This document shows, in pieces, positions 1-64,000 of a stretch of DNA of 64,000 nucleotides. Made by a program: the position numbers and the translations under genes. The stretch covers positions 1-64,000 of IMG/VR virus record IMGVR_UViG_3300037804_000222; one strand, 5' to 3'. Below the pieces are notes generated by a model, which was given only the letters and a program-made list of their open reading frames with translations, ran no database searches and had not been told where the DNA came from. Source of the stretch: a virus. Position 1 is the stretch's first letter. Every line of letters begins with the position of its first letter.

Positions 1-12
1 CCAACAAATATA

Positions 13-3000
13 ATGGCATCAAACAATGGGGCCGCAACTCCTGTAGTTGTTGACCTTGGGCCTGTAGATATTGCAAATGCTACATTTATTATTAATATGA
101 ATGAGGTAGAGTATGCAAAAATAATAGGCTATACTAATATTAAAGATACATTAATTCTATTTACTATTATAAAAGCCGCTATAAATCCTGATGAGTTTGG
201 AGGTATCTTTAAAGTAGATTTAACTGAGCCTGAGTTAACTCCTATTACTATATATTTAGATTCCCCTTTCACTCCAAATCAGACTTTAAATTTCAATGAA
301 GATCATCCTATACAAGCTATAGGTAGGTATGAAAACGAAAATATACAAAGAATTTATTGGACAGATAACTTTAATCCAGTTAGAACTGCAAATATTCTAG
401 ATCCGAATCTACAAACACTTTCTACAGATGATTTAGAGTTATCACCTCAAGTTACTTTCTCTACTCCTATACTTGATAAAGTTATGCAAGGAGGAGAGTT
501 AAATTCTGGAATGTACCAATATTGTTACAGATTAAGAAATCAAGAAGGAGCTGAAACTAGATTTTCTCCTCCCACTAATTTTATACATGTTTCTAATGGA
601 TCTGCATATTGGGACTACCAAGAAGACCCTGAAAATCAAAATGAATATAACGGAACTACTCCAGGAGAAGATAGCGAAAAAAAAGTTCTTTTAGATTTTG
701 AAGGATTGGATACAGACTATGATTTTATAGAAATTGTAGCTATATATAAATCTACTGGTGAAGGAGTTACTTCTGCGGCTATAATTGGAACTGCTAGTAT
801 GAATTCTAATGGAATCTGTACCTTTATACATACTACTAATGCTAAAGATATACCTATATCTTTTGAAGAAGTAACAGCATTTACACAAGCTTTCAATAAA
901 GCTGCTACGTTAGAGGCAAAAGATAATAGATTATTTTTAGGGAATTTAGAATTAACTACAGATGATTTAGAGTTTGACGCAACTGCTAAACGATATAAAA
1001 TTACATCAGAGGTTACAAGGTATCCATATAAAGTTTCCCCTACAACTGTTTATACTAATGATATAAATCCCCTTAACAATTATGATGATATAGAAGAAGT
1101 GCCTAACTCTGATTTATATAGATACCAATCAGATGGTAGAACTTTAGGAGGAGAGGGAACTCATATAGAATACAGATTTACAAAAAAAGTTTTAGCAGGT
1201 AATACAACACTAGCCTCTTCTAATCCTGGAAAGGTTACAGGATCTTTAAAAACATCTTTATCTCCAGGAGATTATAAAGATCCTTTTAATGTTGAAAATT
1301 TTGTTGGCTATAGAAGAGATGAAATCTATAGATTTGGTATTGTATTGTACGATTTAAAAGGTAATCCAGGATTTGTAAACTGGATTGGAGATATTAGGTT
1401 TCCTGCTATATCAGATGTGGATTGGGAGGGTAAAAGTAATTTATATACTTGGGCGCTCACTGCTACGATAGCAAATTCAGATGTAGATTACTATAATCCT
1501 TCAATACATAGTTCTGGGGCTGCTCTTGTTTTTAATTATGAAGAGGATGATCATAATGATATGACAGATTTTAGTGGGGTACTAAACCCGACTACTTCAA
1601 TCAATAATGGCGGCGCTCTTATGTCGCAGGATCTGGACAATGGGTGGGACAGAGTATCTTATGGGCTACATTACTTTGGGCATGAGAATGTATTTAATAA
1701 TACAGATAATAGTCCTAAAGGCTCTCCTTATAATACTTTATTTGCATTAGGTATAGAGTTCAGATTAAAAAGTTTACCTGAAGAATTAGAGGGCAAAGTA
1801 AGTGGATACTCAATAGTCAGAGTAAAAAGAGAGGATAATGATAAAAGTATAGAAGGATCAGGTATAATATCTAGCTGGGCGCATCGGTTTACGAGCCCTC
1901 CTGTAATCGGAACGGTTGACGTTGGCGCTTCTGACATAGAGGAGTTTGTATTTGGAAGAGAAAGAAGTATGGTACACACTAGTTGGGGTGATATGAGCGG
2001 GAATAGTAGTAAAAAGGTGGCTCTTTTCGGAGATCCTCATCATGATAAAGTTTTTATACACTCTCCTGATTTTGCATTTTCAAATAATTACCCTTCAAGT
2101 ACAGATAATTTTCTTAAAGTAGAAACTGGACTCATAGGTTCTTTTCAATTTGAATACACTACAGATAATGTTTACGTAGAAAAAACTTTTGTTAGTACAA
2201 AAACTCATTTGACTCAAATATACGGGCAGCCCGTAAATTCTCAATATACAACTCAAACTAGTGCAGCTACATTATTCCCTGAAAGAATTTTTAATATTGC
2301 CTATTCAAATAAAATAAGTGCTGGAGGACATTTATCTAATGTTGCATTAGGTTCTGGGTTCGATGATGAAGACCCTCCTTATGTAGGTGTATTTAACTTA
2401 TTATACAGAGGAGATTGGACAGATTCTACAGCAGTACAGGTTGCGGGTGTTGGAGAAGAATGTTTATTTGCAAGACTAGAGATAGGTATGCATTATGGCA
2501 GCTTTGTTCCTAATCGGTTAGAGTTCATTCAAGATGGAACTCTAACTGAGGTGAGTATGCGGGGGAATAGATCGGATAAGCTGTATGTATCTGTAAAAAA
2601 ACGGGGAGTTTCAGAATATAGATATGGAGGATCCGATGAAACGGCAAGAGCTCAAAATGTTTATATTAGTACTGGACATTTTGCACCCCTTGAATCAGAT
2701 AATGGTTGGCAATCAGTGTGGGGAGGAGATACTTATGTGGCCATGTATGATGAGGAATCTTCTAGAAGACCTAATGGTAATGAGGGACTTCATGAAACTT
2801 CCGTAGGAAGACAGCGAAGTATGTCTTACATATTTCCAGTAGAAACTGACTTTAATATCACACTAAGATCTGGGTGGCATTATGCAAATAAAACAGATTT
2901 TACAGCAGATACTGATACACCATTAAATCAATTTATTCTTCCAGACTGTTATTCTACTGAAAATGATTTAGTTACTTTTGTTCCAAAGCCTATAGGATTT

Positions 3001-4065
3001 ACGTCTAGTACTATTTTCCCTAGTAGAGTTGCGTTTTCTCATGCAAAGTCTAACGGGGCATTAATAGATGGATGGAGAAAGTTTTCTTTATATGATTATG
3101 TAGACATTGATGGAAACAACGGAGGGATTAATTCTTTAAACCTCCTTAATGATTTCATGTTCTATATACAAGATACTGCTGTAGGGATATTAAGTATTAA
3201 TCCAGTATCAACCGTACTAGATGAATCAGGTGCTTCGATTGTATTGGGATCAGGTAAAAATGTTATTCAAGACTTTAAAGATTTAAATGCTTTTGCGGGA
3301 GTTCATAAGTTTATTTCAACAGTTGTTGGAAAAACAGGTTTATTTTGGATAGACAGGAATTCTAAAATATTATATAAAGTTAGCCCTAAAGGCGTGGTGC
3401 CAATTTCAGAAGTTAAAGGACTTAAGTCTTGGTTTAGTACAAACATTAAAAAAGATTCATATATAACAGCAGGATATGATTCATTAAATAATGAAGTATT
3501 ATTTAGTGTAAATGATTCTCATACTATTGTATATAATGAAATGTTGGATGCTTTTACATCTATTTATACATTTAATACCCCATTATTTATAAATCTTAAA
3601 AATAGACTTTTCTCTGTCACTCCTGATTCTTCTGAAATGTATGAACATGGTATAGGAGATTATGCTACTTGGTATGAAAGTAATGATAATGTTAAACTTG
3701 AATTTATTGTAAATAAAAATCCTCTCTATCCTAAAGCATTTGATTCCGTTACGTGGTCTGTGAATAATTCAGATGGTATGTATTTGGATATAAATAATGA
3801 TTTTAATATCGCTCGATTTAGAGTTAATTCTCCAAATACATTGATAACGGAAGTTATATCTGATTACTCTATAGACGGAGTATTAACTCCAGTTTCAGAA
3901 GAGTACTCTATGAGGGAAGGTATGTCTGTATTACATGTACCTAGAAACAACGATGAGAGAATGAGAGGGACTTATATGAAGGTACAATTAGAAAGTACTT
4001 CTAGGCCAGAAGATAAAATAGCATTGAATTATGTAAAAACCTTATTCAGAATTTCTAAAAGATAA
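13..4065 (+). CDS. Large tail protein (tail muzzle / stabilization-like)
   Basis: A 1350-residue protein I take to be a large tail component, comparable to the muzzle or 'stabilization' proteins of crAss-like phages. The N-terminal part contains IYWTDNFNPVRTANI, a motif I associate with this family. The rest is rich in Asn, Asp, Ser and aromatic residues, as expected of beta-rich structural proteins. There is no signal peptide or membrane segment. The frame stays open upstream to the window edge, but the ATG at 13 follows an A/T-rich leader like those of the next genes and starts Met-Ala like them, so I accept it. It heads the rightward virion cassette, 24 nt before the next gene. The family assignment is from memory of related annotations and is moderate; a virion role is likely. 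Confidence 0.65.
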   Translation: MASNNGAATPVVVDLGPVDIANATFIINMNEVEYAKIIGYTNIKDTLILFTIIKAAINPDEFGGIFKVDLTEPELTPITIYLDSPFTPNQTLNFNEDHPIQAIGRYENENIQRIYWTDNFNPVRTANILDPNLQTLSTDDLELSPQVTFSTPILDKVMQGGELNSGMYQYCYRLRNQEGAETRFSPPTNFIHVSNGSAYWDYQEDPENQNEYNGTTPGEDSEKKVLLDFEGLDTDYDFIEIVAIYKSTGEGVTSAAIIGTASMNSNGICTFIHTTNAKDIPISFEEVTAFTQAFNKAATLEAKDNRLFLGNLELTTDDLEFDATAKRYKITSEVTRYPYKVSPTTVYTNDINPLNNYDDIEEVPNSDLYRYQSDGRTLGGEGTHIEYRFTKKVLAGNTTLASSNPGKVTGSLKTSLSPGDYKDPFNVENFVGYRRDEIYRFGIVLYDLKGNPGFVNWIGDIRFPAISDVDWEGKSNLYTWALTATIANSDVDYYNPSIHSSGAALVFNYEEDDHNDMTDFSGVLNPTTSINNGGALMSQDLDNGWDRVSYGLHYFGHENVFNNTDNSPKGSPYNTLFALGIEFRLKSLPEELEGKVSGYSIVRVKREDNDKSIEGSGIISSWAHRFTSPPVIGTVDVGASDIEEFVFGRERSMVHTSWGDMSGNSSKKVALFGDPHHDKVFIHSPDFAFSNNYPSSTDNFLKVETGLIGSFQFEYTTDNVYVEKTFVSTKTHLTQIYGQPVNSQYTTQTSAATLFPERIFNIAYSNKISAGGHLSNVALGSGFDDEDPPYVGVFNLLYRGDWTDSTAVQVAGVGEECLFARLEIGMHYGSFVPNRLEFIQDGTLTEVSMRGNRSDKLYVSVKKRGVSEYRYGGSDETARAQNVYISTGHFAPLESDNGWQSVWGGDTYVAMYDEESSRRPNGNEGLHETSVGRQRSMSYIFPVETDFNITLRSGWHYANKTDFTADTDTPLNQFILPDCYSTENDLVTFVPKPIGFTSSTIFPSRVAFSHAKSNGALIDGWRKFSLYDYVDIDGNNGGINSLNLLNDFMFYIQDTAVGILSINPVSTVLDESGASIVLGSGKNVIQDFKDLNAFAGVHKFISTVVGKTGLFWIDRNSKILYKVSPKGVVPISEVKGLKSWFSTNIKKDSYITAGYDSLNNEVLFSVNDSHTIVYNEMLDAFTSIYTFNTPLFINLKNRLFSVTPDSSEMYEHGIGDYATWYESNDNVKLEFIVNKNPLYPKAFDSVTWSVNNSDGMYLDINNDFNIARFRVNSPNTLITEVISDYSIDGVLTPVSEEYSMREGMSVLHVPRNNDERMRGTYMKVQLESTSRPEDKIALNYVKTLFRISKR

Positions 4066-4089
4066 TAAAAAATAGTATATTGCGAAATT

Positions 4090-7000
4090 ATGGCGAATAA
4101 AAATAAAAATAACGATCCTTTATTAGAAAAAGTTAAGAAAGGGTTAAAGTATGTAGAAAGTTCTGGGGGAATACAAATGATGAATCCTCATAGCAGCGCT
4201 ACAGGTTTTTATGGCCAACTATATAATGCAGAAGAGTTAGAAAATATTCCCTACTTACAAGGCGTAGATAGACAATCTTTTGCTTCTGATACAACATTAC
4301 AAAATAGATTATTTGAAGATAGGTACTATGACAGGATACCAGGTGTACCTGGATTAGGTAAAAATGCTGACGACTTAAGAGTAGAGTACAAAAAAGTTTT
4401 AGAAGATAAGGGAATTCCATTTAATTATACAGATGATGAGATTTCTGCGTTATCTAATTTATTAGGTAGACAAGGTGCAAGAGAGTACTTTGGATACGTA
4501 TTAAGAGATGGCAGATCTTTAGAGAATGTGTTTCCAAAAATATATGGACCAGATGCAGAGGCACCAAATAAAACACCTGAAAAATATCTAAAAACTTATA
4601 GAGAAGGTAGAGATTTAAAATACGGGGGACAAGTATCTAAGTTTGAGAGCGGGGGAGAAACTGGTCCACGTAAAGTTCCCTACTCTACCCCAGCAGAGAG
4701 AACTAAGGATAAGCTGATGCAGTATAATCCTGATGGAAATCTGTATCATACTATACATCCTTCAGGTACTGGGCCTACATTTCAATCTATGTATCCTGAA
4801 CTAGCAGAACAATTTGGGATTCAGGGGGGTGGACAATATTTACAAATACCTTATAGTAATAAATCTCCTTTAGAGACTAAGAGAATTTCTAGTATACCTA
4901 ACCCTCAAGATATGGCTCTTAGGGGAGGAAGGATTCAGCCTCCTGAACCTACTAAGCCTGAGATGGCGTATACAAAATCTAGTAAACCCCTCACACCTAC
5001 AAGTTCTAATCCTTATATAATAGCAGAACCTAACGCAAATAATACTCGGTTCAGCGCCACTCCAGGAGGAAATGATTATACAAGTGTTAGTTTTTATTCG
5101 TATGATCCTAATACAGATACTAGAACAAAGATATACAATTGGGAAGATGACTTGAAAACTGCTTATGGACAACCTAATGTTAATTTTACAGATCCTAATA
5201 CAGGAAGACAGATTACGGGAGGAATAGATAGTTTAATGAATGAATACTATGCTGGTCATGTTTCTCCAGCCTCTCGCTACCAACAAGCAAGCCCCAATGC
5301 AGGGCAGACACCTATAAGATATAATAATAATAAATCCCCACATACTGGAGGAGCACCTATACAAAAATACGGAGGACAAATGAAAAAATATAATAATTAT
5401 AATCAAGGAGGAGAACCGCCTAAAAAACATAAAGATTACTTACAGTATATACAAGACTACCCTTTTACAGGGTGGGCAGACTCTCCTCACGATTTAGGAG
5501 CTCTTCAAAATGCTATTACTAGAGACAGTACTTTATTACAGGGTTCATGGTTTCCAGATAACGATCTGATGAGAAACTTACAAATAAATAGAGAGTACAG
5601 AGATAAAGTAAAACCTTATACAGAAGATGAGTTACATGATCTTAGGTATGAAGGAAATCAAAATCTAGCTTATGGCGGTAGAGCTATTCCTCAAGCAGGT
5701 TGGGGCGATCTTTGGAAAAAGTTTGGAAAAAATATAGGGACTGGTTTAGCAGGAGTTGCAGATTCTTTAACTATGGGAATATTACCTATGGAAAAGATAG
5801 TAGGAAAAAACGCAATGGAGGAGTATGGAGACTCTTTTAAAATGGGAAAAAGATTTGGAACTGCAGTCGGCATATTAGGCGGTGCAGGAGCTTTTAGTGC
5901 TGCAGGTGCTGCAGGCGCAGCTGGTGGAGCAGGAGCAGGAGCTACTGGAGCTACTGGGGCTGCAGGAACTGCTTCTTCTGCAGGGGGCTCAGGATTTTTA
6001 GGTAATATGGGTAATATTCTTGGTGGAGGTTCTGGCGGAGGAAGTACCTTACAAAATGTAGGAGGAGATTTATTTAATATGTTCCAACAAGAATCTTCAG
6101 GCATGATGTCTGATAATCCTACTTCTAATCCTTATTCTTATCTAAATTATGGACAAGGAAATTATGCCCAAGGAGGTAAAGCTACAAGCATGAAACAAGA
6201 CATAGGGCAAGACGCTAATGTAGAGAGCGGAGAAATAATGTTTTCCGCTAAAGGAGGACAGTTTCAAAGTTTAAATCCTAATGCTCCTATTAACGAAATA
6301 GTTCCTGGAGTATCTGAAGTATCAGGTAATGTAAAAGACGATGGAGTACCTGTTAACTTACCTGGAGACGACACAACATTTATTCTTTCTAAAAGATTAG
6401 GTTATGCAGATAAAGCTAAAAAACTTATTCAGCAATATAAAGATCTATTTAACCAGAAAGATACTGGGGATGTTATAGCGGATGAAGGAAAGAAAATGAC
6501 TTTATCTCAAATTAAAAGAAAGATTGTAGGCTACTATAGAGAACAAGAAAAAGAAAAGCAAGAGAAAGGATTAGCAAATAAGCCTTTACAAGCAGGGCTT
6601 GGAGAGTGGTTTCAAAAGGGAAAAGATTGGTTAGGAACTGAGTCTGGGCAAAACGCTACAAATTTCTTAGGTCAAAATATAGGTACTCTTACAAATCTTG
6701 GAAGAGCTGCTTTTAGTAAAGATGCTGTCCCATATAATGCTGGAGACTATACAACACAATATATTCCTCAAGAATTTAATGTAGACACAGCAGCTATAAT
6801 GAATCCTATCAATCAATCTGAAGCGGCTACTAGATATGCTATAAATAGAGGCGGAGGATCTGCTGCAGATATAATCCAAGGTAATTTAGCAACAACTGCT
6901 AAAATTGCTCCAATGAAAGCAAATACTTTAGGCAAACTTGGGCTTATGGAAAATCAATTTATGGCAGATCAATACTTAAAAGGATATGAAGCTGATGTTG

Positions 7001-7299
7001 CTAATAAAGAACTAGAGCTTCAGATGAGAGGCTTTAATGAAAAAAGAGGATTAGCTAGACAAGGGCACTTAAATGAAGGCTTAACAGGATTGCAAGAGTA
7101 TTTTACAGGCAGACGTAAGGAAAAATTTATGGAAAGTCAAGCGCCATTTGGAAACTATGGTTCAAGCGGTAACTATATAGGTGGAAATTCTGGAGGATAT
7201 ACTCCGTGGCAAGCAGGTAGTAACCAAGCACCAACTCTAAATTTTGGTTCTACGGAAGAGTGGTTCCAAAATAATCCTTTGGGAACTTTTAACCCATAA
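4090..7299 (+). CDS. Virion protein with lytic-transglycosylase-like N-terminus
   Basis: A 1069-residue multidomain virion protein. Residues about 20-45 read YVESSGG followed by NPHSSATGFYGQLY, the pattern of SLT/lysozyme-like domains, in which the Glu of the ES pair is catalytic and the second motif lines the cleft. A helical part follows (LSNLLGRQGAREYFGYVLRDG) and ends near residue 180. The middle is Gly/Tyr/Pro-rich and low complexity. Around residues 595-650 lies a long Ala/Gly-rich hydrophobic stretch that could insert in a membrane. After it comes a segment starting NVESGEIMF that recurs in large virion proteins of Bacteroidota phages. Likely role: local peptidoglycan cleavage and ejection. 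The lysozyme call is motif-based; the overall ejection role is inferred. Confidence 0.65.
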   Translation: MANKNKNNDPLLEKVKKGLKYVESSGGIQMMNPHSSATGFYGQLYNAEELENIPYLQGVDRQSFASDTTLQNRLFEDRYYDRIPGVPGLGKNADDLRVEYKKVLEDKGIPFNYTDDEISALSNLLGRQGAREYFGYVLRDGRSLENVFPKIYGPDAEAPNKTPEKYLKTYREGRDLKYGGQVSKFESGGETGPRKVPYSTPAERTKDKLMQYNPDGNLYHTIHPSGTGPTFQSMYPELAEQFGIQGGGQYLQIPYSNKSPLETKRISSIPNPQDMALRGGRIQPPEPTKPEMAYTKSSKPLTPTSSNPYIIAEPNANNTRFSATPGGNDYTSVSFYSYDPNTDTRTKIYNWEDDLKTAYGQPNVNFTDPNTGRQITGGIDSLMNEYYAGHVSPASRYQQASPNAGQTPIRYNNNKSPHTGGAPIQKYGGQMKKYNNYNQGGEPPKKHKDYLQYIQDYPFTGWADSPHDLGALQNAITRDSTLLQGSWFPDNDLMRNLQINREYRDKVKPYTEDELHDLRYEGNQNLAYGGRAIPQAGWGDLWKKFGKNIGTGLAGVADSLTMGILPMEKIVGKNAMEEYGDSFKMGKRFGTAVGILGGAGAFSAAGAAGAAGGAGAGATGATGAAGTASSAGGSGFLGNMGNILGGGSGGGSTLQNVGGDLFNMFQQESSGMMSDNPTSNPYSYLNYGQGNYAQGGKATSMKQDIGQDANVESGEIMFSAKGGQFQSLNPNAPINEIVPGVSEVSGNVKDDGVPVNLPGDDTTFILSKRLGYADKAKKLIQQYKDLFNQKDTGDVIADEGKKMTLSQIKRKIVGYYREQEKEKQEKGLANKPLQAGLGEWFQKGKDWLGTESGQNATNFLGQNIGTLTNLGRAAFSKDAVPYNAGDYTTQYIPQEFNVDTAAIMNPINQSEAATRYAINRGGGSAADIIQGNLATTAKIAPMKANTLGKLGLMENQFMADQYLKGYEADVANKELELQMRGFNEKRGLARQGHLNEGLTGLQEYFTGRRKEKFMESQAPFGNYGSSGNYIGGNSGGYTPWQAGSNQAPTLNFGSTEEWFQNNPLGTFNP

Positions 7300-7330
7300 A
7301 AGAAGTTAGCTTAAAAAAAATAAACAAGAT

Positions 7331-9832
7331 ATGGCAAGAAATAAAATACAAGGAGCAGGATTATTAGCTGGGCCTATTCAGAGTCAGGCATATGTACCAC
7401 TTCCATATGATAAAGTATTTGAAATGAATCGTTATCGTCAAGCTGAGTATGATAAGAATCAAAAAAATATTTTAGAATTTCAAAAGTCTTTATATAATAC
7501 TGCAGCCAATGTTCCTCCAGGGATGCAGGACGAAGCTTTAGAACAAGTACAACCCTTTTTAAATAGTATTGGGCAGCAAATAGATGCTGCGGGAGGAGAT
7601 TTAGCTAAAGTAAATACTGGAAATATTATGGGGCAGTTCTATAAAAGTCTTGCCAGCGGAGAGTTAGGGCATTTATCTAGAGCAGGAGCTCAATATCAGG
7701 CAGCTCAAAAAGATATAAGTGATAATACTGAACTATTTATGAAGGGTAAAGGAGGGTATGAACCTGGGGTTGGTACTGCGGCTTTATCTCAAGCTAGTAA
7801 AAATTATCAAGAGCAGTATGATGCCTATTTACAAGATCCTTTAAATAACCCGCTTCCTAAATTTACTACTCCTGATATATATCCTTTTGTAGATGTAGCT
7901 AAAAAATCTAGAGAAATAGTTAAGGAAATGGATCCTACAAAAATTGCTGCACTAACAAATCAAATTTTTGCAGGATACAATAATAAAGGAGAGGCTGTAT
8001 ATCAGACATTAAATAATAAAGGAAAAGTTATTCAAGAAAGTACTACATTAAGTCCAGAACAAATTAGAAAGGTATCTAATGTAGCACTGCAGACAGACGA
8101 GCAAGTACAAGCTTATTATAATAATAGATATATGCTATCTGGTACAAAAGCTCCTGAAAACTTTGATCCTGCTACATATGAATATACTGCAGATGCAAAA
8201 ACAAATGAAGGATTACAAAATCAATACTCTGAGCAATATCAAAACTATGTAAATGCTTATGCTCCTTTAGGTACAACAGATCCCCAACAATTAGCTCAAG
8301 CTAATCAAGCTGCTACAGAGGCTACATATAGAGATGTGTGGAAAGACCAAAGAATGAATAATATAGGAGTAGCAAGTGGTAATATATTTAGACAATCTGA
8401 AACTGCATATACAGGAGTGCCTGATAGTGCGGAATTGACTGGAACTCCTCTTAGTGCGGAAGACCAGATTCCATATTTAGTAGGAGATAGTCCTTTCTTA
8501 CCTATTGATAAAAGTACTTCTGAAACAGTAGGAAGTGAAATTTTAAATTTAGATGCTCAAATTTCAGAGCAAGAAGCTTTATTAGATGCTACAGATTCAG
8601 GTACTGTTGAATATAGTACTCATGAATTAGGATTAAATGATCTTAAAACTAGAAGAAATGATTTACTAGTAGCTGCTGGAGAAAAGAGTAAAGCAATGAT
8701 TGAAGATAAAGCTGCTAAATCTATCTGGTGGAGCGATGATACGTTTTCTAAGTCTATGCAAAGCTATTATAAAAATATAAAAAAGGTAAAAAGTAATAAA
8801 GGAGCTCTAAAGGGTGTAAATCAAGAGCAATTTAATAAAAAGGCTCAGATATTATCTGCCATTCCTGGATTAACTTCAATTGATTTATTACCTACTACTG
8901 CAGATCAAATAGAACAACTTAAAAAATTAACTCCTGAAAATTATGGTATTTTAAGCGAAGCTTTTAAAGAAGGAGAATCTATAATGCCTTATTTACAAGC
9001 TGCTCAATGGATACAAAGAAAAGCTAGACGTGCTGATGTTTTAGAAACTTATGAAACATCCTTACGCCCAGTTAAAGGTTACGGAAAAAATTCATACACA
9101 ACAAGATTAACTGATAACTTAACAGAAATGATGCATAGTGGAGATGTAGCTTATACAGATTTTTATGCAAACGAAGATGTGAAGGCCGAACCTTTAAAGG
9201 ATAAGCGACCTATAGAAACGATGCGTCTTACTCCTACATTAACAATGCTTCATGGTGCTCCTGCATATAAATTTGATTTATATGAGTATAATAAAATATC
9301 AGGAACTGCAGATATTGAGGTTGGGGGAATAGAAGAAACTAAATTTGTAAAAGGTACTAACTCAAAAGATGAAATGATTAGATACCAGGATTTAGGAATT
9401 CAATTATTAACATTAGCAAAAGAAAGTGAAGGAACAGCTGCTTCAGGTGCTTATTATAAAGACGGATCGCAAGTATTAGCAAATTCTTTTGTTCTTAGTC
9501 CTGCCCAGTTAACTGGAATTGAAACTGCAGATATGACTACAAATACGGCAGACAGTAAAGGTAATCCTTATATCGAAAGAGATATGTCAGGATTTAATAT
9601 AATTATACGACGTACTGATAAACCTGGAAATTTATCTATATTTGAATTTAGAGTAAAAAGTGGTGAACATGAAGGAAAATTGGTGGGATATGATGATCAA
9701 TATGGTAGACAAGCTATTAGAGGAGCTAGTTTAGAAGATTTAGCATATAAATATTTTATGCAAAGTGGAGAAAAATTAGATACAAGTGGTAACACAGGAG
9801 CAGATATTGTAAATTCTTACTATAATAAATAA
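7331..9832 (+). CDS. Virion / ejection cargo protein of unknown function
   Basis: An 833-residue protein not recognised at domain level. It is polar, Gln/Asn/Lys-rich in the first half and predicted mostly helical, with no signal peptide and no clear catalytic motif. It starts Met-Ala-Arg after an A-rich leader 31 nt behind the lysozyme-bearing protein. Its stop codon overlaps the ATG of the next giant gene (TAATG), so the two are likely translationally coupled. Position between a lysozyme-bearing protein and the virion RNA polymerase suggests that it is packaged in the capsid or tail and ejected with them. It could instead be a tail-chamber structural protein. Function inferred from context only. 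Confidence 0.55.
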   Translation: MARNKIQGAGLLAGPIQSQAYVPLPYDKVFEMNRYRQAEYDKNQKNILEFQKSLYNTAANVPPGMQDEALEQVQPFLNSIGQQIDAAGGDLAKVNTGNIMGQFYKSLASGELGHLSRAGAQYQAAQKDISDNTELFMKGKGGYEPGVGTAALSQASKNYQEQYDAYLQDPLNNPLPKFTTPDIYPFVDVAKKSREIVKEMDPTKIAALTNQIFAGYNNKGEAVYQTLNNKGKVIQESTTLSPEQIRKVSNVALQTDEQVQAYYNNRYMLSGTKAPENFDPATYEYTADAKTNEGLQNQYSEQYQNYVNAYAPLGTTDPQQLAQANQAATEATYRDVWKDQRMNNIGVASGNIFRQSETAYTGVPDSAELTGTPLSAEDQIPYLVGDSPFLPIDKSTSETVGSEILNLDAQISEQEALLDATDSGTVEYSTHELGLNDLKTRRNDLLVAAGEKSKAMIEDKAAKSIWWSDDTFSKSMQSYYKNIKKVKSNKGALKGVNQEQFNKKAQILSAIPGLTSIDLLPTTADQIEQLKKLTPENYGILSEAFKEGESIMPYLQAAQWIQRKARRADVLETYETSLRPVKGYGKNSYTTRLTDNLTEMMHSGDVAYTDFYANEDVKAEPLKDKRPIETMRLTPTLTMLHGAPAYKFDLYEYNKISGTADIEVGGIEETKFVKGTNSKDEMIRYQDLGIQLLTLAKESEGTAASGAYYKDGSQVLANSFVLSPAQLTGIETADMTTNTADSKGNPYIERDMSGFNIIIRRTDKPGNLSIFEFRVKSGEHEGKLVGYDDQYGRQAIRGASLEDLAYKYFMQSGEKLDTSGNTGADIVNSYYNK

Positions 9833-12800
9833 TGGCAAACGGAAATGATGAAATAGTACCCGCAGGAGTAGCTGGTCTAGAGGTATCTCAAATGCGTTTA
9901 GGAAAAGACCTACTTCCTGAAGCTGTAAAAACTCCCGAATTTACGCTTGCCCCTTCAGGAGAAGCTAGTGTAGTAGATTTAGGATTTACTCCTACAACCT
10001 TAACTCCTGATATACCTGGGTTTACTTCTGAGGAATCTAGACAGCGTGATATATATAGAGATTATGGTGTAGATGTTCGTCCAGGAGTTAACTTAGAAAG
10101 TACTGCAGCACAATTACAAAGCAAAGCAAGTAAATGGGGGAATGGAGTGGTTAAAATGTTAGGTACTGCTACAACTACATTTTTAGAACCTTTTGTAGAT
10201 GTATTTGCAGGAATTCCTTACGCCGTTGCTACAGGAAGAACTGCAGGTGTATTTGATAATCCTATAACACAATCTTTTGATAGTTTTCATGAATACCTTA
10301 GAAAAGAACTCCCCCATTTTTATTCACAAGCAGAAAAAGATTATGGCTTTTGGAAAAGTCTAGGTACTGCAAACTTTTGGTCTGATCAAGGACTACAAGG
10401 AGTTGGATTTTTAGCAGGCGCTATCGGAAGTGGTTATGCGGCAGGGGCTTCTGGAGTTATAGGAAAAAGCTCTAGAGCTATTGGTATGGGCCGAGTAAAA
10501 GCTTGGAGAAATATTGTAAATAAATGGAGAGGTTCTAACCTATCTTACACGGCTTCTGAAATAAGTAAGTTAAGAGATGCTATAGGACATGTAAATACTA
10601 CAGCACAATCTGCAAATTTATTTGGAGCAGGTTTATTTTCAGCAATTGGGGAAGCTGGTATAGAAGCTAGAGAGTCTAAACGTAGAGCCATTGAAATAAT
10701 GGGCCAACTTAGATCTGAAGGAGATCCTAGATACGTAGGGATGACTGATCAGGAGATGGATATATTATCAGATACTGCAGCAAATACAGCTTTTGGATTG
10801 AATACTTTAATTGTAGGTGGAAGTAATATATTACAATTCGGTAAAATGTTTTCTAGAGGATGGTCTCCTACCTCTACTAAATATATGAAAGGACTAATAG
10901 ACCAAAAAGCTCCTTTAAAGTATGCACTTAAAGATTTACCTAAAGGATGGCAAAGAGCTGCTCAAACAGCGGCATGGTTCAAACGCCCGTCTGTAGAAGC
11001 ATTTGAAGAATGGTCTCAAGCTGCTATTAATGTAGGGGTAGAAGATTATTTTACAGATGTGTACTCCTCCGATCCTTGGTCAGAAATGTCTGATTATATT
11101 GAAGGAGGTATGGGAATAATGGGAAGCCTTTTAGAAGGATATGTAGAAGCCCCTCAAACAAAAGAGGGACAGCAAGCTATATTCTTAGGGGCCTTACTAG
11201 GTAAGCTTGGGGAAGTAGGCTCTTCTTTAAGAGAAGAAGGAGTTACATCCAGACAAGAATGGGTTAAAACATATGAAAGAACTAAAGATCTTGTTACTAA
11301 ACTAAATGGATTAGATCCTAATGGAACTCTTGCTAAATTATTAAAAGCACACGCCCAAATACAAAAGTCTCAAGGAAGAATGGACAAGCACCTAGAAGCA
11401 GGCGATGTATTTTCTTATAAAAATGAAGAGTCAAGAGCATTATTTTCCCTTATAGATACATATATAGAAGCGGGTCGTGTAGAAGATCTTAAAGCTTTTG
11501 TAGGTTCTTTAGAGACCCTTACAAATGAGGAGTTTAAAGAGGCTATGGGAATACCTGAAGACATAAAGATTAAAGATGTTTCTGAACAGGTAAGACAAAT
11601 AAAAGATAAAATAGAATTCATAGAAAAAGAAAAACCTAAAGTAGATAAATTTATTTTAGGAGCTAAGAATTTAGATGATTTCCAAAAGGCAATAGTAGGA
11701 GAAGCTATTAGATACTATAGTTATATGGCAGATACCCTGGACACAAGAAGAGCGAGTCTTAGCCAGGAAATATCTGAATTAAGTAATGGTAATATTAATT
11801 TCGATTCATTATTAGGATTAGATATAAGTAGTGTAGAACTTAAATCAGCTCTTGCTGACATGTTAACTAATACTAATAAAGATAATAAAGTAACAGAGAT
11901 TAATAAAAATGAGTTTGCTCCTTTATTGGAGGATATAGGTATGGTGGAAGCTTTACGCCAAGAGTATATAAAACTTGTAAATGAAGTAGTTAATAAAGAA
12001 TTAAAACCTTCTGATTTAAAAGGAGTTGATAAACAAGAGGCTAAAACTAAAACTGAATCGGAGACTGAGGCTGAAGAAGTAAGAGATGAAATATTACAAG
12101 AAGAAGATGATGCTTTAGCAGAATCTAAAGAGCAAGATATAGCAGAAGAAACTAAATTGCGACGAGAGCAGCAAGGAACTAAACGAGAAAGAAAACTTGC
12201 AGCTCAAGCTAAAGAAGAAGAGTTACCTTTAGTAGAGCAATTAGAAAAAGCACTTACTATAACTCCTGAAGAAAAAGAGCAGGCCTTAAAAGATATAGCA
12301 AAAAGTACGAAATCTAAATTTAAAGCGCTTGCTAAAGAATTAGGTATTCCTATGTCTGAAGATGTTGAAAATCTTTTAAGTGCTCAAGACGCAGAAATTG
12401 AAAGATTAATTTCTTTAGAAGAGCGCGGCGTAGATATAGAAGCTACAGAAGAAACTCCTATAGGTGTACTATTATCTCATCCTAATGCGTCCGTACAAGT
12501 ACGGTTTATGGGCCAAGAAGGATTATTATTTAGAGACACTGAGACTGGAGAAATTATTTTCGAAACTCAAGCTGGAGAAGAATATGTACTGGGACAAAAT
12601 ATAAATGAGAATACATTATCTGAGTTTGGTGTAGAGGCTTTAGAAAGTCAGCATGAGGCTGCAGGAATTCGTATTATAGCCGATGGTAGAACGTTTGAAA
12701 TAAATGGAGAGTACTATAACAATCTATTTATAAATCCTCTATCTGCTATTGATCCGTTTATCTTTAGACAGGACCAACCTGGATATGTTCCTAAACGAGT

Positions 12801-15417
12801 AACGTTGTTTGATTCTAACGGTAAAAAAGTTACATTTGTTAATCCTTTTATTGTACAAGAAATATCTAGACTAATAACTCTAATAGAAGTTATTAAGAAA
12901 GAAGCTCAATTAGAATTACTAGATACAAAAGGAGATCAAGTATTTGAATTCGAAGGTAAGAAGTATTATATAGAAGATACTGTAGAGCAACGATATTCTA
13001 CAGCATTTGAAAGAAAGCAAGGATTCCCTGAAGTTATTGAAACTCCAGTATCTATAGTTTATAATGAAAAATTAAATAAACTAAGAAGTCCTGCTAAAAT
13101 AGCTCAAGTATTAAAAGCAAGAGATGCACATATTGAGAATTATGTGCAGAACAAAATTAATAAATATAAAGAAGAGTATTATGAAGACGTTTTCGGAAAA
13201 AGATCTGATGCCAATACTGCCGCTAGAACTGAAGAGGAAGTTAAACAAGACGCCTCGGAATCAACAAGCGAGCCTCTTAGCGCAGAGAGTATTGGAGCTG
13301 AACAAACTGCTCCAGACAAAACAGACGCCCAAGCCAACGCCAAACCAAAAGTAGAGGAAATAGAACGTGGGGCTGAAACTACTGTTGAGTCAGAGGAACG
13401 AGAGGATGAAAGTCCTTTCCATGACAATACTGTAAGTAATGAAGTACCAACTGATGAGAGTCCTCAAGTTACTGCTGAAGAAACAGAAGTAGCTGACTTA
13501 GGGGAGACTAGAGAGGCTGTAGTACATTCTAGCGAGCTTAATATAGATGTTCCTAATAATAATGATGTAGATATATCTAATGAAGCAGCAAACGCTAAAG
13601 ATTCTTCTATTACAGAAGAAATACAACCACTTAAAACAATACTTTCACTTGCTTGGAAATCTTTAAATCATCCTTGGGAGTCTGGAGAAATAAGCTCCTT
13701 CAACGAAAGATTAGTTAGTTTATTAGAAGGAAATGATACCACTGAATTCGGTAAGCTTAAAAAAGACGGGACCGTTAAAGGATTTGATGTAGTATTTAAG
13801 ATAGATCTAAATGATCCTAACCTAACAAAGGTTGCGGGAATGGAAGCTATTTTAAATAAAGTAAAAAATAAGAAATCTTTAACGCAAGCAGAATTAGATA
13901 AGCTCCCTATAAAAGCTCTTATACAAGTGCCTAATGCAAAATCTAGTACAGGTATAAGTCAATTTCAAACTTATGTGCACCTACCTTCTTATATAGAGCA
14001 ACATATTAAAGAGAAAGAGCATGAAGAAGCTAGACGATTATTAGCTGACTTAAGAAAAACAGTGTATACAAATTATGTAAAAGGTATAGAGTCCAGAAGT
14101 GTTATTACAGATATGACAGGAGGACATTTAAATAACGTAAACAAAACGGCTAAAAATAATATCAATACAGTATTAAATTTACGTAGACCAGGTAATCCAA
14201 TTGTTCCGCAATTTATATTTGCTCGTAATGGGAACTATATAAATGAACACGGAGAAGTAGATACAGATTTACAATTTCTATCTGTTAAACCTAAATTAGA
14301 TGAGGAAGGTAATGCTATTTCTAATAACGACGGAGCTGTATATGTAAAAGTACCTATGAATAATGGTGAGATATTTCCATTAAGAGTATTTACAAGCGAC
14401 TTAAATAAAGATTTAGCAGCATTAGTATACCAACTATATGCACAGGTGTTAAAAGGGGATAGTTTGAATTCTGAAATATCTAGATATGAATTACTTCAAA
14501 ATTCTGAACAAGAAATCTATAAAGATCTTGCAAAAATATTAGATGAAATAAAAGAAGCAGAGGCTCCTACATATAATCAAATATTAGATATACTTGTATA
14601 TAAAGGTAAGAAAACAATAAATAGTAAAGCTCCTACACTTCATTATTCTAACGGTACTTTATATTTAGGAGATAAAACATATACTGCTAAAGAATGGGGA
14701 ACTCAAAAAGATGAGATTATAGAATACTTAATGGGTAACATGCGTTCTCATGTTAATGTAGGGTATATGAATAGTAAAACTCAAAATGCATATAATATGT
14801 TTTTAACTAAACATAAATTAGTATATACTAATGCTTATGCTAATAAAGATACTGGTTCTATATTCGTACAACCTACTGTTAGATTTTCTCCTATAAATGC
14901 TCCAAGAGGAACTGCAGCACCTTTGCCAGGGCCTTCTCCAGTGGTAAAACCCGAAGCACCCGTAGCTGAAAAAGAATCTAAGAAGCCAATTCAGCCTAAA
15001 ACTGAAGGAGTGGAAACTATGGATCTTTCTGATTTACCTGCAGATATGCAAGCAGATGCTATGGCGGCATTAGAAGCAATGCAAGCAGAGATGGCTGGTC
15101 TTACTGGTGCAACAGAAACAGATCTACAAAAAGATCAAGAGCTAATTGATGCGGGGCTAGGAAATATAGTCCCTACTTATAGTAAACTAGCCTTAAAGCT
15201 TAAAGAGGGTACTGTAATTACAGGAAAGGAATTGAAAGAATTACAAGCCGAATCTGGTTTAGAACAAAAACTTCCTGTAAATTTGCAAAATGAAGAAGGA
15301 AATATGTCTTCAGAGGAAACGATAGAATGGGGAGACCCTAGTATGTTTGGAGATCCTATGAGTACATTTAAAAGTGAGGATATAGATAATAGTATCAATA
15401 ATTTAGAATGCGACTAG
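9832..15417 (+). CDS. Giant virion cargo protein upstream of RNA polymerase
   Basis: An 1861-residue protein. Residues about 90-220 are hydrophobic, with segments such as VGFLAGAIGSGYAAGASG that could form a membrane-active region. Residues about 500-850 are strongly charged, with long Lys/Glu stretches likely to be helical or coiled coil. Residues about 1110-1250 are an acidic, low-complexity linker. The C-terminal part looks globular. No enzymatic motif was recognised. The start overlaps the preceding stop, and the stop is separated by a single base from the RNA polymerase gene, so the three are probably produced together. In crAss-like phages proteins at this position are virion components thought to be delivered with the polymerase; its specific role here is inferred. 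Confidence 0.55.
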   Translation: MANGNDEIVPAGVAGLEVSQMRLGKDLLPEAVKTPEFTLAPSGEASVVDLGFTPTTLTPDIPGFTSEESRQRDIYRDYGVDVRPGVNLESTAAQLQSKASKWGNGVVKMLGTATTTFLEPFVDVFAGIPYAVATGRTAGVFDNPITQSFDSFHEYLRKELPHFYSQAEKDYGFWKSLGTANFWSDQGLQGVGFLAGAIGSGYAAGASGVIGKSSRAIGMGRVKAWRNIVNKWRGSNLSYTASEISKLRDAIGHVNTTAQSANLFGAGLFSAIGEAGIEARESKRRAIEIMGQLRSEGDPRYVGMTDQEMDILSDTAANTAFGLNTLIVGGSNILQFGKMFSRGWSPTSTKYMKGLIDQKAPLKYALKDLPKGWQRAAQTAAWFKRPSVEAFEEWSQAAINVGVEDYFTDVYSSDPWSEMSDYIEGGMGIMGSLLEGYVEAPQTKEGQQAIFLGALLGKLGEVGSSLREEGVTSRQEWVKTYERTKDLVTKLNGLDPNGTLAKLLKAHAQIQKSQGRMDKHLEAGDVFSYKNEESRALFSLIDTYIEAGRVEDLKAFVGSLETLTNEEFKEAMGIPEDIKIKDVSEQVRQIKDKIEFIEKEKPKVDKFILGAKNLDDFQKAIVGEAIRYYSYMADTLDTRRASLSQEISELSNGNINFDSLLGLDISSVELKSALADMLTNTNKDNKVTEINKNEFAPLLEDIGMVEALRQEYIKLVNEVVNKELKPSDLKGVDKQEAKTKTESETEAEEVRDEILQEEDDALAESKEQDIAEETKLRREQQGTKRERKLAAQAKEEELPLVEQLEKALTITPEEKEQALKDIAKSTKSKFKALAKELGIPMSEDVENLLSAQDAEIERLISLEERGVDIEATEETPIGVLLSHPNASVQVRFMGQEGLLFRDTETGEIIFETQAGEEYVLGQNINENTLSEFGVEALESQHEAAGIRIIADGRTFEINGEYYNNLFINPLSAIDPFIFRQDQPGYVPKRVTLFDSNGKKVTFVNPFIVQEISRLITLIEVIKKEAQLELLDTKGDQVFEFEGKKYYIEDTVEQRYSTAFERKQGFPEVIETPVSIVYNEKLNKLRSPAKIAQVLKARDAHIENYVQNKINKYKEEYYEDVFGKRSDANTAARTEEEVKQDASESTSEPLSAESIGAEQTAPDKTDAQANAKPKVEEIERGAETTVESEEREDESPFHDNTVSNEVPTDESPQVTAEETEVADLGETREAVVHSSELNIDVPNNNDVDISNEAANAKDSSITEEIQPLKTILSLAWKSLNHPWESGEISSFNERLVSLLEGNDTTEFGKLKKDGTVKGFDVVFKIDLNDPNLTKVAGMEAILNKVKNKKSLTQAELDKLPIKALIQVPNAKSSTGISQFQTYVHLPSYIEQHIKEKEHEEARRLLADLRKTVYTNYVKGIESRSVITDMTGGHLNNVNKTAKNNINTVLNLRRPGNPIVPQFIFARNGNYINEHGEVDTDLQFLSVKPKLDEEGNAISNNDGAVYVKVPMNNGEIFPLRVFTSDLNKDLAALVYQLYAQVLKGDSLNSEISRYELLQNSEQEIYKDLAKILDEIKEAEAPTYNQILDILVYKGKKTINSKAPTLHYSNGTLYLGDKTYTAKEWGTQKDEIIEYLMGNMRSHVNVGYMNSKTQNAYNMFLTKHKLVYTNAYANKDTGSIFVQPTVRFSPINAPRGTAAPLPGPSPVVKPEAPVAEKESKKPIQPKTEGVETMDLSDLPADMQADAMAALEAMQAEMAGLTGATETDLQKDQELIDAGLGNIVPTYSKLALKLKEGTVITGKELKELQAESGLEQKLPVNLQNEEGNMSSEETIEWGDPSMFGDPMSTFKSEDIDNSINNLECD

Positions 15418-15418
15418 A

Positions 15419-18400
15419 ATGGCTTGTAATATAAACAGAAATGATAAAGGTATTGTTACTGGTGTAACTACAGACTCTGGAGAAGAGTCTGTATTGTTTA
15501 CACAGTTATCTAATTTAGTAGACAATAAACCTGAAACTGCAGTAACATTATATGCAGCTACAGATACTGAAGATTTTAAAACCTTCTTTCAAGATTCTAG
15601 ATTTGTTAATAGTTTAGGCGAACCCGCTTTAGTTGGAGAGTTCTATATGAATAACGAAGGGAGAACTTGGTGGGCTAAAGCTAGGAATTCACAAGAAGCT
15701 TTAGATAAATTTGCTTTTGGGTTAGATCGAATTTCTGGGTTAACAATTGGACAGGTAGACGATATTGTAAACTTCTTTCACGGCATGCTTATTAATAATA
15801 TCAATGATATAGAAAATATATCAGATATAGATGTTAGAAAATTACGTCCTATATTATTACAATTAGAAAATATAGTACGTAAAGATCCTCACAGAAATAA
15901 TATTGTGAAAATTCTTAAAGAGGATTTACTTAATTATGATCTTTTGAATGATAAAGGTTACCCAGGTATAAGCCAAAGTTCTAAACTCGTGGCTGCTATT
16001 AAGAATAGATTAGCTGCTGAAGGTATTATAGAGCAGCAAGAAGAAATGAAAGAAGAGGAGAAAACTTCTGGATTAAATTTAAAATCTAAAGAACTCTTTT
16101 CTCCTAAAGATAATGCACAAGCTAGTACAAAACTTTTATTCCGAGGTCTTCATGATACTTTCTATACAGGAGAGGTGATAGATGGAGTTAAAAAGAGATC
16201 TATCAGAAAAGATAAGACATTGGGAATGCCTAAATTTGTAAACTTTTCAGAAGTTTATAATTTACTTGCCCAAGAACTTACAGGTATTGTATCTGATAAG
16301 AACACTGAAGATGTTTACGAGGCATATTTAAGTAAAATTAGATCTTTAACAAAATATTATCCTTTTCTTGTAGAGCTTGAGTATAAGCTAGAAAATGCAA
16401 AAGGGAATTCTCCTACTTCCGAACAAAGAAGAACTAGATTTACAACTGCTTTTGCTTTAGAGCAACAGCCTTATTCTCAAACTCTTTATTCTGGAGAGGC
16501 TGGGAGTAGAACCTTCAAAGTAGGTAAAGCAGATGTGCAGGCTAAAGAAGAGGTGGTTAGAGAGAAATGGCAAGAAGGCTTTAAGAATATTTTAACTAAA
16601 TATAGTAGAACAGGTAAACACTTGTTTAAAGATGAGGTTGCTGTAGCAGCCGCCAGATCTTTTCAAAAGCTTTTAAAAGAATATAGACAAGCAGCTAAAG
16701 CAGATAAAACTGCATACCCAGCTCAATACATACAACAGCTATCTCAAATCTTAGACTCTGTTGGTATAGATATGTCTACAGAAGCTTTAAAATATCATAT
16801 AGATGAAGTCGCTAAAGGTAAAACAATGGCGAGTAAAGTTCTAGATACTTTTAGTAATTTAGAATTTGTATTTGGAAAGCAGGGATTATTAAAACTAGCA
16901 GATCGATATGGTAAGTATAAAGATGCTAAACGAGCGCAGCGTCCTATAGAAGATAAAAACGGTAAAGTTATTAATCTATATAAAGACGAGAAAGGTGTAT
17001 TAGCATTAGCTAAGTCTCAAGCAAAGTTTGAACTAGGATTTCATGAAAATAGTGTTTTAGGGCCCAAAGGAGATATTTATTGGCCGTTTTCAGATATAAG
17101 TTATTTATCTCAAATCATTGCACAGTTTAAGCAAGGAGATTTAAGTTATTTAGAAGCTTTAAAAGGACAAGTATATAATAAGAATTCTAAATGGTTAAAT
17201 TATTTATTGGCCGACGAAAAGAATAGAGAGCTCTTTAATAAAGAAGTATTTATGCAAATGAAAGAAGAGGATACCTATGAAGGTATTAAGTATTTCAATC
17301 TTTCAGAGCCTGATCAATTAGCTGATAGAATAAATAGAGTATTGAAAGGACATCAATTTTTAATGACTCCTGGTAACGCCCGTACTCTTTATAATATTGT
17401 AGGTACTCCGCAATACTCTTCTGGAGTTAATATAAGTTTAAAAAACGAAGAATTCACATTTGAGTATACATCAGATGAAGTGCTCAATACTTTTAAAAAC
17501 TATATCATAGATGAGCTGTCTGCAATGGAGGTTGCCTATAATCAGGTTTTTGACAACGAGAATAAGCTAAGTAAAAATAAGCAAATATTATTTTATCACT
17601 ATGATAAAAATGGTAATGAAAGAGTGGATGGGATTCCTGCAGGGAATGCATTTAAACACTATTTATTTCCTGAGCTTAATTTTGGCTCTCCTATTGCTGC
17701 TGCTTTAAAGTTATATGATCAAAACGGTAAGCCCCAACCAATTAATTCTGAAACGTTAAATAGTCCTATTATAGAAAATTTAATTAAAGCGCAATTTGAA
17801 CTTCGAGCAAAAGAACAACTAATTGAAGCTATAGATTATAATTTGGTAGGAGTAGTTACTTCAAAAAAAGACAAAGAATCTGTATTTACAAATAAACAAA
17901 TAGATATTAATGTCTTAGAAAGTGGGGAATTATATAAAAATGTTCCTGATAACTTAAAGGTGGGACGAGCAATTTCTGATTATGTATATAACAGTTTAAT
18001 AGCTAATATAGAATCTACTAAATTATTTGTAGGTAATATTGCCTTTTATAAAAGTGTAGAAGACTTTCCTAAAAGATCTAATTTATATAGTACAGGAGTA
18101 ACGCCTTTACGTATCTATAAGGATAAACAAACTAATTTATATGAAGTAAATCCTTTTTACTTACAATCTACAGTATTTGATGTGCTCAAACCTTCTGACT
18201 ATATAAGCGATGTAGAATCTTACGATGAAATCGATTTAGCAGATGCTACTACCTGGATAACCCCTACATTACGTAAACAAAGAATGAAAGGATTAGGCCA
18301 ATGGAGTGCTAAAACAGAGGCCTCATTTAACAGACTGATGGCAGGAGAATTAAACACTGAAGACGTTTTAATGCTAATGCCTCAAAAGAGTACAGCCAGA

Positions 18401-21400
18401 GGAACAGAAATAAAGAATAGTCTAAATGTGCCTTATAGAGAAAAAACTGCAGAAGTAACGCTCTGGCCAGGACTGGTAAATACTATTCAGTTACAAGATC
18501 TATATGATAAAATGACTGAAGCTGAAACTACTTGGGCGGAAGAACATAATGGACAAGAAATAGGAATGTCTGTATCTGTAGAATCTGCCGTTAAAGTTGG
18601 AGCAGGAGAAAGAACTAAAATAGACGATGATGCAGGAGCAGTACTAAATCCTGAAGAGTTTGAATTAGAATATGTAGAAAAATCCCACCAATTATATGGT
18701 AAACAACAAGATGTTAATGCCAAAGGTGTAAAAGACGGGACATTTGGTTCTCAGACTAAAATGTTAATGCTTGGAGATATTAGCGATACTGCTAAAATAG
18801 GAAGTAAATCTGGGCCTCAGTGGCTACAAGAAGTGCAAGACTTAGAAAGTGCTATATCTGAACTAGGTAAAAAAGAATTCTTTGATAGATTTGGTATCTC
18901 AGAAGATCTAGAAATAAACGAAGATAAATTCAGAAAGGAATTAATAGGAATTTTTGAAAAGGATAAGTTTAAAGATGAGGCAGTACTTCAAGGATTACAA
19001 GCAGGACTAGAATTTGATGCGATATTCCAATCTAGAAGAAAAATAATGAATAAGCTTGCAAATACTTTAAGCAAGTCAACAGTTACTTATTCTGCAAACG
19101 GTACACAGGCAGTACAAATATCTTCATTTGGATTTTTACAGAATCCACAATCTATAGCAGAGTTAGATGGAGAAGCTAAATCTAAAATTAGATGGATAAA
19201 AGATGACAACACTCCTTTAGCTCCGCCAAGAATTGTTAATGGTAAATTAGAATTAGCTCAGATATTATTACCTTATAGAGTTGTAGAAAATATTCCTGGG
19301 TGGGAAACTATGACTAATGCTGAATTAAAAGCAGCTATAGGTAAAGATGTATTATCTGTTATAGGGTATCGTATTCCTACACAGTCTCTTGCCTCTATCG
19401 ATGCTTTAGATATAGTGGGTATTTTACCTGCCGAACTTGGAGATACAGCTGTAGTATATGAAGACATTACTAGAAAAACAGGTAGTGACTTTGATATTGA
19501 TAAATTATTCATGCTTATACCACATGTGTTCTATAGTAAGAAAACTGGTAAATTAGAATTAGTAGATCCGTCTGGAAGTTCTAGAAAGTCTTTAGAAAAT
19601 AAAAGAATTCTTTTATATAAAGAGTTATTCCAATCAGTTAGTGAATACCCTAGAATTATTAAATCTATAGATACTAAGGATTTAAAAGAAGATGCTACTT
19701 ATATAGAACAATTAGCAGGAGAACAAGATAGGTTTGACGGATTAAAACTATTTAGTGGGCAATTCCAACAGGAATTAAAAAGAAGGTTTGCATTAGGAGC
19801 TATAGGCGTAGGATCTATTGCGAATTCTATTATAGATAATGTTTCCTCTCAAATAGGAAAATTAAATGTTTCTAATATTGGTATTGGGGCCACTGAAACT
19901 TTAGCCGATGGTTCCATAGTTACAAGTTTACACGAAACAAGCAGAACAGACGGTCTTTTAGTATCTGAAATCCAATCAGGGTACATGAACGCATTTGTGG
20001 ATATTGAAAAAGATCCTTATATAGCGATGTTAAATGTGAATGCTGAAACATTAAATATAACTACACTTCTAGTTAGAGCTCAAGTACCCACTAAATGGAT
20101 AAATAGATTTTTAAAGCAACCTGTTATTGTAGATTATGTACGACAAATATCTATAGACAAAAGTCCTTTATTAGATCGTAAAGTAAATCGAGGGAAGTTA
20201 ATAGAATCTTTAATATCTGAGTACTCTACAGAAAATTCTTCTGAACTAGAAGCGGGACTGTCTTTAGAAAATCCTTTAGATAATGTTAAAAATATTCTTA
20301 CAGTATCTAATTTAGAACAAGGTATATCTAAAGAAAATTTAGACTATCAAGCCGCTGTAATAGCTTACTTTGATTCTATACGTAAGACAGCTGATAAGAT
20401 ATTTGACCAAAACCTGGCCTCTAAGGTTCACACAAAAGGTGTTGGACAAGGTATGATAGAGGCGCGAATGGCCTTACAAACTAAAGAAGAAATAGAAACT
20501 AGCGATGACTATATAGAAATAGGTAACTTTAATGAGAAGTTCGCTGAGGGTACAATACTAGGAAAATACTTTGAAAATGGTCCTAAACTTTTTATAGAGC
20601 TATTTGCAGATAAATTTTTATCAGGAAGACTAGAAAGCACTGAACTAGCTATGCTTGACGCCACTAATAATAAAAACTCTAAAGATTATAGATTACGTAG
20701 AGCCATGGAGGATAGAATGTATTCTTATATGTACAGTAATCACTTTGTAGGTACGCCTGAATTAGGATCTCCAGAACAATTATTATTTGATTCTGCAACT
20801 AACAAATCTTTAGTACAAGAATTAAGAAAAATGGCTATTAAATATCCTGATAATATTTTAATTGGAAAGGATAGAGGTATTTTGAAAACTACTTTAAATA
20901 GAAATGAAGAGGGAGTTAATATGGTGCCTAGTGAAATATCGATGAGTAACGCTAAGTTCTTACCAGCTGATATTAAGAAGCTTGCTAGACAAGCATGGGA
21001 GGACGGATTAAACTCTTCTATAGAAGAAGAGCAAATATTTTACAATAAATTAGTTAAATATGCGTATCTTACGTCAGGATTTAGAAATGGATTAAAAACA
21101 TTTTATGATATAGTCCCAATTTTATGGAACGTAGAAAATAAATTTAATAACTCTGTCCAGGCTTTAGGATTAGAACAAGGAAGCATGCTTCAGGCAGGAA
21201 TAGATCAGGTTATACGACATGAATATAAAAATCCTAAGTATGCCCCTAGAATACGAAAAAGTAAAGCTGTCGTACCTATAGATAAAGCAACTGGATTATT
21301 CGGTGGTATTAAGTTATTAGGAAATGAAGCTAAAAGACACCTGCTAACTAAATTTATTACATGGTCCTATAAAGGAGAGGCAAAGCTATTTAAAAATGGT

Positions 21401-21655
21401 GGATATGAAATTGTAGAAAAAGGAGGAGAACAATATTTAAATCCTTTGTTTTATCCTGTATCTCCTTTAGGTTACCAAAGCGAAGGAGGTTTTAGAGTAG
21501 TTGAGTATAGATTTGATAAAGCTGAACCTGAGAGCATGTTTGAACAAAATAAAGTAGAAGTAAGTAAAGCAGTACAGGCTAGAATAAATAAGGCCTATGA
21601 AATGGAGTCTGCTAGAGAGCGTGTACAAGAATTTACTAAACCTGAATGTATATAA
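15419..21655 (+). CDS. Virion DNA-dependent RNA polymerase (crAss-like, DFDID motif)
   Basis: A 2078-residue single-chain RNA polymerase of the type carried in virions of crAss-like phages and related to two-barrel (RNAi-type) polymerases. Residues 1357-1361 read DFDID within KTGSDFDIDKLFML, the double-psi beta-barrel metal-binding signature whose aspartates hold catalytic Mg2+. The preceding stretch (YRIPTQSLASIDALDIV) fits the first part of the catalytic barrel. The length is close to the roughly 2200 residues known for the phi14:2 enzyme. It would be injected with the DNA and transcribe the early genes. Start ATG at 15419 is one base after the previous stop, and the next gene's ATG is one base after this stop. 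I am confident of the enzyme class; the early-transcription role is taken from relatives. Confidence 0.9.
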   Translation: MACNINRNDKGIVTGVTTDSGEESVLFTQLSNLVDNKPETAVTLYAATDTEDFKTFFQDSRFVNSLGEPALVGEFYMNNEGRTWWAKARNSQEALDKFAFGLDRISGLTIGQVDDIVNFFHGMLINNINDIENISDIDVRKLRPILLQLENIVRKDPHRNNIVKILKEDLLNYDLLNDKGYPGISQSSKLVAAIKNRLAAEGIIEQQEEMKEEEKTSGLNLKSKELFSPKDNAQASTKLLFRGLHDTFYTGEVIDGVKKRSIRKDKTLGMPKFVNFSEVYNLLAQELTGIVSDKNTEDVYEAYLSKIRSLTKYYPFLVELEYKLENAKGNSPTSEQRRTRFTTAFALEQQPYSQTLYSGEAGSRTFKVGKADVQAKEEVVREKWQEGFKNILTKYSRTGKHLFKDEVAVAAARSFQKLLKEYRQAAKADKTAYPAQYIQQLSQILDSVGIDMSTEALKYHIDEVAKGKTMASKVLDTFSNLEFVFGKQGLLKLADRYGKYKDAKRAQRPIEDKNGKVINLYKDEKGVLALAKSQAKFELGFHENSVLGPKGDIYWPFSDISYLSQIIAQFKQGDLSYLEALKGQVYNKNSKWLNYLLADEKNRELFNKEVFMQMKEEDTYEGIKYFNLSEPDQLADRINRVLKGHQFLMTPGNARTLYNIVGTPQYSSGVNISLKNEEFTFEYTSDEVLNTFKNYIIDELSAMEVAYNQVFDNENKLSKNKQILFYHYDKNGNERVDGIPAGNAFKHYLFPELNFGSPIAAALKLYDQNGKPQPINSETLNSPIIENLIKAQFELRAKEQLIEAIDYNLVGVVTSKKDKESVFTNKQIDINVLESGELYKNVPDNLKVGRAISDYVYNSLIANIESTKLFVGNIAFYKSVEDFPKRSNLYSTGVTPLRIYKDKQTNLYEVNPFYLQSTVFDVLKPSDYISDVESYDEIDLADATTWITPTLRKQRMKGLGQWSAKTEASFNRLMAGELNTEDVLMLMPQKSTARGTEIKNSLNVPYREKTAEVTLWPGLVNTIQLQDLYDKMTEAETTWAEEHNGQEIGMSVSVESAVKVGAGERTKIDDDAGAVLNPEEFELEYVEKSHQLYGKQQDVNAKGVKDGTFGSQTKMLMLGDISDTAKIGSKSGPQWLQEVQDLESAISELGKKEFFDRFGISEDLEINEDKFRKELIGIFEKDKFKDEAVLQGLQAGLEFDAIFQSRRKIMNKLANTLSKSTVTYSANGTQAVQISSFGFLQNPQSIAELDGEAKSKIRWIKDDNTPLAPPRIVNGKLELAQILLPYRVVENIPGWETMTNAELKAAIGKDVLSVIGYRIPTQSLASIDALDIVGILPAELGDTAVVYEDITRKTGSDFDIDKLFMLIPHVFYSKKTGKLELVDPSGSSRKSLENKRILLYKELFQSVSEYPRIIKSIDTKDLKEDATYIEQLAGEQDRFDGLKLFSGQFQQELKRRFALGAIGVGSIANSIIDNVSSQIGKLNVSNIGIGATETLADGSIVTSLHETSRTDGLLVSEIQSGYMNAFVDIEKDPYIAMLNVNAETLNITTLLVRAQVPTKWINRFLKQPVIVDYVRQISIDKSPLLDRKVNRGKLIESLISEYSTENSSELEAGLSLENPLDNVKNILTVSNLEQGISKENLDYQAAVIAYFDSIRKTADKIFDQNLASKVHTKGVGQGMIEARMALQTKEEIETSDDYIEIGNFNEKFAEGTILGKYFENGPKLFIELFADKFLSGRLESTELAMLDATNNKNSKDYRLRRAMEDRMYSYMYSNHFVGTPELGSPEQLLFDSATNKSLVQELRKMAIKYPDNILIGKDRGILKTTLNRNEEGVNMVPSEISMSNAKFLPADIKKLARQAWEDGLNSSIEEEQIFYNKLVKYAYLTSGFRNGLKTFYDIVPILWNVENKFNNSVQALGLEQGSMLQAGIDQVIRHEYKNPKYAPRIRKSKAVVPIDKATGLFGGIKLLGNEAKRHLLTKFITWSYKGEAKLFKNGGYEIVEKGGEQYLNPLFYPVSPLGYQSEGGFRVVEYRFDKAEPESMFEQNKVEVSKAVQARINKAYEMESARERVQEFTKPECI

Positions 21656-21656
21656 T

Positions 21657-24600
21657 ATGTCGTGCGAATTAAAAAATAGTTTAATTAAAGAATTCACTGA
21701 AAAGTTTGATGCTTCTGAAGGGCAAAGAATTGGGGAAAGTCTTTATAATCATATATTCACTCCTTCTTTTAAAAGATGGTTTGGAGATTTTGAAGCAGGT
21801 AAAGCTACTAAAGGTAGAGCTGATATGAAAAACGGTTTGCCTACTAAAGAAGTTATATTAGAGTATTTAGATAAACAAGGATTAAAAGCTGAAAAAGATA
21901 TACCTTCTAGTTATATCAATTTAATATCTAAATATACACCAGTCAATCCTACAAGTGTAAGAGAAGATTTAATACAACAAACTGAAGCCTTATTAAAAAA
22001 GGTGGCTAAAGAGGTGGGAGATTATGCCCAGACTAAAACTCAAAAAGGCTCTCCAATGCAGCGTCAAAGAAAGCAGAAAGCAGCTTTTAGAACTAAAATA
22101 GAATCTCTGCTTACTAAACTAAGAACTTATAAAACTGAAGCAGGCCTTATTGAATATGTGTCTCAAGTTAAGCAGGACATTGCAGGTATTAAAAAAGCAT
22201 TAAAACTAGCTTCTGGTAAAGATGTTAACACTCATTATGAGTATTTAAAAAGACTTAGGTATTTTGCAGCTATTGAAGATGTAGTCTATGTTATTGATAA
22301 AAATCCTAAACTTAAAAAGGAATTTGCTAAAAATAAAATTGACTATTCGCATATAGCTGCTGATATACAAAATCTTAAAAAAGAGTTATCTGAAAAGTTT
22401 ATAGATGTATTAGGAGAAAAATGGGGAGAAATCCCAGGAAAAATGACTAGGCTTGCTAGAGAAAAATATAGAAGAGGATACTCCTATAATGAAGCTTGGA
22501 GAAAAAGCAATCCTGGTAAATCAAAAGCAGATTTTAAAAAGATGCAGGAAGCTCATATAGATAAAATGATAGAGCAAAATGAAGTTGATTTACAGCAAGC
22601 TGAAAAAGATCATATTAAAAAAGCTATGCTATCTGTATCTGATGATATTAGTTGGATGGATGCCTACTTTGGTAACCCTAGAGATATTACAGATGATCTT
22701 ATACAAATAGCAGTGGAGCTATTAGATAAGGCAGATTATCTTGTAATGCGTGAGACTATAAATAAAACAAAAGAGGCTCATGATTTATTTGAAAGATTTA
22801 AAGTAGGAAGAAATACAAAGAATATGGTTAAACTGTATGAGGATCTTCTTGCTTTTGATGAAAAAGGTAAACCCACAAATTATTTAGTTGGCCCTATTAA
22901 AGGAGAGTACTTTAAAAAACTATCAGATCTGTATCAAGAAAAACGCCTTGCAATTGAAGAGCACGGAGAAACCAGCGAGCAAGCTATAAACGCTAAAAGA
23001 AAAGAAAAAGTATGGATCAATGCTAATTCTATAAATGGGAAGCGTGGAAAACCTAGAGCATCTTGGCAGGACCCTAAATATAAGTACTTTGAAGATAAGA
23101 GTAATAAAGGGCAAGCCACTTATGATATGTATTGGTTTTTACGAGAGCTGGCAGAGAAGAGAGATAAAAATTATCTAGGCCATGGAGCGGGATTAAGATT
23201 ACCCGCTATAGAGAAAAGTATATTAGAACGTACATTTGAAAATAATATAGTAGATACTGCATCTAGAACTTTTGGAGATACTTTTAGAGTGAGAGCCACT
23301 GATGTAGAATTACATAATGAAAATCCTGACGAAGTAGAAGCTGAAGGATGGCGAGCTATGAAAGAAAAGATTAAACGTACTATTTATGTTAATCTTGATG
23401 AACAGCAAAAAATAAGTAGAAGTATTCCTACATATTTTAGAGATCGAAGTAAAGTAAAACCAGGGGACCAGTCTTATGATTTGGTTAGTATGTATTTACT
23501 TGATTACTGGGGATCTATAAATTATAAAGAAAAATACAGTATACTTCCTGAATTAGAAATATTCAAGGAATCTATAGCGACAAGAAAAACAGTTCAAAAG
23601 ACTTTTACTAAACAAACTCAAGTTGCTAAAAAATTAGGGATGGAAGAAAATGTTCCTGCTGTAATTAAAGGGGAGGAGTCTAACGCTTATAAAGCAATAC
23701 AAACTATACTTGAAGATAGAGTTTATGGTATTAAATCTATAGGTAATGCTACAACTAATAAGATAGCCCAATCTTTGATGTCCTTTACAGGGGATTTATT
23801 TTTAATAGGAAATTACTTTTCTGCGGGGGCTTCTTTGTTTCAAGGTAAAACTATGAACTTCATAAAAGCAGTTGGGGGAATAGATTTTAATTTAAAAGAT
23901 GTTACAAGAGGGGAGCTTAAATATGATGCAGATGTAATTAATATGATAGGAGATATAGGGGCACTTGTTCCAACTTCTAGAACAAATTTACTTGGAGAAA
24001 TATTTGAGTCTACACAAGATTGGAGTGCAGTAGCTAAAAAGTTTGCAGGAACCACAAAAGCTAGTCAATTAGCTAATAAAAATACTTTACACTTTTTAAC
24101 AGGATTAGCTGAAAACTATATCCAGAATACTTTAATGTACTCATTTTTAAATGGGATTAAAGTAAAAAATGAAAAAGGAGAGTATATAAATACTGCAGGA
24201 GAAGTAGTTAAAGATAAAAAAGACGCGATGTCTTTAGATGAAGCGTATGAAAAAGATAAATCAGGTAAAAGACTAGTGATGAGAAAAGATGCAGACAGTA
24301 TAGAATTAAATACTGGGCAAACTTATTCTTTAAAAGCAAAAGATTTAGAAAGTACGGAGTTTACGGTGAAGAGATATTTGAATCACCTTAATAGAAGACT
24401 TAACGGTAACTATGCTTTGAATAACCAAGCAATGGCTCAAAGAGCTGCTATGGGTAAATTAGCATTTATGTTAAGAAAGTGGCTAGAGCCTGGAATAAGA
24501 AGAAGGTATAGAGGTATAGGTACTGCAATGCCTGGTATAAATATGATTCCAAAAGAGCATTTAACAGAGGAAGATATATATTATAATAGAGAAATTCAAG

Positions 24601-25154
24601 ATCTTGATGAGGGTACATATACCACTGTATTAAGATTTTTAGGAGGACTAAAGCAAGATACTAGAAAATTTAGTATGGAACTTACCACTGAAAGATGGCA
24701 TGATCTCTCCTTAAGAGAGCAAGCTAATATTAAAGAAATGGTAACAGAATTCACTGCTTTAATTCTTTCTTCTATGGGAGCTGCTCTTTTATACGGTGCC
24801 GCTCAAGACGAACCAGATGAAAAACAAAAATGGGCTTTATATATGGGGGCCTTTTATACAAGAAGATTATACTCTGAATTATTTTTCTATACAAACCCTA
24901 GAGAGGCCTTAAGAATTTTAAAAAGTCCTGCAGCTTCTTTAAGTTTAATTCAAAATGGTATGGAAATATTTGATCAATTTACAACTGATGCATGGTCTGT
25001 AGCTACTGGAGGACAAATGGAAAGATACCAATCAGGTAAAAGAAAAGGAGAACTTAAGTTTAAAAAAGAAATTAACGATATAATTCCAATTTCGTATCAG
25101 CTCAAAAGAGATGTAGAAGATACAATAGGATGGTTATATAAACCTGTAGATTAA
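21657..25154 (+). CDS. Giant virion cargo protein downstream of RNA polymerase
   Basis: An 1165-residue protein of unrecognised family. The N-terminal 600 residues are Lys/Glu-rich and helical. About residues 700-760 contain a hydrophobic run (GDLFLIGNYFSAGASLFQG) and a second one lies near residue 1060 (LILSSMGAALLYGAA), both compatible with membrane contact during ejection. A basic motif, KLAFMLRKWLEPGIRRRYRG, lies near residue 945. I chose the ATG at 21657, one base after the polymerase stop, over an in-frame ATG 20 codons earlier inside the polymerase gene. Its location immediately after the virion RNA polymerase suggests a co-packaged partner or ejection protein. A direct transcriptional role is possible but unsupported by motifs. 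Confidence 0.55.
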   Translation: MSCELKNSLIKEFTEKFDASEGQRIGESLYNHIFTPSFKRWFGDFEAGKATKGRADMKNGLPTKEVILEYLDKQGLKAEKDIPSSYINLISKYTPVNPTSVREDLIQQTEALLKKVAKEVGDYAQTKTQKGSPMQRQRKQKAAFRTKIESLLTKLRTYKTEAGLIEYVSQVKQDIAGIKKALKLASGKDVNTHYEYLKRLRYFAAIEDVVYVIDKNPKLKKEFAKNKIDYSHIAADIQNLKKELSEKFIDVLGEKWGEIPGKMTRLAREKYRRGYSYNEAWRKSNPGKSKADFKKMQEAHIDKMIEQNEVDLQQAEKDHIKKAMLSVSDDISWMDAYFGNPRDITDDLIQIAVELLDKADYLVMRETINKTKEAHDLFERFKVGRNTKNMVKLYEDLLAFDEKGKPTNYLVGPIKGEYFKKLSDLYQEKRLAIEEHGETSEQAINAKRKEKVWINANSINGKRGKPRASWQDPKYKYFEDKSNKGQATYDMYWFLRELAEKRDKNYLGHGAGLRLPAIEKSILERTFENNIVDTASRTFGDTFRVRATDVELHNENPDEVEAEGWRAMKEKIKRTIYVNLDEQQKISRSIPTYFRDRSKVKPGDQSYDLVSMYLLDYWGSINYKEKYSILPELEIFKESIATRKTVQKTFTKQTQVAKKLGMEENVPAVIKGEESNAYKAIQTILEDRVYGIKSIGNATTNKIAQSLMSFTGDLFLIGNYFSAGASLFQGKTMNFIKAVGGIDFNLKDVTRGELKYDADVINMIGDIGALVPTSRTNLLGEIFESTQDWSAVAKKFAGTTKASQLANKNTLHFLTGLAENYIQNTLMYSFLNGIKVKNEKGEYINTAGEVVKDKKDAMSLDEAYEKDKSGKRLVMRKDADSIELNTGQTYSLKAKDLESTEFTVKRYLNHLNRRLNGNYALNNQAMAQRAAMGKLAFMLRKWLEPGIRRRYRGIGTAMPGINMIPKEHLTEEDIYYNREIQDLDEGTYTTVLRFLGGLKQDTRKFSMELTTERWHDLSLREQANIKEMVTEFTALILSSMGAALLYGAAQDEPDEKQKWALYMGAFYTRRLYSELFFYTNPREALRILKSPAASLSLIQNGMEIFDQFTTDAWSVATGGQMERYQSGKRKGELKFKKEINDIIPISYQLKRDVEDTIGWLYKPVD

Positions 25155-25318
25155 TGAAATTCGGATTTGGTATAAACTGGTCAAAAGGATTATTGTTTGG
25201 AATTAGACACTTCCAACCAGAAGAATATGCACCGTACTATGAAGTACAATTTTTTTTAGGATTAATACAAATTTTTATAATTATAGACAATGGCAACACT
25301 GACGATAACATTAACTGA
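25154..25318 (+). CDS. Small hydrophobic protein, 54 aa
   Basis: A 54-residue ORF whose ATG overlaps the stop of the preceding giant gene (TAATG). It begins MKFGFGINWSKGLLFGIRHF and has a C-terminal hydrophobic stretch, FFLGLIQIFIII, which may associate with membranes. It overlaps the next gene's start by 29 nt in another frame. I have the impression that similar short proteins occur in other Bacteroidota phages, but cannot verify this. The tight coupling and coherent aromatic/hydrophobic composition support translation. Function unknown. Confidence 0.55.
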   Translation: MKFGFGINWSKGLLFGIRHFQPEEYAPYYEVQFFLGLIQIFIIIDNGNTDDNIN

Positions 25319-25745
25319 GGCCGTTTCAATGGGAGACGGTAGTACTGATAGAGGTACAACAAATACACATACTGAAACTGTAAATGAAGTGTCTCATAGA
25401 ATTATGGATGTAGGAACATCTTATGTAGATGTGGTTAGATTTGGTGCGGCGGCATCAGCAGGAACATTTAAAGACGCTTCTGTGCAATATTTACGTATTA
25501 CAAATTTAGATCCTTCTGCAGATATTACATTAAGAATATCACAAGCAGATGCAGAATATTTTGTAAAATTAGAATCAGAAGATCATTATATTTTAGGAAA
25601 TAGTCTAATGGATGCTATAGAAGATGGAGATGGGTCTAGTACAATAGGTACTACCGACAATGCTCCAAGCGCTATAGATAAAATAGGGGCTAAATCTAGT
25701 AGCGGTACAATACAAATAGAAGTATTTGTAGCTTGTCAAGATTAA
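25290..25745 (+). CDS. Small beta-rich virion protein
   Basis: A 151-residue protein starting MATLTITLTEAVSMGDGSTD, rich in Thr, Ser, Asp and Gly with alternating hydrophobics, as in small capsid decoration or fibre proteins. It resembles in style the paired proteins encoded at 53294-54111 (beta-strand opening, a central 'readings' region, and a C-terminal 'evFva' strand), although I cannot align it confidently. It is the last gene of the rightward virion cassette and is followed six bases later by a terminator-like hairpin. A minor virion protein is the best guess; homology to the other pair is inference. Confidence 0.55.
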   Translation: MATLTITLTEAVSMGDGSTDRGTTNTHTETVNEVSHRIMDVGTSYVDVVRFGAAASAGTFKDASVQYLRITNLDPSADITLRISQADAEYFVKLESEDHYILGNSLMDAIEDGDGSSTIGTTDNAPSAIDKIGAKSSSGTIQIEVFVACQD

Positions 25746-25750
25746 TAGAA

Positions 25751-25773
25751 GAAGGGGACTATTTGTCCCCCTC
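25751..25773 (+). terminator. Hairpin ending rightward virion cassette
   Basis: Arms GAAGGGGAC (25751-25759) and GTCCCCCTC (25765-25773) pair over nine positions with one mismatch around a TATTT loop, six bases after the stop of the last rightward gene. The following sequence is pyrimidine-rich but has no long T-run, so it is a moderate terminator. Confidence 0.6.
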
Positions 25774-25781
25774 TACTATTT

Positions 25782-25830
25782 CCTCACAAGCTCAACAAAC
25801 ACAAGTTAACCAACACACATACTTGTGAGG
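25782..25830. repeat. Perfect 9-bp inverted repeat between convergent genes
   Basis: CCTCACAAG at 25782-25790 is exactly complementary to CTTGTGAGG at 25822-25830. It lies between the stops of the rightward virion cassette and the leftward rIIB-like gene, where either transcript could fold it into a stem ending transcription or protecting 3' ends. Confidence 0.55.
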
Positions 25831-25837
25831 TTTACTA

Positions 25838-26845
25838 TTATGCTAGTATATCTTCAGCAATAGCTTTCCGCTCTGCTAATTCATTTTCAATTTCCTGAAT
25901 AATATCCTTTTTAGATTCTTCATACTCAACAATGTCTTGAGCCATAGCTAAATGGTCATGTGCAGCGTAATCAGATTCTAAATAAATATTATCATTCTCA
26001 CCATTTGTAATGGCAATAGGATAGTACTCACAAGTCCGCATCTTTGTATTGTTATAGTCAGATGGAACTGCTACAACATTACGAGGACTAACTAATACTT
26101 CAAGTATAACTCCTTCACTATACCCAAAATCATGAACATAATCCATAGAGCCTACATGTAAACCTGCAGAACAAGTTACATCAGGATCAGAATCACATTC
26201 TTCTCTTGGCATTGTAATAGGAGTGCCTACTTTAACTGTCATACCATGAGCCCCAGAGTGATAAGGTTTGAAGGACATAGCTTGTGTAAGCTTTTCTTCA
26301 ATTCTATCTCCCGTATCTTCATCGTATCTAATACTCACAACTTCTTCACCCGTCTCGGCATCATACTTACGGGCAACTTTCACTGCTTTATAAGCTAAGA
26401 AATAACCTTTGTCAGTGATTGGGTGCCCATTATGCTCTAGAAAGCCAAATAACTGCTGTCTAACGCCTTTATCAGGATTAAGTAGTGTGTTCTTCCAGAA
26501 GTTAACCAAAGCCTCTACATTGAGCCCTTTGTCAATGTACTCAAGCAATTTCTTTGCGAGAAACTCTGGTATAGGATCGCTTGTACCTTTAAGGTACATT
26601 GCAGAACCCCCATCAAATTCAAATCTTCCATCAGAATTAAATTCGATTTTCTTTGCAGGATTGCAAAGTTCTTCTATCTTTGTGATGATATCTTGTCTCT
26701 CTTCAAGAATATTACAAGAATTGTATTGCTTTACGAGGGCAATAACAAGTTCAGCATCAGGAGAATCCTTTCGGATTCTCTTGTGCTTTCCATCAATAAT
26801 TACTGTAACATCCGAGGGTGTTACTTTCGCTACTAAGTAGTTCAT
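25838..26845 (-). CDS. rIIB-like protein
   Basis: A 335-residue protein resembling T4 rIIB-like proteins. The N-terminus (VTPSDVTVIIDGKHKRIRKD) fits the small domain of rIIB proteins, and the C-terminal half carries a conserved block AGLHVGSMDYVHDFGYSEG followed by ILEVLVSPRNVVAVPSD, which is typical of the family. It is 11 nt downstream of the rIIA-like gene in the same direction, reproducing the rIIA-rIIB pairing of other phages. T4 rII proteins counter the RexAB exclusion system; the role here is unknown but may involve host defence or membrane functions. It is the last gene of the leftward block. Family call fairly confident, function open. Confidence 0.75.
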   Translation of the reverse strand: MNYLVAKVTPSDVTVIIDGKHKRIRKDSPDAELVIALVKQYNSCNILEERQDIITKIEELCNPAKKIEFNSDGRFEFDGGSAMYLKGTSDPIPEFLAKKLLEYIDKGLNVEALVNFWKNTLLNPDKGVRQQLFGFLEHNGHPITDKGYFLAYKAVKVARKYDAETGEEVVSIRYDEDTGDRIEEKLTQAMSFKPYHSGAHGMTVKVGTPITMPREECDSDPDVTCSAGLHVGSMDYVHDFGYSEGVILEVLVSPRNVVAVPSDYNNTKMRTCEYYPIAITNGENDNIYLESDYAAHDHLAMAQDIVEYEESKKDIIQEIENELAERKAIAEDILA

Positions 26846-26856
26846 TGAAATTAATT

Positions 26857-29235
26857 TTAAGCGGTTAGTGTTAATTTAACTGGTTGATTATTAGGCATTT
26901 TATCTTTTAAAGATAAGAAATCTTTGATAGAATTCCTAGATTCTGAATGGAAAGTTACATGGTTTAGAAGTTCTAATCCTTGCGCATATTCCACCACTTC
27001 CTCTAGCTTATCTATCATATTCATACTATACCTAACATTGTCTGGTATATCAAGTTTCATAATCTCATCTACTATCGGTTTGATGTCCTCTTCACAACGC
27101 CAACACCCGTGGGTATTGTCTCTGTGATACTCATAAAGAGATCTGTATAAACCAAATAATGGCTTATCATACTCATTATAGTAATTTAGGAAGTTAAAGT
27201 GCTTGATATACTTTGCAATCTTTTGTGTAGTGGCAAATCTTTGTAGGTGTTTTGGACTTTTCATAAATTCGTGTGCTGTTAGGAATCCGTCTAACTTTGC
27301 AAATTGCTTTGCAACGTCTTTGGATACTTTTACTACTCTATATTCTGATTCAAACCTATAACTGTAATTATAGTTACTAGTATAATAATCTTTACTACTA
27401 CCAAGGACTGTGACAACTTTTACAAGTTCGTCAATATCCTTAGTCTCAGCATAAACTACAGCTTTTAAAGTAGGCTCACCCTCTGCAGGATGTAGCATGT
27501 CTTGAAGATCTGAAACTTTATACTCTTGATTAGTGTACTTAATCTCAGTTTTCCAACCATCAGACTTGAATTCAGCATTACGAGCAAACACCATCTTATC
27601 TAGTTTACGACGTGTCTTATTGTCTACTATGTCACCGAACATTTCACTCTCGAGTTCTGCTTCTTCAACATCTGCATATTTTAATACAGAAGAAGATTTA
27701 CCAAGAGTTCTAGATACAGTATTAAAGGTGGCAACTCTTTCTACAGATTTTCTACTATCAATTAAATTAGTTTTATCGCTTATACGACCACCTAACTTAA
27801 GTTTATCTGCTTTAAAAGAAATAAAATTACCCACATCATTTATAAGAGTATAACTTTTAGGTTTACTAAAGTTACCTTCTACATAATAAAATTGAGTGTG
27901 GTTCTTTATAGCAGCAAAGAATTCTGTCCAGTTGCTTAACTCTTTATTGTAAATAGTCTCACCTCCAATAGCACCTTTGTTAGAAACAATTTTACTTTCA
28001 TAAAAATGTATCCCATCAAATATGTGATGAAAGTCTCTACTAGTCAAATGAAGTCCAGGACTAATTCCTGGGTTATGGTGAAATGGAATGTCAAATGCAG
28101 TTATACTACAAACAGAAGATTTGATTGCTTTAGGATCGTCACTTTGTAAAGAACTCCATGAACGGCCTCCAGTACCATAAAGTTGTGATACTGCTATTAA
28201 ATACTCAACATAATCAGTGATTTGTTGGTATTCTGCAGCAATACTAGCTTTGAAGGCAGCTTTAATAGACTTTATCTTATTAAGAATAAGCTCAATAGTT
28301 TTTGGTGTATATCGCAGCTCTTCACGAGAGGGCACAAGATCTAGTATACCAATATCAAATTTAACTCCGATACTAGCTCTAAAACTAGATATATCTATAC
28401 CAATTAAATCCCAATTAATAGGATAAACTACTCTACCCACAAGTAAAAATGGATCTCTACCATCATTAGTCATAAGGTAATCTTGTGTTTCTTCTATGGC
28501 CTTTTTACTTTCAAGCCCAGAAGTATAGTAATTATTAACCTTACCTAAAGCTTCTTCTACATTCTTAAATACTATGTTTTGAAAGAAAGGAAGCTGCTCT
28601 TCAATAGACTCTCTAAACTTACGTCTATCATAAGAGCCCTCGATAGGAACAATTACCGTGGTACCATTTTGCTGATCTGTAGAAGTTTGGTAAACCTGGT
28701 CCATATGTGGTACATTATCATTGTTACGATAAAGCATGTAATATGTTTCAGTACCATTATGTCTACTAGATACATAAAATGTTTCTGTGTAGGCTAAAGG
28801 AGATTTAGCTCCTAGCCCAAAGCCACCAATTTCATAATTGTTATCTCTCTTAGTAGAGGCCCCAAATGTAGTAAATACATTTCGAACTCTTTCTTCAGAA
28901 AGACCACAACCATAGTCATGGAACATCATACACTCATCTATTCCTAGAATTGTGTTCTTGTCAATGTATTCAATACAAACCGTTTGCTTTTTAGACCAAA
29001 AACTAGTGTCATCTGTACCCTCCATAGGAATTTTGCCGTCTAGTTTAAGATCTCGCTCGCGGTTTGCATCGATACAATTCGAAGTTATCTCACGGACAAT
29101 CGAACCAATAGGATCCGAGTATAAATTAATCAGGCTATCCATAATGATAGCCTGAGAGTCGTCTGTGATTTTAAATTTGTGTTGTTGTTGTACGCCAATT
29201 ACTTCATTGACGTTTGTGTGTTGGATGATTTTCAT
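26857..29235 (-). CDS. rIIA-like GHKL-fold ATPase
   Basis: A 792-residue protein with an N-terminal GHKL (Bergerat-fold) ATPase domain. The N-box EITSNCIDAN lies at residues 49-58, the G1-like motif DYGCGLSEERVRNVF follows near residue 110, and the glycine lid GGFGLGAKSPLAYTE is near residue 135. Such domains occur in rIIA, type IIB topoisomerases and MORC proteins. The rIIB-like neighbour makes rIIA-like the best assignment. The long C-terminal part has no motif I recognise. The gene overlaps the preceding one by a single base (29235), so it is probably in the same transcript. Known of the family: membrane-associated lysis or exclusion control in T4. What it does in this phage is not shown by the sequence. 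Confidence 0.8.
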   Translation of the reverse strand: MKIIQHTNVNEVIGVQQQHKFKITDDSQAIIMDSLINLYSDPIGSIVREITSNCIDANRERDLKLDGKIPMEGTDDTSFWSKKQTVCIEYIDKNTILGIDECMMFHDYGCGLSEERVRNVFTTFGASTKRDNNYEIGGFGLGAKSPLAYTETFYVSSRHNGTETYYMLYRNNDNVPHMDQVYQTSTDQQNGTTVIVPIEGSYDRRKFRESIEEQLPFFQNIVFKNVEEALGKVNNYYTSGLESKKAIEETQDYLMTNDGRDPFLLVGRVVYPINWDLIGIDISSFRASIGVKFDIGILDLVPSREELRYTPKTIELILNKIKSIKAAFKASIAAEYQQITDYVEYLIAVSQLYGTGGRSWSSLQSDDPKAIKSSVCSITAFDIPFHHNPGISPGLHLTSRDFHHIFDGIHFYESKIVSNKGAIGGETIYNKELSNWTEFFAAIKNHTQFYYVEGNFSKPKSYTLINDVGNFISFKADKLKLGGRISDKTNLIDSRKSVERVATFNTVSRTLGKSSSVLKYADVEEAELESEMFGDIVDNKTRRKLDKMVFARNAEFKSDGWKTEIKYTNQEYKVSDLQDMLHPAEGEPTLKAVVYAETKDIDELVKVVTVLGSSKDYYTSNYNYSYRFESEYRVVKVSKDVAKQFAKLDGFLTAHEFMKSPKHLQRFATTQKIAKYIKHFNFLNYYNEYDKPLFGLYRSLYEYHRDNTHGCWRCEEDIKPIVDEIMKLDIPDNVRYSMNMIDKLEEVVEYAQGLELLNHVTFHSESRNSIKDFLSLKDKMPNNQPVKLTLTA

Positions 29236-29804
29236 TACTCAAATGGTTTTTTATCAGGTTTTAAAGGTTCTTCGTACTTAAATTTCTCAGTGTAAATTTC
29301 TAAACTCATATCAGGTACAGAAGAAACTTCTGCATCATCAGGTATAGGCATCTCAAGTGCTTCTTCCCATTCTTCTCTAAGATCAGGATGTTTGAATAAA
29401 ACTTGAGCAACCCTATGACTAGGATCTTTTATACCATGAAATTTAAATATATGTACTTTATAGTCTTGAGGAAATTCAGAATACTTACCATCAAGAAACT
29501 TATCATATATCTCTTTATGACTATCTGGGATCTTAAAGGCAAACATCACATGATGCTTATCAGGATCATAAGAAAGCTCAAAAAGCTCTTCTTTTTCAAG
29601 ATAATCTTCATATTCTAGAAAGACTTTAGCTCCAGAAAATTTATAAAGTAAAAATAAATGATTAGTTAATTCAGGCTTATCCGCACTTTTTATAAATGTG
29701 TTTAATAAGTTTTCTGTTTTGACATCAAAATATAATGCCAACATTGGTAATACGTATGTAAAAGATTTATTTCGCATCAATCTACCTTCATAATCTCTCT
29801 GCAT
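29235..29804 (-). CDS. Conserved hypothetical early protein
   Basis: A 189-residue acidic protein, not recognised. It is globular, has no membrane segment, and has a Pro/Glu-rich C-terminal tail. It shares one base with the rIIA-like gene downstream and follows the PD-(D/E)XK nuclease gene by 16 nt, so it belongs to the early operon. An in-frame ATG at residue 10 is an alternative start. Confidence 0.55.
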   Translation of the reverse strand: MQRDYEGRLMRNKSFTYVLPMLALYFDVKTENLLNTFIKSADKPELTNHLFLLYKFSGAKVFLEYEDYLEKEELFELSYDPDKHHVMFAFKIPDSHKEIYDKFLDGKYSEFPQDYKVHIFKFHGIKDPSHRVAQVLFKHPDLREEWEEALEMPIPDDAEVSSVPDMSLEIYTEKFKYEEPLKPDKKPFE

Positions 29805-29820
29805 AGCGAAAATTTAAAAA

Positions 29821-30795
29821 TTAATACATTACGATTTCCTCGAATCCTTGCTTAACAGTCCAACTGTTAGTATCCTTATAATGTTTATACTCAGCTAATA
29901 AAGATTCAATTTCTTTATTACCCTCATCTAACCATTCTTTAGGAAGCTGGTAAACTGCTACATCATAAGATCCTTTAGTATCAACTGCTACTATAAAAGA
30001 CTCAACCTTGTAATCAGGGTATTCAGCTTTAATAGCGTTAATATAAAAGGCAAGTTGTCTATAATATGAATATTGTAAACATGAGTACATAAATCCTGTA
30101 ACATGCCAATCTCTCATAAGTATACCAGTTTTAGTTTTAAGTGGTTTACACTCTCCATAAACTTGATTACTTGTAGTCTTAAGATCAACAAAAGTTATAG
30201 TTTTAGTTTTCTCATCAATTGTAATTCTATCTAATTTAGATTTACAATCTACTTCATGCATATTAAAGTAAATCTCTTTTTCAGCAAAAGAACTGTCTTC
30301 ATTTTGAAATAATAGTTTATTTGCAACGACGTGTCCTTTTAAAGATGTTAAACATCCTTCTACAATTTGACGGTCTTTTACTGTAAGAGCAATTTTACCA
30401 TCTGCACTTTTTAAGAATTCATAAAAGGTAGCATTCTCTGGTTTATTCTTAAAACTTTTAAGAACTGTTTCAGGTTTAGAATGAGATGGTTTATAACCAG
30501 ACATTTGGTACGCCATATTAGATATTTGATCTTCTGGGGTACCAACTTTCTCTAATTCAAAATAAGCTTTGATATATTCACCCATTTTACCACCAACAGG
30601 TTCTACGTCGGCTACTATAAATGAGTCAGGCTCAAGTGTAAATTTATGAATAAGAGTACCAAGTTCCATTGCGGCGCTCTTGGTTCGCATTTCTTGCTGT
30701 TTACGCATAACAAATCTACGAGGAGATAATTTAAGCTCTCCTATATCACTGTTTGATATAGATTCCTTAGCGTAGTAATTCGATTCTTCTGACAT
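29821..30795 (-). CDS. PD-(D/E)XK exonuclease-like protein
   Basis: A 324-residue nuclease of the PD-(D/E)XK superfamily, close in style to RecE/DUF3799 phage exonucleases. The N-terminus has the characteristic ISNSDIGELKLSPRRF followed by ELGTLIHKF, and the catalytic core reads DCKSKLDRI with ITFVDLKTT, supplying Asp and the Asp-x-Lys of the active site. A Tyr/Gln helix (YSYYRQLAFYINAIK) follows, as in RecB-like folds. The likely role is end resection for recombination, working with the Sak4-like ATPase and SSB nearby. I moved the start from a TTG at 30807 to the ATG at 30795. Confident of the fold; the exact substrate is inferred. Confidence 0.75.
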   Translation of the reverse strand: MSEESNYYAKESISNSDIGELKLSPRRFVMRKQQEMRTKSAAMELGTLIHKFTLEPDSFIVADVEPVGGKMGEYIKAYFELEKVGTPEDQISNMAYQMSGYKPSHSKPETVLKSFKNKPENATFYEFLKSADGKIALTVKDRQIVEGCLTSLKGHVVANKLLFQNEDSSFAEKEIYFNMHEVDCKSKLDRITIDEKTKTITFVDLKTTSNQVYGECKPLKTKTGILMRDWHVTGFMYSCLQYSYYRQLAFYINAIKAEYPDYKVESFIVAVDTKGSYDVAVYQLPKEWLDEGNKEIESLLAEYKHYKDTNSWTVKQGFEEIVMY

Positions 30796-31078
30796 CGGTT
30801 TTATCAAGTGTTAAAGTTAGTAATTCCATGTACTCATTATACAACTCTTGTCGTACATTATGTGCATGTATTTTAGCGTTAGCAATTCTTCTTGAGCCAT
30901 CATCTGGAAGTTCTTCACTAATATATAGTTCAGAGTCTTCTAATGCTTGCTCGAGATAATATCTCACAATATTATCGTGCCCATTATCCAGTGCGGATGT
31001 AAGCAATCGGATGTCCATAAAAAATCTGAGATTATTAAAACATTTATCTCTGAATTCTTCTGGGTATTTAATTTTCAT
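30767..31078 (-). CDS. Hypothetical early protein, 103 aa
   Basis: A 103-residue helical protein of unknown function with many Arg, Glu and Tyr residues and no recognised motif. Its 3' end overlaps the nuclease gene start by 29 nt, and it begins two bases after the RusA-like gene's stop, so it sits within the recombination cluster and is presumably co-transcribed. Confidence 0.5.
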   Translation of the reverse strand: MKIKYPEEFRDKCFNNLRFFMDIRLLTSALDNGHDNIVRYYLEQALEDSELYISEELPDDGSRRIANAKIHAHNVRQELYNEYMELLTLTLDKTDVRRIELLR

Positions 31079-31080
31079 AC

Positions 31081-31467
31081 TTAAGATTTTAAAACGTTAA
31101 TATATACTCCTGGATTATCTTTATCGTATTCAAACTCTAAGAAAATAGGAAGCATTTCATCTGCATTATCATCAGAGATCCACCCATACTTTACCATTTG
31201 ATCTTGTATTGTTTGTGCGGGATTTATGTAGTCAAACTTATGCCTACTTTTCCTTACAAACTTAAACGAGATTCTATATGGTTTTTTGTTTTGTGAATCC
31301 TTGCCTTTTAATAGCTTTTGAAACTCTTTCTTATTTTCTATCCAATACTGTTTACTGTTCTTGTAATAGCGTTGGGTTTGTTTAGATACTATAAAGTATC
31401 TCCCTGTCCATCTTCTACCGTTTTTACTTGACGGCACGTTTCCTGGTATGAATATTCCTCTTGGCAT
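31081..31467 (-). CDS. RusA-like Holliday junction resolvase
   Basis: A 128-residue protein with the layout of RusA-type endonucleases. It has an N-terminal PGNVPSSKNGRR turn and a Trp/Tyr region, then FDYINPAQTIQDQMVKYGWI, where Asp, Asn and the later Asp occupy the usual metal-binding positions, followed by SDDNADEML, matching the family's DD motif. RusA proteins cut four-way DNA junctions, here probably resolving recombination or replication intermediates before packaging. The 5' end overlaps the primase gene by 79 nt in a different frame. The D-x-D-N core is written D-x-x-N here, so I call it RusA-like rather than certain. Confidence 0.65.
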   Translation of the reverse strand: MPRGIFIPGNVPSSKNGRRWTGRYFIVSKQTQRYYKNSKQYWIENKKEFQKLLKGKDSQNKKPYRISFKFVRKSRHKFDYINPAQTIQDQMVKYGWISDDNADEMLPIFLEFEYDKDNPGVYINVLKS

Positions 31468-32465
31468 ACATGTTCTATTAGTTCAGCCGTTCTTCTAACT
31501 CCGTGAAGAGCAATGAAGTCCGAAAAATCTTTTACTTTATGATCAAAGGTACTAAATTTTCCGTTAGTAAAAAATAACGGCGTAAACCCGTATAACTTTC
31601 TATGCTTATTTGCAAAAGTTACACCAGTACGATCAAAATCATATAATATGTATATTTTGCCAAATCTGTCATATAAATTATCTACAACATCTGCAGGAAT
31701 GACACAACTTTCCGAAGAAGGTGCAATAGAGGGGATTTCAAATATATCCAAACACATAGCATCTTTTAATGCTTTAGTAATAACTAGCGTGTCTCCGCTT
31801 TTAGGCAGTTGGCTCAAACCTTGAAGGTCAGACGCGCTAGTATTACTAAGCCATTTATATACTAAGCTATATGGTTGGTATATTTTCATCTTACCATCAC
31901 CAAAGTCGAAGGCATAAATAGGATTATATTTGTTACTACTAACAATGAGATTACCGTTAATCCATACATGTAGTACAGGTTTAACGTTAAACTTATTTAA
32001 TATAGCACAATCAATTCCAAATTTAGACCAAAACTCTTTATCTTCTTTAGAATTCCAAGGACGCGATTTAATTTGTATAGTAGTAGAAGAGAGTTCAATA
32101 TTTGCAAGCTCTTTTATGTGTACTCCTACATATTGTTTAGTAGGAGTTGTAAAAGATGTATTAGAAATACCCAGCTGAAAATCGTTATCTATGAGACGAT
32201 ATGTGGCAAATCTAGTAAGGCCAAACATTTTAGTTAAAAATGTAAAACAATCACCAGTCTCACCAGTACTAAAGTCTTTAAAGAAGAATTTTCCACTATT
32301 ATGTCTAAAAACAGTGAACGAAGGAGATTTATCTTTACGAAGAGGAGAGCACATAGCTCTCGTCGCTCTAAAATCTTTTCCTATATAATAAGCAAAGATG
32401 TCTAAGCAGGTTACCCTGCTTAGAATCTCATCTTCACTTAATTCTACTACTTTACTACCGTACAT
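31389..32465 (-). CDS. DnaG-like primase with TOPRIM domain
   Basis: A 358-residue DNA primase. The N-terminal part (residues about 30-85) has the zinc-binding-domain style CSPLRKDKSPSFTVFRH and FFFKDFSTGETGDCFTFL, although the cysteine ligands look incomplete. The TOPRIM core follows: DTLVITKALKDAMCLDIF, where the usual Glu of the first motif is Lys, and IYILYDFDRTG with the metal-binding Asp pair. It would make RNA primers for the family A polymerase with the DnaB-like helicase. It shares one base with the SSB gene upstream (ATG at 32465) and ends inside the RusA-like gene. The Glu-to-Lys difference is visible in the sequence; whether it affects catalysis is unknown. Confidence 0.8.
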   Translation of the reverse strand: MYGSKVVELSEDEILSRVTCLDIFAYYIGKDFRATRAMCSPLRKDKSPSFTVFRHNSGKFFFKDFSTGETGDCFTFLTKMFGLTRFATYRLIDNDFQLGISNTSFTTPTKQYVGVHIKELANIELSSTTIQIKSRPWNSKEDKEFWSKFGIDCAILNKFNVKPVLHVWINGNLIVSSNKYNPIYAFDFGDGKMKIYQPYSLVYKWLSNTSASDLQGLSQLPKSGDTLVITKALKDAMCLDIFEIPSIAPSSESCVIPADVVDNLYDRFGKIYILYDFDRTGVTFANKHRKLYGFTPLFFTNGKFSTFDHKVKDFSDFIALHGVRRTAELIEHVCQEEYSYQETCRQVKTVEDGQGDTL

Positions 32466-33019
32466 TAGAACGGCATTTCAGCTCCACCAGTAGCTAATAC
32501 TGTTTCTGGAGCTGTAGCAGCAGCATCTGGTTCAGGTTTAACTAATTTCTTTTTATTCCAGTCTGAAATATAGATATTAGTTTTCTCTGTAGGGATGTCC
32601 ATGCTTTCAATAAAATTAGGAAATTTAGGAAGTGATACATATTTACCCTTGTAAATAAATAACATTCTAAATTTTCTACCTATATATTTCTGCCCTAAAA
32701 GGCTTGTAACTTTGTTACCGTACTCTGCAAATGTTGTTACATTGTCGATAACAAATTCTGGTTCAGGCATACACTTAGTAGCAATATGCTTAACACGACG
32801 AGATACATCTGTAGCTTGCTTCTCTACATCTCCAAAATCTGGATTAGCAGGGAATTCTGCATGCTTAACTGTTGCACCATTTGGTTGCTTAAACTCAAAG
32901 TCTAAACGCCCACCTTTATCCATATTTAAGGATACACTTACTAATTCGCAGTTTTCTACGATACCTACTGCTGGCATTACTCCACCAGTACTGTTGCTTT
33001 CTACGTTACTTCCGTACAT
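32465..33019 (-). CDS. Single-stranded DNA-binding protein-like
   Basis: A 184-residue protein I interpret as the phage SSB. The body is beta-rich, compatible with an OB fold. A flexible Ala/Thr/Pro-rich linker (residues about 160-178) leads to a C-terminal GGAEMPF, resembling the conserved acidic-hydrophobic tip (DDDIPF) by which bacterial SSBs recruit partner proteins. It is immediately upstream of the primase and downstream of the Sak4-like ATPase, the usual context for an SSB. No clear OB-fold sequence motif can be seen by eye, so the call rests on tail, size and position. Confidence 0.6.
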   Translation of the reverse strand: MYGSNVESNSTGGVMPAVGIVENCELVSVSLNMDKGGRLDFEFKQPNGATVKHAEFPANPDFGDVEKQATDVSRRVKHIATKCMPEPEFVIDNVTTFAEYGNKVTSLLGQKYIGRKFRMLFIYKGKYVSLPKFPNFIESMDIPTEKTNIYISDWNKKKLVKPEPDAAATAPETVLATGGAEMPF

Positions 33020-33048
33020 TTTTCTCTCTTTTAAGAATTAATTACTAA

Positions 33049-33726
33049 TTATTGATACTCTTCGATAGCTTGTGCTACCAATGATAAATCGTTTGGAATT
33101 TTAACAGATCCAAACATGTCTTTAGGGGCTTTCCCTGTATTAGCACCATCATTTTCTGTAATGAATGAATACTCCATACCGTTCTCACCCTTCGTTACGT
33201 CTGTGTACAATACAATTGTAAACATACCCTCAAGAGTAACTACATTGTCCATCATTTTACCGATAGTTTTAGCTTTGGTAACTTTATTACCGTGGGCATC
33301 AAATGTAACTTCTGAGTGCATCATAAACACAACTAATAAATCATCGCGCATAGCTTTAACTGCATTGATAACTGACCAAGCATTCTGAGCAATCTCAGTA
33401 AACTTTTTGAAACCAGTTTCGTTAGCTCTACGCATGTATTCATTAGCCATAGTGTATTGATAATCATCAACAATAATCGTCTTGATTTCAGGACGCTTCT
33501 CGTTAATGTAATTCAAACATCCAAGAATTTCATGTGGCACATCTGTAGAACAGAAATTACCTTTAGGATTCTCTTTGTCGAATGTGGGATACTTAGTCTT
33601 CCATCCTTTAAACGGTAATGCTTTACGAGCTACGTTTACAATAAAGGTTGACTCAGGGTTTAAGTTCTCAATTGAGGTGGATTTCCCTGTTCCACTAGCG
33701 CCAACTATTAATACTTCTTGTGCCAT
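33049..33726 (-). CDS. Sak4-like RecA-family ATPase
   Basis: A 225-residue ATPase. The Walker A motif GASGTGKST is at residues 9-17, a Walker B-like IKTIIVDDYQY is near residue 85, and VVFMMHSEV follows as a sensor-like strand. The size and motif order match Sak4-type single-strand annealing / RecA-like ATPases found in phages, usually beside SSB and exonuclease genes as here. It would promote annealing or strand exchange during recombination-dependent replication. The gene is one base upstream of the next ORF and 29 nt before the SSB gene. Family assignment good; specific activity inferred. Confidence 0.75.
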   Translation of the reverse strand: MAQEVLIVGASGTGKSTSIENLNPESTFIVNVARKALPFKGWKTKYPTFDKENPKGNFCSTDVPHEILGCLNYINEKRPEIKTIIVDDYQYTMANEYMRRANETGFKKFTEIAQNAWSVINAVKAMRDDLLVVFMMHSEVTFDAHGNKVTKAKTIGKMMDNVVTLEGMFTIVLYTDVTKGENGMEYSFITENDGANTGKAPKDMFGSVKIPNDLSLVAQAIEEYQ

Positions 33727-34023
33727 TTAAAATAGATTAATTTCGGTTTTTACTTTGCTTTCTTCTGCGTGTCTAGCATCCCATTTGGTTCCTCTAAGCT
33801 CTGTGTGTTTTTCTTGAAGTTTACGACGACACCGACTCACTCCTTCAAATGAAGGGTAGCTTTTATCATGTAAACCTTTTAGAAAATCTTTAGTGCTTAG
33901 TGTATGTATATTGACATTGTGTGACAATAATACAAAACCATATAGAACATAGTCGCAATCTCTAGCCTTTGACTTATGAAGAAGGATTGATGATACCTTC
34001 TTCTCGTACTTCTTGATCTTCAT
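33727..34023 (-). CDS. Hypothetical protein between helicase and ATPase
   Basis: A 98-residue basic protein, not recognised. It begins with a Lys-rich stretch, overlaps the 3' end of the DnaB-like helicase gene by 50 nt, and ends directly before the Sak4-like ATPase gene. The position suggests a replication or recombination accessory protein, such as a helicase partner, but no motif supports this. Confidence 0.5.
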   Translation of the reverse strand: MKIKKYEKKVSSILLHKSKARDCDYVLYGFVLLSHNVNIHTLSTKDFLKGLHDKSYPSFEGVSRCRRKLQEKHTELRGTKWDARHAEESKVKTEINLF

Positions 34024-34969
34024 TGCTCGAATAGGTTGGTGGTTTAGCGTCTAATATTTGATTATGAGCCAAATCATTTTCCATAAGCGCAATGCAAGGC
34101 TCGCCCTCCCTAACCTTCAAGTAATGCCAAAATATAGCATTATCTGTAGGCCATCTCTTTGGGCCATATGCCCTAATACCAAGCATCTCTGGTCTGTGTG
34201 TTACAATGACAATGTCAGAATACATATAACATGCATCTGCACCAAAAATATCTTGTTTCTTAGGGTAATGTAAATCAGGATTTTGGATACGTTCTGAATT
34301 CTCTATGTTACGATTCATTTGAGATATTAGAATAAATGCTACTCTAATAACCTTTTTTAAACCGTTAAACATAGCCATCAAATCATAGAGTAAATCTCTA
34401 TCTTGTGCTCCGCCTACCTTCTTTACAAGTAAAGTATGATCTAACATGATTATAACAGGTTTGTCTTTCTCTTTAGAGAATGCTAATATAGTTGCCTCTA
34501 AAGCTTTAACACTACCTGGTATATCTACATAATTTATATCATACTTATTTAACTTGCGAGCCTCTTGTACAGCGTTCATATAGTAATTATCGTTAAGCGT
34601 AAAGCTTTCCGACGCACTATAGAGTTGCTGTGTAGTAAGTTTCATCTTGTTACTAAGCTTACGGCCAATCAGCCGTGAAGAGAGCATCTCAAAGTTAAAT
34701 GATAGTATTGCAAAATCGTCATTTTGATTAAGATCTTTCAATCCTGTTTCAAGTTGACCGAGTACTGCAGTTTTACCGCTACCAGACATACCAGCAATAG
34801 TTGTGATAGTCTGCCATTCTATTCCTCCCATAGAAATATTATTAAACTTTTTCCATGGGGTGATTAGAGATTTAATAATTCCTTTTCTTCTGCCATCTAT
34901 GTAGCGTAATGCTGCACTAGAGGCTTTAGATATGTGGCGCCAAGGTAATGCTTTCTGTTCCTCGCTCAT
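33974..34969 (-). CDS. DnaB-like replicative helicase (SF4)
   Basis: A 331-residue SF4 helicase core. Walker A GMSGSGKT lies at residues 60-67 after the typical lead-in GGIEWQTITTIA; motif H2 follows as VIIMLDHTLL; motif H3 FILISQMNRN ends with the Gln/Asn sensor. There is no long N-terminal primase-interaction domain, so it is shorter than cellular DnaB (about 450-470 residues), in keeping with many phage SF4 helicases. It should unwind the fork in a ring, working with the primase and polymerase encoded in the same block. The start overlaps the preceding gene by four bases. Confidence 0.8.
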   Translation of the reverse strand: MSEEQKALPWRHISKASSAALRYIDGRRKGIIKSLITPWKKFNNISMGGIEWQTITTIAGMSGSGKTAVLGQLETGLKDLNQNDDFAILSFNFEMLSSRLIGRKLSNKMKLTTQQLYSASESFTLNDNYYMNAVQEARKLNKYDINYVDIPGSVKALEATILAFSKEKDKPVIIMLDHTLLVKKVGGAQDRDLLYDLMAMFNGLKKVIRVAFILISQMNRNIENSERIQNPDLHYPKKQDIFGADACYMYSDIVIVTHRPEMLGIRAYGPKRWPTDNAIFWHYLKVREGEPCIALMENDLAHNQILDAKPPTYSSNEDQEVREEGIINPSS

Positions 34970-35508
34970 ACTAAATCTTCTCCATAAGTTTGTTCGTCTT
35001 CTATTGGCTCGTTATGTTCTGTGTTTTCATACATAGTCCAAGCTTCTTGGTTTATATATGAACTCATCATCTTCCAACGAGGACGAAATTCATTAATCCA
35101 ACTTGCACGTTTTCTATCTTCTTTCTCATTTTCTAGAGCTTGTAAAATAGTTTCATGTAAATCTGGATTTTTTTCTACTAATGATAAATATTTAAGTTTA
35201 TTACGCTTTTTATCATTATGTAAAGGGCGACTTTGATCCTTCATAGGATAAGCTACCACAAATTGATTCCAACAATCCTCACATCCTCGTACTTTAAATA
35301 AATCCAACGCTTTTTGACGGAGCATAAATGACTGATCGGGCATTATTTTAATAAAGCCACGGGTCTGTAATTTTTCACTGTCTATAGGTAGAATTTCTAA
35401 ATATTTTTGAACTTGTTTATCTCCTTCGCTTTTAAGAAGCATATAAACAAACTCACTAGGAGTAAGCTTGTTGCCCTTCAACTTGGTTAAGTTTAAAGAC
35501 ACTTTCAT
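34966..35508 (-). CDS. Hypothetical protein upstream of helicase
   Basis: A 180-residue protein of unknown function, with the N-terminal half helical and a Trp-containing C-terminal half. It begins at the ATG at 35508 (a GTG one codon earlier is possible) and its stop overlaps the helicase start by four bases, so it is likely translated with the helicase. A helicase loader or replisome accessory would fit the location, but no motif supports it. Its 5' end overlaps a 50-residue ORF. Confidence 0.5.
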   Translation of the reverse strand: MKVSLNLTKLKGNKLTPSEFVYMLLKSEGDKQVQKYLEILPIDSEKLQTRGFIKIMPDQSFMLRQKALDLFKVRGCEDCWNQFVVAYPMKDQSRPLHNDKKRNKLKYLSLVEKNPDLHETILQALENEKEDRKRASWINEFRPRWKMMSSYINQEAWTMYENTEHNEPIEDEQTYGEDLV

Positions 35509-35608
35509 CACAGTTTAGATATTTATCGAGTTCCTCTTCAGTTAAGCTTACCAGAGAATCGTCTGGTAAACATCTTAATTCTTCTTCACATTCAATACAA
35601 TTAATCAT
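35456..35608 (-). CDS. Small acidic Cys-containing ORF, 50 aa
   Basis: An ATG-initiated 50-residue ORF, MINCIECEEELRCLPDDSLV at its start, with four Cys in the first 35 residues and a Glu-rich middle. It overlaps the stop of the upstream gene (35601-35603) and runs 53 nt into the next gene. The coherent composition and tight fit suggest translation, but the long overlap lowers confidence. The paired cysteines could bind metal. Confidence 0.4.
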   Translation of the reverse strand: MINCIECEEELRCLPDDSLVSLTEEELDKYLNCDESVFKLNQVEGQQAYS

Positions 35609-35840
35609 GATACTTTATATTACCTTCAGAATCCCTATTTTGCTCTGATGCCTGCACCGTAAAGAGATATAAATATACGTCTTTTTTAGATACTATGCAA
35701 CCAAATTCCATTTGCATTATCTCTGCTATTGCAGCTGGAGCTAAAGTCTCTAAATCTTGATAATAGAATTTCAACACTTGAAAAATGTGAAATATCTCAT
35801 CAAAATTTAGAGCTTTGCCTTTATAGGGGCTTTCTTTCAT
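35601..35840 (-). CDS. Hypothetical protein, 79 aa
   Basis: A 79-residue small globular protein of unknown function starting MKESPYKGKALNFDEIFHIF. It is rich in aromatic and acidic residues and has no membrane segment. It lies 12 nt downstream of the DUF932-like gene in the early operon. Confidence 0.5.
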   Translation of the reverse strand: MKESPYKGKALNFDEIFHIFQVLKFYYQDLETLAPAAIAEIMQMEFGCIVSKKDVYLYLFTVQASEQNRDSEGNIKYHD

Positions 35841-35852
35841 ATTTACATTATT

Positions 35853-36632
35853 TTAATGCCAATGAAGATTATTTTGAGTTTCCTCTAGCAATGCAATTTC
35901 ATCTGCAACATGCTTTTTATAATCTTTTAAGACATAATCTTCTGTAAATGTATGCAATTTTGTGTACTTTTCCAAAGCGTTTGACGGGTGTGCTGCCTTT
36001 AGTGCCTCAGTACATGCGTTATACGCTGACCATAATGTCCGCTCTTTAAACACGGGGGATTCAAACCATTCATTAGCTGCTTTATTCATTTGAGAACCAT
36101 TTAAAATGTGCTCATTTACAAATAATTGGCCAAGATAATCTCCCACCTGTTTATCGCTAAATTGTATTTCTTTCATAAACCCTGCATCTTCATGTGCTTG
36201 TTTATATCTACGATCTACATCTTCAAATAATTTTTGAATCAATACATCAAGATCGTCTTGCACATTTTGTGTGTGTTTACGCATATTGATAATATCACCT
36301 ACAAACATTAAGTTAGAGCACACCATTACTGATGCTCCTCCACACAATCCTATAGGTAATGTTTTATCATAAGAGTTACGGAAGCCAATAGTTCTATTCA
36401 TACCGCTTCCGTTTGACATACTAGCTCCATCGTGAAACGTTAAGCTGCCAAACATTTGTTGGCCTCTGTGGTTTACCTCTAGTTTTTCTTTGTGCGGGGA
36501 CACTCCATAATGTTTTGTGCCCGCCTCTTTAATTCTTGTTACTAATTCTTGGTGACTTACTGGTACATAAGTCTCTGTTTGAGCTGGCACTGTTATCATG
36601 CCTAGCTCACCGAAATCTACTACTTTTGCCAT
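35853..36632 (-). CDS. DUF932-like protein
   Basis: A 259-residue protein resembling the DUF932 family found on phages and plasmids. The typical core IGFRNSYDKTLPIGLCGG followed by SVMVCSNLMFVGD is seen around residues 80-115. The C-terminal half is helical. The biochemical function of the family is not established; members commonly sit near replication genes, as this one does. Its start lies inside the 3' end of the upstream small gene (26-nt overlap). Confidence 0.6.
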   Translation of the reverse strand: MAKVVDFGELGMITVPAQTETYVPVSHQELVTRIKEAGTKHYGVSPHKEKLEVNHRGQQMFGSLTFHDGASMSNGSGMNRTIGFRNSYDKTLPIGLCGGASVMVCSNLMFVGDIINMRKHTQNVQDDLDVLIQKLFEDVDRRYKQAHEDAGFMKEIQFSDKQVGDYLGQLFVNEHILNGSQMNKAANEWFESPVFKERTLWSAYNACTEALKAAHPSNALEKYTKLHTFTEDYVLKDYKKHVADEIALLEETQNNLHWH

Positions 36633-36846
36633 TGCTTCCGTTTGTTTTAGGGTCCTTATATGTCTTCAAGTACTTAAATGCACGAGAAGGATTAACTTTG
36701 GGTGCTTCGTCCCAACCAAATTGTAACTTAAATGAATGATCAGTTACAAATTTTGTGGCGGGAGGATGCTTAACTTTAATAAGCTCTTTGTCGACTTTTA
36801 CCTTTTTAATCAAAGGTTTGTAGTCTAAATAAGTTTTACTAGGCAT
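36607..36846 (-). CDS. Small basic hypothetical protein
   Basis: A 79-residue Lys-rich protein with no recognised domain. It starts MPSKTYLDYKPLIKKVKVDK and ends in a basic tail, which could contact nucleic acid. It overlaps the DUF932-like gene by 26 nt and follows a coiled-coil micro-ORF by two bases, so it is part of one polycistronic unit. Confidence 0.5.
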   Translation of the reverse strand: MPSKTYLDYKPLIKKVKVDKELIKVKHPPATKFVTDHSFKLQFGWDEAPKVNPSRAFKYLKTYKDPKTNGSNGKSSRFR

Positions 36847-36848
36847 AT

Positions 36849-37025
36849 CTATACTTTTGTTTTTAGTTCTTCAATCTCTGTTTCAAGTATATCTGTAGCT
36901 TCTGTTAATAATTTAACTTGTTTTTGCAGCGAATTTAATTGCTGCTGTTGTAATAATACTAACTCTGCTAATTTAGATGTTCCTGTTGAAAGATTTTGTT
37001 CTGAAGGTTTAGTTTCTACGTCCAT
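36849..37025 (-). CDS. Small coiled-coil protein, 58 aa
   Basis: A 58-residue ORF. Residues about 17-58 form a heptad-like Leu/Gln/Glu pattern (LAELVLLQQQQLNSLQKQ), predicting a coiled coil that would oligomerise. The start codon lies ten bases inside the 3' end of the membrane-protein ORF upstream and its stop is two bases from the next start, a typical compact phage arrangement. Function unknown. Confidence 0.55.
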   Translation of the reverse strand: MDVETKPSEQNLSTGTSKLAELVLLQQQQLNSLQKQVKLLTEATDILETEIEELKTKV

Positions 37026-37195
37026 TTGTGGTTTTTCTTTTTTCTTTTAGTTTTACCTCTAGGTACATCCACATAATTAATTGGTGCACTCGTTCTTTTT
37101 CTTTCTTTTTTAGCTGCAGTATTAAACTGCGCTATTGACCAGCATACATATAATCCTATTACACATATTACTGCTAACATAATTTCTAATGCCAT
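37016..37195 (-). CDS. Small single-pass membrane protein, 59 aa
   Basis: A 59-residue ORF with one hydrophobic segment (residues about 5-25, LEIMLAVICVIGLYVCWSI) followed by a strongly basic tail ending in Lys/Arg clusters. The charge pattern places the tail in the cytoplasm. It could be a small inner-membrane effector; holin activity is possible, but it sits among early genes, which argues against that. It overlaps the next gene by ten bases. Confidence 0.5.
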   Translation of the reverse strand: MALEIMLAVICVIGLYVCWSIAQFNTAAKKERKRTSAPINYVDVPRGKTKRKKKNHKWT

Positions 37196-37196
37196 A

Positions 37197-37343
37197 TTAC
37201 TCTTGTTTTAGTTCTTTAAGTTTTTTTTCAAGTTCTTCAATTGTTCTGACATGAAATTGGGAAGGTCTATTTCGATTGTATTGTTCAATACGCCATTCCT
37301 CCTCTCTTTTGAGTCTAATCCACTCTTCTTTCATTTTCCCCAT
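37197..37343 (-). CDS. Small charged helical protein, 48 aa
   Basis: A 48-residue ORF almost entirely of charged and aromatic residues (MGKMKEEWIRLKREEEWRIE at its start), predicted fully helical and perhaps a coiled coil. It ends one base before the membrane-protein ORF. Function unknown. Confidence 0.5.
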   Translation of the reverse strand: MGKMKEEWIRLKREEEWRIEQYNRNRPSQFHVRTIEELEKKLKELKQE

Positions 37344-37389
37344 CTTGGTTTAAATTTTTTAAAGGTTTCTTAACCTTTAGTTAATACTT

Positions 37390-37464
37390 CTATTGCCAAT
37401 TAATAGTATATTCACTTCATGAAAAGATCCACAAAATTTATATATGCACTTTTAATGGCAATAG
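37390..37464. repeat. Inverted repeat in intergenic control region
   Basis: CTATTGCCA (37390-37398) and TGGCAATAG (37456-37464) are perfect inverted copies, each adjacent to a TAGTATA-type element (AATAGTATA after the left arm; TATACTATA after the right arm). The repeat lies between the gene ending at 37471 and the next start at 37343. It could be paired operator sites or the base of an RNA stem. Confidence 0.45.
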
Positions 37465-37470
37465 TTTATA

Positions 37471-37794
37471 CTATAGCTCTCTTAAGCTAGTCACTAAATT
37501 ACTTAATGATTCTATACTAGTTATTTTAGTGTTATCTTCCAGATACACATAAAAGTCTGGCTCATCTATAGATGTTGATAGAAAATGAATTCCAGCTATA
37601 TCTAAAGAATAATATATATATCCTGCAGCAATATAATTTTTACCTATCTCAGGTTTTTGATATACTTCTTCAAATCCTAAAGTTAATAATGCTAGTGGTG
37701 TTACATCTGATTTTTCAAAATCTTTAATAGATTTTTCTAATCGTTCTTTGTTTGCTGTAGAGGATGTAAGATACTCTGTTTCATCTTGTTCCAT
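37471..37794 (-). CDS. Hypothetical acidic protein, 107 aa
   Basis: A 107-residue acidic protein, not recognised, with an alpha/beta composition and no hydrophobic segment. It follows the preceding gene by three bases, and downstream of it lies an AT-rich intergenic stretch with an inverted repeat. Confidence 0.5.
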   Translation of the reverse strand: MEQDETEYLTSSTANKERLEKSIKDFEKSDVTPLALLTLGFEEVYQKPEIGKNYIAAGYIYYSLDIAGIHFLSTSIDEPDFYVYLEDNTKITSIESLSNLVTSLREL

Positions 37795-37797
37795 AAA

Positions 37798-38028
37798 TTA
37801 AGGTTTTAGTTTGGTTAAATCTAATACAGGCTCTTGTGTTCCATAAATTAAGTTTTTTTGCTCTTCAAGATAATTATTTACAAAAGCAATGATCGCTTTT
37901 TCAATATCTTTAGTTATTCTTTTTTTCATAGCCTTTTTCTTTTTACGGGGAAGTTTGTAATACCTCCTTGTATAAGGCAATAACTCTTTTAGAGTTTCAT
38001 GGCTAAAGTTTATTCTTTTCTTCCCCAT
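37798..38028 (-). CDS. Small basic protein, 76 aa
   Basis: A 76-residue protein with a very basic core (YKLPRKKKKAMKKRITKD), suggesting nucleic-acid binding. I chose the ATG at 38028; an in-frame GTG six codons upstream is less likely. It is the first gene after the palindrome-rich non-coding stretch and so may be translated from a leader beginning there. Confidence 0.5.
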   Translation of the reverse strand: MGKKRINFSHETLKELLPYTRRYYKLPRKKKKAMKKRITKDIEKAIIAFVNNYLEEQKNLIYGTQEPVLDLTKLKP

Positions 38029-38105
38029 AAAATAATTGTTTTTCACTGTTAATAATCGTTTTTCACCTATATTTCGCCAAACCCACCTACTATAGAAAGT
38101 TATGG

Positions 38106-38230
38106 CAGGTTATAACCTGATAAAATGTTCGTGAACGTACGGCTATAGCCTGATGAGATTGTTCAGTGGACTGAACAATTGTCCAGTTTTTTGATTAATA
38201 AACTGGACATTTGTCGCTTTTTTTGCGACA
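38106..38230. repeat. Cluster of palindromes and three back-to-back hairpins
   Basis: In 125 bases: CAGGTTATAACCTG (38106-38119) is a perfect 14-bp palindrome; GTTCGTGAAC at 38127-38136 has 4-bp arms around a 2-base centre; GGCTATAGCC at 38141-38150 is a palindrome. Three hairpins then follow nearly without gaps: arms ATTGTTCAGT/ACTGAACAAT (38158-38179), TGTCCAGTTT/AAACTGGACA (38180-38209) and TGTCGC/GCGACA with a seven-T loop (38212-38230). The cluster abuts the 3' end of a tRNA-like gene. It could be a recombination or replication site, a processed RNA, or a bidirectional terminator. Confidence 0.7.
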
Positions 38231-38232
38231 GT

Positions 38233-38396
38233 TGGCTGTAGGAGAAGGATTCGAACCTCCACGTAGTAGTTAGCTAAAGGACAGATTTTAACCAGGGCGC
38301 TGCGCAGCTTGGTGGTCAATCCCATTATCCTTAGTTTATCCTATAATCTACACCCCCGAGACAGGAGGGTATGTCTGCCAATTTCATCACCCTACA
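38233..38396 (-). tRNA. tRNA-Leu-like element with long structured insertion
   Basis: On the minus strand, acceptor arms TGTAGGG (38396-38390) and TCCTACA (38243-38237) pair over seven positions with one G-U. TG and a three-pair D-arm follow the 5' arm, matching the tRNA-Leu pattern ATG-AAATTGGCAGA-CAT. The T-arm GGAGG-TTCGAAT-CCTTC precedes the 3' acceptor, and the discriminator G is followed by an encoded CCA. A five-pair stem CCCTC/GGGGG with loop CTGTCTC occupies the anticodon position (GUC if read normally). Before the T-arm, roughly 90 extra bases fold into another long hairpin. Total length is 164, about double a normal tRNA. It is either a real tRNA with an abnormal variable arm or intron, or a tRNA-like RNA. 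Confidence 0.5.
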
Positions 38397-38445
38397 TTAA
38401 ATTTGTACGTATTCCGTACATATATAGGTTTTCCTTTTTGTTAAC

Positions 38446-38497
38446 GTCAACAAAATGGTTTACTCCGTCAGTTGCTCCGTCAACAAAAGGGTTTACT
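38446..38497. repeat. Iteron-like direct repeat
   Basis: GTCAACAAAATGGTTTACT (38446-38464) recurs as GTCAACAAAAGGGTTTACT (38479-38497) with a single difference, 33 bp apart, about three helical turns. An inverted GTAAAC follows at about 38510. The pair lies in AT-rich non-coding DNA upstream (minus sense) of the tRNA-like element and suggests a protein-binding control or origin site. Confidence 0.5.
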
Positions 38498-38761
38498 TAT
38501 AGTTACAAATGTAAACAACTTAGTATAACTTTTAACTATACTTAAAACTTATTGCTCTATTCCCCAAATAAACGGTTTTTCTGCGATTGTAATCACCAAA
38601 TAACCGAAAATGAAGCTCAAGCTAACCTTAATTGTGTCTCATATTTGATACAAAATGAGCTTTATTGGTGCAAATATGCACCACATCTGCACCACATTAG
38701 GTTTGTTTTGTTACAGTTTGACAATCATTTTACCCTTGTTTTGATACACAAACAAGTTTGA

Positions 38762-39019
38762 TTAGAATCTTTTTACATTATCAGACAATGACTCTATGAA
38801 ATTATTTACGCTATCGTACAGCTTTTTCTTTTTCTGCTCTACTTCTGCACATCTTTTTTGGTAATAGGTTATAGCTTCAACGTAAGCATCTTGCTCTGTT
38901 TCTGCTCCCATAGATAAGTTCATTCCTCTTGTTTCATCATACAACCAATAGCCATCCTTACACTCTGATATAGTTAGGCTATCTGTTAGTTTTATGTTAC
39001 TTATTGCTTTACTTGCCAT
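38762..39019 (-). CDS. Small hypothetical early protein, 85 aa
   Basis: An 85-residue protein of unknown function, with a globular N-terminal half and a Lys/Glu-rich helical C-terminus. It stands alone between two palindrome-rich regions. A 21-bp near-perfect palindrome lies 17-37 bases before its ATG, suggesting that its expression is controlled separately from neighbours. Confidence 0.5.
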   Translation of the reverse strand: MASKAISNIKLTDSLTISECKDGYWLYDETRGMNLSMGAETEQDAYVEAITYYQKRCAEVEQKKKKLYDSVNNFIESLSDNVKRF

Positions 39020-39035
39020 TTTATTTAGCTTTTAG

Positions 39036-39056
39036 TATGTACCAATTTGGTACATA
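39036..39056. promoter_or_regulatory. 21-bp palindrome, candidate operator
   Basis: TATGTACCAA-T-TTGGTACATA is a perfect inverted repeat around one base, 17 bases upstream of the start codon at 39019. The symmetric ten-base half-sites and the position suggest an operator for a dimeric repressor, though a hairpin in the leader RNA is equally possible. Confidence 0.5.
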
Positions 39057-39089
39057 ATTAAGTGGTATGTCGGGATTTCCGACTAGTTC

Positions 39090-39266
39090 AATCTTAGTAA
39101 AATGTCCCAATTATTACCTATTTTCGGTACTTCTGGCGAATTTTTACTAAGATTCTTGATTCGCGAATTGCAAATTAATCTACAAGAATCACAATATAAT
39201 ATGAATTGTGCATGATTTGTCATGCGTTAACCCCATAAACGGTACTTAATGTATGAGAACTCATAC
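39090..39266. repeat. Nested inverted repeats in intergenic region
   Basis: AATCTTAGTAAAA (39090-39102) pairs with TTTTACTAAGATT (39142-39154). GATTCTTG (39151-39158) pairs with CAAGAATC (39183-39190) around the palindrome ATTCGCGAAT (39159-39168). GTATGAG/CTCATAC (39251-39266) form another stem. The whole 39020-39332 gap contains no gene that I see. Arms of 13 and 8 bp are long for chance. Confidence 0.6.
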
Positions 39267-39332
39267 AATAATGTGATTTTCGTAGTATTTATATGTAGAA
39301 ACATACAACTGGTGATGATTTGTCACTGGTTG

Positions 39333-39809
39333 CTACATACTAGTTTCTATCCAAAGTCCTAAAGCGGTTCCTAATAAAAAGACAAGAAAGAAAACAAATA
39401 CAATAAAAATAACTCTAGATTCGTTTATTCCCTCATTTGTTCCCTCATTTAATCCCTCACTTATTCCCTCATTTGGTTTTTTATACGCTTCTTTTGGAGT
39501 TAAAGGTTTTTTAAAAATATCCTCATTTGTTCCCTTACGTAGTATCCCAGCTGTTTCACATAGCTTCAGGAACTTATTATACTCGCCATCTTTATTGATA
39601 GTGTTAGGTGTTTGGGAATCGCCTGTATCTATTTCGCCAAATACTGATGTATTTATAACGACAACCTCCCCCATATTACGTTGGTAATGTTCTTCTAAGT
39701 CTACAAAGGATTCTCCACATTTGCAATAATCCATTGACCATCTTTTAGCGCTATCGGATTGCTGAATACTATCACAGTACCCACATCTCCATTCCAGTAG
39801 TGTTCTCAT
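39333..39809 (-). CDS. Zinc-ribbon protein with C-terminal membrane anchor
   Basis: A 158-residue protein. An N-terminal zinc ribbon is formed by CGYC near residue 9 and CKC about 20 residues later (WRCGYCDSIQQ ... DYCKCGESF). The middle carries a short repeat of the type NEGI/NEGL/NEGT (SEGLNEGTNEGINES). A hydrophobic segment, VIFIVFVFFLVFLLGTALGL, near the C-terminus should span the membrane. I chose the ATG at 39809; a TTG six codons upstream is possible. Function unknown: a membrane-tethered, metal-binding early protein. Confidence 0.6.
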   Translation of the reverse strand: MRTLLEWRCGYCDSIQQSDSAKRWSMDYCKCGESFVDLEEHYQRNMGEVVVINTSVFGEIDTGDSQTPNTINKDGEYNKFLKLCETAGILRKGTNEDIFKKPLTPKEAYKKPNEGISEGLNEGTNEGINESRVIFIVFVFFLVFLLGTALGLWIETSM

Positions 39810-39860
39810 GTTTTCTTTTTTAAGCAAATAAGATTAATCAGTTGATCTTATTTATCATAA

Positions 39861-39962
39861 TTATAAGTCATCAAAATCATCATAATCTTTGATAGCTCGT
39901 AAGTATATAATGTTTGCTACAATAACTGATACTATAAAAACACCTATGCAAATTCCTACCAT
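39861..39962 (-). CDS. Micro-membrane protein, 33 aa
   Basis: A 33-residue ORF, MVGICIGVFIVSVIVANIIY at its start, which is one transmembrane segment followed by an acidic tail rich in Asp. It is 33 bases upstream of the zinc-ribbon gene's possible leader on the same strand. A 9-bp inverted repeat AAATAAGAT/ATCTTATTT (39826-39852) lies between them. Coding is suggested by the clean membrane-helix pattern; short length keeps confidence moderate. Confidence 0.4.
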   Translation of the reverse strand: MVGICIGVFIVSVIVANIIYLRAIKDYDDFDDL

Positions 39963-39993
39963 AATACTTGTTTTTTAATCTTGTCTCTTCAAA

Positions 39994-40419
39994 ATGCAGC
40001 ACTCAAGTAGCTTACTCTCTTTGGGATAAAGGTATTAAATATTTTTAACTTTACTATCTTATTTTTAAATAGTTAAGTTGTAAGTAATCCTTACAAGTTG
40101 ATCAAAAGCGAAGCCTGAATAAGACATCTCCTACCCAGAACTTTACTTTTGATGCTGATTTTACCTAAGCTCCCCAGCTTAGGATTTCTTACCTATTGAT
40201 TCTCATTAATAGGATTTTCACTGTTTGCCCAACTCACGCTTGGTACTCTCGTTGTCAAAGAGGCAGGAGTCGAACCTGCATGAAGGACATCACAGCCTTT
40301 ATGTGGACTTTTACCACTTCCGAATTACCAAGACTCAGTTAATTACTCCGCTTCTTTAGAAATTCTGCGTTTACCGTTTCGCCACTCCTTGATGCGCAGC
40401 ACTCACGCAGCTTGCTCTC
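39994..40419. repeat. Three copies of a unit flanking tRNA-like element
   Basis: Related copies: 39994-40019 (ATGCAGCACTCAAGTAGC then TTACTCTC), 40392-40419 (ATGCGCAGCACTCACGCAGC then TTGCTCTC), and a shorter one at 40232-40251 (ACTCACGCTTGGTACTCTCG). Two of them directly abut the ends of the tRNA-like element at 40255-40391, so they may be processing or recombination sites. Confidence 0.5.
40255..40391 (-). tRNA. tRNA-Leu-like element, 137 nt
   Basis: Minus strand: acceptor arms CAAGGAG (40391-40385) and CTCTTTG (40262-40256) pair over all seven positions with one G-U. TG and the D-arm GCG-AAACGGTAAA-CGC follow, strongly tRNA-Leu-like. A canonical T-arm GCAGG-TTCGACT-CCTGC precedes the 3' acceptor. 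The short ATG/CAT stem before the T-arm resembles a class II variable arm. Between D-arm and variable arm there are about 50 more bases than a tRNA needs, and no convincing anticodon stem with seven-base loop can be assigned. No CCA is encoded. It may be an intron-containing tRNA, a disrupted tRNA, or a tRNA-like RNA. Confidence 0.45.
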
Positions 40420-40573
40420 GTATTAGACCAAACGATAATTTTAGTTGTAGTATCACGTACTACGAGTGGTCTTTGTAAGAAAATAGGCTCTCAGGTTTTG
40501 TTTCGAAGTCTTACGGTGCAGTATCTGAGATTATTAGAGTTTAACTGCGTTCACTCATGCCTAACCTGTACCC

Positions 40574-41749
40574 CTACAGGATGATTTCATCTATACTCTC
40601 CACCCATTTCACAATCTGTCCTTCTTGTCGTTTATTAAGCCACGAGACTTCTTGTGTATTAGGTGCATAAAGATTAATAATAACTGCTGTCTTACCTGGT
40701 ACATATCTAATGACACGTCCAGTACGCTGTATATTATCAAGTTTACGTGAATTACCTGCAGCTACAATACCTAAAGAACAATCTGGTACATCCAATCCTG
40801 CATTCAAAGCTTTAACTGAGCTTATCACACGTTGTTTTGTTCTACCATCTTTAAATTTTCTAAGTACTTCAGCTTGCTGTTTTTTACTACGTTTACTATG
40901 AAAGCTTAGACATATATCGCCTAACTCTTCCTGTACTTCGTCTGCAAATTTAACGCTTCCATTGAATAATAAAGCTTTTCTATCACTAAATTTCTCTAGT
41001 AATTCTTTAATCACTGGTATCTTTGCTTGAGAGTTTTTACATATCTCTCCTCTTTTACGCATAGCATTGTAATAAATAGCTGCAATACCACGCATATTTG
41101 GATCAGCATTCTGATCATTAAGATATTTCCTTGCCATATTAAATGACTGGGAACCTCCAAAGCCTAATCTACCTGCAGCAAATCTAAATTGCTTGTTAGC
41201 TTTATCATAATCCTCAACTTCATCGTCATACATAGGTACTTTTAAATTATATACAAGATAATCACTCACCCATCCTTTCTCATGACATTCTTCAATAGTC
41301 ACTTCTTCAAATATAGGTGCATTCTCAAGTAATAAATCATGTCTACCATCTGCACGTTCTATAGTAGCAGTTAATCCCAAAAGATATGTATATTCTATTT
41401 TATGAAATACTCTTTGAAATTGATCTGCTCCATAACAATGTAACTCGTCAAGAATTAACATGTCACACTCGTAATTGTTTTTATATGCTGTATTAATTAC
41501 AACAGTCTCACAATTCTTATGTATGTTGTGTTTCTTTAACTCTGCATTCCATTGATTCTTCAAGTTAATGGTAGGCACTACTATAATAACGCTGTTGCCA
41601 GGGTATCGATTAAACATACGTTTAAGTATAAGAATACTTGTGTAAGTTTTACCGAACCCTGTTGCAGCGACTAAAGTTCCCACTCCTTTAACTTTACTAA
41701 ATTTATCTGCTATCTCTAATTGTCTAGAGGTTCTGCTTAAATCTGTCAT
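40574..41749 (-). CDS. SF2 DNA/RNA helicase (UvsW-like)
   Basis: A 391-residue superfamily 2 helicase. Motif I (Walker A) is AATGFGKT at residues 28-35; motif II is LILDELHCYG; motif III is LLGLTATIERADGR; motif V is NAGLDVPDCSLGIV; motif VI is QRTGRVIRY. The helicase core is nearly all of the protein, as in T4 UvsW and related phage enzymes that remodel forks and recombination intermediates. Its start overlaps the upstream ORF by 26 nt. Motifs make the helicase class certain; the recombination role is inferred from context. A 6-bp hairpin spans the stop codon. Confidence 0.85.
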   Translation of the reverse strand: MTDLSRTSRQLEIADKFSKVKGVGTLVAATGFGKTYTSILILKRMFNRYPGNSVIIVVPTINLKNQWNAELKKHNIHKNCETVVINTAYKNNYECDMLILDELHCYGADQFQRVFHKIEYTYLLGLTATIERADGRHDLLLENAPIFEEVTIEECHEKGWVSDYLVYNLKVPMYDDEVEDYDKANKQFRFAAGRLGFGGSQSFNMARKYLNDQNADPNMRGIAAIYYNAMRKRGEICKNSQAKIPVIKELLEKFSDRKALLFNGSVKFADEVQEELGDICLSFHSKRSKKQQAEVLRKFKDGRTKQRVISSVKALNAGLDVPDCSLGIVAAGNSRKLDNIQRTGRVIRYVPGKTAVIINLYAPNTQEVSWLNKRQEGQIVKWVESIDEIIL

Positions 41750-42011
41750 ACTGTTCTTCTGTTATTTTAAGAACTTTTAACATTCTGTTAGGATACTTAT
41801 CGTTAGATGCTGTATTAGGATGGCCAGGTAAATAAGGTTGTAATCTACCTGGTGCCTGAGCTCCTGTATAGCTAATATATGTATAGTCACATAGCATACA
41901 AGACTCTGTAAAACTTCTAACTTTTGCCACCTCTAATCCTTTCCACCCTTGAATTGTCACATGGTCTCCTGGACGAAGCTCTTCTCCTGTCACGTCTTCT
42001 ACTTTTTCCAT
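41724..42011 (-). CDS. Hypothetical protein between polymerase and helicase
   Basis: A 95-residue protein with a beta-rich N-terminal half (ELRPGDHVTIQGWKGLEVAK), resembling small SH3/KOW-like barrels in composition, though I cannot confirm this. It overlaps the DNA polymerase gene by 13 nt and the helicase gene by 26 nt. A nucleic-acid-binding accessory role is possible. Confidence 0.5.
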   Translation of the reverse strand: MEKVEDVTGEELRPGDHVTIQGWKGLEVAKVRSFTESCMLCDYTYISYTGAQAPGRLQPYLPGHPNTASNDKYPNRMLKVLKITEEQYDRFKQNL

Positions 42012-43903
42012 ACTGTCGATATTTCTGTTTCTGCTTTTAATAGCCCTGATGGTATAATATCAAGTGTTGATGTCTCCATAATCTCTTGTAATCTATGCTT
42101 CCACACAATTGCGTAGCTTTCATGTACGATTGTATCAATTTGATCATGAACTGTCATCACTATTTTAACAGGTAAATCGTTTTCATAGATATGATCACGA
42201 ACCATAACAAGTGCAGACTTACACATATCAGCTCCACTACCTTGAATTGGTGTGTTTTTGCTGGCACGTTCTATCTTACCCATTATTGCGTTATCTGTGT
42301 TAATACCTTTCCACTCTTCAAACCATCTGATACGACGATATGGTGCATATGTTTTAATATGACCATTCTGTTTACCATAATTACCAAGAGACACTAAGAA
42401 ATTCTTAATTGCAGGAAATGCTGTGAAGTATTTCTGAATCAATTTCTCTGCCTCTCTGTTACTTATAAGTAATGTATCAGCTAATTTGTGTGGGCCCATA
42501 CCATAGGCTAAACCGAAGTTAATACTCTTTACGTTTGTACGCAGTTTTTTATGTTTAGGGCAATCACATTTAAGTTGAGCACGTTCTGTACCACCACCTA
42601 AATTAGAATAAGCATAGTAAGCACAGCCTACATCAGCTGCATCTTTCCATTCTTTACCATAAACTAAATCTGCACACACGCTATGAAGGTCTTTACCTTC
42701 TTCTAGCGCCTTAATCCACACTGGATCTTTACTCCCTGTGGCTATAATACATAGTTCTTGTGAGCTGTAGTCGCCTGAAACAAATACCCAATCATCATAA
42801 CCACTTATAAAGCAATTACGGTAATCATTATCTGCAGGTATCTGTTGCATATTTGGTTTCCCTGATGCTACTCTACCTGTATTTAATATTTGTCTAAAGC
42901 TTGTTCTGACTCTACCGTCAGTATCTACATTATCTAAGAACTTTTCACCATAACTTGTAGCAAGCTTGGCCTGCTCTTTGTACTTAATATATGTTTTAAC
43001 AAATGGATCTTTACTGTGGACATGTAAATTCTTAGCATTTACATCTTCAACGTTTAATCCATATGTTCTAAATACATTTAGCACTTGTTTTGGTGAACTC
43101 CATTTAACATTTACCTTTCTAAGCTCTTCTACTGGCATAAATAAATCGCCTTGCACATAAGAATCTACAAAATTATGAAGTATGTCATTAGATTCTATGA
43201 TTTCATCTAAAGCATTCTCCATATTTTGCACTTCAAATTTAGCTTTCTTTGCAAGAATATTCCAGTTCTCTACATCCAATCCGATACCATTAAATTCAAT
43301 ATCAGCAAATGTTAAAGCTGCATTGTTTTCAAGTTCGGCTGTATGTACAAGATCAAGTCTGCGACAGCTAACTGTCTGATTATGATATAACTGTACAAGA
43401 TATTCTACATCCTTTGCACCATATGTTATCTCTGACTCAGTGAATTCTTCACTACTTTTATTGATGAAATTAAATCTCACGCTCTTATCCATCTCTATTT
43501 TAAGTTCTCTTGAAAGAACGTTATTTAAAGAGTGGGACATGTCTTTACCGCAATGTATAACTTGAGATGTTAGCATAGTATCCCACACATTATTAAGTCT
43601 GATGTTATGTTTCATAAGAAACTTGTAATCAAACTTAACATTGTGTAAGATTTTAACTATGCTATCATCTTCAAGCACTCTTCTCAGAGGGGCAATACTT
43701 ACGTAGCGCGTATCTATTACAAACTGAACATTTTCATCTCCAATTTGTAACATAATCATATCATCATCAATGTGGCTTAGTCCAGTAGTTTCAGTGTCAA
43801 TTGCTAACACTGTTTTATCCTTGCAATAGTTTATTACAGGCTCAAGATCTGTGCATGTAGCACAACAATCAAGAAGCTTTGGATTTCCTACGAACTGTAT
43901 CAT
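41999..43903 (-). CDS. polA: DNA polymerase I-like (family A) with 3'-5' exonuclease
   Basis: A 634-residue replicative DNA polymerase. The exonuclease has ExoI DTETTGL (Asp36, Glu38), ExoII ILHNVKFDYKFL and ExoIII in the tyrosine/aspartate region YGAKDVEYL. The polymerase domain carries VASGKPNMQQIPADNDYR, motif A FVSGDYSSQELCI, motif B as RTNVKSINFGLAYGM (O-helix with Lys, Phe/Tyr and Gly) and motif C VMTVHDQIDTI with the catalytic His-Asp. There is no 5'-3' exonuclease domain, so it resembles T7-type enzymes. A short Cys-rich insertion (DCPKHKKL with flanking Cys) lies between motifs A and B. It works with the primase, helicase and SSB encoded in the same block. Confidence 0.92.
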   Translation of the reverse strand: MIQFVGNPKLLDCCATCTDLEPVINYCKDKTVLAIDTETTGLSHIDDDMIMLQIGDENVQFVIDTRYVSIAPLRRVLEDDSIVKILHNVKFDYKFLMKHNIRLNNVWDTMLTSQVIHCGKDMSHSLNNVLSRELKIEMDKSVRFNFINKSSEEFTESEITYGAKDVEYLVQLYHNQTVSCRRLDLVHTAELENNAALTFADIEFNGIGLDVENWNILAKKAKFEVQNMENALDEIIESNDILHNFVDSYVQGDLFMPVEELRKVNVKWSSPKQVLNVFRTYGLNVEDVNAKNLHVHSKDPFVKTYIKYKEQAKLATSYGEKFLDNVDTDGRVRTSFRQILNTGRVASGKPNMQQIPADNDYRNCFISGYDDWVFVSGDYSSQELCIIATGSKDPVWIKALEEGKDLHSVCADLVYGKEWKDAADVGCAYYAYSNLGGGTERAQLKCDCPKHKKLRTNVKSINFGLAYGMGPHKLADTLLISNREAEKLIQKYFTAFPAIKNFLVSLGNYGKQNGHIKTYAPYRRIRWFEEWKGINTDNAIMGKIERASKNTPIQGSGADMCKSALVMVRDHIYENDLPVKIVMTVHDQIDTIVHESYAIVWKHRLQEIMETSTLDIIPSGLLKAETEISTVWKK

Positions 43904-43908
43904 TTAAT

Positions 43909-44220
43909 TTAGTGTTTAAGATTTTGAGGATTGTGTTTATTTCTCTGCTCGCCCAATATTTTTTCCAGCGACTCTTTGTTAACCTCTGGAATCGTGAAAG
44001 TATATTGACTTGCTTCTCCGACACTTCTAATTCTTCTCGTCGCTTCATCTCTATATCTTTTAGGTATGTGAGTACTAACTTCTAAATTATAAATAGCTTT
44101 AGCAACTATATTAGAAGCAATATCTATATCTCTACACTTTAATTGAAAAGAGAAGAAGTTAAGAAGAGTGTTATAATCACTCCTCTTATCTTCTGGTAAC
44201 TCTTGCATAAAGGTATACAT
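43909..44220 (-). CDS. Hypothetical protein upstream of DNA polymerase
   Basis: A 103-residue helical, basic protein of unknown function ending five bases before the polymerase ATG. I use the ATG at 44220; a TTG at 44250 would add ten residues and overlap the upstream gene by 14 nt. A polymerase accessory is possible from position only. Confidence 0.5.
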   Translation of the reverse strand: MYTFMQELPEDKRSDYNTLLNFFSFQLKCRDIDIASNIVAKAIYNLEVSTHIPKRYRDEATRRIRSVGEASQYTFTIPEVNKESLEKILGEQRNKHNPQNLKH

Positions 44221-44236
44221 ACGAGCGATAAACTCT

Positions 44237-44488
44237 TTACAACTCTCCAAGTGTATGAATTACTTTAGGTTGTACATTCTTTCTTGGTCTACCTCTTTTA
44301 GCTTTAGGTTTATTAACTTTATTACTTAATGTGTCTAACTCTAATTGAGTTATTCTACCTCTTGAGGCACAATCTAAAAGATCTGATTCTAATTGGTGTA
44401 CATTACGTCTTAATGAGCTTGTAGCTAAAAAAGCTATAAAAGCCATTGAAAGTGATACAAACATTGCTAATCCTACTACTGTTTCCAT
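44237..44488 (-). CDS. Small membrane-anchored protein with basic tail
   Basis: An 83-residue protein with an N-terminal membrane segment (VVGLAMFVSLSMAFIAFLAT), a short coiled-coil-like middle, and an AT-hook-like stretch KPKAKRGRPRKN near residue 65. The RGRP core is a known minor-groove binding motif, so the protein could tether AT-rich DNA to the membrane; that is inference. It lies directly upstream of the gene at 44220. Confidence 0.55.
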   Translation of the reverse strand: METVVGLAMFVSLSMAFIAFLATSSLRRNVHQLESDLLDCASRGRITQLELDTLSNKVNKPKAKRGRPRKNVQPKVIHTLGEL

Positions 44489-44512
44489 ATTTTCTACTTA
44501 TTTAAGTGTTTT

Positions 44513-44545
44513 AAAAAATAGGAACTGCCTTTTCAGACAGTTCCT
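44513..44545 (-). terminator. Rho-independent terminator, leftward
   Basis: Arms AGGAACTG and CAGTTCCT (44520-44545 on the plus strand) form a perfect 8-bp stem, followed on the minus strand by a T-rich run (44513-44519). It is 30 bases after the stop of the 200-residue gene, whose transcript it should end. Confidence 0.75.
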
Positions 44546-44573
44546 TTCTAACTAAATTGTTTGCTACAACAAC

Positions 44574-45176
44574 TTAATCCATTAATACTTGAGATAATTC
44601 TTCTACTACACTCTCTGCTGTTTTAGGAGCAGTACCATCACTAGAGATTGTTACATCATTAGCTAATGGGTTTGAAACCATAACACCATCATCATCGATA
44701 GTATATAATGGTAGTGCGTAAGTTTCACGATAGATTGGTCTACCTTGATTACATACAACAGCTTTTGTAGTAGGATTCATTTTAGGAGCTCTACTCATGG
44801 TTTGCCCTGTCTTTTTATCTTCCCAAGTATGAGCAGTAAAAGATTCTTTCACAAATAACCCTATTTCAGGCATTGCATCTGGAAGAGTCTTAGTATCTTC
44901 ATTATCAACTACTTTTTCAGTGTGTTCATTCCACAACTCATCACCTGGAACATCTAATGTAACAGGATCAAATGTGTAACCAAATGCTTCTAACCATGCA
45001 GGTGTTACTGGATGCCATACTACTCGTGGTCTCGCTTGAGCCCCTAAAGTCATTGAAATTAAGTTGTTACCACCTGTGGTTCCAACTTCACATCTTAGAA
45101 CAGCTTGATAAACTCCTTCATTAGAAGTTGGTGTTAATTCTGATAATCTCGGCGTTTTACTAGTAATTTCACTCAT
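44574..45176 (-). CDS. Unknown early protein with own terminator
   Basis: A 200-residue protein of unrecognised family. It is Thr/Pro-rich with many beta-type segments and an acidic C-terminus. A motif such as ISMTLGAQARPRVVWHPVTP suggests a compact fold. There is no membrane segment. Its own strong terminator directly downstream and the tRNA-like element upstream suggest an independently expressed and possibly abundant product, such as a DNA-binding or anti-host protein; neither is shown by motifs. Confidence 0.55.
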   Translation of the reverse strand: MSEITSKTPRLSELTPTSNEGVYQAVLRCEVGTTGGNNLISMTLGAQARPRVVWHPVTPAWLEAFGYTFDPVTLDVPGDELWNEHTEKVVDNEDTKTLPDAMPEIGLFVKESFTAHTWEDKKTGQTMSRAPKMNPTTKAVVCNQGRPIYRETYALPLYTIDDDGVMVSNPLANDVTISSDGTAPKTAESVVEELSQVLMD

Positions 45177-45236
45177 TTTCTTGTGTTTTTAAGTGATTAA
45201 TAAATAATTGTGTGTGTTGATTATGCTTACGCATAG

Positions 45237-45335
45237 TAAAGCATGCAGGAATCGAACCTGCATTTATACCATATGCTTTATTTAAAGAGCTGTGCATAGC
45301 TCTTAGTGTTAGTTGCCAACCTAACTCTTGGCTTT
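45237..45335 (-). tRNA. tRNA-like element, 99 nt, imperfect
   Basis: On the minus strand a canonical T-arm GCAGG-TTCGATT-CCTGC is followed by ATGCTTT and a discriminator A. A D-arm GTTAG-GTTGGCAA-CTAAC (five pairs) and a strong stem AAGAGCT/AGCTCTT at the anticodon position lie upstream, with a long, A/T-rich variable region. The best 5' acceptor, AAAGCCA, pairs with only five of seven bases, and the stem loop of six does not give a normal anticodon. Probably a degenerate tRNA or tRNA-like RNA. The shadow ORF across it is not a gene. Confidence 0.4.
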
Positions 45336-45474
45336 TTTTGGAGCACATCCGATGCACCGAATGTTTCTGGATTTGATAACTAATATTGCTATTATAGCAT
45401 CTCACCATTACAGCTTCTTTGTTTGAGGTGAAGTATCTGCAGCCTTCTCATTACACAATATGTGTAAAGTATTG

Positions 45475-45654
45475 TCAAGCAACCTCTGTTTTTATTGATG
45501 TTAATTCAAATGGCTCTTTATATCCTCTAGCTCTTAACTCTTCTATTAAGAATCTTTCTTCAAATTGTAGTTGAAAGTGAGGTTCTTTTTCTTTTTTCTT
45601 AGTCTTTATTCTTTTTCTTACGGTTAAAAGAGAGTTTAATAATATGTCATCCAT
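45475..45654 (-). CDS. Small basic/helical protein, 59 aa
   Basis: A 59-residue ORF of high charge (TVRKRIKTKKKEKEPHFQLQ near the start), likely helical and nucleic-acid-interacting. It is ATG-initiated, has no overlap with neighbours, and lies between the Cys-rich small gene and the tRNA-like element. Function unknown. Confidence 0.5.
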   Translation of the reverse strand: MDDILLNSLLTVRKRIKTKKKEKEPHFQLQFEERFLIEELRARGYKEPFELTSIKTEVA

Positions 45655-45687
45655 GACTTAATAGATTTATGTTAATGAAAAGAAGGG

Positions 45688-45882
45688 CTAAAATAGCCCT
45701 CCATAATTATCTTTCTTTGCGTTACAACAAATGTCGCAACTACATCCTCCAGATGCTGTTCTTGGTTGAGGATTAAATCTCATAAGAGTATCTGTAGGGT
45801 TCTCAATCATATCTAGTACTTCTAATACTTTATGATTTCTTTTTCTTTTGTAAAGTCTGCGTAAAGCTTTTAGCTTCTTCAT
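45688..45882 (-). CDS. Small Cys-rich protein, 64 aa
   Basis: A 64-residue basic protein whose C-terminus has SGGCSCDICCNAKKD, a tight cysteine cluster able to bind metal, and whose N-terminus is very basic (KKLKALRRLYKRKRN). The combination suggests a small nucleic-acid-binding protein. It is followed by a 59-residue ORF on the same strand. Confidence 0.5.
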   Translation of the reverse strand: MKKLKALRRLYKRKRNHKVLEVLDMIENPTDTLMRFNPQPRTASGGCSCDICCNAKKDNYGGLF

Positions 45883-45949
45883 TATTTCTTTGGCTTAGTT
45901 TATACTCTTTGATTGCTTTTTTTACTCTGATATAATTCTCGTATCTCAT
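45830..45949 (-). CDS. Possible micro-ORF, 39 aa
   Basis: A 39-residue Lys-rich ORF (MRYENYIRVKKAIKEYKLSQ at the start). It overlaps the Cys-rich gene by 53 nt in another frame, so it may be spurious. Only the ATG and charged helical composition support it. Confidence 0.25.
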   Translation of the reverse strand: MRYENYIRVKKAIKEYKLSQRNNEEAKSFTQTLQKKKKS

Positions 45950-46372
45950 AGGTATGAAGATTAATTAAGACTTAAAAAGTATCGGCTTTGGGTTCAGGTA
46001 CCGAATATGGAGACTGATTCCACATCTAAATGTCAATATAGCTCACCAGCCTTATCAAGTTATTATCCCGCCATTGTGTCGCCTATGCTCTCTTGCAAAC
46101 GTTGGTTGTATTGAGCTCCTCAGCTTTACTACAACTGATTATTACGTTACACAATAACTTACAACTATCGGGATAACCAGAGTATGGACAAGGAAATACC
46201 AACTCTGTGCGCATTCTTTATTTAGTAATTGTTATAATAGCCATACCACGAAGGTCATTTACTTTAGATTACTCTATTAAGAAAGTTCGTTATGATCTAA
46301 TCTATTCGACTTTCATAGTTTATTGGTAGGAGAGTTTCGCTCCAGTATCTAATGCTATTACAACAATTATCT
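45950..46372. ncRNA. Candidate structured RNA with nested helices and pseudoknot
   Basis: No gene is apparent. Three nested stems enclose one another: TTATCCCG/CGGGATAA (46063-46070, 46169-46176), ATTGTGT/ACACAAT (46073-46079, 46149-46155) and GTTGTA/TACAAC (46105-46110, 46130-46135). CAGAGT/ACTCTG follows (46178-46207). TAGATT/AATCTA (46265-46304) and GAAAGT/ACTTTC (46281-46314) cross each other as an H-type pseudoknot. The strand is uncertain; neighbouring genes favour minus. No known family recognised. Confidence 0.5.
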
Positions 46373-46609
46373 TTATTTATACATTATCTGTCCAAACTCG
46401 TCTTCACAAAGTTCTTCTGAATTATCATCAACTTGTGCTTCAAGCTCTTTGATACGATAATCTTTTTTATTTATAGTATTTCTAAGCTTGTTGATGCGTT
46501 TTTTAAACCTATCTGAATCTTCTATTGCATCTTCTTCAAGATCTTTGATACGTGCATGTGCTAATTTAAGCGCATTTCTTAATTCTATGTTTTCTATCTC
46601 GTAATCCAT
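46373..46609 (-). CDS. Small coiled-coil protein, 78 aa
   Basis: A 78-residue acidic/basic alternating protein predicted almost wholly as coiled coil (LRNALKLAHARIKDLEEDAI). It may oligomerise or scaffold. It lies 218 bases downstream of the gene at 47049, beyond a terminator, and is followed by the candidate structured RNA. Function unknown. Confidence 0.5.
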   Translation of the reverse strand: MDYEIENIELRNALKLAHARIKDLEEDAIEDSDRFKKRINKLRNTINKKDYRIKELEAQVDDNSEELCEDEFGQIMYK

Positions 46610-46720
46610 AATTAGCTATATTTATAATGTTAGGTTAAAAGGTTAAGTGGTGAAAGGTGGTAATATGTGGGTGTTGTATCTGGAACACCAACTAACACGC
46701 ATGAAACGTAGCGTAACTGT

Positions 46721-46742
46721 ACCTCTACAGTACCTCTACAGT
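46721..46742. repeat. Perfect tandem 11-bp repeat
   Basis: ACCTCTACAGT occurs twice head to tail (46721-46731, 46732-46742) in a 218-base intergenic stretch that also holds an ACGTGTG/CACACGT stem (about 46770-46787) and the terminator. Possibly paired binding sites. Confidence 0.4.
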
Positions 46743-46791
46743 ACACGACGTATCATGACACTACACAACACGTGTGATTACACACGTAAAT

Positions 46792-46817
46792 AAAAAAAGA
46801 GAGAGCAAAGCTCTCTC
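46792..46817 (-). terminator. Rho-independent terminator, leftward
   Basis: GAGAGAGC (46799-46806) and GCTCTCTC (46810-46817) form a perfect eight-pair stem with a three-base loop, followed on the minus strand by seven T (46792-46798). It is 11 bases after the stop of the small gene at 46828 and should end its transcript. Confidence 0.85.
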
Positions 46818-46827
46818 GATTCATGGG

Positions 46828-47049
46828 CTATGCCCATATGATTCCGCCATCTGCGATGGTGCTAATCTCAGGCACTTCAGTGCCTTTAGCAAATTCGTCG
46901 CTACAGTCGCCTTCTAGGCGGATGAAGCAAGTATTTGCATTGGTAGAGACCACTCGGTCTTTACCAAGAATTTTGCGAGTTTCGAACCCGCTTAAACCTA
47001 CGACAGTTTGACCGTCTTTAACTTGAACCCAAAAACATTTAGTTTTCAT
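46828..47049 (-). CDS. Small independently terminated early protein
   Basis: A 73-residue beta-rich protein starting MKTKCFWVQVKDGQTVVGLS, of unknown function. It has no recognised motif. A canonical terminator follows its stop and a GGGCA/TGCCC hairpin lies in its leader, so it is probably expressed as a single-gene unit. That suggests an abundant early product, possibly acting on the host, but the target is unknown. Confidence 0.55.
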   Translation of the reverse strand: MKTKCFWVQVKDGQTVVGLSGFETRKILGKDRVVSTNANTCFIRLEGDCSDEFAKGTEVPEISTIADGGIIWA

Positions 47050-47147
47050 AATGTAGCAAAATTTAGTTAGGGGGCATTAGTGCCCAAAACTTAGAGGGGG
47101 TGGGGTTATATAAGTGGTCTACTCTCTCATTTCCGTAAACAAAATTT

Positions 47148-47564
47148 TTATAGAAATAAAATTAGTAGGATGTAGGAGAGGTATTCGAACAAAGGGAGAG
47201 GCAACACACCTATCCAGGTAAGTAGGATTAGAAAAAGTAATACGGCTACTTTAGTGAGGGCATAAGAATCCTTAGATTTCTTATATTCTAAGAAGAAGAT
47301 AAGGGGTTGAATTATGAAAAACATAAAGGCAAAGAAGTTATGGATACTTGAAAAGTAGTACATATCGTATATAGAAAGTAGGGATAATGCGCTTAACCCC
47401 ATAAATACTATAAAGGGTTTTACATTTCTTCTTTTATATAAAGCGCCCAAGATTACAACTTGGAGTGTCATAAAGTATGCGAAATATTTTTTAGTGATTG
47501 GGTGAACCCCTAGTAGTGAGATGGGAGTTACAAAAAATTCCCACCCTTCAATTGCTATTATCAT
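47148..47564 (-). CDS. Polytopic membrane protein, 138 aa
   Basis: A 138-residue membrane protein with about five hydrophobic segments separated by short charged loops (YKRRNVK, EYKKSKDSY). I chose the ATG at 47564; upstream TTG codons would add five residues. It is the first gene of the leftward block next to the divergence point. Function unknown; superinfection exclusion or membrane remodelling would fit an early membrane protein, and a holin is less likely because it is far from lysis genes. Confidence 0.55.
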   Translation of the reverse strand: MIIAIEGWEFFVTPISLLGVHPITKKYFAYFMTLQVVILGALYKRRNVKPFIVFMGLSALSLLSIYDMYYFSSIHNFFAFMFFIIQPLIFFLEYKKSKDSYALTKVAVLLFLILLTWIGVLPLPLFEYLSYILLILFL

Positions 47565-47683
47565 ACTGGTTAGCAACAAACCAGTTATAAGGAGTATCCC
47601 CCCTTTTATTACCCTTACCCCATGTGATTATTGTGTTATAATTAGACCTCTAACCTAAAGATAAAAAAAATATTCCATAAAAA

Positions 47684-47715
47684 TTTGTTTTATTGAAAAT
47701 AAATTTTATCTTTGC
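47684..47715 (+). promoter_or_regulatory. Bacteroidota-type promoter
   Basis: TTTG at 47684-47687 and TATCTTTG at 47708-47715, separated by 20 bases, match the -33 TTTG and -7 TAnnTTTG consensus of the Bacteroidota housekeeping sigma factor. It points rightwards from the divergence region. A terminator-like hairpin lies 49 bases after it. Confidence 0.65.
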
Positions 47716-47763
47716 CATACTGTGTGTTTCTCGATTCATAGTTTTTTGGTTTTTATGATGTGA

Positions 47764-47798
47764 ATATCTCCCTCGGTCTGAGGGGGATATTTTTTTTC
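47764..47798 (+). terminator. Strong terminator-like hairpin in rightward leader
   Basis: AATATCTCCCTC (47764-47775) pairs with GAGGGGGATATT (47781-47792) with one G-U over 12 positions, closed by a five-base loop and followed by a run of eight T. It comes about 50 bases after a rightward promoter with no gene between, so it either attenuates that transcript or blocks read-through from the left. Confidence 0.75.
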
Positions 47799-47951
47799 AA
47801 AAGTTTTTTAAAAAAGTCATGGCCAAATAAAAAATTTTATATAGCTTTGCAATCTGAGTTACCGAACTAACACTTCAGTCACCCACCTTTAAGGATAAAC
47901 AAATAGAGGACGGCTGTTGGAACAGGTAAGTTCTTTCGTGTAATGATGTTT

Positions 47952-48024
47952 GAGAGTTGAACCACCAATGACTCTCCCAATTGAAAAATTAGTGGCGTTT
48001 CAATTTGGTTTTCTTTTGGCCACT
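47952..48024 (+). promoter_or_regulatory. Possible attenuator-type leader with competing stems
   Basis: GAGAGT/ACTCTC (47952-47976) is followed by two mutually exclusive stems: ATTGAAA/TTTCAAT (47980-48004), which traps AGTGGC in its loop, and AGTGGC/GCCACT (47991-48024), which is followed by a T-rich tract and would terminate. The switch-like layout precedes the first rightward gene by about 20-30 bases. Only base pairing by eye supports it; no ligand class recognised. Confidence 0.4.
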
Positions 48025-48053
48025 TTTCTTTTAACATTTAAATGCGTATATTT

Positions 48054-48212
48054 ATGGCGACACAAGACACCGATTACATTAAAGACTCTATTAATAGAGC
48101 AGAAGAATCGAAACAGAATACCTTTGATTCATGGATAATAGATCTAGAAGATCAAGATCAACCAGAAGCATGCAGTATTGATGATCCAGATTGCGAGAAC
48201 TGTGGATCATGA
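48054..48212 (+). CDS. Small acidic protein, 52 aa
   Basis: An ATG at 48054 (an in-frame ATG at 48042 is an alternative) opens a 52-residue acidic ORF starting MATQDTDYIKDSINRAEESK and ending in a Cys pair (DCENCGS). Its stop overlaps the next gene's start (ATGA). It is the first rightward gene after the leader. Function unknown. Confidence 0.5.
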   Translation: MATQDTDYIKDSINRAEESKQNTFDSWIIDLEDQDQPEACSIDDPDCENCGS

Positions 48213-48406
48213 GTAAGATTGAAGATAAAGTCTGTAAGAAGATTGAAGAAAGAGCAAAAATCGGTGCAAATAAGTATAATGTCACTATGGAAAGAAAAGA
48301 TCTTTCAACCCAGCAATGGTTAGTGCATTTACAAGAAGAACTAATGGATGCAAGTGTGTATATAGAGAAACTACTAGATGATATTCAAAGAGCTAAACAA
48401 ATTTAA
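48209..48406 (+). CDS. MazG-like nucleotide pyrophosphohydrolase fragment/domain
   Basis: A 65-residue protein starting MSKIEDKVCKKIEERAKIGA. The stretch WLVHLQEELMDASVYIEKLL carries the EExxD helix pattern of all-alpha NTP pyrophosphohydrolases (MazG-like), and KYNVTMERKDL is a common lead-in. At 65 residues it is shorter than MazG domains (about 100), so it may be a minimal version. ATGA overlap with the previous gene and a 29-nt overlap with the next show compact packing. Family call is moderate. Confidence 0.5.
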   Translation: MSKIEDKVCKKIEERAKIGANKYNVTMERKDLSTQQWLVHLQEELMDASVYIEKLLDDIQRAKQI

Positions 48407-49118
48407 TAACGTAGTCTTCACGGAAGACGGACATACGTACACTGTAGATGGTAAGCCTGCAACGTCAGTAACTACATTTATAGGAAAATTCAAAAAACCA
48501 TTCGAAAGAGATTTTTGGGCAACCAGATCTGCGAAGAAAGAGAACAAGACACTACAAGAGATTTTAGATAAGTGGGATTCAATTAGTTTGCGAGCATGCA
48601 ATAAAGGAAGTAAGTTTCACGCATTTGCTGAAAATTACATTAATAATAAGATTCTCCCTAATATAATATATGACTTTGATTTAGATAAAGAAGCGTATGA
48701 CAAAATTGAATCCCATTTTTTAAAATTCTATGAAAACTCTAAAGAAAATCTTATACCTATTCGCTCTGAGCTTTGCGTTGGTTCTAGCCAGCTTGGAATT
48801 TGCGGTATGGTTGATCAGTTATATTATTCAGAGCCTCTTGGAGGGCTGGTTATATTTGATTGGAAAACCAATAAAAGATTAGAGTACGAAAGTAAATTTA
48901 ACAATTGGATGTTAGATCCAATATCCCACCTCCCTGAATGTGAGTTCACAACCTACTCACTACAACTATCCCTTTATAAGTATATTATAGAGCTTGAAAC
49001 AAAGCTTGAGATAAAAGACTGTTATATTGTATGGTTTAACGAGAAGAATGATTCTTATCGATTAATACAATGTGCGGATTATAAAAAAGAAATTATTAAT
49101 ATGTTGAATTATAATTAA
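48378..49118 (+). CDS. PD-(D/E)XK nuclease (Cas4/RecB-like)
   Basis: A 246-residue nuclease. The core GICGMVDQLYY followed by GLVIFDWKTNKRLEYESKF gives the Asp and Asp-x-Lys residues of the PD-(D/E)XK site, and CNKGSKFHAFAE before it is the usual helix with His. A final Tyr/Gln helix (YSLQLSLYKYIIELETKL) is also typical. It resembles phage single-strand-specific or recombination-end-processing nucleases. It is distinct from the larger leftward nuclease, so the phage has two. The exact substrate cannot be told. Confidence 0.75.
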   Translation: MIFKELNKFNNVVFTEDGHTYTVDGKPATSVTTFIGKFKKPFERDFWATRSAKKENKTLQEILDKWDSISLRACNKGSKFHAFAENYINNKILPNIIYDFDLDKEAYDKIESHFLKFYENSKENLIPIRSELCVGSSQLGICGMVDQLYYSEPLGGLVIFDWKTNKRLEYESKFNNWMLDPISHLPECEFTTYSLQLSLYKYIIELETKLEIKDCYIVWFNEKNDSYRLIQCADYKKEIINMLNYN

Positions 49119-49134
49119 TTTTATTATATATTTG
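49104..49134 (+). promoter_or_regulatory. Bacteroidota-type promoter before 49139 gene
   Basis: TTG at 49104-49106 and TATATTTG at 49127-49134, 20 bases apart, fit the Bacteroidota sigma promoter. The start codon follows only five bases after the -7 element, so the transcript is leaderless or initiates further downstream genes. Confidence 0.55.
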
Positions 49135-49138
49135 TGAC

Positions 49139-49432
49139 ATGAATGATTTTGAAAAAACTATAAGAGAATATTTTAGCCTCCCTATGGAGGGTAAATTATG
49201 TGAGGAATGCATGAAGAAGTATATGGCGAAATACAGAATCGACGATTTACTTCGACTGAATGCCCAGGCACAAATGCAACTAGGTACTGATGCCACTGCT
49301 GAAGATAAGCAGAAGGCTTTAGATACAGCTAGATATGTAAAAGCTTCTATTATGAAGTACGACAAAACTAGGGCAGAAAACATGTTTCCAGAAATAAATT
49401 TATCTGAAGATGGTAATACCTTTAAAAGCTAA
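49139..49432 (+). CDS. Hypothetical protein, 97 aa
   Basis: A 97-residue helical protein (CEECMKKYMAKYRIDDLLRL in the middle) with one CxxC pair that might bind metal. It lies at the start of the packaging operon and overlaps the next gene by 23 nt. A small-terminase role can be imagined from size and position but has no sequence support. Confidence 0.5.
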   Translation: MNDFEKTIREYFSLPMEGKLCEECMKKYMAKYRIDDLLRLNAQAQMQLGTDATAEDKQKALDTARYVKASIMKYDKTRAENMFPEINLSEDGNTFKS

Positions 49433-49757
49433 CATAGCACAATCTTTTAAGGCGTATCTTCAAATTCTTAATCCTGTATTAAAACTTAAGGATAAAGAAA
49501 TTGAGGTGCTATCTAGTTTTTTATCTATATGGTATATCAATAGAGATAAGAAAAATTTAGATAAACTTTTATTTTCCACCCCTGTTAGAAAGATGATTAG
49601 GAAATCTATAAAGATGTCCGAGGCTTCATTTAATAATCATATTACAATGCTTAGAAAAAAGAAAATGATTATTGATAAGAAGTTAAACTCTAATATTCTA
49701 AACGGGATAAAAGACCAAGGAATCGAAGTAACATACAAAATAGAGTGGACAAACTAA
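49410..49757 (+). CDS. Helix-turn-helix-like protein
   Basis: A 115-residue basic protein. Residues about 70-95, KMSEASFNNHITMLRKKKMI, resemble the recognition-helix region of a winged helix-turn-helix. The basic C-terminal wing-like part supports DNA binding. It may regulate late transcription or act in packaging. Overlaps both neighbours by 10-25 nt. Confidence 0.55.
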   Translation: MVIPLKANIAQSFKAYLQILNPVLKLKDKEIEVLSSFLSIWYINRDKKNLDKLLFSTPVRKMIRKSIKMSEASFNNHITMLRKKKMIIDKKLNSNILNGIKDQGIEVTYKIEWTN

Positions 49758-49954
49758 TAAAGCAGTTAGCTAAAAAATATAAACTTAGCGAGTTTAAAAC
49801 GGAGCTTATAGTAAAATCCCAATTCGGACTTCTTAAAGAAGTTATAGAGGATGGGGATTTTGAATCTACTCGATTAAAACATTTAGGAATGTTTACAGTG
49901 AAAAAGAATAGATTTAAATATTATAAAAATGGCAGAAGAGAAAAAGAAAATTGA
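49745..49954 (+). CDS. HU/IHF-like DNA-bending protein
   Basis: A 69-residue basic protein starting from GTG. YKLSEFKTELIVKSQFGLLK followed by RLKHLGMFTVKKNR matches the helix and beta-arm pattern of HU/IHF subunits, although it is shorter than the usual 90 residues. crAss-like phages are known to encode IHF-like proteins. It would bend DNA in genome compaction, replication or packaging. It overlaps the upstream HTH-like gene by 13 nt and the next by 26 nt. The assignment is from sequence style, not an alignment. Confidence 0.55.
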   Translation: MDKLIKQLAKKYKLSEFKTELIVKSQFGLLKEVIEDGDFESTRLKHLGMFTVKKNRFKYYKNGRREKEN

Positions 49955-50189
49955 AACTCCTTCCCCACAAGTAGATAAAAGATCTGCTGTAGATAAAGTG
50001 GGAGAGATTTTTAATGGGTGGAAGAATGTAGTATTCCCAAACGAACATGTAGAGAAAATCGCAAAAGCTAGAGCATCTATATGCGGAGGTTGCGAGTTTA
50101 ACGTAAAAAGTAGATGTACAAAATGCGGATGCCCGCTGGTTGCTAAAACAAGATCAATGCAATCGCACTGTCCGATTAAAAAATGGTAA
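49929..50189 (+). CDS. Zinc-finger protein, 86 aa
   Basis: An 86-residue protein with a C-terminal zinc-binding module: CGGC, then CTKCGCPLVAKTRS, then HCPIKKW, giving at least six Cys plus one His. The N-terminal half is charged and probably flexible. Small proteins with this motif order occur in many phages and bacteria without a known function. Its stop touches the next gene's start. Confidence 0.6.
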   Translation: MAEEKKKIETPSPQVDKRSAVDKVGEIFNGWKNVVFPNEHVEKIAKARASICGGCEFNVKSRCTKCGCPLVAKTRSMQSHCPIKKW

Positions 50190-50551
50190 TGATGAAAAAC
50201 ACAATTAGTTACGAACCTTTAGGAAACCACATTGTAGTGGAAATGCCTAACGTGGAGAAAGAAACAGCATCAGGGATTATTAAATCTGATTTGATGTTAA
50301 AAGAAGAGGCTGATAAAAGAGATGGACATGCTAAAGTGGTGGCCGTTAGTCAGGATGTTAAAACTGTTAAAGTTGGAGACACTGTTATACCAAAAGGCCA
50401 AGGATTTATGGTTATGGTAGAAGATACAGAGTATTTTCAAATGAATATGTTTGATGTGCTAGGTATTATAAGAACTCCGAATTTAGAATTCAGATCTAAT
50501 ATAACACTAGGGTCTGATATAGATCTAAACGATAACAACGCGCATGCCTAA
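50183..50551 (+). CDS. GroES-like co-chaperonin
   Basis: A 122-residue protein of the GroES (cpn10) fold. The opening YEPLGNHIVVEMPNVEKETA, with KVVAVSQDVKTVKVGDTVIP in the middle, follows the beta-barrel pattern of GroES, including the turn before the roof and the final strand. It is longer than GroES (about 95). Phage versions such as T4 gp31 replace GroES to fold capsid proteins, so its location just upstream of terminase and capsid genes fits a head-assembly role. ATG choices at 50183, 50189 and 50192 are all possible. Confidence 0.7.
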   Translation: MVMMKNTISYEPLGNHIVVEMPNVEKETASGIIKSDLMLKEEADKRDGHAKVVAVSQDVKTVKVGDTVIPKGQGFMVMVEDTEYFQMNMFDVLGIIRTPNLEFRSNITLGSDIDLNDNNAHA

Positions 50552-51072
50552 TGATATTAGAAAGCTTTGATACAGATGTAAATTTTTGGAAATTACATCC
50601 CCAGTTAAAGGTTCCTGATTCTTTTGCTTTAATTTATAAAGAAGATAAAAGTAAAGGAAAAAGTAAAAGCTCACAGATAATGTGGGCTATTGCGCTTTTA
50701 GTAGACCCTGATTCTAAATTCTCTAATATCTCGTACAATACGAGAAGAGATATGATTAGTGGAGACTTTCTTAAAGATAAGGAGTTTGATTGGAGTAAGT
50801 ATAAAGAAGCAATAATATTTTATGAGCGCACTCTAGTCACTCCTGCTAAACGCCAACTTATGGTGTGGAATAAAAAGATGGATGAAAAAACACTTTATCT
50901 TGATATTCTTACATACGAGGATAATGCAGATACTATTGAAGGCCTACTTAAAACAAATGTTAAACTATTTGAAGATTACGAACGCCTTCTTAAATTAGTA
51001 GATAAAGAAACTAACGAAGGGGCTACAAAAGGTGGTGCTGAAGAATCTGCTTCAGAAAAAGGATTAATATGA
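50551..51072 (+). CDS. Conserved protein upstream of terminase
   Basis: A 173-residue protein of unrecognised family, with a helical central part and an acidic Gly/Ala/Glu tail (residues about 150-173). It starts with a one-base overlap with the GroES-like gene and overlaps the large terminase start by four bases. Its position and coupling make it a candidate small terminase or packaging factor, but no DNA-binding motif is visible. Confidence 0.5.
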   Translation: MILESFDTDVNFWKLHPQLKVPDSFALIYKEDKSKGKSKSSQIMWAIALLVDPDSKFSNISYNTRRDMISGDFLKDKEFDWSKYKEAIIFYERTLVTPAKRQLMVWNKKMDEKTLYLDILTYEDNADTIEGLLKTNVKLFEDYERLLKLVDKETNEGATKGGAEESASEKGLI

Positions 51073-53186
51073 TTATTAATAAGAGTGCGTTTTTACTTAA
51101 TGAGATACCTCAGTTTCATCCTGCCAGTGAAGAATACTTATTATTCTGGCGAGAGGAAAAGAAACGATGTATTGAAGGGTATTGGGTAGGCGGAGTATGG
51201 ATGCCAGGCAATCTCTATTTTTATGTAAATTATTGGACCATTCTTTTAAATAAAACCGCACATTCTAAAACTAAAACCCCAGGTAAACCTTTTCTTAGAG
51301 ATCTTGAGTGGGAGTTCTTTTATAACTGGTGTGAAGCCAGAGGATTCTCAGGGTTCTCAGATGATAAAGAATTTACTTGTAATAGAGAGTTTATAGGAAA
51401 AGATAATTATGTACCCGCTGCAGAATATATGCGTAGGACACACAAAAAGAATTTAGGATGCCCTTTATGGAATAATGAAGCTAAAAACTTTATGATGATG
51501 GGGAGTCGTGGATTTGGTAAATCTTATTCTGTTGCGGGCGGAGTAATTGGACATGAGTTTGTATTTGACGGAATGAAATCATACGATCCAGAGTATATAG
51601 GTAATCCACCATCCACTGAAATTGTGGCGGGAGCAGGAGATGCTAAGTATTCAGGGGATATATTAAAAAAGACACAATTTGGATTGGATAATTTACCTGG
51701 AGGAATTGAGATTGGGAATAAATTTTTTCCTTCACCTTTCTCTAAACAATACGGAGGAAGTTGGTATTCTGGTAAAGAGGTTATTGCAGAATATAAAAAG
51801 AAACTTGGTGGTACCTGGAAAGTTATGGGTAGTAAATCCAAGATTAAACATCGTACTTTTAAGGATAACCCATTTGCTGCCAATGGTACTCGTCCTGCTG
51901 TAATGGTAATGGAGGAGATTGGTATGTTTAACAATCTTCGAGCTTCTCATGAAGCATCTGTAGAATGTATGAAAAACGGGGCCTATAAATTCGGAAGTTG
52001 TATGTATTTGGGTACAGGGGGTGATATGGAAGGTGGAGGTACTGTAGATGCTAGAGATATGTTCTACAACCCTGACGTTTATGATATGATTTCTTTTGAG
52101 GATGTGTGGGAAGATAAAGGAAAGATTTCTTACTTTGTTCCTGCATACTCTGGGCTAAACCAGTTTAAAGATGAAAATGGAAACACATTAGAAGAGCCTG
52201 CTAAGAAATATCTAGATGAATTTAGAGAGAAATTAAAGAAAAGTAAAAACTCTAGAAGCGCTTTAGATGCTGAATTGCAGAATAGACCGCTTGTACCTTC
52301 TGAAGTATTCCTTACTCGTACAGGTAACTTATTTCCTGTAGCAGATTTACTTACAAGATTAGCAGAGCTAGAAGTATCGAATAAAGAGAGGAATCACGAT
52401 TATGTAGGAGATCTTTACGTAGATTCCACTAGTAATAAAATTAAGTGGAAACCAAATGCTAAACTAACTCCGATTACAGATTTTCCTTTAAGAGGAAGTG
52501 ATGATTTATCAGGGTGTGTAGTTATATATGAAATGCCTTATGAAGATTCTGATGGAAATACTCCGTATGGCATGTATCTTGCAGGTACCGATCCTTATGA
52601 CCATGACGATTCTACTACCTCTTCATTAGGATCAACTATTATTTTAAATAAACTTACAAATAGAGTTGTAGCAGAATATACTGGAAGACCAGATACTGCC
52701 AATCAATACTATGAAAAAGTAAGACGATTATTACATTTTTATAATGCTAAGTGTTTATACGAGAACGAACGTAAAGGAATGTATCAATATTTAGAGTATA
52801 AAAATCAAACTCATCTTTTACTTGATCAGCCAGAGATCATAAAAGATGTTGTTCAAAATAGTAGAGTGAATAGAGGGAAGGGGATGCATATGTCTAAACC
52901 TCTAAAGGACTATGGAGAAGAACTTATCAAAATGTGGTTATTAGAACCTTATGAAACCGAAGGCTTACTTAATTTACATAAAATACGAAGTATCCCTTTA
53001 CTCAAAGAACTTATAGCTTATAATGATATAGGAAACTTTGATAGAGTGATGGCATTTATGATGGTTGTATACCATCTTCAAGAAGTAAGAAAAATAAAAG
53101 TGGATAAAGAAAAGAAAGTAACAACAATATATGATCAAGGATTTTGGAATAAGTCACTTTTTTCCAGAAAGAAAAAAATGTTTTAG
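51069..53186 (+). CDS. terL: Large terminase subunit
   Basis: A 705-residue terminase. The ATPase has a Walker A motif GSRGFGKS at residues 145-152 and a Walker B-like VMVMEEIGMF later. The nuclease domain has the RNase H-like metal site in AGTDPYDHDD (Asp508 and Asp511) and further acidic residues near the C-terminus. It cuts and translocates the concatemer into the prohead through the portal encoded downstream. The length is in the range of crAss-like large terminases. Its ATG overlaps the previous stop by four bases, and about 110 bases of control region follow it. Confidence 0.9.
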   Translation: MIINKSAFLLNEIPQFHPASEEYLLFWREEKKRCIEGYWVGGVWMPGNLYFYVNYWTILLNKTAHSKTKTPGKPFLRDLEWEFFYNWCEARGFSGFSDDKEFTCNREFIGKDNYVPAAEYMRRTHKKNLGCPLWNNEAKNFMMMGSRGFGKSYSVAGGVIGHEFVFDGMKSYDPEYIGNPPSTEIVAGAGDAKYSGDILKKTQFGLDNLPGGIEIGNKFFPSPFSKQYGGSWYSGKEVIAEYKKKLGGTWKVMGSKSKIKHRTFKDNPFAANGTRPAVMVMEEIGMFNNLRASHEASVECMKNGAYKFGSCMYLGTGGDMEGGGTVDARDMFYNPDVYDMISFEDVWEDKGKISYFVPAYSGLNQFKDENGNTLEEPAKKYLDEFREKLKKSKNSRSALDAELQNRPLVPSEVFLTRTGNLFPVADLLTRLAELEVSNKERNHDYVGDLYVDSTSNKIKWKPNAKLTPITDFPLRGSDDLSGCVVIYEMPYEDSDGNTPYGMYLAGTDPYDHDDSTTSSLGSTIILNKLTNRVVAEYTGRPDTANQYYEKVRRLLHFYNAKCLYENERKGMYQYLEYKNQTHLLLDQPEIIKDVVQNSRVNRGKGMHMSKPLKDYGEELIKMWLLEPYETEGLLNLHKIRSIPLLKELIAYNDIGNFDRVMAFMMVVYHLQEVRKIKVDKEKKVTTIYDQGFWNKSLFSRKKKMF

Positions 53187-53229
53187 CTATAAAAGTTAAA
53201 ACTTAAAATATAATTTAGTACATTATTAC

Positions 53230-53259
53230 TTGGACATACAAATTAAATTACTATTTTTG
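53230..53259 (+). promoter_or_regulatory. Bacteroidota-type promoter before capsid genes
   Basis: TTG at 53230-53232 and TATTTTTG at 53252-53259, with a 19-base spacer, match the consensus closely. Downstream is the palindrome AATTCGCGAATT (53266-53277) and then the ATG at 53294. It should drive the small beta-rich proteins and portal genes by host RNA polymerase. Confidence 0.7.
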
Positions 53260-53293
53260 TTCTTTAATTCGCGAATTTTAAAAAAACAATAAT

Positions 53294-53701
53294 ATGGCAA
53301 CAGTAAATGTAACACTGTCTCTTTCTAGTACAGACTTATTTGCAAAGCAAAATGTAAGTTTTACAGAAACAGACGCACTTTCTCCTGCAGGAGATCAAAT
53401 GCTTGTAGGCCGACTGGTAACTACAGGCTCAGGAACAGAAGATAATATAGCACTAAAAGCTCTAGATGGAACAAATGATCGGGCTTATGTATTCTTACAT
53501 AATTTAAGTAGTACTTCTGGTGAATATGTTAAGATTGGATTATGCGCAGCTCATGGTACAGACTCAGCATCAGGTGACTGGTTTGCAGTTTTAGGGCCTG
53601 GCGAATTCCTGTTTTTACCTACAGGAGATATGCAGGATATAGATATTGAGGCAGCGGCAGGAAACCCTGTAGTAGAATATATCTTGATGGAAAAAGCATA
53701 A
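53294..53701 (+). CDS. Small beta-rich virion protein, copy 1
   Basis: A 135-residue protein, MATVNVTLSLSSTDLFAKQN at the start, rich in Ser/Thr/Gly and alternating strands, ending LGPGEFLFLPTGD and VEYILMEKA. It is clearly paralogous to the next gene (LSSTDLF opening, GPGEFLF ending). Such pairs are typical of capsid decoration or head-fibre base proteins. A strong promoter directly upstream suggests high expression. Structural role inferred from position and composition. Confidence 0.65.
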   Translation: MATVNVTLSLSSTDLFAKQNVSFTETDALSPAGDQMLVGRLVTTGSGTEDNIALKALDGTNDRAYVFLHNLSSTSGEYVKIGLCAAHGTDSASGDWFAVLGPGEFLFLPTGDMQDIDIEAAAGNPVVEYILMEKA

Positions 53702-53721
53702 TTTATAAAATAATATAAGAC

Positions 53722-54111
53722 ATGGCAAACGCAACTTTAAACGTAACTTTTAGCATTTCCAGTACGGATTTATTTGATACTCTCAATATATCAAAGACTG
53801 TGACAGATGCTCTAACAATAGACGGTGATAACCGACAAGGTTTAACAACTTTATTAACCAGTACTTCGTATGATGATATTAATGTTAACGCATTAGGAGG
53901 ATCAACAGGTGGTGGTAAAAAAGCATATGTATATGCTAAAAATATTGATTCCACTGATGATTTAATCTTTGCAGATGATGGTTCACAGGTATTTGCAAGA
54001 TTATCTCCAGGAGAATTTCTTTTTTACCCAACGGCAGATAATACACAGATTCAAGTTAAATCTTCAGCAAATACTCCTACAGTAGAATTTTTACTACTAG
54101 AAGTAGACTAA
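53722..54111 (+). CDS. Small beta-rich virion protein, copy 2
   Basis: A 129-residue paralogue of the preceding gene, with ISSTDLFDTLNISKTVTDAL at the start and LSPGEFLFYPTADNTQ near the end, followed by a terminal strand PTVEFLLLEVD. Shared opening and closing motifs show tandem duplication, though the middles have diverged. Presumably a virion surface or head component. It lies nine bases before the portal gene. Confidence 0.65.
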   Translation: MANATLNVTFSISSTDLFDTLNISKTVTDALTIDGDNRQGLTTLLTSTSYDDINVNALGGSTGGGKKAYVYAKNIDSTDDLIFADDGSQVFARLSPGEFLFYPTADNTQIQVKSSANTPTVEFLLLEVD

Positions 54112-54120
54112 AAATAATTT

Positions 54121-56526
54121 ATGGCTTACATAGATTTCCCTAGACAAAAACTGAGTCGTAGGAAAAAGACTCAGAAATGGGGAGAAGAGTGCATAGAATC
54201 TGCATTAGGCTTAATTGGAATATACGATAATACAAGACGTAGTCCGCGACATAAAAAGAAGCGGAACTACGATTTGTATAATGGTAAATTCGATAAAAAG
54301 GATCTAGAATATGTTACAGATCCTTTAGGCTTAGGTGGAACTGCAGAACTTCCCGCTACTTTACAGTATTATGATGTAGCATCTCCTATCTTTAATCTCT
54401 TATTAGGAGAAGAAACTAAACGTGCTTTCAGTTATGTAGTACGTTCAGTTAATGAGGAGGCTATATCCAGTAAAGAAGAGGAGAAGAAATCTCAAGTATT
54501 AAGTTATTTTCAAAACTTAATGCAACAATCTGTGCAGCAATTTATGCAAACTCAGGAACAACCTCAAAGTCCTGAAGAGCAACAACAGTTAATGCAACAG
54601 GCGCAAGAGAATATTCCTGAAGAGCTTAAAAGAATTCAAAAATATTTTGATTATGATTTTCAAGATATGAATGAATCTGTAGCTCATAAACTACTTACAT
54701 ACTTTGAAAGGCAGCAAAAATTAAAAACTAAATTTAATAAAGGGTGGGAAGACGCTTTATTAGCTGGAGAAGAAATTTACTGTATAGAAGAAATTTCAAA
54801 TGAACCAGTGGTAAGGAATGTAAACCCTTTAGAGTTTTACTGCCTTCTTCCACACAATTCAGATTTAGTAGATCATGCCGATGTAATAGTTGAAGACACT
54901 TGGATGTCTGTAAATACTATTATAGATAATTTCTATGAGGATCTAACTCCTAAACAAATAGACAAATTAGAAAAAGAGCAGGGAAATAGAGCTTCTATGG
55001 AAAGCGAGAGTCTATTGAACTACCCATCCCAAGAAAAACTGTTTATTCAAAATAGAGAGGAAGAGGATGGGAATCTTTTTAATTACTACGATCAAGATGG
55101 AAATATCCGAGTTACTAAAGTAGTTTGGAAGTCTATGCGTAAGATAGGGAAGCTTTCTTACATAGATGAATTAGGAACTCCTCAAGAAACTATTGTTCCT
55201 GAAGGGTATAAAATAGACGAAGAAGTAAATGAGTCTATTGAATGGATCTGGGTAAATGAGTATTGGGAAGGTACTAAAATAGGAGATAATATTTATATAA
55301 ATATACGCCCTAGAAAAAATCAGTTTAGACATTTAGATAATTTATCTATATGTAGTTCTGGTTATGTGGGTACAATATACAATGCTAATAATTCACAATC
55401 TGTTTCTTTAATGGATAGATTAGTTCCGTGGATTTATTTGTATATAACAATGTGGTATAGACTTGAATTATCTATTGCAGCTAATCAAGGTAAAATCGCA
55501 CTTATTGATTTATCACTAGTTCCCGATGGATGGGAAGTAGAAAAGTGGATGTACTATGCACAATCAATGAAATTTGGTTTTGTAGACTCATTTAATGAAG
55601 GTAAGAAAGGACAATCCACTGGTAAATTAGCAGGTAATATATCTACGCAAAATAAAGTGCTAGATATGGAAACTGGTAATTATATCCAACAACATGTACA
55701 ATTATTAGATTTTGTAGAACAAAAGATTCATAGTTTATCTGGAGTTACTCCTCAGAGAATGGGAGCAATCTCTACTTCTGAATTAGTGGGTAATACTCAA
55801 AGAGCAGTGGTACAGTCTTCACATATTACTGAGAAACTATTTGAAGTTCATAATGAAACTAAAATTAGAGTTATGGAGTCCTTATTAAATGTCTCTAAAG
55901 AGCTTTATAAAGGAAAAACAAAAAGATTCCAATATATAACAGATGAATTAGCAAGTGTTGTATTTGCTGTTCAAGGCGATCAAATTGCTGCTTCTGAATA
56001 TGGATTATTTGTATCCAACTCTGCACAAGATACTCAAGCATTAGATGCTTTAAAACAACTTACACATGCAGCTTTACAAAACGATCAAATCTCGCTTTCA
56101 GATGTTATCGGTATTTACAACTCAAATTCTCTCGCAGATACAAGAGTTAAACTTAAACAATCCGAAAAAGAAGTTAAAGAAAGAGAATCTCAAATGCAAG
56201 AACAGCAAATGCAAATGCAACAACAACAGTTGCAAGCAGCACAGCAAGACAAAGAAATGCAAATGCAGTTCGAGCTAGAAAAAGAAAATAGAGAAGATGC
56301 TAGAAATACTCAAGACAATCAAACAAAACTAGAGATAGCTCGTATGAATGCTCAAGAGAAAGGTATGGATAGAGATTTAAATAATAATCAAATCCGTGAT
56401 GATATAGATTTAGCTAAATTACAGCTAGAGCGAGAAAAACTACAAGTTAATTCTAATATAAAACAACAAGAGTTAGAAATTAAACGAAAAGATTCAGATG
56501 CCAAAGCCAAGCGAGATAGTAAATAA
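54121..56526 (+). CDS. Portal protein
   Basis: An 801-residue portal protein of crAss-like size. A Gln-rich segment lies near residues 135-165 (SVQQFMQTQEQPQSPEEQ). The core, around residues 250-640, carries the mixed alpha/beta portal fold, with typical motifs such as SLMDRLVPWIYLYITMWYRL and LSGVTPQRMGAISTSELVGN. A long helical C-terminal barrel rich in Gln/Glu/Lys extends from about 670 (ESQMQEQQMQMQQQQLQAAQ). It forms the dodecameric ring through which the terminase packs DNA. Between the terminase and capsid genes, as expected. Confidence 0.85.
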   Translation: MAYIDFPRQKLSRRKKTQKWGEECIESALGLIGIYDNTRRSPRHKKKRNYDLYNGKFDKKDLEYVTDPLGLGGTAELPATLQYYDVASPIFNLLLGEETKRAFSYVVRSVNEEAISSKEEEKKSQVLSYFQNLMQQSVQQFMQTQEQPQSPEEQQQLMQQAQENIPEELKRIQKYFDYDFQDMNESVAHKLLTYFERQQKLKTKFNKGWEDALLAGEEIYCIEEISNEPVVRNVNPLEFYCLLPHNSDLVDHADVIVEDTWMSVNTIIDNFYEDLTPKQIDKLEKEQGNRASMESESLLNYPSQEKLFIQNREEEDGNLFNYYDQDGNIRVTKVVWKSMRKIGKLSYIDELGTPQETIVPEGYKIDEEVNESIEWIWVNEYWEGTKIGDNIYINIRPRKNQFRHLDNLSICSSGYVGTIYNANNSQSVSLMDRLVPWIYLYITMWYRLELSIAANQGKIALIDLSLVPDGWEVEKWMYYAQSMKFGFVDSFNEGKKGQSTGKLAGNISTQNKVLDMETGNYIQQHVQLLDFVEQKIHSLSGVTPQRMGAISTSELVGNTQRAVVQSSHITEKLFEVHNETKIRVMESLLNVSKELYKGKTKRFQYITDELASVVFAVQGDQIAASEYGLFVSNSAQDTQALDALKQLTHAALQNDQISLSDVIGIYNSNSLADTRVKLKQSEKEVKERESQMQEQQMQMQQQQLQAAQQDKEMQMQFELEKENREDARNTQDNQTKLEIARMNAQEKGMDRDLNNNQIRDDIDLAKLQLEREKLQVNSNIKQQELEIKRKDSDAKAKRDSK

Positions 56527-56527
56527 T

Positions 56528-56677
56528 ATGTTAGGAGAACAATTCAATAAAGCTTTAGAGTTTATTGTTACTCCTCCTGCAGAAAAAATGCCTACTATGT
56601 ATGAAGAGGTAAAACTGAATACACAGAGGGTACAGGAAGAAACCCTAAAAAAGCAACAAGAAAGATTTTTAGGTTAA
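56528..56677 (+). CDS. Small helical protein, 49 aa
   Basis: A 49-residue ORF starting MLGEQFNKALEFIVTPPAEK, ending in a coiled-coil-like Gln/Glu/Lys helix. Its ATG follows the portal stop by one base, suggesting coupling. It may be a small structural or assembly protein; function unknown. Confidence 0.5.
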   Translation: MLGEQFNKALEFIVTPPAEKMPTMYEEVKLNTQRVQEETLKKQQERFLG

Positions 56678-56749
56678 AAATATAATTTAAGAAATTATAT
56701 TTTAGCTATAAAATACGAATAATTTTAACAATACCACAGTGACAAGGTA

Positions 56750-56779
56750 TTGCATATTAACTTAAATTAATTATTTTTG
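56750..56779 (+). promoter_or_regulatory. Bacteroidota-type promoter before scaffold and capsid
   Basis: TTG at 56750-56752 and TATTTTTG at 56772-56779 with a 19-base spacer. It ends 22 bases before the scaffold ATG at 56801. The -7 element is identical to that before 53294, so these two form a matching pair of strong late promoters. Confidence 0.7.
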
Positions 56780-56800
56780 TCACTTAATAAATTAAATTCT

Positions 56801-57955
56801 ATGGCAATAGGAGAAGATAACATTTTAGATGGATTGGATTTAAGTGTGTTAGATAATCTAACCACTACTCCAAAGGAAGAAGAAAAGCAGGAGACTACTC
56901 CTGTAGGTGAGGTAGAAAATGAAGAGCCTGGTATTTTTAATCCTGAATTAAAAATACAAGAGGTTGAAGAATTACCCGAAGCCCAAGAAAAAGAAAAAGT
57001 AGATGTAGAAGAATCTAATGAACCCGAAGCAACAAATACTGAAGAAGATTCAGAGGAGCAAGTTTCAGAAACACCTGAAGCAAGCGAAGCTGAACAAACA
57101 GAAGAAGATGCTTCAGTTCTCCAAGTATTCGCAGAAATACAAAGAGAAAATGGTTTAATAGATTTTAAAGACGATGAATTTGAAAACTCAGAAGAATGGT
57201 TATTATCAAAAGTGCAAGACACTATTAATACCAAGATTGGAGAATATAAAGATTCTATGCCAGAAGAGATAAAATATCTTTTGGAAAATCACGAAGAAGG
57301 CGTTAATATATATGACTTACTTCAGTCAGATGCTCAACAAAGAAGTTATGATTCTATAGATAAAGAAAAATTATCAGATAGTGATTCATTACAAAAGCGG
57401 TTAGTTAAAGATCTATTATTATTAAATGGATTTTCAGAGGCGCAAGTTGAGAAGAAAGTTTCTAGATACGAAGATGCGGGGGTTCTTTTAGAGGAAGCCG
57501 AGGAAGCTTTAAGTACATTACAAGATGCACAAAAGCAACAAAAACAGCATTTAGTTCAGAAACAGAAAGAAGAGCAGAAACAAAGAGTTGAAGCTCATAA
57601 AGTTTGGTTAAATGATTTAAAAACTCATATAACTAAAAAAGAAGAAATTTTACCAGGATTTAATTTAACACCAAAAGATAAAGATTCTTTATATAATGGT
57701 ATTACTAAATTAGATAGACACGGTAAAAATGAAATAATGAGAATGCGGGAAAAAGATCCCGAGTTTGATTTAAAAATTGCATATTTAGCGACAGTCCTAA
57801 AGTGGGATTTTTCAGCGTTTGAGCGTCAGTCAACTACGAAATCAACTCGTAAATTGGCAGATGTAATAAAGAGTACGAAAAAAACTGGTTCCAGACCAAG
57901 TAGAGGTACTTCGAATAATGTTGATTTTGACACTATGCGAAAATCTCTACGATAG
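56801..57955 (+). CDS. Probable scaffold protein
   Basis: A 384-residue protein from the ATG at 56801; an in-frame TTG at 56777 lies inside the promoter and is rejected. The N-terminal 115 residues are extremely acidic (EEDSEEQVSETPEASEAEQT), followed by a helical Gln/Lys/Glu coiled coil around residues 215-280 and a basic C-terminus. This pattern fits capsid scaffolding proteins, which are acidic and helical and sit directly before the major capsid gene, as here. Cleavage by a protease is not evident. Assignment by context and composition. Confidence 0.6.
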   Translation: MAIGEDNILDGLDLSVLDNLTTTPKEEEKQETTPVGEVENEEPGIFNPELKIQEVEELPEAQEKEKVDVEESNEPEATNTEEDSEEQVSETPEASEAEQTEEDASVLQVFAEIQRENGLIDFKDDEFENSEEWLLSKVQDTINTKIGEYKDSMPEEIKYLLENHEEGVNIYDLLQSDAQQRSYDSIDKEKLSDSDSLQKRLVKDLLLLNGFSEAQVEKKVSRYEDAGVLLEEAEEALSTLQDAQKQQKQHLVQKQKEEQKQRVEAHKVWLNDLKTHITKKEEILPGFNLTPKDKDSLYNGITKLDRHGKNEIMRMREKDPEFDLKIAYLATVLKWDFSAFERQSTTKSTRKLADVIKSTKKTGSRPSRGTSNNVDFDTMRKSLR

Positions 57956-58002
57956 GGAGCTATTTATTTATAAACAACAAGTAATAATTTAATTAATTAA
58001 AA

Positions 58003-59442
58003 ATGGCAAACACAATTAGTTCATTACAAATGTATGCTCCTAAAAGTTGGTCTGGCTTAACAACAGAGAACCATCTAGGAAGCGTATTCGCACAAGAACC
58101 AACTTTGGTGTCTAACATCATTAGTAGAGTTTTTGGACTAAACCAATACGCAGGTTTAGATTATTTTCTATCAATTGGCGGAGGGGAGCAAGAGCTTCCA
58201 GATGACAATGATTACGAGTGGTACCTAAAAGGTGACGACGAACGTGCGATCACTATTACAAACACTTTATCAGGAACTCCTGGACAGTACGGCGCTGAAA
58301 TTCTTATTGAATTTGCAGAAAAGTACTTCGCTGTTACTGATAAACTAGTTTTAGATGATGGTGAAACAGCTGTACGTGTAATGCGTGAGCCTTACATGTC
58401 TGGTACTTCTTGGGTTTACCCTTGTGTACTTATGGCAGCAGATGCTGATGCTTTTGTAGCTAATTCTTTGTTAGCTGCGGGATCTAAGGCGAGTAAAGAA
58501 TACTCTCCACAAGAAAGAACATTGAACAAGACTTATGGTGAAACAAGCTATACTTCTCCGTTCAAAATGCGTAATGCAATGTCTTTCTTATCTAAGACTT
58601 ATACTATTCCTGGAAACATGCACCAACGTCCGTTAGTGATTGAGATGTTAGATCCTAAGTCAAACAAGACTTCTAAGATCTGGACTCAATATGCTGAATG
58701 GGAGTTTATGTGTCAGTGGATGAAAGAAAAAGAGCGTATGCTTTGGTTCTCTAAATCTAACAAGCAGGCTAATGGTACTTATAATATGTACGGAGCAAAC
58801 GGAACTCCAATTATCGAAGGTGCAGGTTTACGTGAGCAAATCTCTCCATCGTACAAGTTCCACTATACTGACTTTACAATTGACTATTTAGAAGATGTAT
58901 TATTGAATCTTTCAATTAACATTCTTCCAGAAGACCAACGTCACTTCGTAGCGTTTACAGGTGAGCGTGGTATGGTTCAATTCCACAGAGCGCTTGAAAA
59001 TCACGCAGCTCGTTTCCAACCATTAGATTCTAAAAGAATTTCTGGTGATGGACAAAACTTAGGATTCAAAGGTCAGTACAGAGAATTCATGGGCCCACAA
59101 GGGATCAAGTTTACTTTGGTACACTTACCAATGTATGATAATGAAGTTCGTAACCGTGTTGCTCACCCAAAAGGCGGATACACTGAGTCTTACCGTTATA
59201 CTATCCTTAACATGGGTACGTCAGGTGGAGAAAAGAACATCAAACGAGTATATCCTAAAGGACGTAAAGAATTAATGTGGCACGTTGCTGGTTCAACTTC
59301 ACCGTTGGGTCCAAATACAAACTTCAGTAAAGGTTCTGCGTCTGCAGTAGATGGTTATCAATTATTCGCTCAAGCTCAACAAGGTGTGCTTATTGCAAAC
59401 CCAATGTCTTGTGCAGAATTGATTTATTCATCAACTGTCTGA
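58003..59442 (+). CDS. Major capsid protein (HK97-like)
   Basis: A 479-residue protein of crAss-like major capsid type, starting MANTISSLQMYAPKSWSGLT and ending with ANPMSCAELIYSSTV. Motifs such as EHEPTLVSNIISRVFG-type loops, QYGAEILIEFAEKYFAVTDK and AFTGERGMVQFHRALE match the family layout. Codon use is more GC-rich than neighbours, as expected for the most abundant protein. There is an A/T-rich leader of 47 bases after the scaffold stop. Assembles the icosahedral shell. Confidence 0.85.
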   Translation: MANTISSLQMYAPKSWSGLTTENHLGSVFAQEPTLVSNIISRVFGLNQYAGLDYFLSIGGGEQELPDDNDYEWYLKGDDERAITITNTLSGTPGQYGAEILIEFAEKYFAVTDKLVLDDGETAVRVMREPYMSGTSWVYPCVLMAADADAFVANSLLAAGSKASKEYSPQERTLNKTYGETSYTSPFKMRNAMSFLSKTYTIPGNMHQRPLVIEMLDPKSNKTSKIWTQYAEWEFMCQWMKEKERMLWFSKSNKQANGTYNMYGANGTPIIEGAGLREQISPSYKFHYTDFTIDYLEDVLLNLSINILPEDQRHFVAFTGERGMVQFHRALENHAARFQPLDSKRISGDGQNLGFKGQYREFMGPQGIKFTLVHLPMYDNEVRNRVAHPKGGYTESYRYTILNMGTSGGEKNIKRVYPKGRKELMWHVAGSTSPLGPNTNFSKGSASAVDGYQLFAQAQQGVLIANPMSCAELIYSSTV

Positions 59443-59478
59443 TAAATAGTAATTAAATTAATATAAACACGAAAGAAG

Positions 59479-60354
59479 ATGGCAAAGAAGACAGCTAAAG
59501 CAACAGAGATTACTACTGAAGCAAAACCTGTATCAGTGAAGAAGGAAAGTGTTGTTAATAATACACCAGATAAGGTTACTTTAAAACCTATTAAGAAGAA
59601 TGGATGGCTCCCTGAAGATCACGACGGGGCCATCCGCTATTCTAAATGCTTTGAACGTTTAACTGTTCAGGCTACTAGAGGTACAGGAGTACTTAATACT
59701 GGATTAACTGAGGAAGACGAGCGTCGTCTTGAAAAGAAGATGAATATGTCTACTGGAACATTATCCCGATATAATAAAGATTATTGGACAATGTTTAGAG
59801 TAGATGTTCCTAAAGAGGGACAAATTCTTGATCTTGCCTTCCCAGAAGATGAATTAAAATATTTAGTTTTAAAAGCTCATCAGAGAGTTGCAAACTCAGA
59901 AATGGAAAGATTTGATTCTCCATTTGCAGAGTATGTAATGACTTCAGAAGAGCAAGAAGCTAAAGTAGTGAATAAGAAATCTAAACTTAAGCGTAAAGCT
60001 TACAAAGTATTTAGTAGTATGAGTACTACAGAAATGAAAGATGTTCTTAAAGTTATGGGTAAACGAGCTGGAGATGATTCGTCTGTAGATTTCGTTGAAT
60101 CACAACTGGATAAAATCGTAACAGATGATCCGCAGAACTTTCTTAATACTGTAGAAGACCCAACATTTGCTATGAGAGCATTTATTGACGATTGTATATC
60201 ATCAAGAGTTCTTGTAAAGAATGGTACTAAATATCAACTTCCTGGTGGAGATGTTGTAGGATATACACTTGAGCAAACGATTGAATATTTACAAAATCCT
60301 GATAATCAGGAAGTGTATTTAGATTTAAAAGGTAAAATGTCTATAGGCAAATAG
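59479..60354 (+). CDS. Conserved structural protein downstream of capsid
   Basis: A 291-residue protein with a Lys/Thr-rich N-terminal tail (AKKTAKATEITTEAKPVSVK) and a globular alpha-rich remainder. It follows the capsid gene by 36 bases and precedes the connector gene by one base. Members at this position in crAss-like phages are conserved and virion-associated, but I know no function. A capsid-vertex or connector-associated protein is a guess. Confidence 0.55.
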   Translation: MAKKTAKATEITTEAKPVSVKKESVVNNTPDKVTLKPIKKNGWLPEDHDGAIRYSKCFERLTVQATRGTGVLNTGLTEEDERRLEKKMNMSTGTLSRYNKDYWTMFRVDVPKEGQILDLAFPEDELKYLVLKAHQRVANSEMERFDSPFAEYVMTSEEQEAKVVNKKSKLKRKAYKVFSSMSTTEMKDVLKVMGKRAGDDSSVDFVESQLDKIVTDDPQNFLNTVEDPTFAMRAFIDDCISSRVLVKNGTKYQLPGGDVVGYTLEQTIEYLQNPDNQEVYLDLKGKMSIGK

Positions 60355-60355
60355 T

Positions 60356-61060
60356 ATGGATAGAACTGAAATGCATAAAGAATTTAAACTTCTCATGGAT
60401 AAAGCAGGTGGGGGCGGAGCCCCTTCCTTCATATCCTCAGAGATAGATAGATTTTTAAATATAGCGCAAGATAAATTTGTGTCTAAACGTGCATTTGGTA
60501 ATAATCCTAGACGTACTGGTTTTGAAGAAGATCAAAAGCGTAGAGATGATTTAGTAGGAATAATTCGACAAAGTAATTTATCTTCCTTTAATACTTATGG
60601 TGCAAATAAGCCAAACGCTGTTTTAGCTCCTATTCCTGCACATTACAGGCATGCTATAAACGAAGAGGCTATTATTTATACTCCTGGAAAGGAAGATTCT
60701 TCTAGAAGAGTTGGAGTTAAACCTATAACTCATGATCGCTATAATAAAATTATAGACGATCCTTTTAATAAACCTGATAAAGATACAGTTTATAGGTTAG
60801 ATTTCGCTGCTATTAATGGTAGTGGAGAGGACGCGGAAGGTGCTCCTGGCTTTGAATTAATATGCGGGGAAGGACAAGAAATATCTATGTATTATATAAG
60901 GTATATTCGAAATCCTATACAAATAGCACCCGATCAAAACTGTATGTTATCAGAACATACACACAGAGAGATTATAAGGATGGCTATCGTAGATGCTTTA
61001 GAAACAATAGAGCAACCACGATACCAATCAAGTAAAATAGAACTTAACGAAATAGAATAA
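60356..61060 (+). CDS. Head-tail connector (ring) protein-like
   Basis: A 234-residue protein. The opening MHKEFKLLMDKAGGGGAPSF and ISSEIDRFLNIAQDKFVSKR resembles phage connector or tail-ring proteins with a leading helix binding the portal. It contains an Asp/Gly-rich middle and ends in a charged helix. Its place between capsid and tail genes fits a connector or adaptor between portal and tail. The assignment is by style and context. Confidence 0.55.
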   Translation: MDRTEMHKEFKLLMDKAGGGGAPSFISSEIDRFLNIAQDKFVSKRAFGNNPRRTGFEEDQKRRDDLVGIIRQSNLSSFNTYGANKPNAVLAPIPAHYRHAINEEAIIYTPGKEDSSRRVGVKPITHDRYNKIIDDPFNKPDKDTVYRLDFAAINGSGEDAEGAPGFELICGEGQEISMYYIRYIRNPIQIAPDQNCMLSEHTHREIIRMAIVDALETIEQPRYQSSKIELNEIE

Positions 61061-61061
61061 A

Positions 61062-61628
61062 ATGGCAAGAACAGCAAAAATAACAAAAGCCAATGTAGGC
61101 CCTCGACAGAACGTCGGAGGTGCTGTTGGTAATACTCCCGTTCGAGCACAGGATTTTAACGATCTTGCGGGAGATCATGTCAGTCAATCTGATACAAATG
61201 CTCAGACAATTGCTAGTAACCTTACGATTAGAGGAGATATATTCACTAATCCTGGTACTCCTGCTGCAGCTCTTGGAACTGGAAATATAACTTTAACTAT
61301 TGCGCAAATTTTAACGCAAGTTTTAGAGGAAGATCCTGAAGGAGCTGCTAATTGGACTACTCCTACTGCTGCTTTATCGGTAGCTGGAATAACTGATGTA
61401 GCTGCTGGAGACTGTCTTGATTTTTATGTAATAAATTCTGCTACTACAGGAGCCAACGAAATAGTTACTATGGTAGCGGGTACTGGATGTACACTTGTTG
61501 GGAATGCACTAGTTGCAGCACCTAATGTTACAGAAGATCAAGAGAATGCAGGTAGTGCACACTTTAGAATGAGATTTACAAACGTAACTTCTGGTTCTGA
61601 GGCGTATACTCTTTATAGACTAGCTTAA
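61062..61628 (+). CDS. Small beta-rich virion protein, 188 aa
   Basis: A 188-residue protein, MARTAKITKANVGPRQNVGG at the start, rich in Gly/Thr/Ala/Asn, predicted beta-rich. It looks like a fibre or decoration protein. One base after the connector gene and 30 bases before the next structural gene, so it is in the same operon. Function inferred. Confidence 0.5.
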   Translation: MARTAKITKANVGPRQNVGGAVGNTPVRAQDFNDLAGDHVSQSDTNAQTIASNLTIRGDIFTNPGTPAAALGTGNITLTIAQILTQVLEEDPEGAANWTTPTAALSVAGITDVAAGDCLDFYVINSATTGANEIVTMVAGTGCTLVGNALVAAPNVTEDQENAGSAHFRMRFTNVTSGSEAYTLYRLA

Positions 61629-61658
61629 CAATTAATTAATTTTTAAAATAGATAACAA

Positions 61659-62936
61659 ATGTTTAAAACAGATAATTCCCTACATGTATTTGTAGGACCT
61701 CAAGAAACATCTTCTATTGCAGCAGCGTCTGCGGGGGATGTATTTATAGTGGATGAGACTAATGCTATTATCTCTGATGGAGCTATTACAGCTGCGGCTC
61801 ACCCATACTTAAAGATCGGACAAAAAGATGCTGACGGTAACGTTCGCTTCACTCCTTTATTTAAATTTGCAAATATTACTAGTAAAGTAGCTAGAGAGCA
61901 CGATGAAGACAGATCTCAACAATCTTCTGTATTTGGTTCAGGCGGATCAACTGGTTCGATTGAAGCACTTAATTCTAACCGTTACACAATACGTGTAAAC
62001 TTTACAAATAATGTAGATATGTATTCTGAGCAGTCAGATCAACATTTCTTTGAATATGTTTCTGATTCTTCTGCAACTCAAATTGAAATTGCAGATTATT
62101 TTGCACAGACTATGTCTAAAAGTGCTAAGTTTTCAGGAAAAAGAACTGGTAAAAACCGTGCTTCTGTAAAAGTAGAACGATTTACTTCTGCAGCTGATTC
62201 AGCTATTTCAACTGATATTACAACTGCTACAGTTACTAATGGTAGTAAATACATTACTGGATTTACTTTTGGTTCTGGTACTGATGTATCTGGAATGGTA
62301 GCAGGTAACTATCTACGTATTGTAGAAGAAGGAACTGTTACAGATACTCCAGTTGCAACAACTGATGCAATTTATAAAATCGTTTCTGTAGATAATACTA
62401 ATGATATTATTGAGTTAGATCAGCCTTTCCAAGGTACAGGAGCTGCTTTACAAGATGTAGCAATTAACCAAATTACAGCTGCTGTTATGGCAACTGCAGA
62501 TGTTGGTATCCGTATTATGGGATTAGAACAAGAATGGAAATTAGGTTTACTTCCTGATGCAGGAAATCTAATTACTTTTGAAGTTACTTTAGATGGTTGG
62601 GGCGCTACTACTGCTGTTGCAAATACTGCTGCAGTTTTAGGAGATGGTACTGCTAGAGCAGTTGCTGACTTAGAGTGGTTTGCTCAAGGTGCTGCAGGTG
62701 CTTATTATCATAAAGGTGCAATTCCTAGTAATGCAGACAATATTACCTTGTATGCTGATGGAACATTAACTACATCTTATAATACACTTGAGTTACAAGT
62801 AGACTTAGAAGATCCTGGACATGCAGTTGCTACAGGTGGTAAAGGTAAAATGACTATTGTTATGGCTGCTCTTGAAGGAGCTTCTCAAGCATTAGTTACT
62901 ACTGCTCTTGCTACTACAGGAGACGCTTGGGATTAA
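61659..62936 (+). CDS. Abundant structural protein, 425 aa
   Basis: A 425-residue protein, MFKTDNSLHVFVGPQETSSI at the start, rich in Ala/Thr/Gly/Asp with many strands and few charged clusters, as in tail-tube or capsid auxiliary proteins. Its codon use is like the capsid gene and it is closed by a strong terminator, which together suggest high expression. A tail or auxiliary capsid role is inferred. Confidence 0.55.
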   Translation: MFKTDNSLHVFVGPQETSSIAAASAGDVFIVDETNAIISDGAITAAAHPYLKIGQKDADGNVRFTPLFKFANITSKVAREHDEDRSQQSSVFGSGGSTGSIEALNSNRYTIRVNFTNNVDMYSEQSDQHFFEYVSDSSATQIEIADYFAQTMSKSAKFSGKRTGKNRASVKVERFTSAADSAISTDITTATVTNGSKYITGFTFGSGTDVSGMVAGNYLRIVEEGTVTDTPVATTDAIYKIVSVDNTNDIIELDQPFQGTGAALQDVAINQITAAVMATADVGIRIMGLEQEWKLGLLPDAGNLITFEVTLDGWGATTAVANTAAVLGDGTARAVADLEWFAQGAAGAYYHKGAIPSNADNITLYADGTLTTSYNTLELQVDLEDPGHAVATGGKGKMTIVMAALEGASQALVTTALATTGDAWD

Positions 62937-62961
62937 TATTCCGAATAATTTTTATATAATC

Positions 62962-62995
62962 AAAGGGCAGGCAGCTTATCTGTCTGCCCTTTTTT
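62962..62995 (+). terminator. Rho-independent terminator after structural operon
   Basis: AAAGGGCAGGCAG (62962-62974) pairs with CTGTCTGCCCTTT (62980-62992) over 13 positions with one G-U around a CTTAT loop, followed by a T run to 62995. It lies 25 bases after the stop of the 425-residue gene. Confidence 0.85.
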
Positions 62996-63006
62996 AATAC
63001 CTACCT

Positions 63007-63594
63007 ATGCCATTAGATATAAAACTTAATGTACGAACAACTGATGATTGTAAGAATTTAGTTATAGAAGATATAACTGGATATTATGACATTTTAAATA
63101 ACCCTGGAGGGTGGGGACAAATCAATCAGAGTCCTAGTATACCAAATGAAAGTATTAATGTTTTTATAACAGTATATCACCATATAGCTGGAGTACAGTA
63201 TACTACAACTATTCAGGTGCCAGAAAGTTTATATTATACAGCATTTCCTTTTGAAAGTAGTATAGAAGGATTTAAAATGTCTATTCCTTCTGATATAATA
63301 TCTACATATATTGCAAATCAGATAACTTTAGAGCCTGGTGTTGAATTACCTGAAGAATATAATATAACTCAAGAAACTGTAGAAGATAATATATATCAAG
63401 TAGTAGTTAGACTTTCCCATGAAAATATGGAGATTATATCTACCCCTTCTATATACTCCTCTACATGTAACATGAGAAAAGATGTTGACGCTTTGTTATC
63501 ATCTATAGATTTATCTTGTAAGGATTGTGATCAAACTGATTTTGATAAAGCCTTATTAGCAAAAAGTATACTTGAAGGATTAGAAAATGCTTAA
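63007..63594 (+). CDS. Structural/tail protein, 195 aa
   Basis: A 195-residue protein starting MPLDIKLNVRTTDDCKNLVI, beta-rich, with a cysteine pair near the C-terminus (DLSCKDCDQTD). It is the first gene after the structural operon's terminator and precedes the metalloprotease-like gene by nine bases. Probably a tail component; no function known. Confidence 0.5.
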   Translation: MPLDIKLNVRTTDDCKNLVIEDITGYYDILNNPGGWGQINQSPSIPNESINVFITVYHHIAGVQYTTTIQVPESLYYTAFPFESSIEGFKMSIPSDIISTYIANQITLEPGVELPEEYNITQETVEDNIYQVVVRLSHENMEIISTPSIYSSTCNMRKDVDALLSSIDLSCKDCDQTDFDKALLAKSILEGLENA

Positions 63595-63603
63595 TTTAAA
63601 ATA

Positions 63604-64000
63604 ATGGCTACACCAAAAAAGGCAAAAAAGGCATATAATACTACACATTTAATAGGTGCATCAGGTCAGAGTTGTGGATTTGAATGGAGTTTAAAAAAAC
63701 ACGTTCAAGATTCTGATATTAATTTCGGAGGATATACTACCGCTATAAAGCAAATTCTTCAAAGCTCTAAATTTGAAAGAACTAATAAAGTGTTCCCTAT
63801 TGTATTTCACGTAATTCGTGATGATGCAAATCTTCTACATCCTTCGGGAGGTGTTAATAGGGATTTTAATGTAGAATATTTATTAGCCTGGGTAAATTTT
63901 TGGTTTGGGGGTACTTCTATATCATTTAAAGGCGCAGAAAAAGATCCTCAAGGAAATATTATGACTACTCCAGGATTAAATATAATAGAGGGAAGTGATG
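63604..64000 (+). CDS. M43-like (pappalysin) metallopeptidase, truncated by window
   Basis: The first 132 residues of a protein cut by the window edge. A Lys-rich start (MATPKKAKKAYN) leads to KVFPIVFHVIRDD, then a helix before SISFKGAEKDPQGNIMTTPG. This matches the start of M43 metalloproteases common in Bacteroidota, where a VxxHVI strand and a DPxGN motif precede the catalytic HExxH. The zinc site itself would lie beyond position 64000. As a virion-gene neighbour it may digest host surface proteins or aid tail maturation. Family call based on two motifs only. Confidence 0.55.
   Translation, partial: MATPKKAKKAYNTTHLIGASGQSCGFEWSLKKHVQDSDINFGGYTTAIKQILQSSKFERTNKVFPIVFHVIRDDANLLHPSGGVNRDFNVEYLLAWVNFWFGGTSISFKGAEKDPQGNIMTTPGLNIIEGSD

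What the first reader, a model, noticed from the sequence alone, without database searches (positions are those of the whole stretch)
15419..21655. Intact single-chain virion RNA polymerase embedded in giant cargo genes
The DFDID catalytic motif is present at residues 1357-1361 in a full-length protein. It is flanked by two uncharacterised giant proteins (1861 and 1165 residues) with hydrophobic segments and joined by 0-1 base gaps, implying stoichiometric production and co-packaging. The functions of these partners remain undefined.
Basis: partly seen in the sequence, partly recalled or inferred. Interest (0 to 1): 0.6.

Follow-up and report, generated by a model that had tools for sequence, protein, structure and literature searches.

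The report
Cysteine-coupled cargo train around phage polymerase
This crAss-like phage carries its RNA polymerase between two giant cargo proteins that are almost free of cysteine except for single cysteines at the ends that face each other, a pattern kept in about 100 related phages and lost where the genes are fused, which suggests that the proteins are joined end to end into one chain for injection.

Summary
An intact 2078-aa ORF (15419-21655) carries DFDID at 1357-1361 and matches the phi14:2 virion RNA polymerase (PDB 6vr4, E=1.5e-84). Its 1861-aa and 1165-aa neighbours are relatives of phi14:2 g067/g065 and crAss001 gp47/gp49, already detected in virions. As a polymerase locus it is a new member of a known family; the claimed hydrophobic segments are weak. 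The surprise is elsewhere. The 1861-aa protein has one cysteine (1860); the polymerase has two (3 and 2077); the 1165-aa protein has one (3). Across 101 non-redundant loci, terminal Cys occur on g067 C-termini 28/30, polymerase N-termini 43/43, polymerase C-termini 75/78 and g065 N-termini 82/84, but on g067 N-termini 0/56 and g065 C-termini 0/84. Internal Cys are 30-120 times rarer than in neighbouring ORFs. Fusions generally lose the junction pair; a 5005-aa fusion of all three has no Cys. Extra links (517-1281 aa) carry Cys at both ends. I propose that disulfides couple the cargo head to tail into one chain, threaded through the tail and released by reduction in the host. The pattern is shown; the bond is inferred (confidence 0.65). 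I found no mention of it in the papers held.

The parts
9832..15417 (+). front cap protein, 1861 aa (phi14:2 g067 / crAss001 gp47 family); C-terminal Cys only
   Evidence: profile homology; 1 Cys in the whole protein, at 1860; C1860 invariant in A3
15409..15411 (+). codon of Cys1860, proposed coupler to the RNA polymerase N-terminus
15419..21655 (+). virion RNA polymerase, 2078 aa (phi14:2 gp66 family)
   Evidence: PDB 6vr4 E=1.5e-84; invariant DFDxD neighbourhood
15425..15427 (+). codon of Cys3 of the polymerase, proposed coupler to the front cap
19487..19501 (+). DFDID catalytic motif (residues 1357-1361)
   Evidence: DFDxD in 78 of 83 relatives spanning the site
21647..21649 (+). codon of Cys2077 of the polymerase, proposed coupler to the rear cap
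   Evidence: C2077 is an invariant column of A1
21657..25154 (+). rear cap protein, 1165 aa (phi14:2 g065 / crAss001 gp49 family); N-terminal Cys only
   Evidence: profile homology; AF2 pTM 0.79 with residues 1-58 mostly below pLDDT 50; Foldseek to phi14:2 g065 E=4.8e-50
21663..21665 (+). codon of Cys3 of the rear cap, proposed coupler to the polymerase C-terminus
   Evidence: C3 invariant in A2 and A4
7331..9832 (+). 833-aa Cys-free protein at the position of crAss001 cargo C2 / phi14:2 g068
   Evidence: position and Cys count; no sequence match outside the closest relatives
4090..7299 (+). 1069-aa Cys-free protein at the position of cargo C1
   Evidence: position only, Cys count; no family match
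13..4065 (+). muzzle (tail-tip) protein
   Evidence: PF25731 1.2e-146

Best explanation
The polymerase is the middle link of an end-to-end chain of giant virion cargo proteins: front cap (g067 type, 1861 aa), RNA polymerase (2078 aa), rear cap (g065 type, 1165 aa). Shown: the three are almost free of cysteine, and their few cysteines sit at the very ends that face each other; genes fused in nature generally lack the pair at that junction, while an extra carriage or a real split has a pair. Inferred: in the oxidising virion the facing cysteines form disulfides (front-cap C1860 to polymerase C3; polymerase C2077 to rear-cap C3), giving one chain of 5104 residues that is packed and threaded in fixed order through the narrow tail. 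Internal cysteines are avoided because the chain must unfold and refold. The reducing host cytoplasm then breaks the couplers and frees the polymerase to transcribe early genes.
For: Polymerase identity. Cys census of window, phi14:2, crAss001, phi17:2 and Lbo-JY46. 101 non-redundant loci: facing ends 28/30, 43/43, 75/78 and 82/84; outer ends 0/56 and 0/84; internal Cys 0.05-0.2 per 1000 aa against 6.2 in other ORFs. Of the misses, one is a start-codon choice in the window, one a frameshifted fragment, two have Cys 12-15 residues from the end, and one (L070) proved to be a polymerase-g065 fusion. Unselected test: proteins upstream of the polymerase that the g067 profile does not recognise have a Cys in the last 10 aa in 19/20. 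Fusions: 25 of 28 front-cap/polymerase fusions have no Cys within 250 aa of the projected junction; polymerase-rear-cap fusion L040 has one Cys, at 7; triple fusion L075 (5005 aa) has none. Fused/separate state changes at least 6 times on the polymerase tree. The Cys follows the end, not the alignment: 27/29 polymerases with >300-aa C-terminal extensions and 27/27 rear caps with >400-aa N-terminal extensions keep it terminal. Extra links with Cys only at both ends: L024 1167 aa, L070 1281 aa, phi17:2 gp038 517 aa, L103 843 aa, L104 759 aa. In L113 a split polymerase has a new Cys pair at the split. Rear-cap N-terminus predicted disordered. The crAss001 virion contains other disulfides (PMC10172136).
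Against: No bond has been observed; free thiols would give the same sequences. Three fusions have a Cys within 250 aa of the junction (L003, L079, L074), two of them in TAG-recoded lineages with relaxed Cys depletion. L036 front cap has its Cys 31 from the end; L101 has none on either side; in L077 and L037 split polymerases the pattern is incomplete. Some polymerases have 1-3 internal Cys (crAss001 gp50 at 1334). Cys avoidance alone is general to ejected proteins (N4 gp50 and T7 gp15/gp16 have none), so only the terminal pairs are special. Most non-isolate loci are metagenomic contigs with first-ATG starts.
Confidence: 0.65

Rival explanations
1. The terminal cysteines are independent tags: each helps its own protein bind a packaging factor, the portal or a metal, and the proteins are not bonded to each other.
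For: Cys sit on flexible-looking ends; T7 gp14 also has a lone Cys at position 2; a protein at the C1 position in Lbo-JY46 and Fpv3 has a lone Cys at 5 without an obvious partner.
Against: Outer ends of the caps never carry Cys (0/56, 0/84); fusions lose the junction pair and the triple fusion has none at all, which a per-protein tag would not predict.
Confidence: 0.15
2. The facing ends do pair, but through a shared metal ion, a thioester or another thiol chemistry, or through homotypic disulfides between copies of the same protein.
For: Sequence cannot tell which bond forms; 6 or more copies of each protein per virion have been estimated for crAss001 (PMC10172136).
Against: One Cys per end is few for metal binding; homotypic bonds would not explain why fusion removes both partners of exactly one junction.
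Confidence: 0.1
3. Ordinary cargo: the three proteins are co-expressed and co-packaged non-covalently, with Cys avoided because ejected proteins must unfold; terminal Cys are incidental.
For: Cys-free N4 gp50-52 and T7 gp15/gp16; adjacent genes in the window.
Against: Terminal Cys at 93-100% of facing ends and 0% of outer ends in 101 loci cannot be incidental; the pattern holds where the genes are not adjacent (crAss001).
Confidence: 0.07
4. The three proteins are subunits of one multi-subunit RNA polymerase, as database annotation suggests ('putative RNA-polymerase subunit').
For: Annotation in crAss001 and relatives; fusions in many lineages.
Against: The phi14:2 large protein is itself described as the active polymerase with both DPBB domains in one chain (PMC7886860). 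g067 and g065 relatives occur in phi17:2 and Lbo-JY46 where no polymerase of this family was found by profile in the train proteins; the Epsilon group is said to lack the transcription block (PMC7886860), although a weak HHpred match is reported for an Epsilon phage (PMC11054128).
Confidence: 0.03

Closest known systems
phi14:2 virion RNA polymerase gp66 (PDB 6vr4) with gp67 and gp65
   Same: same three families, same gene order, downstream of the muzzle gene; same Cys positions (g067 1797 of 1797; g066 3 and 2179 of 2180; g065 3)
   Different: about 25-27% identity; the window front cap is barely recognisable against g067 (3.5e-22 only with an unfiltered profile)
crAss001 cargo proteins gp47, gp50, gp49
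   Same: virion cargo by MS; terminal Cys pattern (gp47 2339 of 2341; gp50 5 and 2404 of 2412; gp49 5)
   Different: gp49/gp50 genes on the strand opposite to gp47; one internal Cys in gp50
N4 gp50 virion RNA polymerase and T7-type ejection proteins
   Same: giant Cys-poor proteins ejected through a narrow tail
   Different: no terminal Cys pairs in N4 gp50-52 or T7 gp15/gp16; N4 polymerase belongs to the single-subunit T7-like fold, not the DFDxD fold (established knowledge)
Polyvalent proteins of phages (PMC5512222)
   Same: multidomain giant proteins thought to be delivered with DNA; the rear-cap model has weak structural matches to them (E 1e-4 to 5e-4) and one rear cap carries an ART-PolyVal domain (5.8e-10)
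   Different: matches are weak (TM about 0.25); here separate proteins carry facing terminal Cys

Membership tests
crAss-like virion RNA polymerase (phi14:2 gp66 family) | sequence homology over most of the length to 6vr4 | tested here: met
   E=1.5e-84, residues 227-1379 and 1389-1948
crAss-like virion RNA polymerase (phi14:2 gp66 family) | DFDxD catalytic motif in a conserved GSDFDxDK context | tested here: met
   DFDID 1357-1361; columns 1355-1359, 1361 and 1362 invariant
crAss-like virion RNA polymerase (phi14:2 gp66 family) | packaged in the virion and active on early promoters | not testable with these tools
   no virion or assay; inferred from homology
Crassvirales | signature MCP, portal, TerL, muzzle | tested here: met
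   PF23898 4.6e-132, phrog_6547 8.7e-143, phrog_6681 1.9e-120, PF25731 1.2e-146
Crassvirus cargo block (front cap, polymerase, rear cap) | all three families contiguous after muzzle and C1/C2 positions | tested here: met
End-to-end thiol-coupled chain | Cys on both facing ends, none on outer ends | tested here: met
End-to-end thiol-coupled chain | junction Cys lost when the two genes are fused | tested here: met
   25 of 28 fusions clean within 250 aa; L040 and L075 clean
End-to-end thiol-coupled chain | actual disulfide in the virion, reduced in the host | not testable with these tools
   needs non-reducing gel or MS
Membrane-channel ejection protein | predicted transmembrane segment | tested here: not met
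   no 19-residue window at Kyte-Doolittle 1.6 or above in the three proteins
Polyvalent proteins | shared fold with large polyvalent protein domains | tested here: inconclusive
   weak Foldseek matches; no Pfam LPD match

The most novel reading that the evidence does not exclude
Crassvirales and some related phages package a modular cargo train: an N-terminal cap protein, a variable number of carriages (usually the RNA polymerase; elsewhere a helicase-polymerase or unknown proteins) and a C-terminal cap, coupled head to tail by single disulfides, pulled through the tail as one polypeptide-like thread and uncoupled by cytoplasmic reduction.
Probability: 0.55. Interest if true: 0.88.

Novelty: new variant of a known kind. 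Interest (0 to 1): 0.75.

Why it matters
How giant folded enzymes leave a virion through a channel narrower than themselves, in order and in fixed ratio, is an open question (stated for N4 in PMC12633501 and for crAss001 in PMC10172136). A head-to-tail thiol coupling rule gives order, stoichiometry and a release trigger at once, covers the most abundant human gut phages, and can be tested with one non-reducing gel or with non-reduced virion mass spectrometry. It also gives a sequence signature for recognising unknown injected proteins next to the caps.

Tried and rejected
Partner proteins as polymerase subunits: rejected as the main role because caps occur where no polymerase of this family is found. 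Translational-coupling or nucleotide artefact: rejected because the pattern holds for genes on opposite strands, both Cys codons are used (218 TGT, 25 TGC), and the Cys follows the protein end over extensions of hundreds of residues. A shared N-terminal packaging motif on the polymerase: its first 137 aa have no convincing match among phages (best E 0.9). Function of the front cap by fold: AF2 model all-alpha, pLDDT 64, no PDB match; solved-structure profile searches gave only coiled-coil and designed-helix noise. Rear cap against PDB: no match. Intron-split polymerases (L013, L056, L125, L129) lack Cys at the break, as expected if spliced into one protein. My first count listed L070 as an exception; a direct profile search showed it to be a polymerase-rear-cap fusion.

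Full report
WHAT WAS CLAIMED AND WHAT IS THERE. The window lies in a 90,771-base virus record. The ORF 15419-21655 is intact, 2078 aa, with DFDID at 1357-1361. phmmer finds the phi14:2 virion RNA polymerase 6vr4 at E=1.5e-84 over two stretches, 227-1379 and 1389-1948. The phage is a crassvirus: muzzle PF25731 1.2e-146, major capsid PF23898 4.6e-132, auxiliary capsid PF25650, portal and terminase. The 1861-aa and 1165-aa neighbours belong to the families of phi14:2 g067 and g065. Those are annotated as virion proteins from MS/MS in phi14:2, and their relatives were found in crAss001 virions (gp47, gp49, gp50; PMC10172136). Its 'hydrophobic segments' are not convincing, and short gene gaps do not show stoichiometry.

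THE UNEXPECTED FEATURE. A cysteine census gave: window 1861-aa protein, one Cys, at 1860; polymerase, two, at 3 and 2077; 1165-aa protein, one, at 3. phi14:2: g067 one at 1797 of 1797; g066 two, 3 and 2179 of 2180; g065 one at 3. crAss001: gp47 one at 2339 of 2341; gp49 one at 5; gp50 at 5, 1334 and 2404 of 2412. In the family alignments C1860, C2077 and C3 of the rear cap are among the few invariant columns.

SCALE. Using the polymerase alignment I fetched 80 IMG/VR loci, and more with the cap alignments. After removing near copies, 101 loci remained. Terminal Cys (within 10 residues): front cap N 0/56, C 28/30; polymerase N 43/43, C 75/78; rear cap N 82/84, C 0/84. Internal Cys per 1000 aa: 0.05, 0.18 and 0.14, against 6.21 in other ORFs of the same loci. 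The only Cys are those at the expected ends in 25/28 front caps, 32/38 polymerases and 65/78 rear caps. Of 119 other ORFs of at least 600 aa, 20 had only terminal Cys; from their position 19 are cap or link proteins of the same chain (the g067 and g065 profiles had missed the caps), and one is not explained (L010 13664-15688). Where the g067 profile failed, the protein upstream of the polymerase, chosen by position alone, had a Cys in the last 10 residues in 19/20.

FUSIONS, SPLITS AND EXTRA LINKS. Of 28 front-cap/polymerase fusions, 25 have no Cys within 250 aa of the projected junction; the three others are L003 and L079 (TAG-recoded, relaxed depletion) and L074. L046 is 5322 aa with one Cys at 5321; L035 is 4392 aa with one at 4391; Fpv3 is 4287 aa with one at 4286. 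The polymerase-rear-cap fusion L040 keeps only Cys 7; L075, all three in 5005 aa, has none and retains DFDVD. Fused and separate states interchange at least 6 times on the polymerase tree. In L113 a polymerase broken at profile position 1262/1272 has Cys at both new ends, and the second part carries a helicase domain. Breaks due to introns have no Cys. Extra proteins with Cys only at both ends lie between the caps: L024 1167 aa, L070 1281 aa, and the middle proteins of phi17:2 (517 aa), L103 (843 aa) and L104 (759 aa), which are homologous to one another. In Lbo-JY46 the caps follow each other directly, C1552 then C4. The Cys follows the end of the polypeptide whatever its length: 27/29 polymerases with C-terminal extensions above 300 aa and 27/27 rear caps with N-terminal extensions above 400 aa.

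CONTROLS. N4 gp50 (3500 aa), gp51, gp52 and T7 gp15, gp16 have no Cys at all; T7 gp14 has one at position 2. So Cys avoidance goes with ejection, and the terminal pairs are what is special here. A small unrelated gene that sits between polymerase and rear cap in several loci has scattered Cys, not terminal ones.

MECHANISM. Shown by sequence: positions, pairing logic, loss on fusion. Inferred: disulfides form in the virion, where others are known (PMC10172136), couple the cargo in the order front cap, polymerase, rear cap, and are reduced in the host. The rear-cap N-terminus (1-58) is predicted disordered while the rest folds well (pTM 0.79), as a flexible coupler should be. The parts conserved most widely are the N-terminal region of the front cap and the C-terminal region of the rear cap, the two ends of the train; the middle varies. 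Rear-cap structure resembles phi14:2 g065 (4.8e-50), phi17:2 gp036 (5.5e-15) and, weakly, polyvalent proteins (1e-4 to 5e-4); one rear cap carries ART-PolyVal and the Lbo-JY46 one a GNAT domain. Which end leads through the tail is not known.

LITERATURE. Searches of the held library found no mention of this pattern; Bayfield et al., Yutin et al., the Crassvirales review, the N4 polymerase preprint, the ejection-protein review, the Epsilon and Zeta papers and the polyvalent-protein paper contain no statement on cysteine in these proteins. Drobysheva et al. 2021, the phi14:2 polymerase paper, is not held, so priority is not settled. [quoted passage not shown] by sequence the polymerase homologue is gp50.

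LIMITS. Starts are first-ATG choices; contigs are mostly metagenomic; the sample was drawn mainly by polymerase similarity; exceptions are listed above. No chemistry was observed.

Noticed in passing
L113 2661-9509: Second half of a split crass polymerase is preceded by an SF1 helicase-like domain (AAA_30 5.4e-14, UvrD_C_2) in the same 2282-aa protein, with Cys at 4 and 2282.
   Followed up: partly
L010 13664-15688; L137 29912-31708: A Cys-poor protein at the C1-cargo position in Lbo-JY46 and Fpv3 starts MKKKC (lone Cys at 5) without an obvious partner end.
   Followed up: no
L009 11623-14151, L002 6876-8138, L077 13191-16676, L037 17538-19259: Proteins at or resembling the C1-cargo position carry a Cys pair 7-9 residues apart (390/398, 369/378, 353/360, 122/129), perhaps an intramolecular bond.
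   Followed up: no
L047 8017-8520, L056 15581-16075, L059 16444-16941, L065 14285-14776: A small gene resembling ferritin-like proteins by eye lies between polymerase and rear cap in several loci; its Cys are not terminal. Family not tested.
   Followed up: no
L079, L084, L095, L003: Phages read with TAG=Q have many more internal Cys in the giant proteins but mostly keep the terminal ones (L095 polymerase Cys lies 15 residues from the end).
   Followed up: partly
window 46968-47063 (-): ARAGORN calls a 96-base tRNA-SeC-like gene with anticodon TCA; could be an opal suppressor or a false call.
   Followed up: no
window 40255-40391 (-): Rfam tRNA match spread over 137 bases (33.4 bits), which may hold an intron; ARAGORN does not call it.
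   Followed up: no
window 25838-29235 (-): rIIA- and rIIB-like genes directly behind the cargo block on the opposite strand (phrog_612 2.5e-67, phrog_609 3.4e-45).
   Followed up: no
L031, L034, L045, L055, L070: Five polymerase relatives that span the catalytic site lack a plain DFDxD by pattern search; intein, intron, variation or loss not examined.
   Followed up: no
L010 24421-32667: Rear cap of the cyanophage Lbo-JY46 is 2748 aa with an N-terminal GNAT domain and an HELAH zinc-protease-like motif; Cys only at 4.
   Followed up: partly
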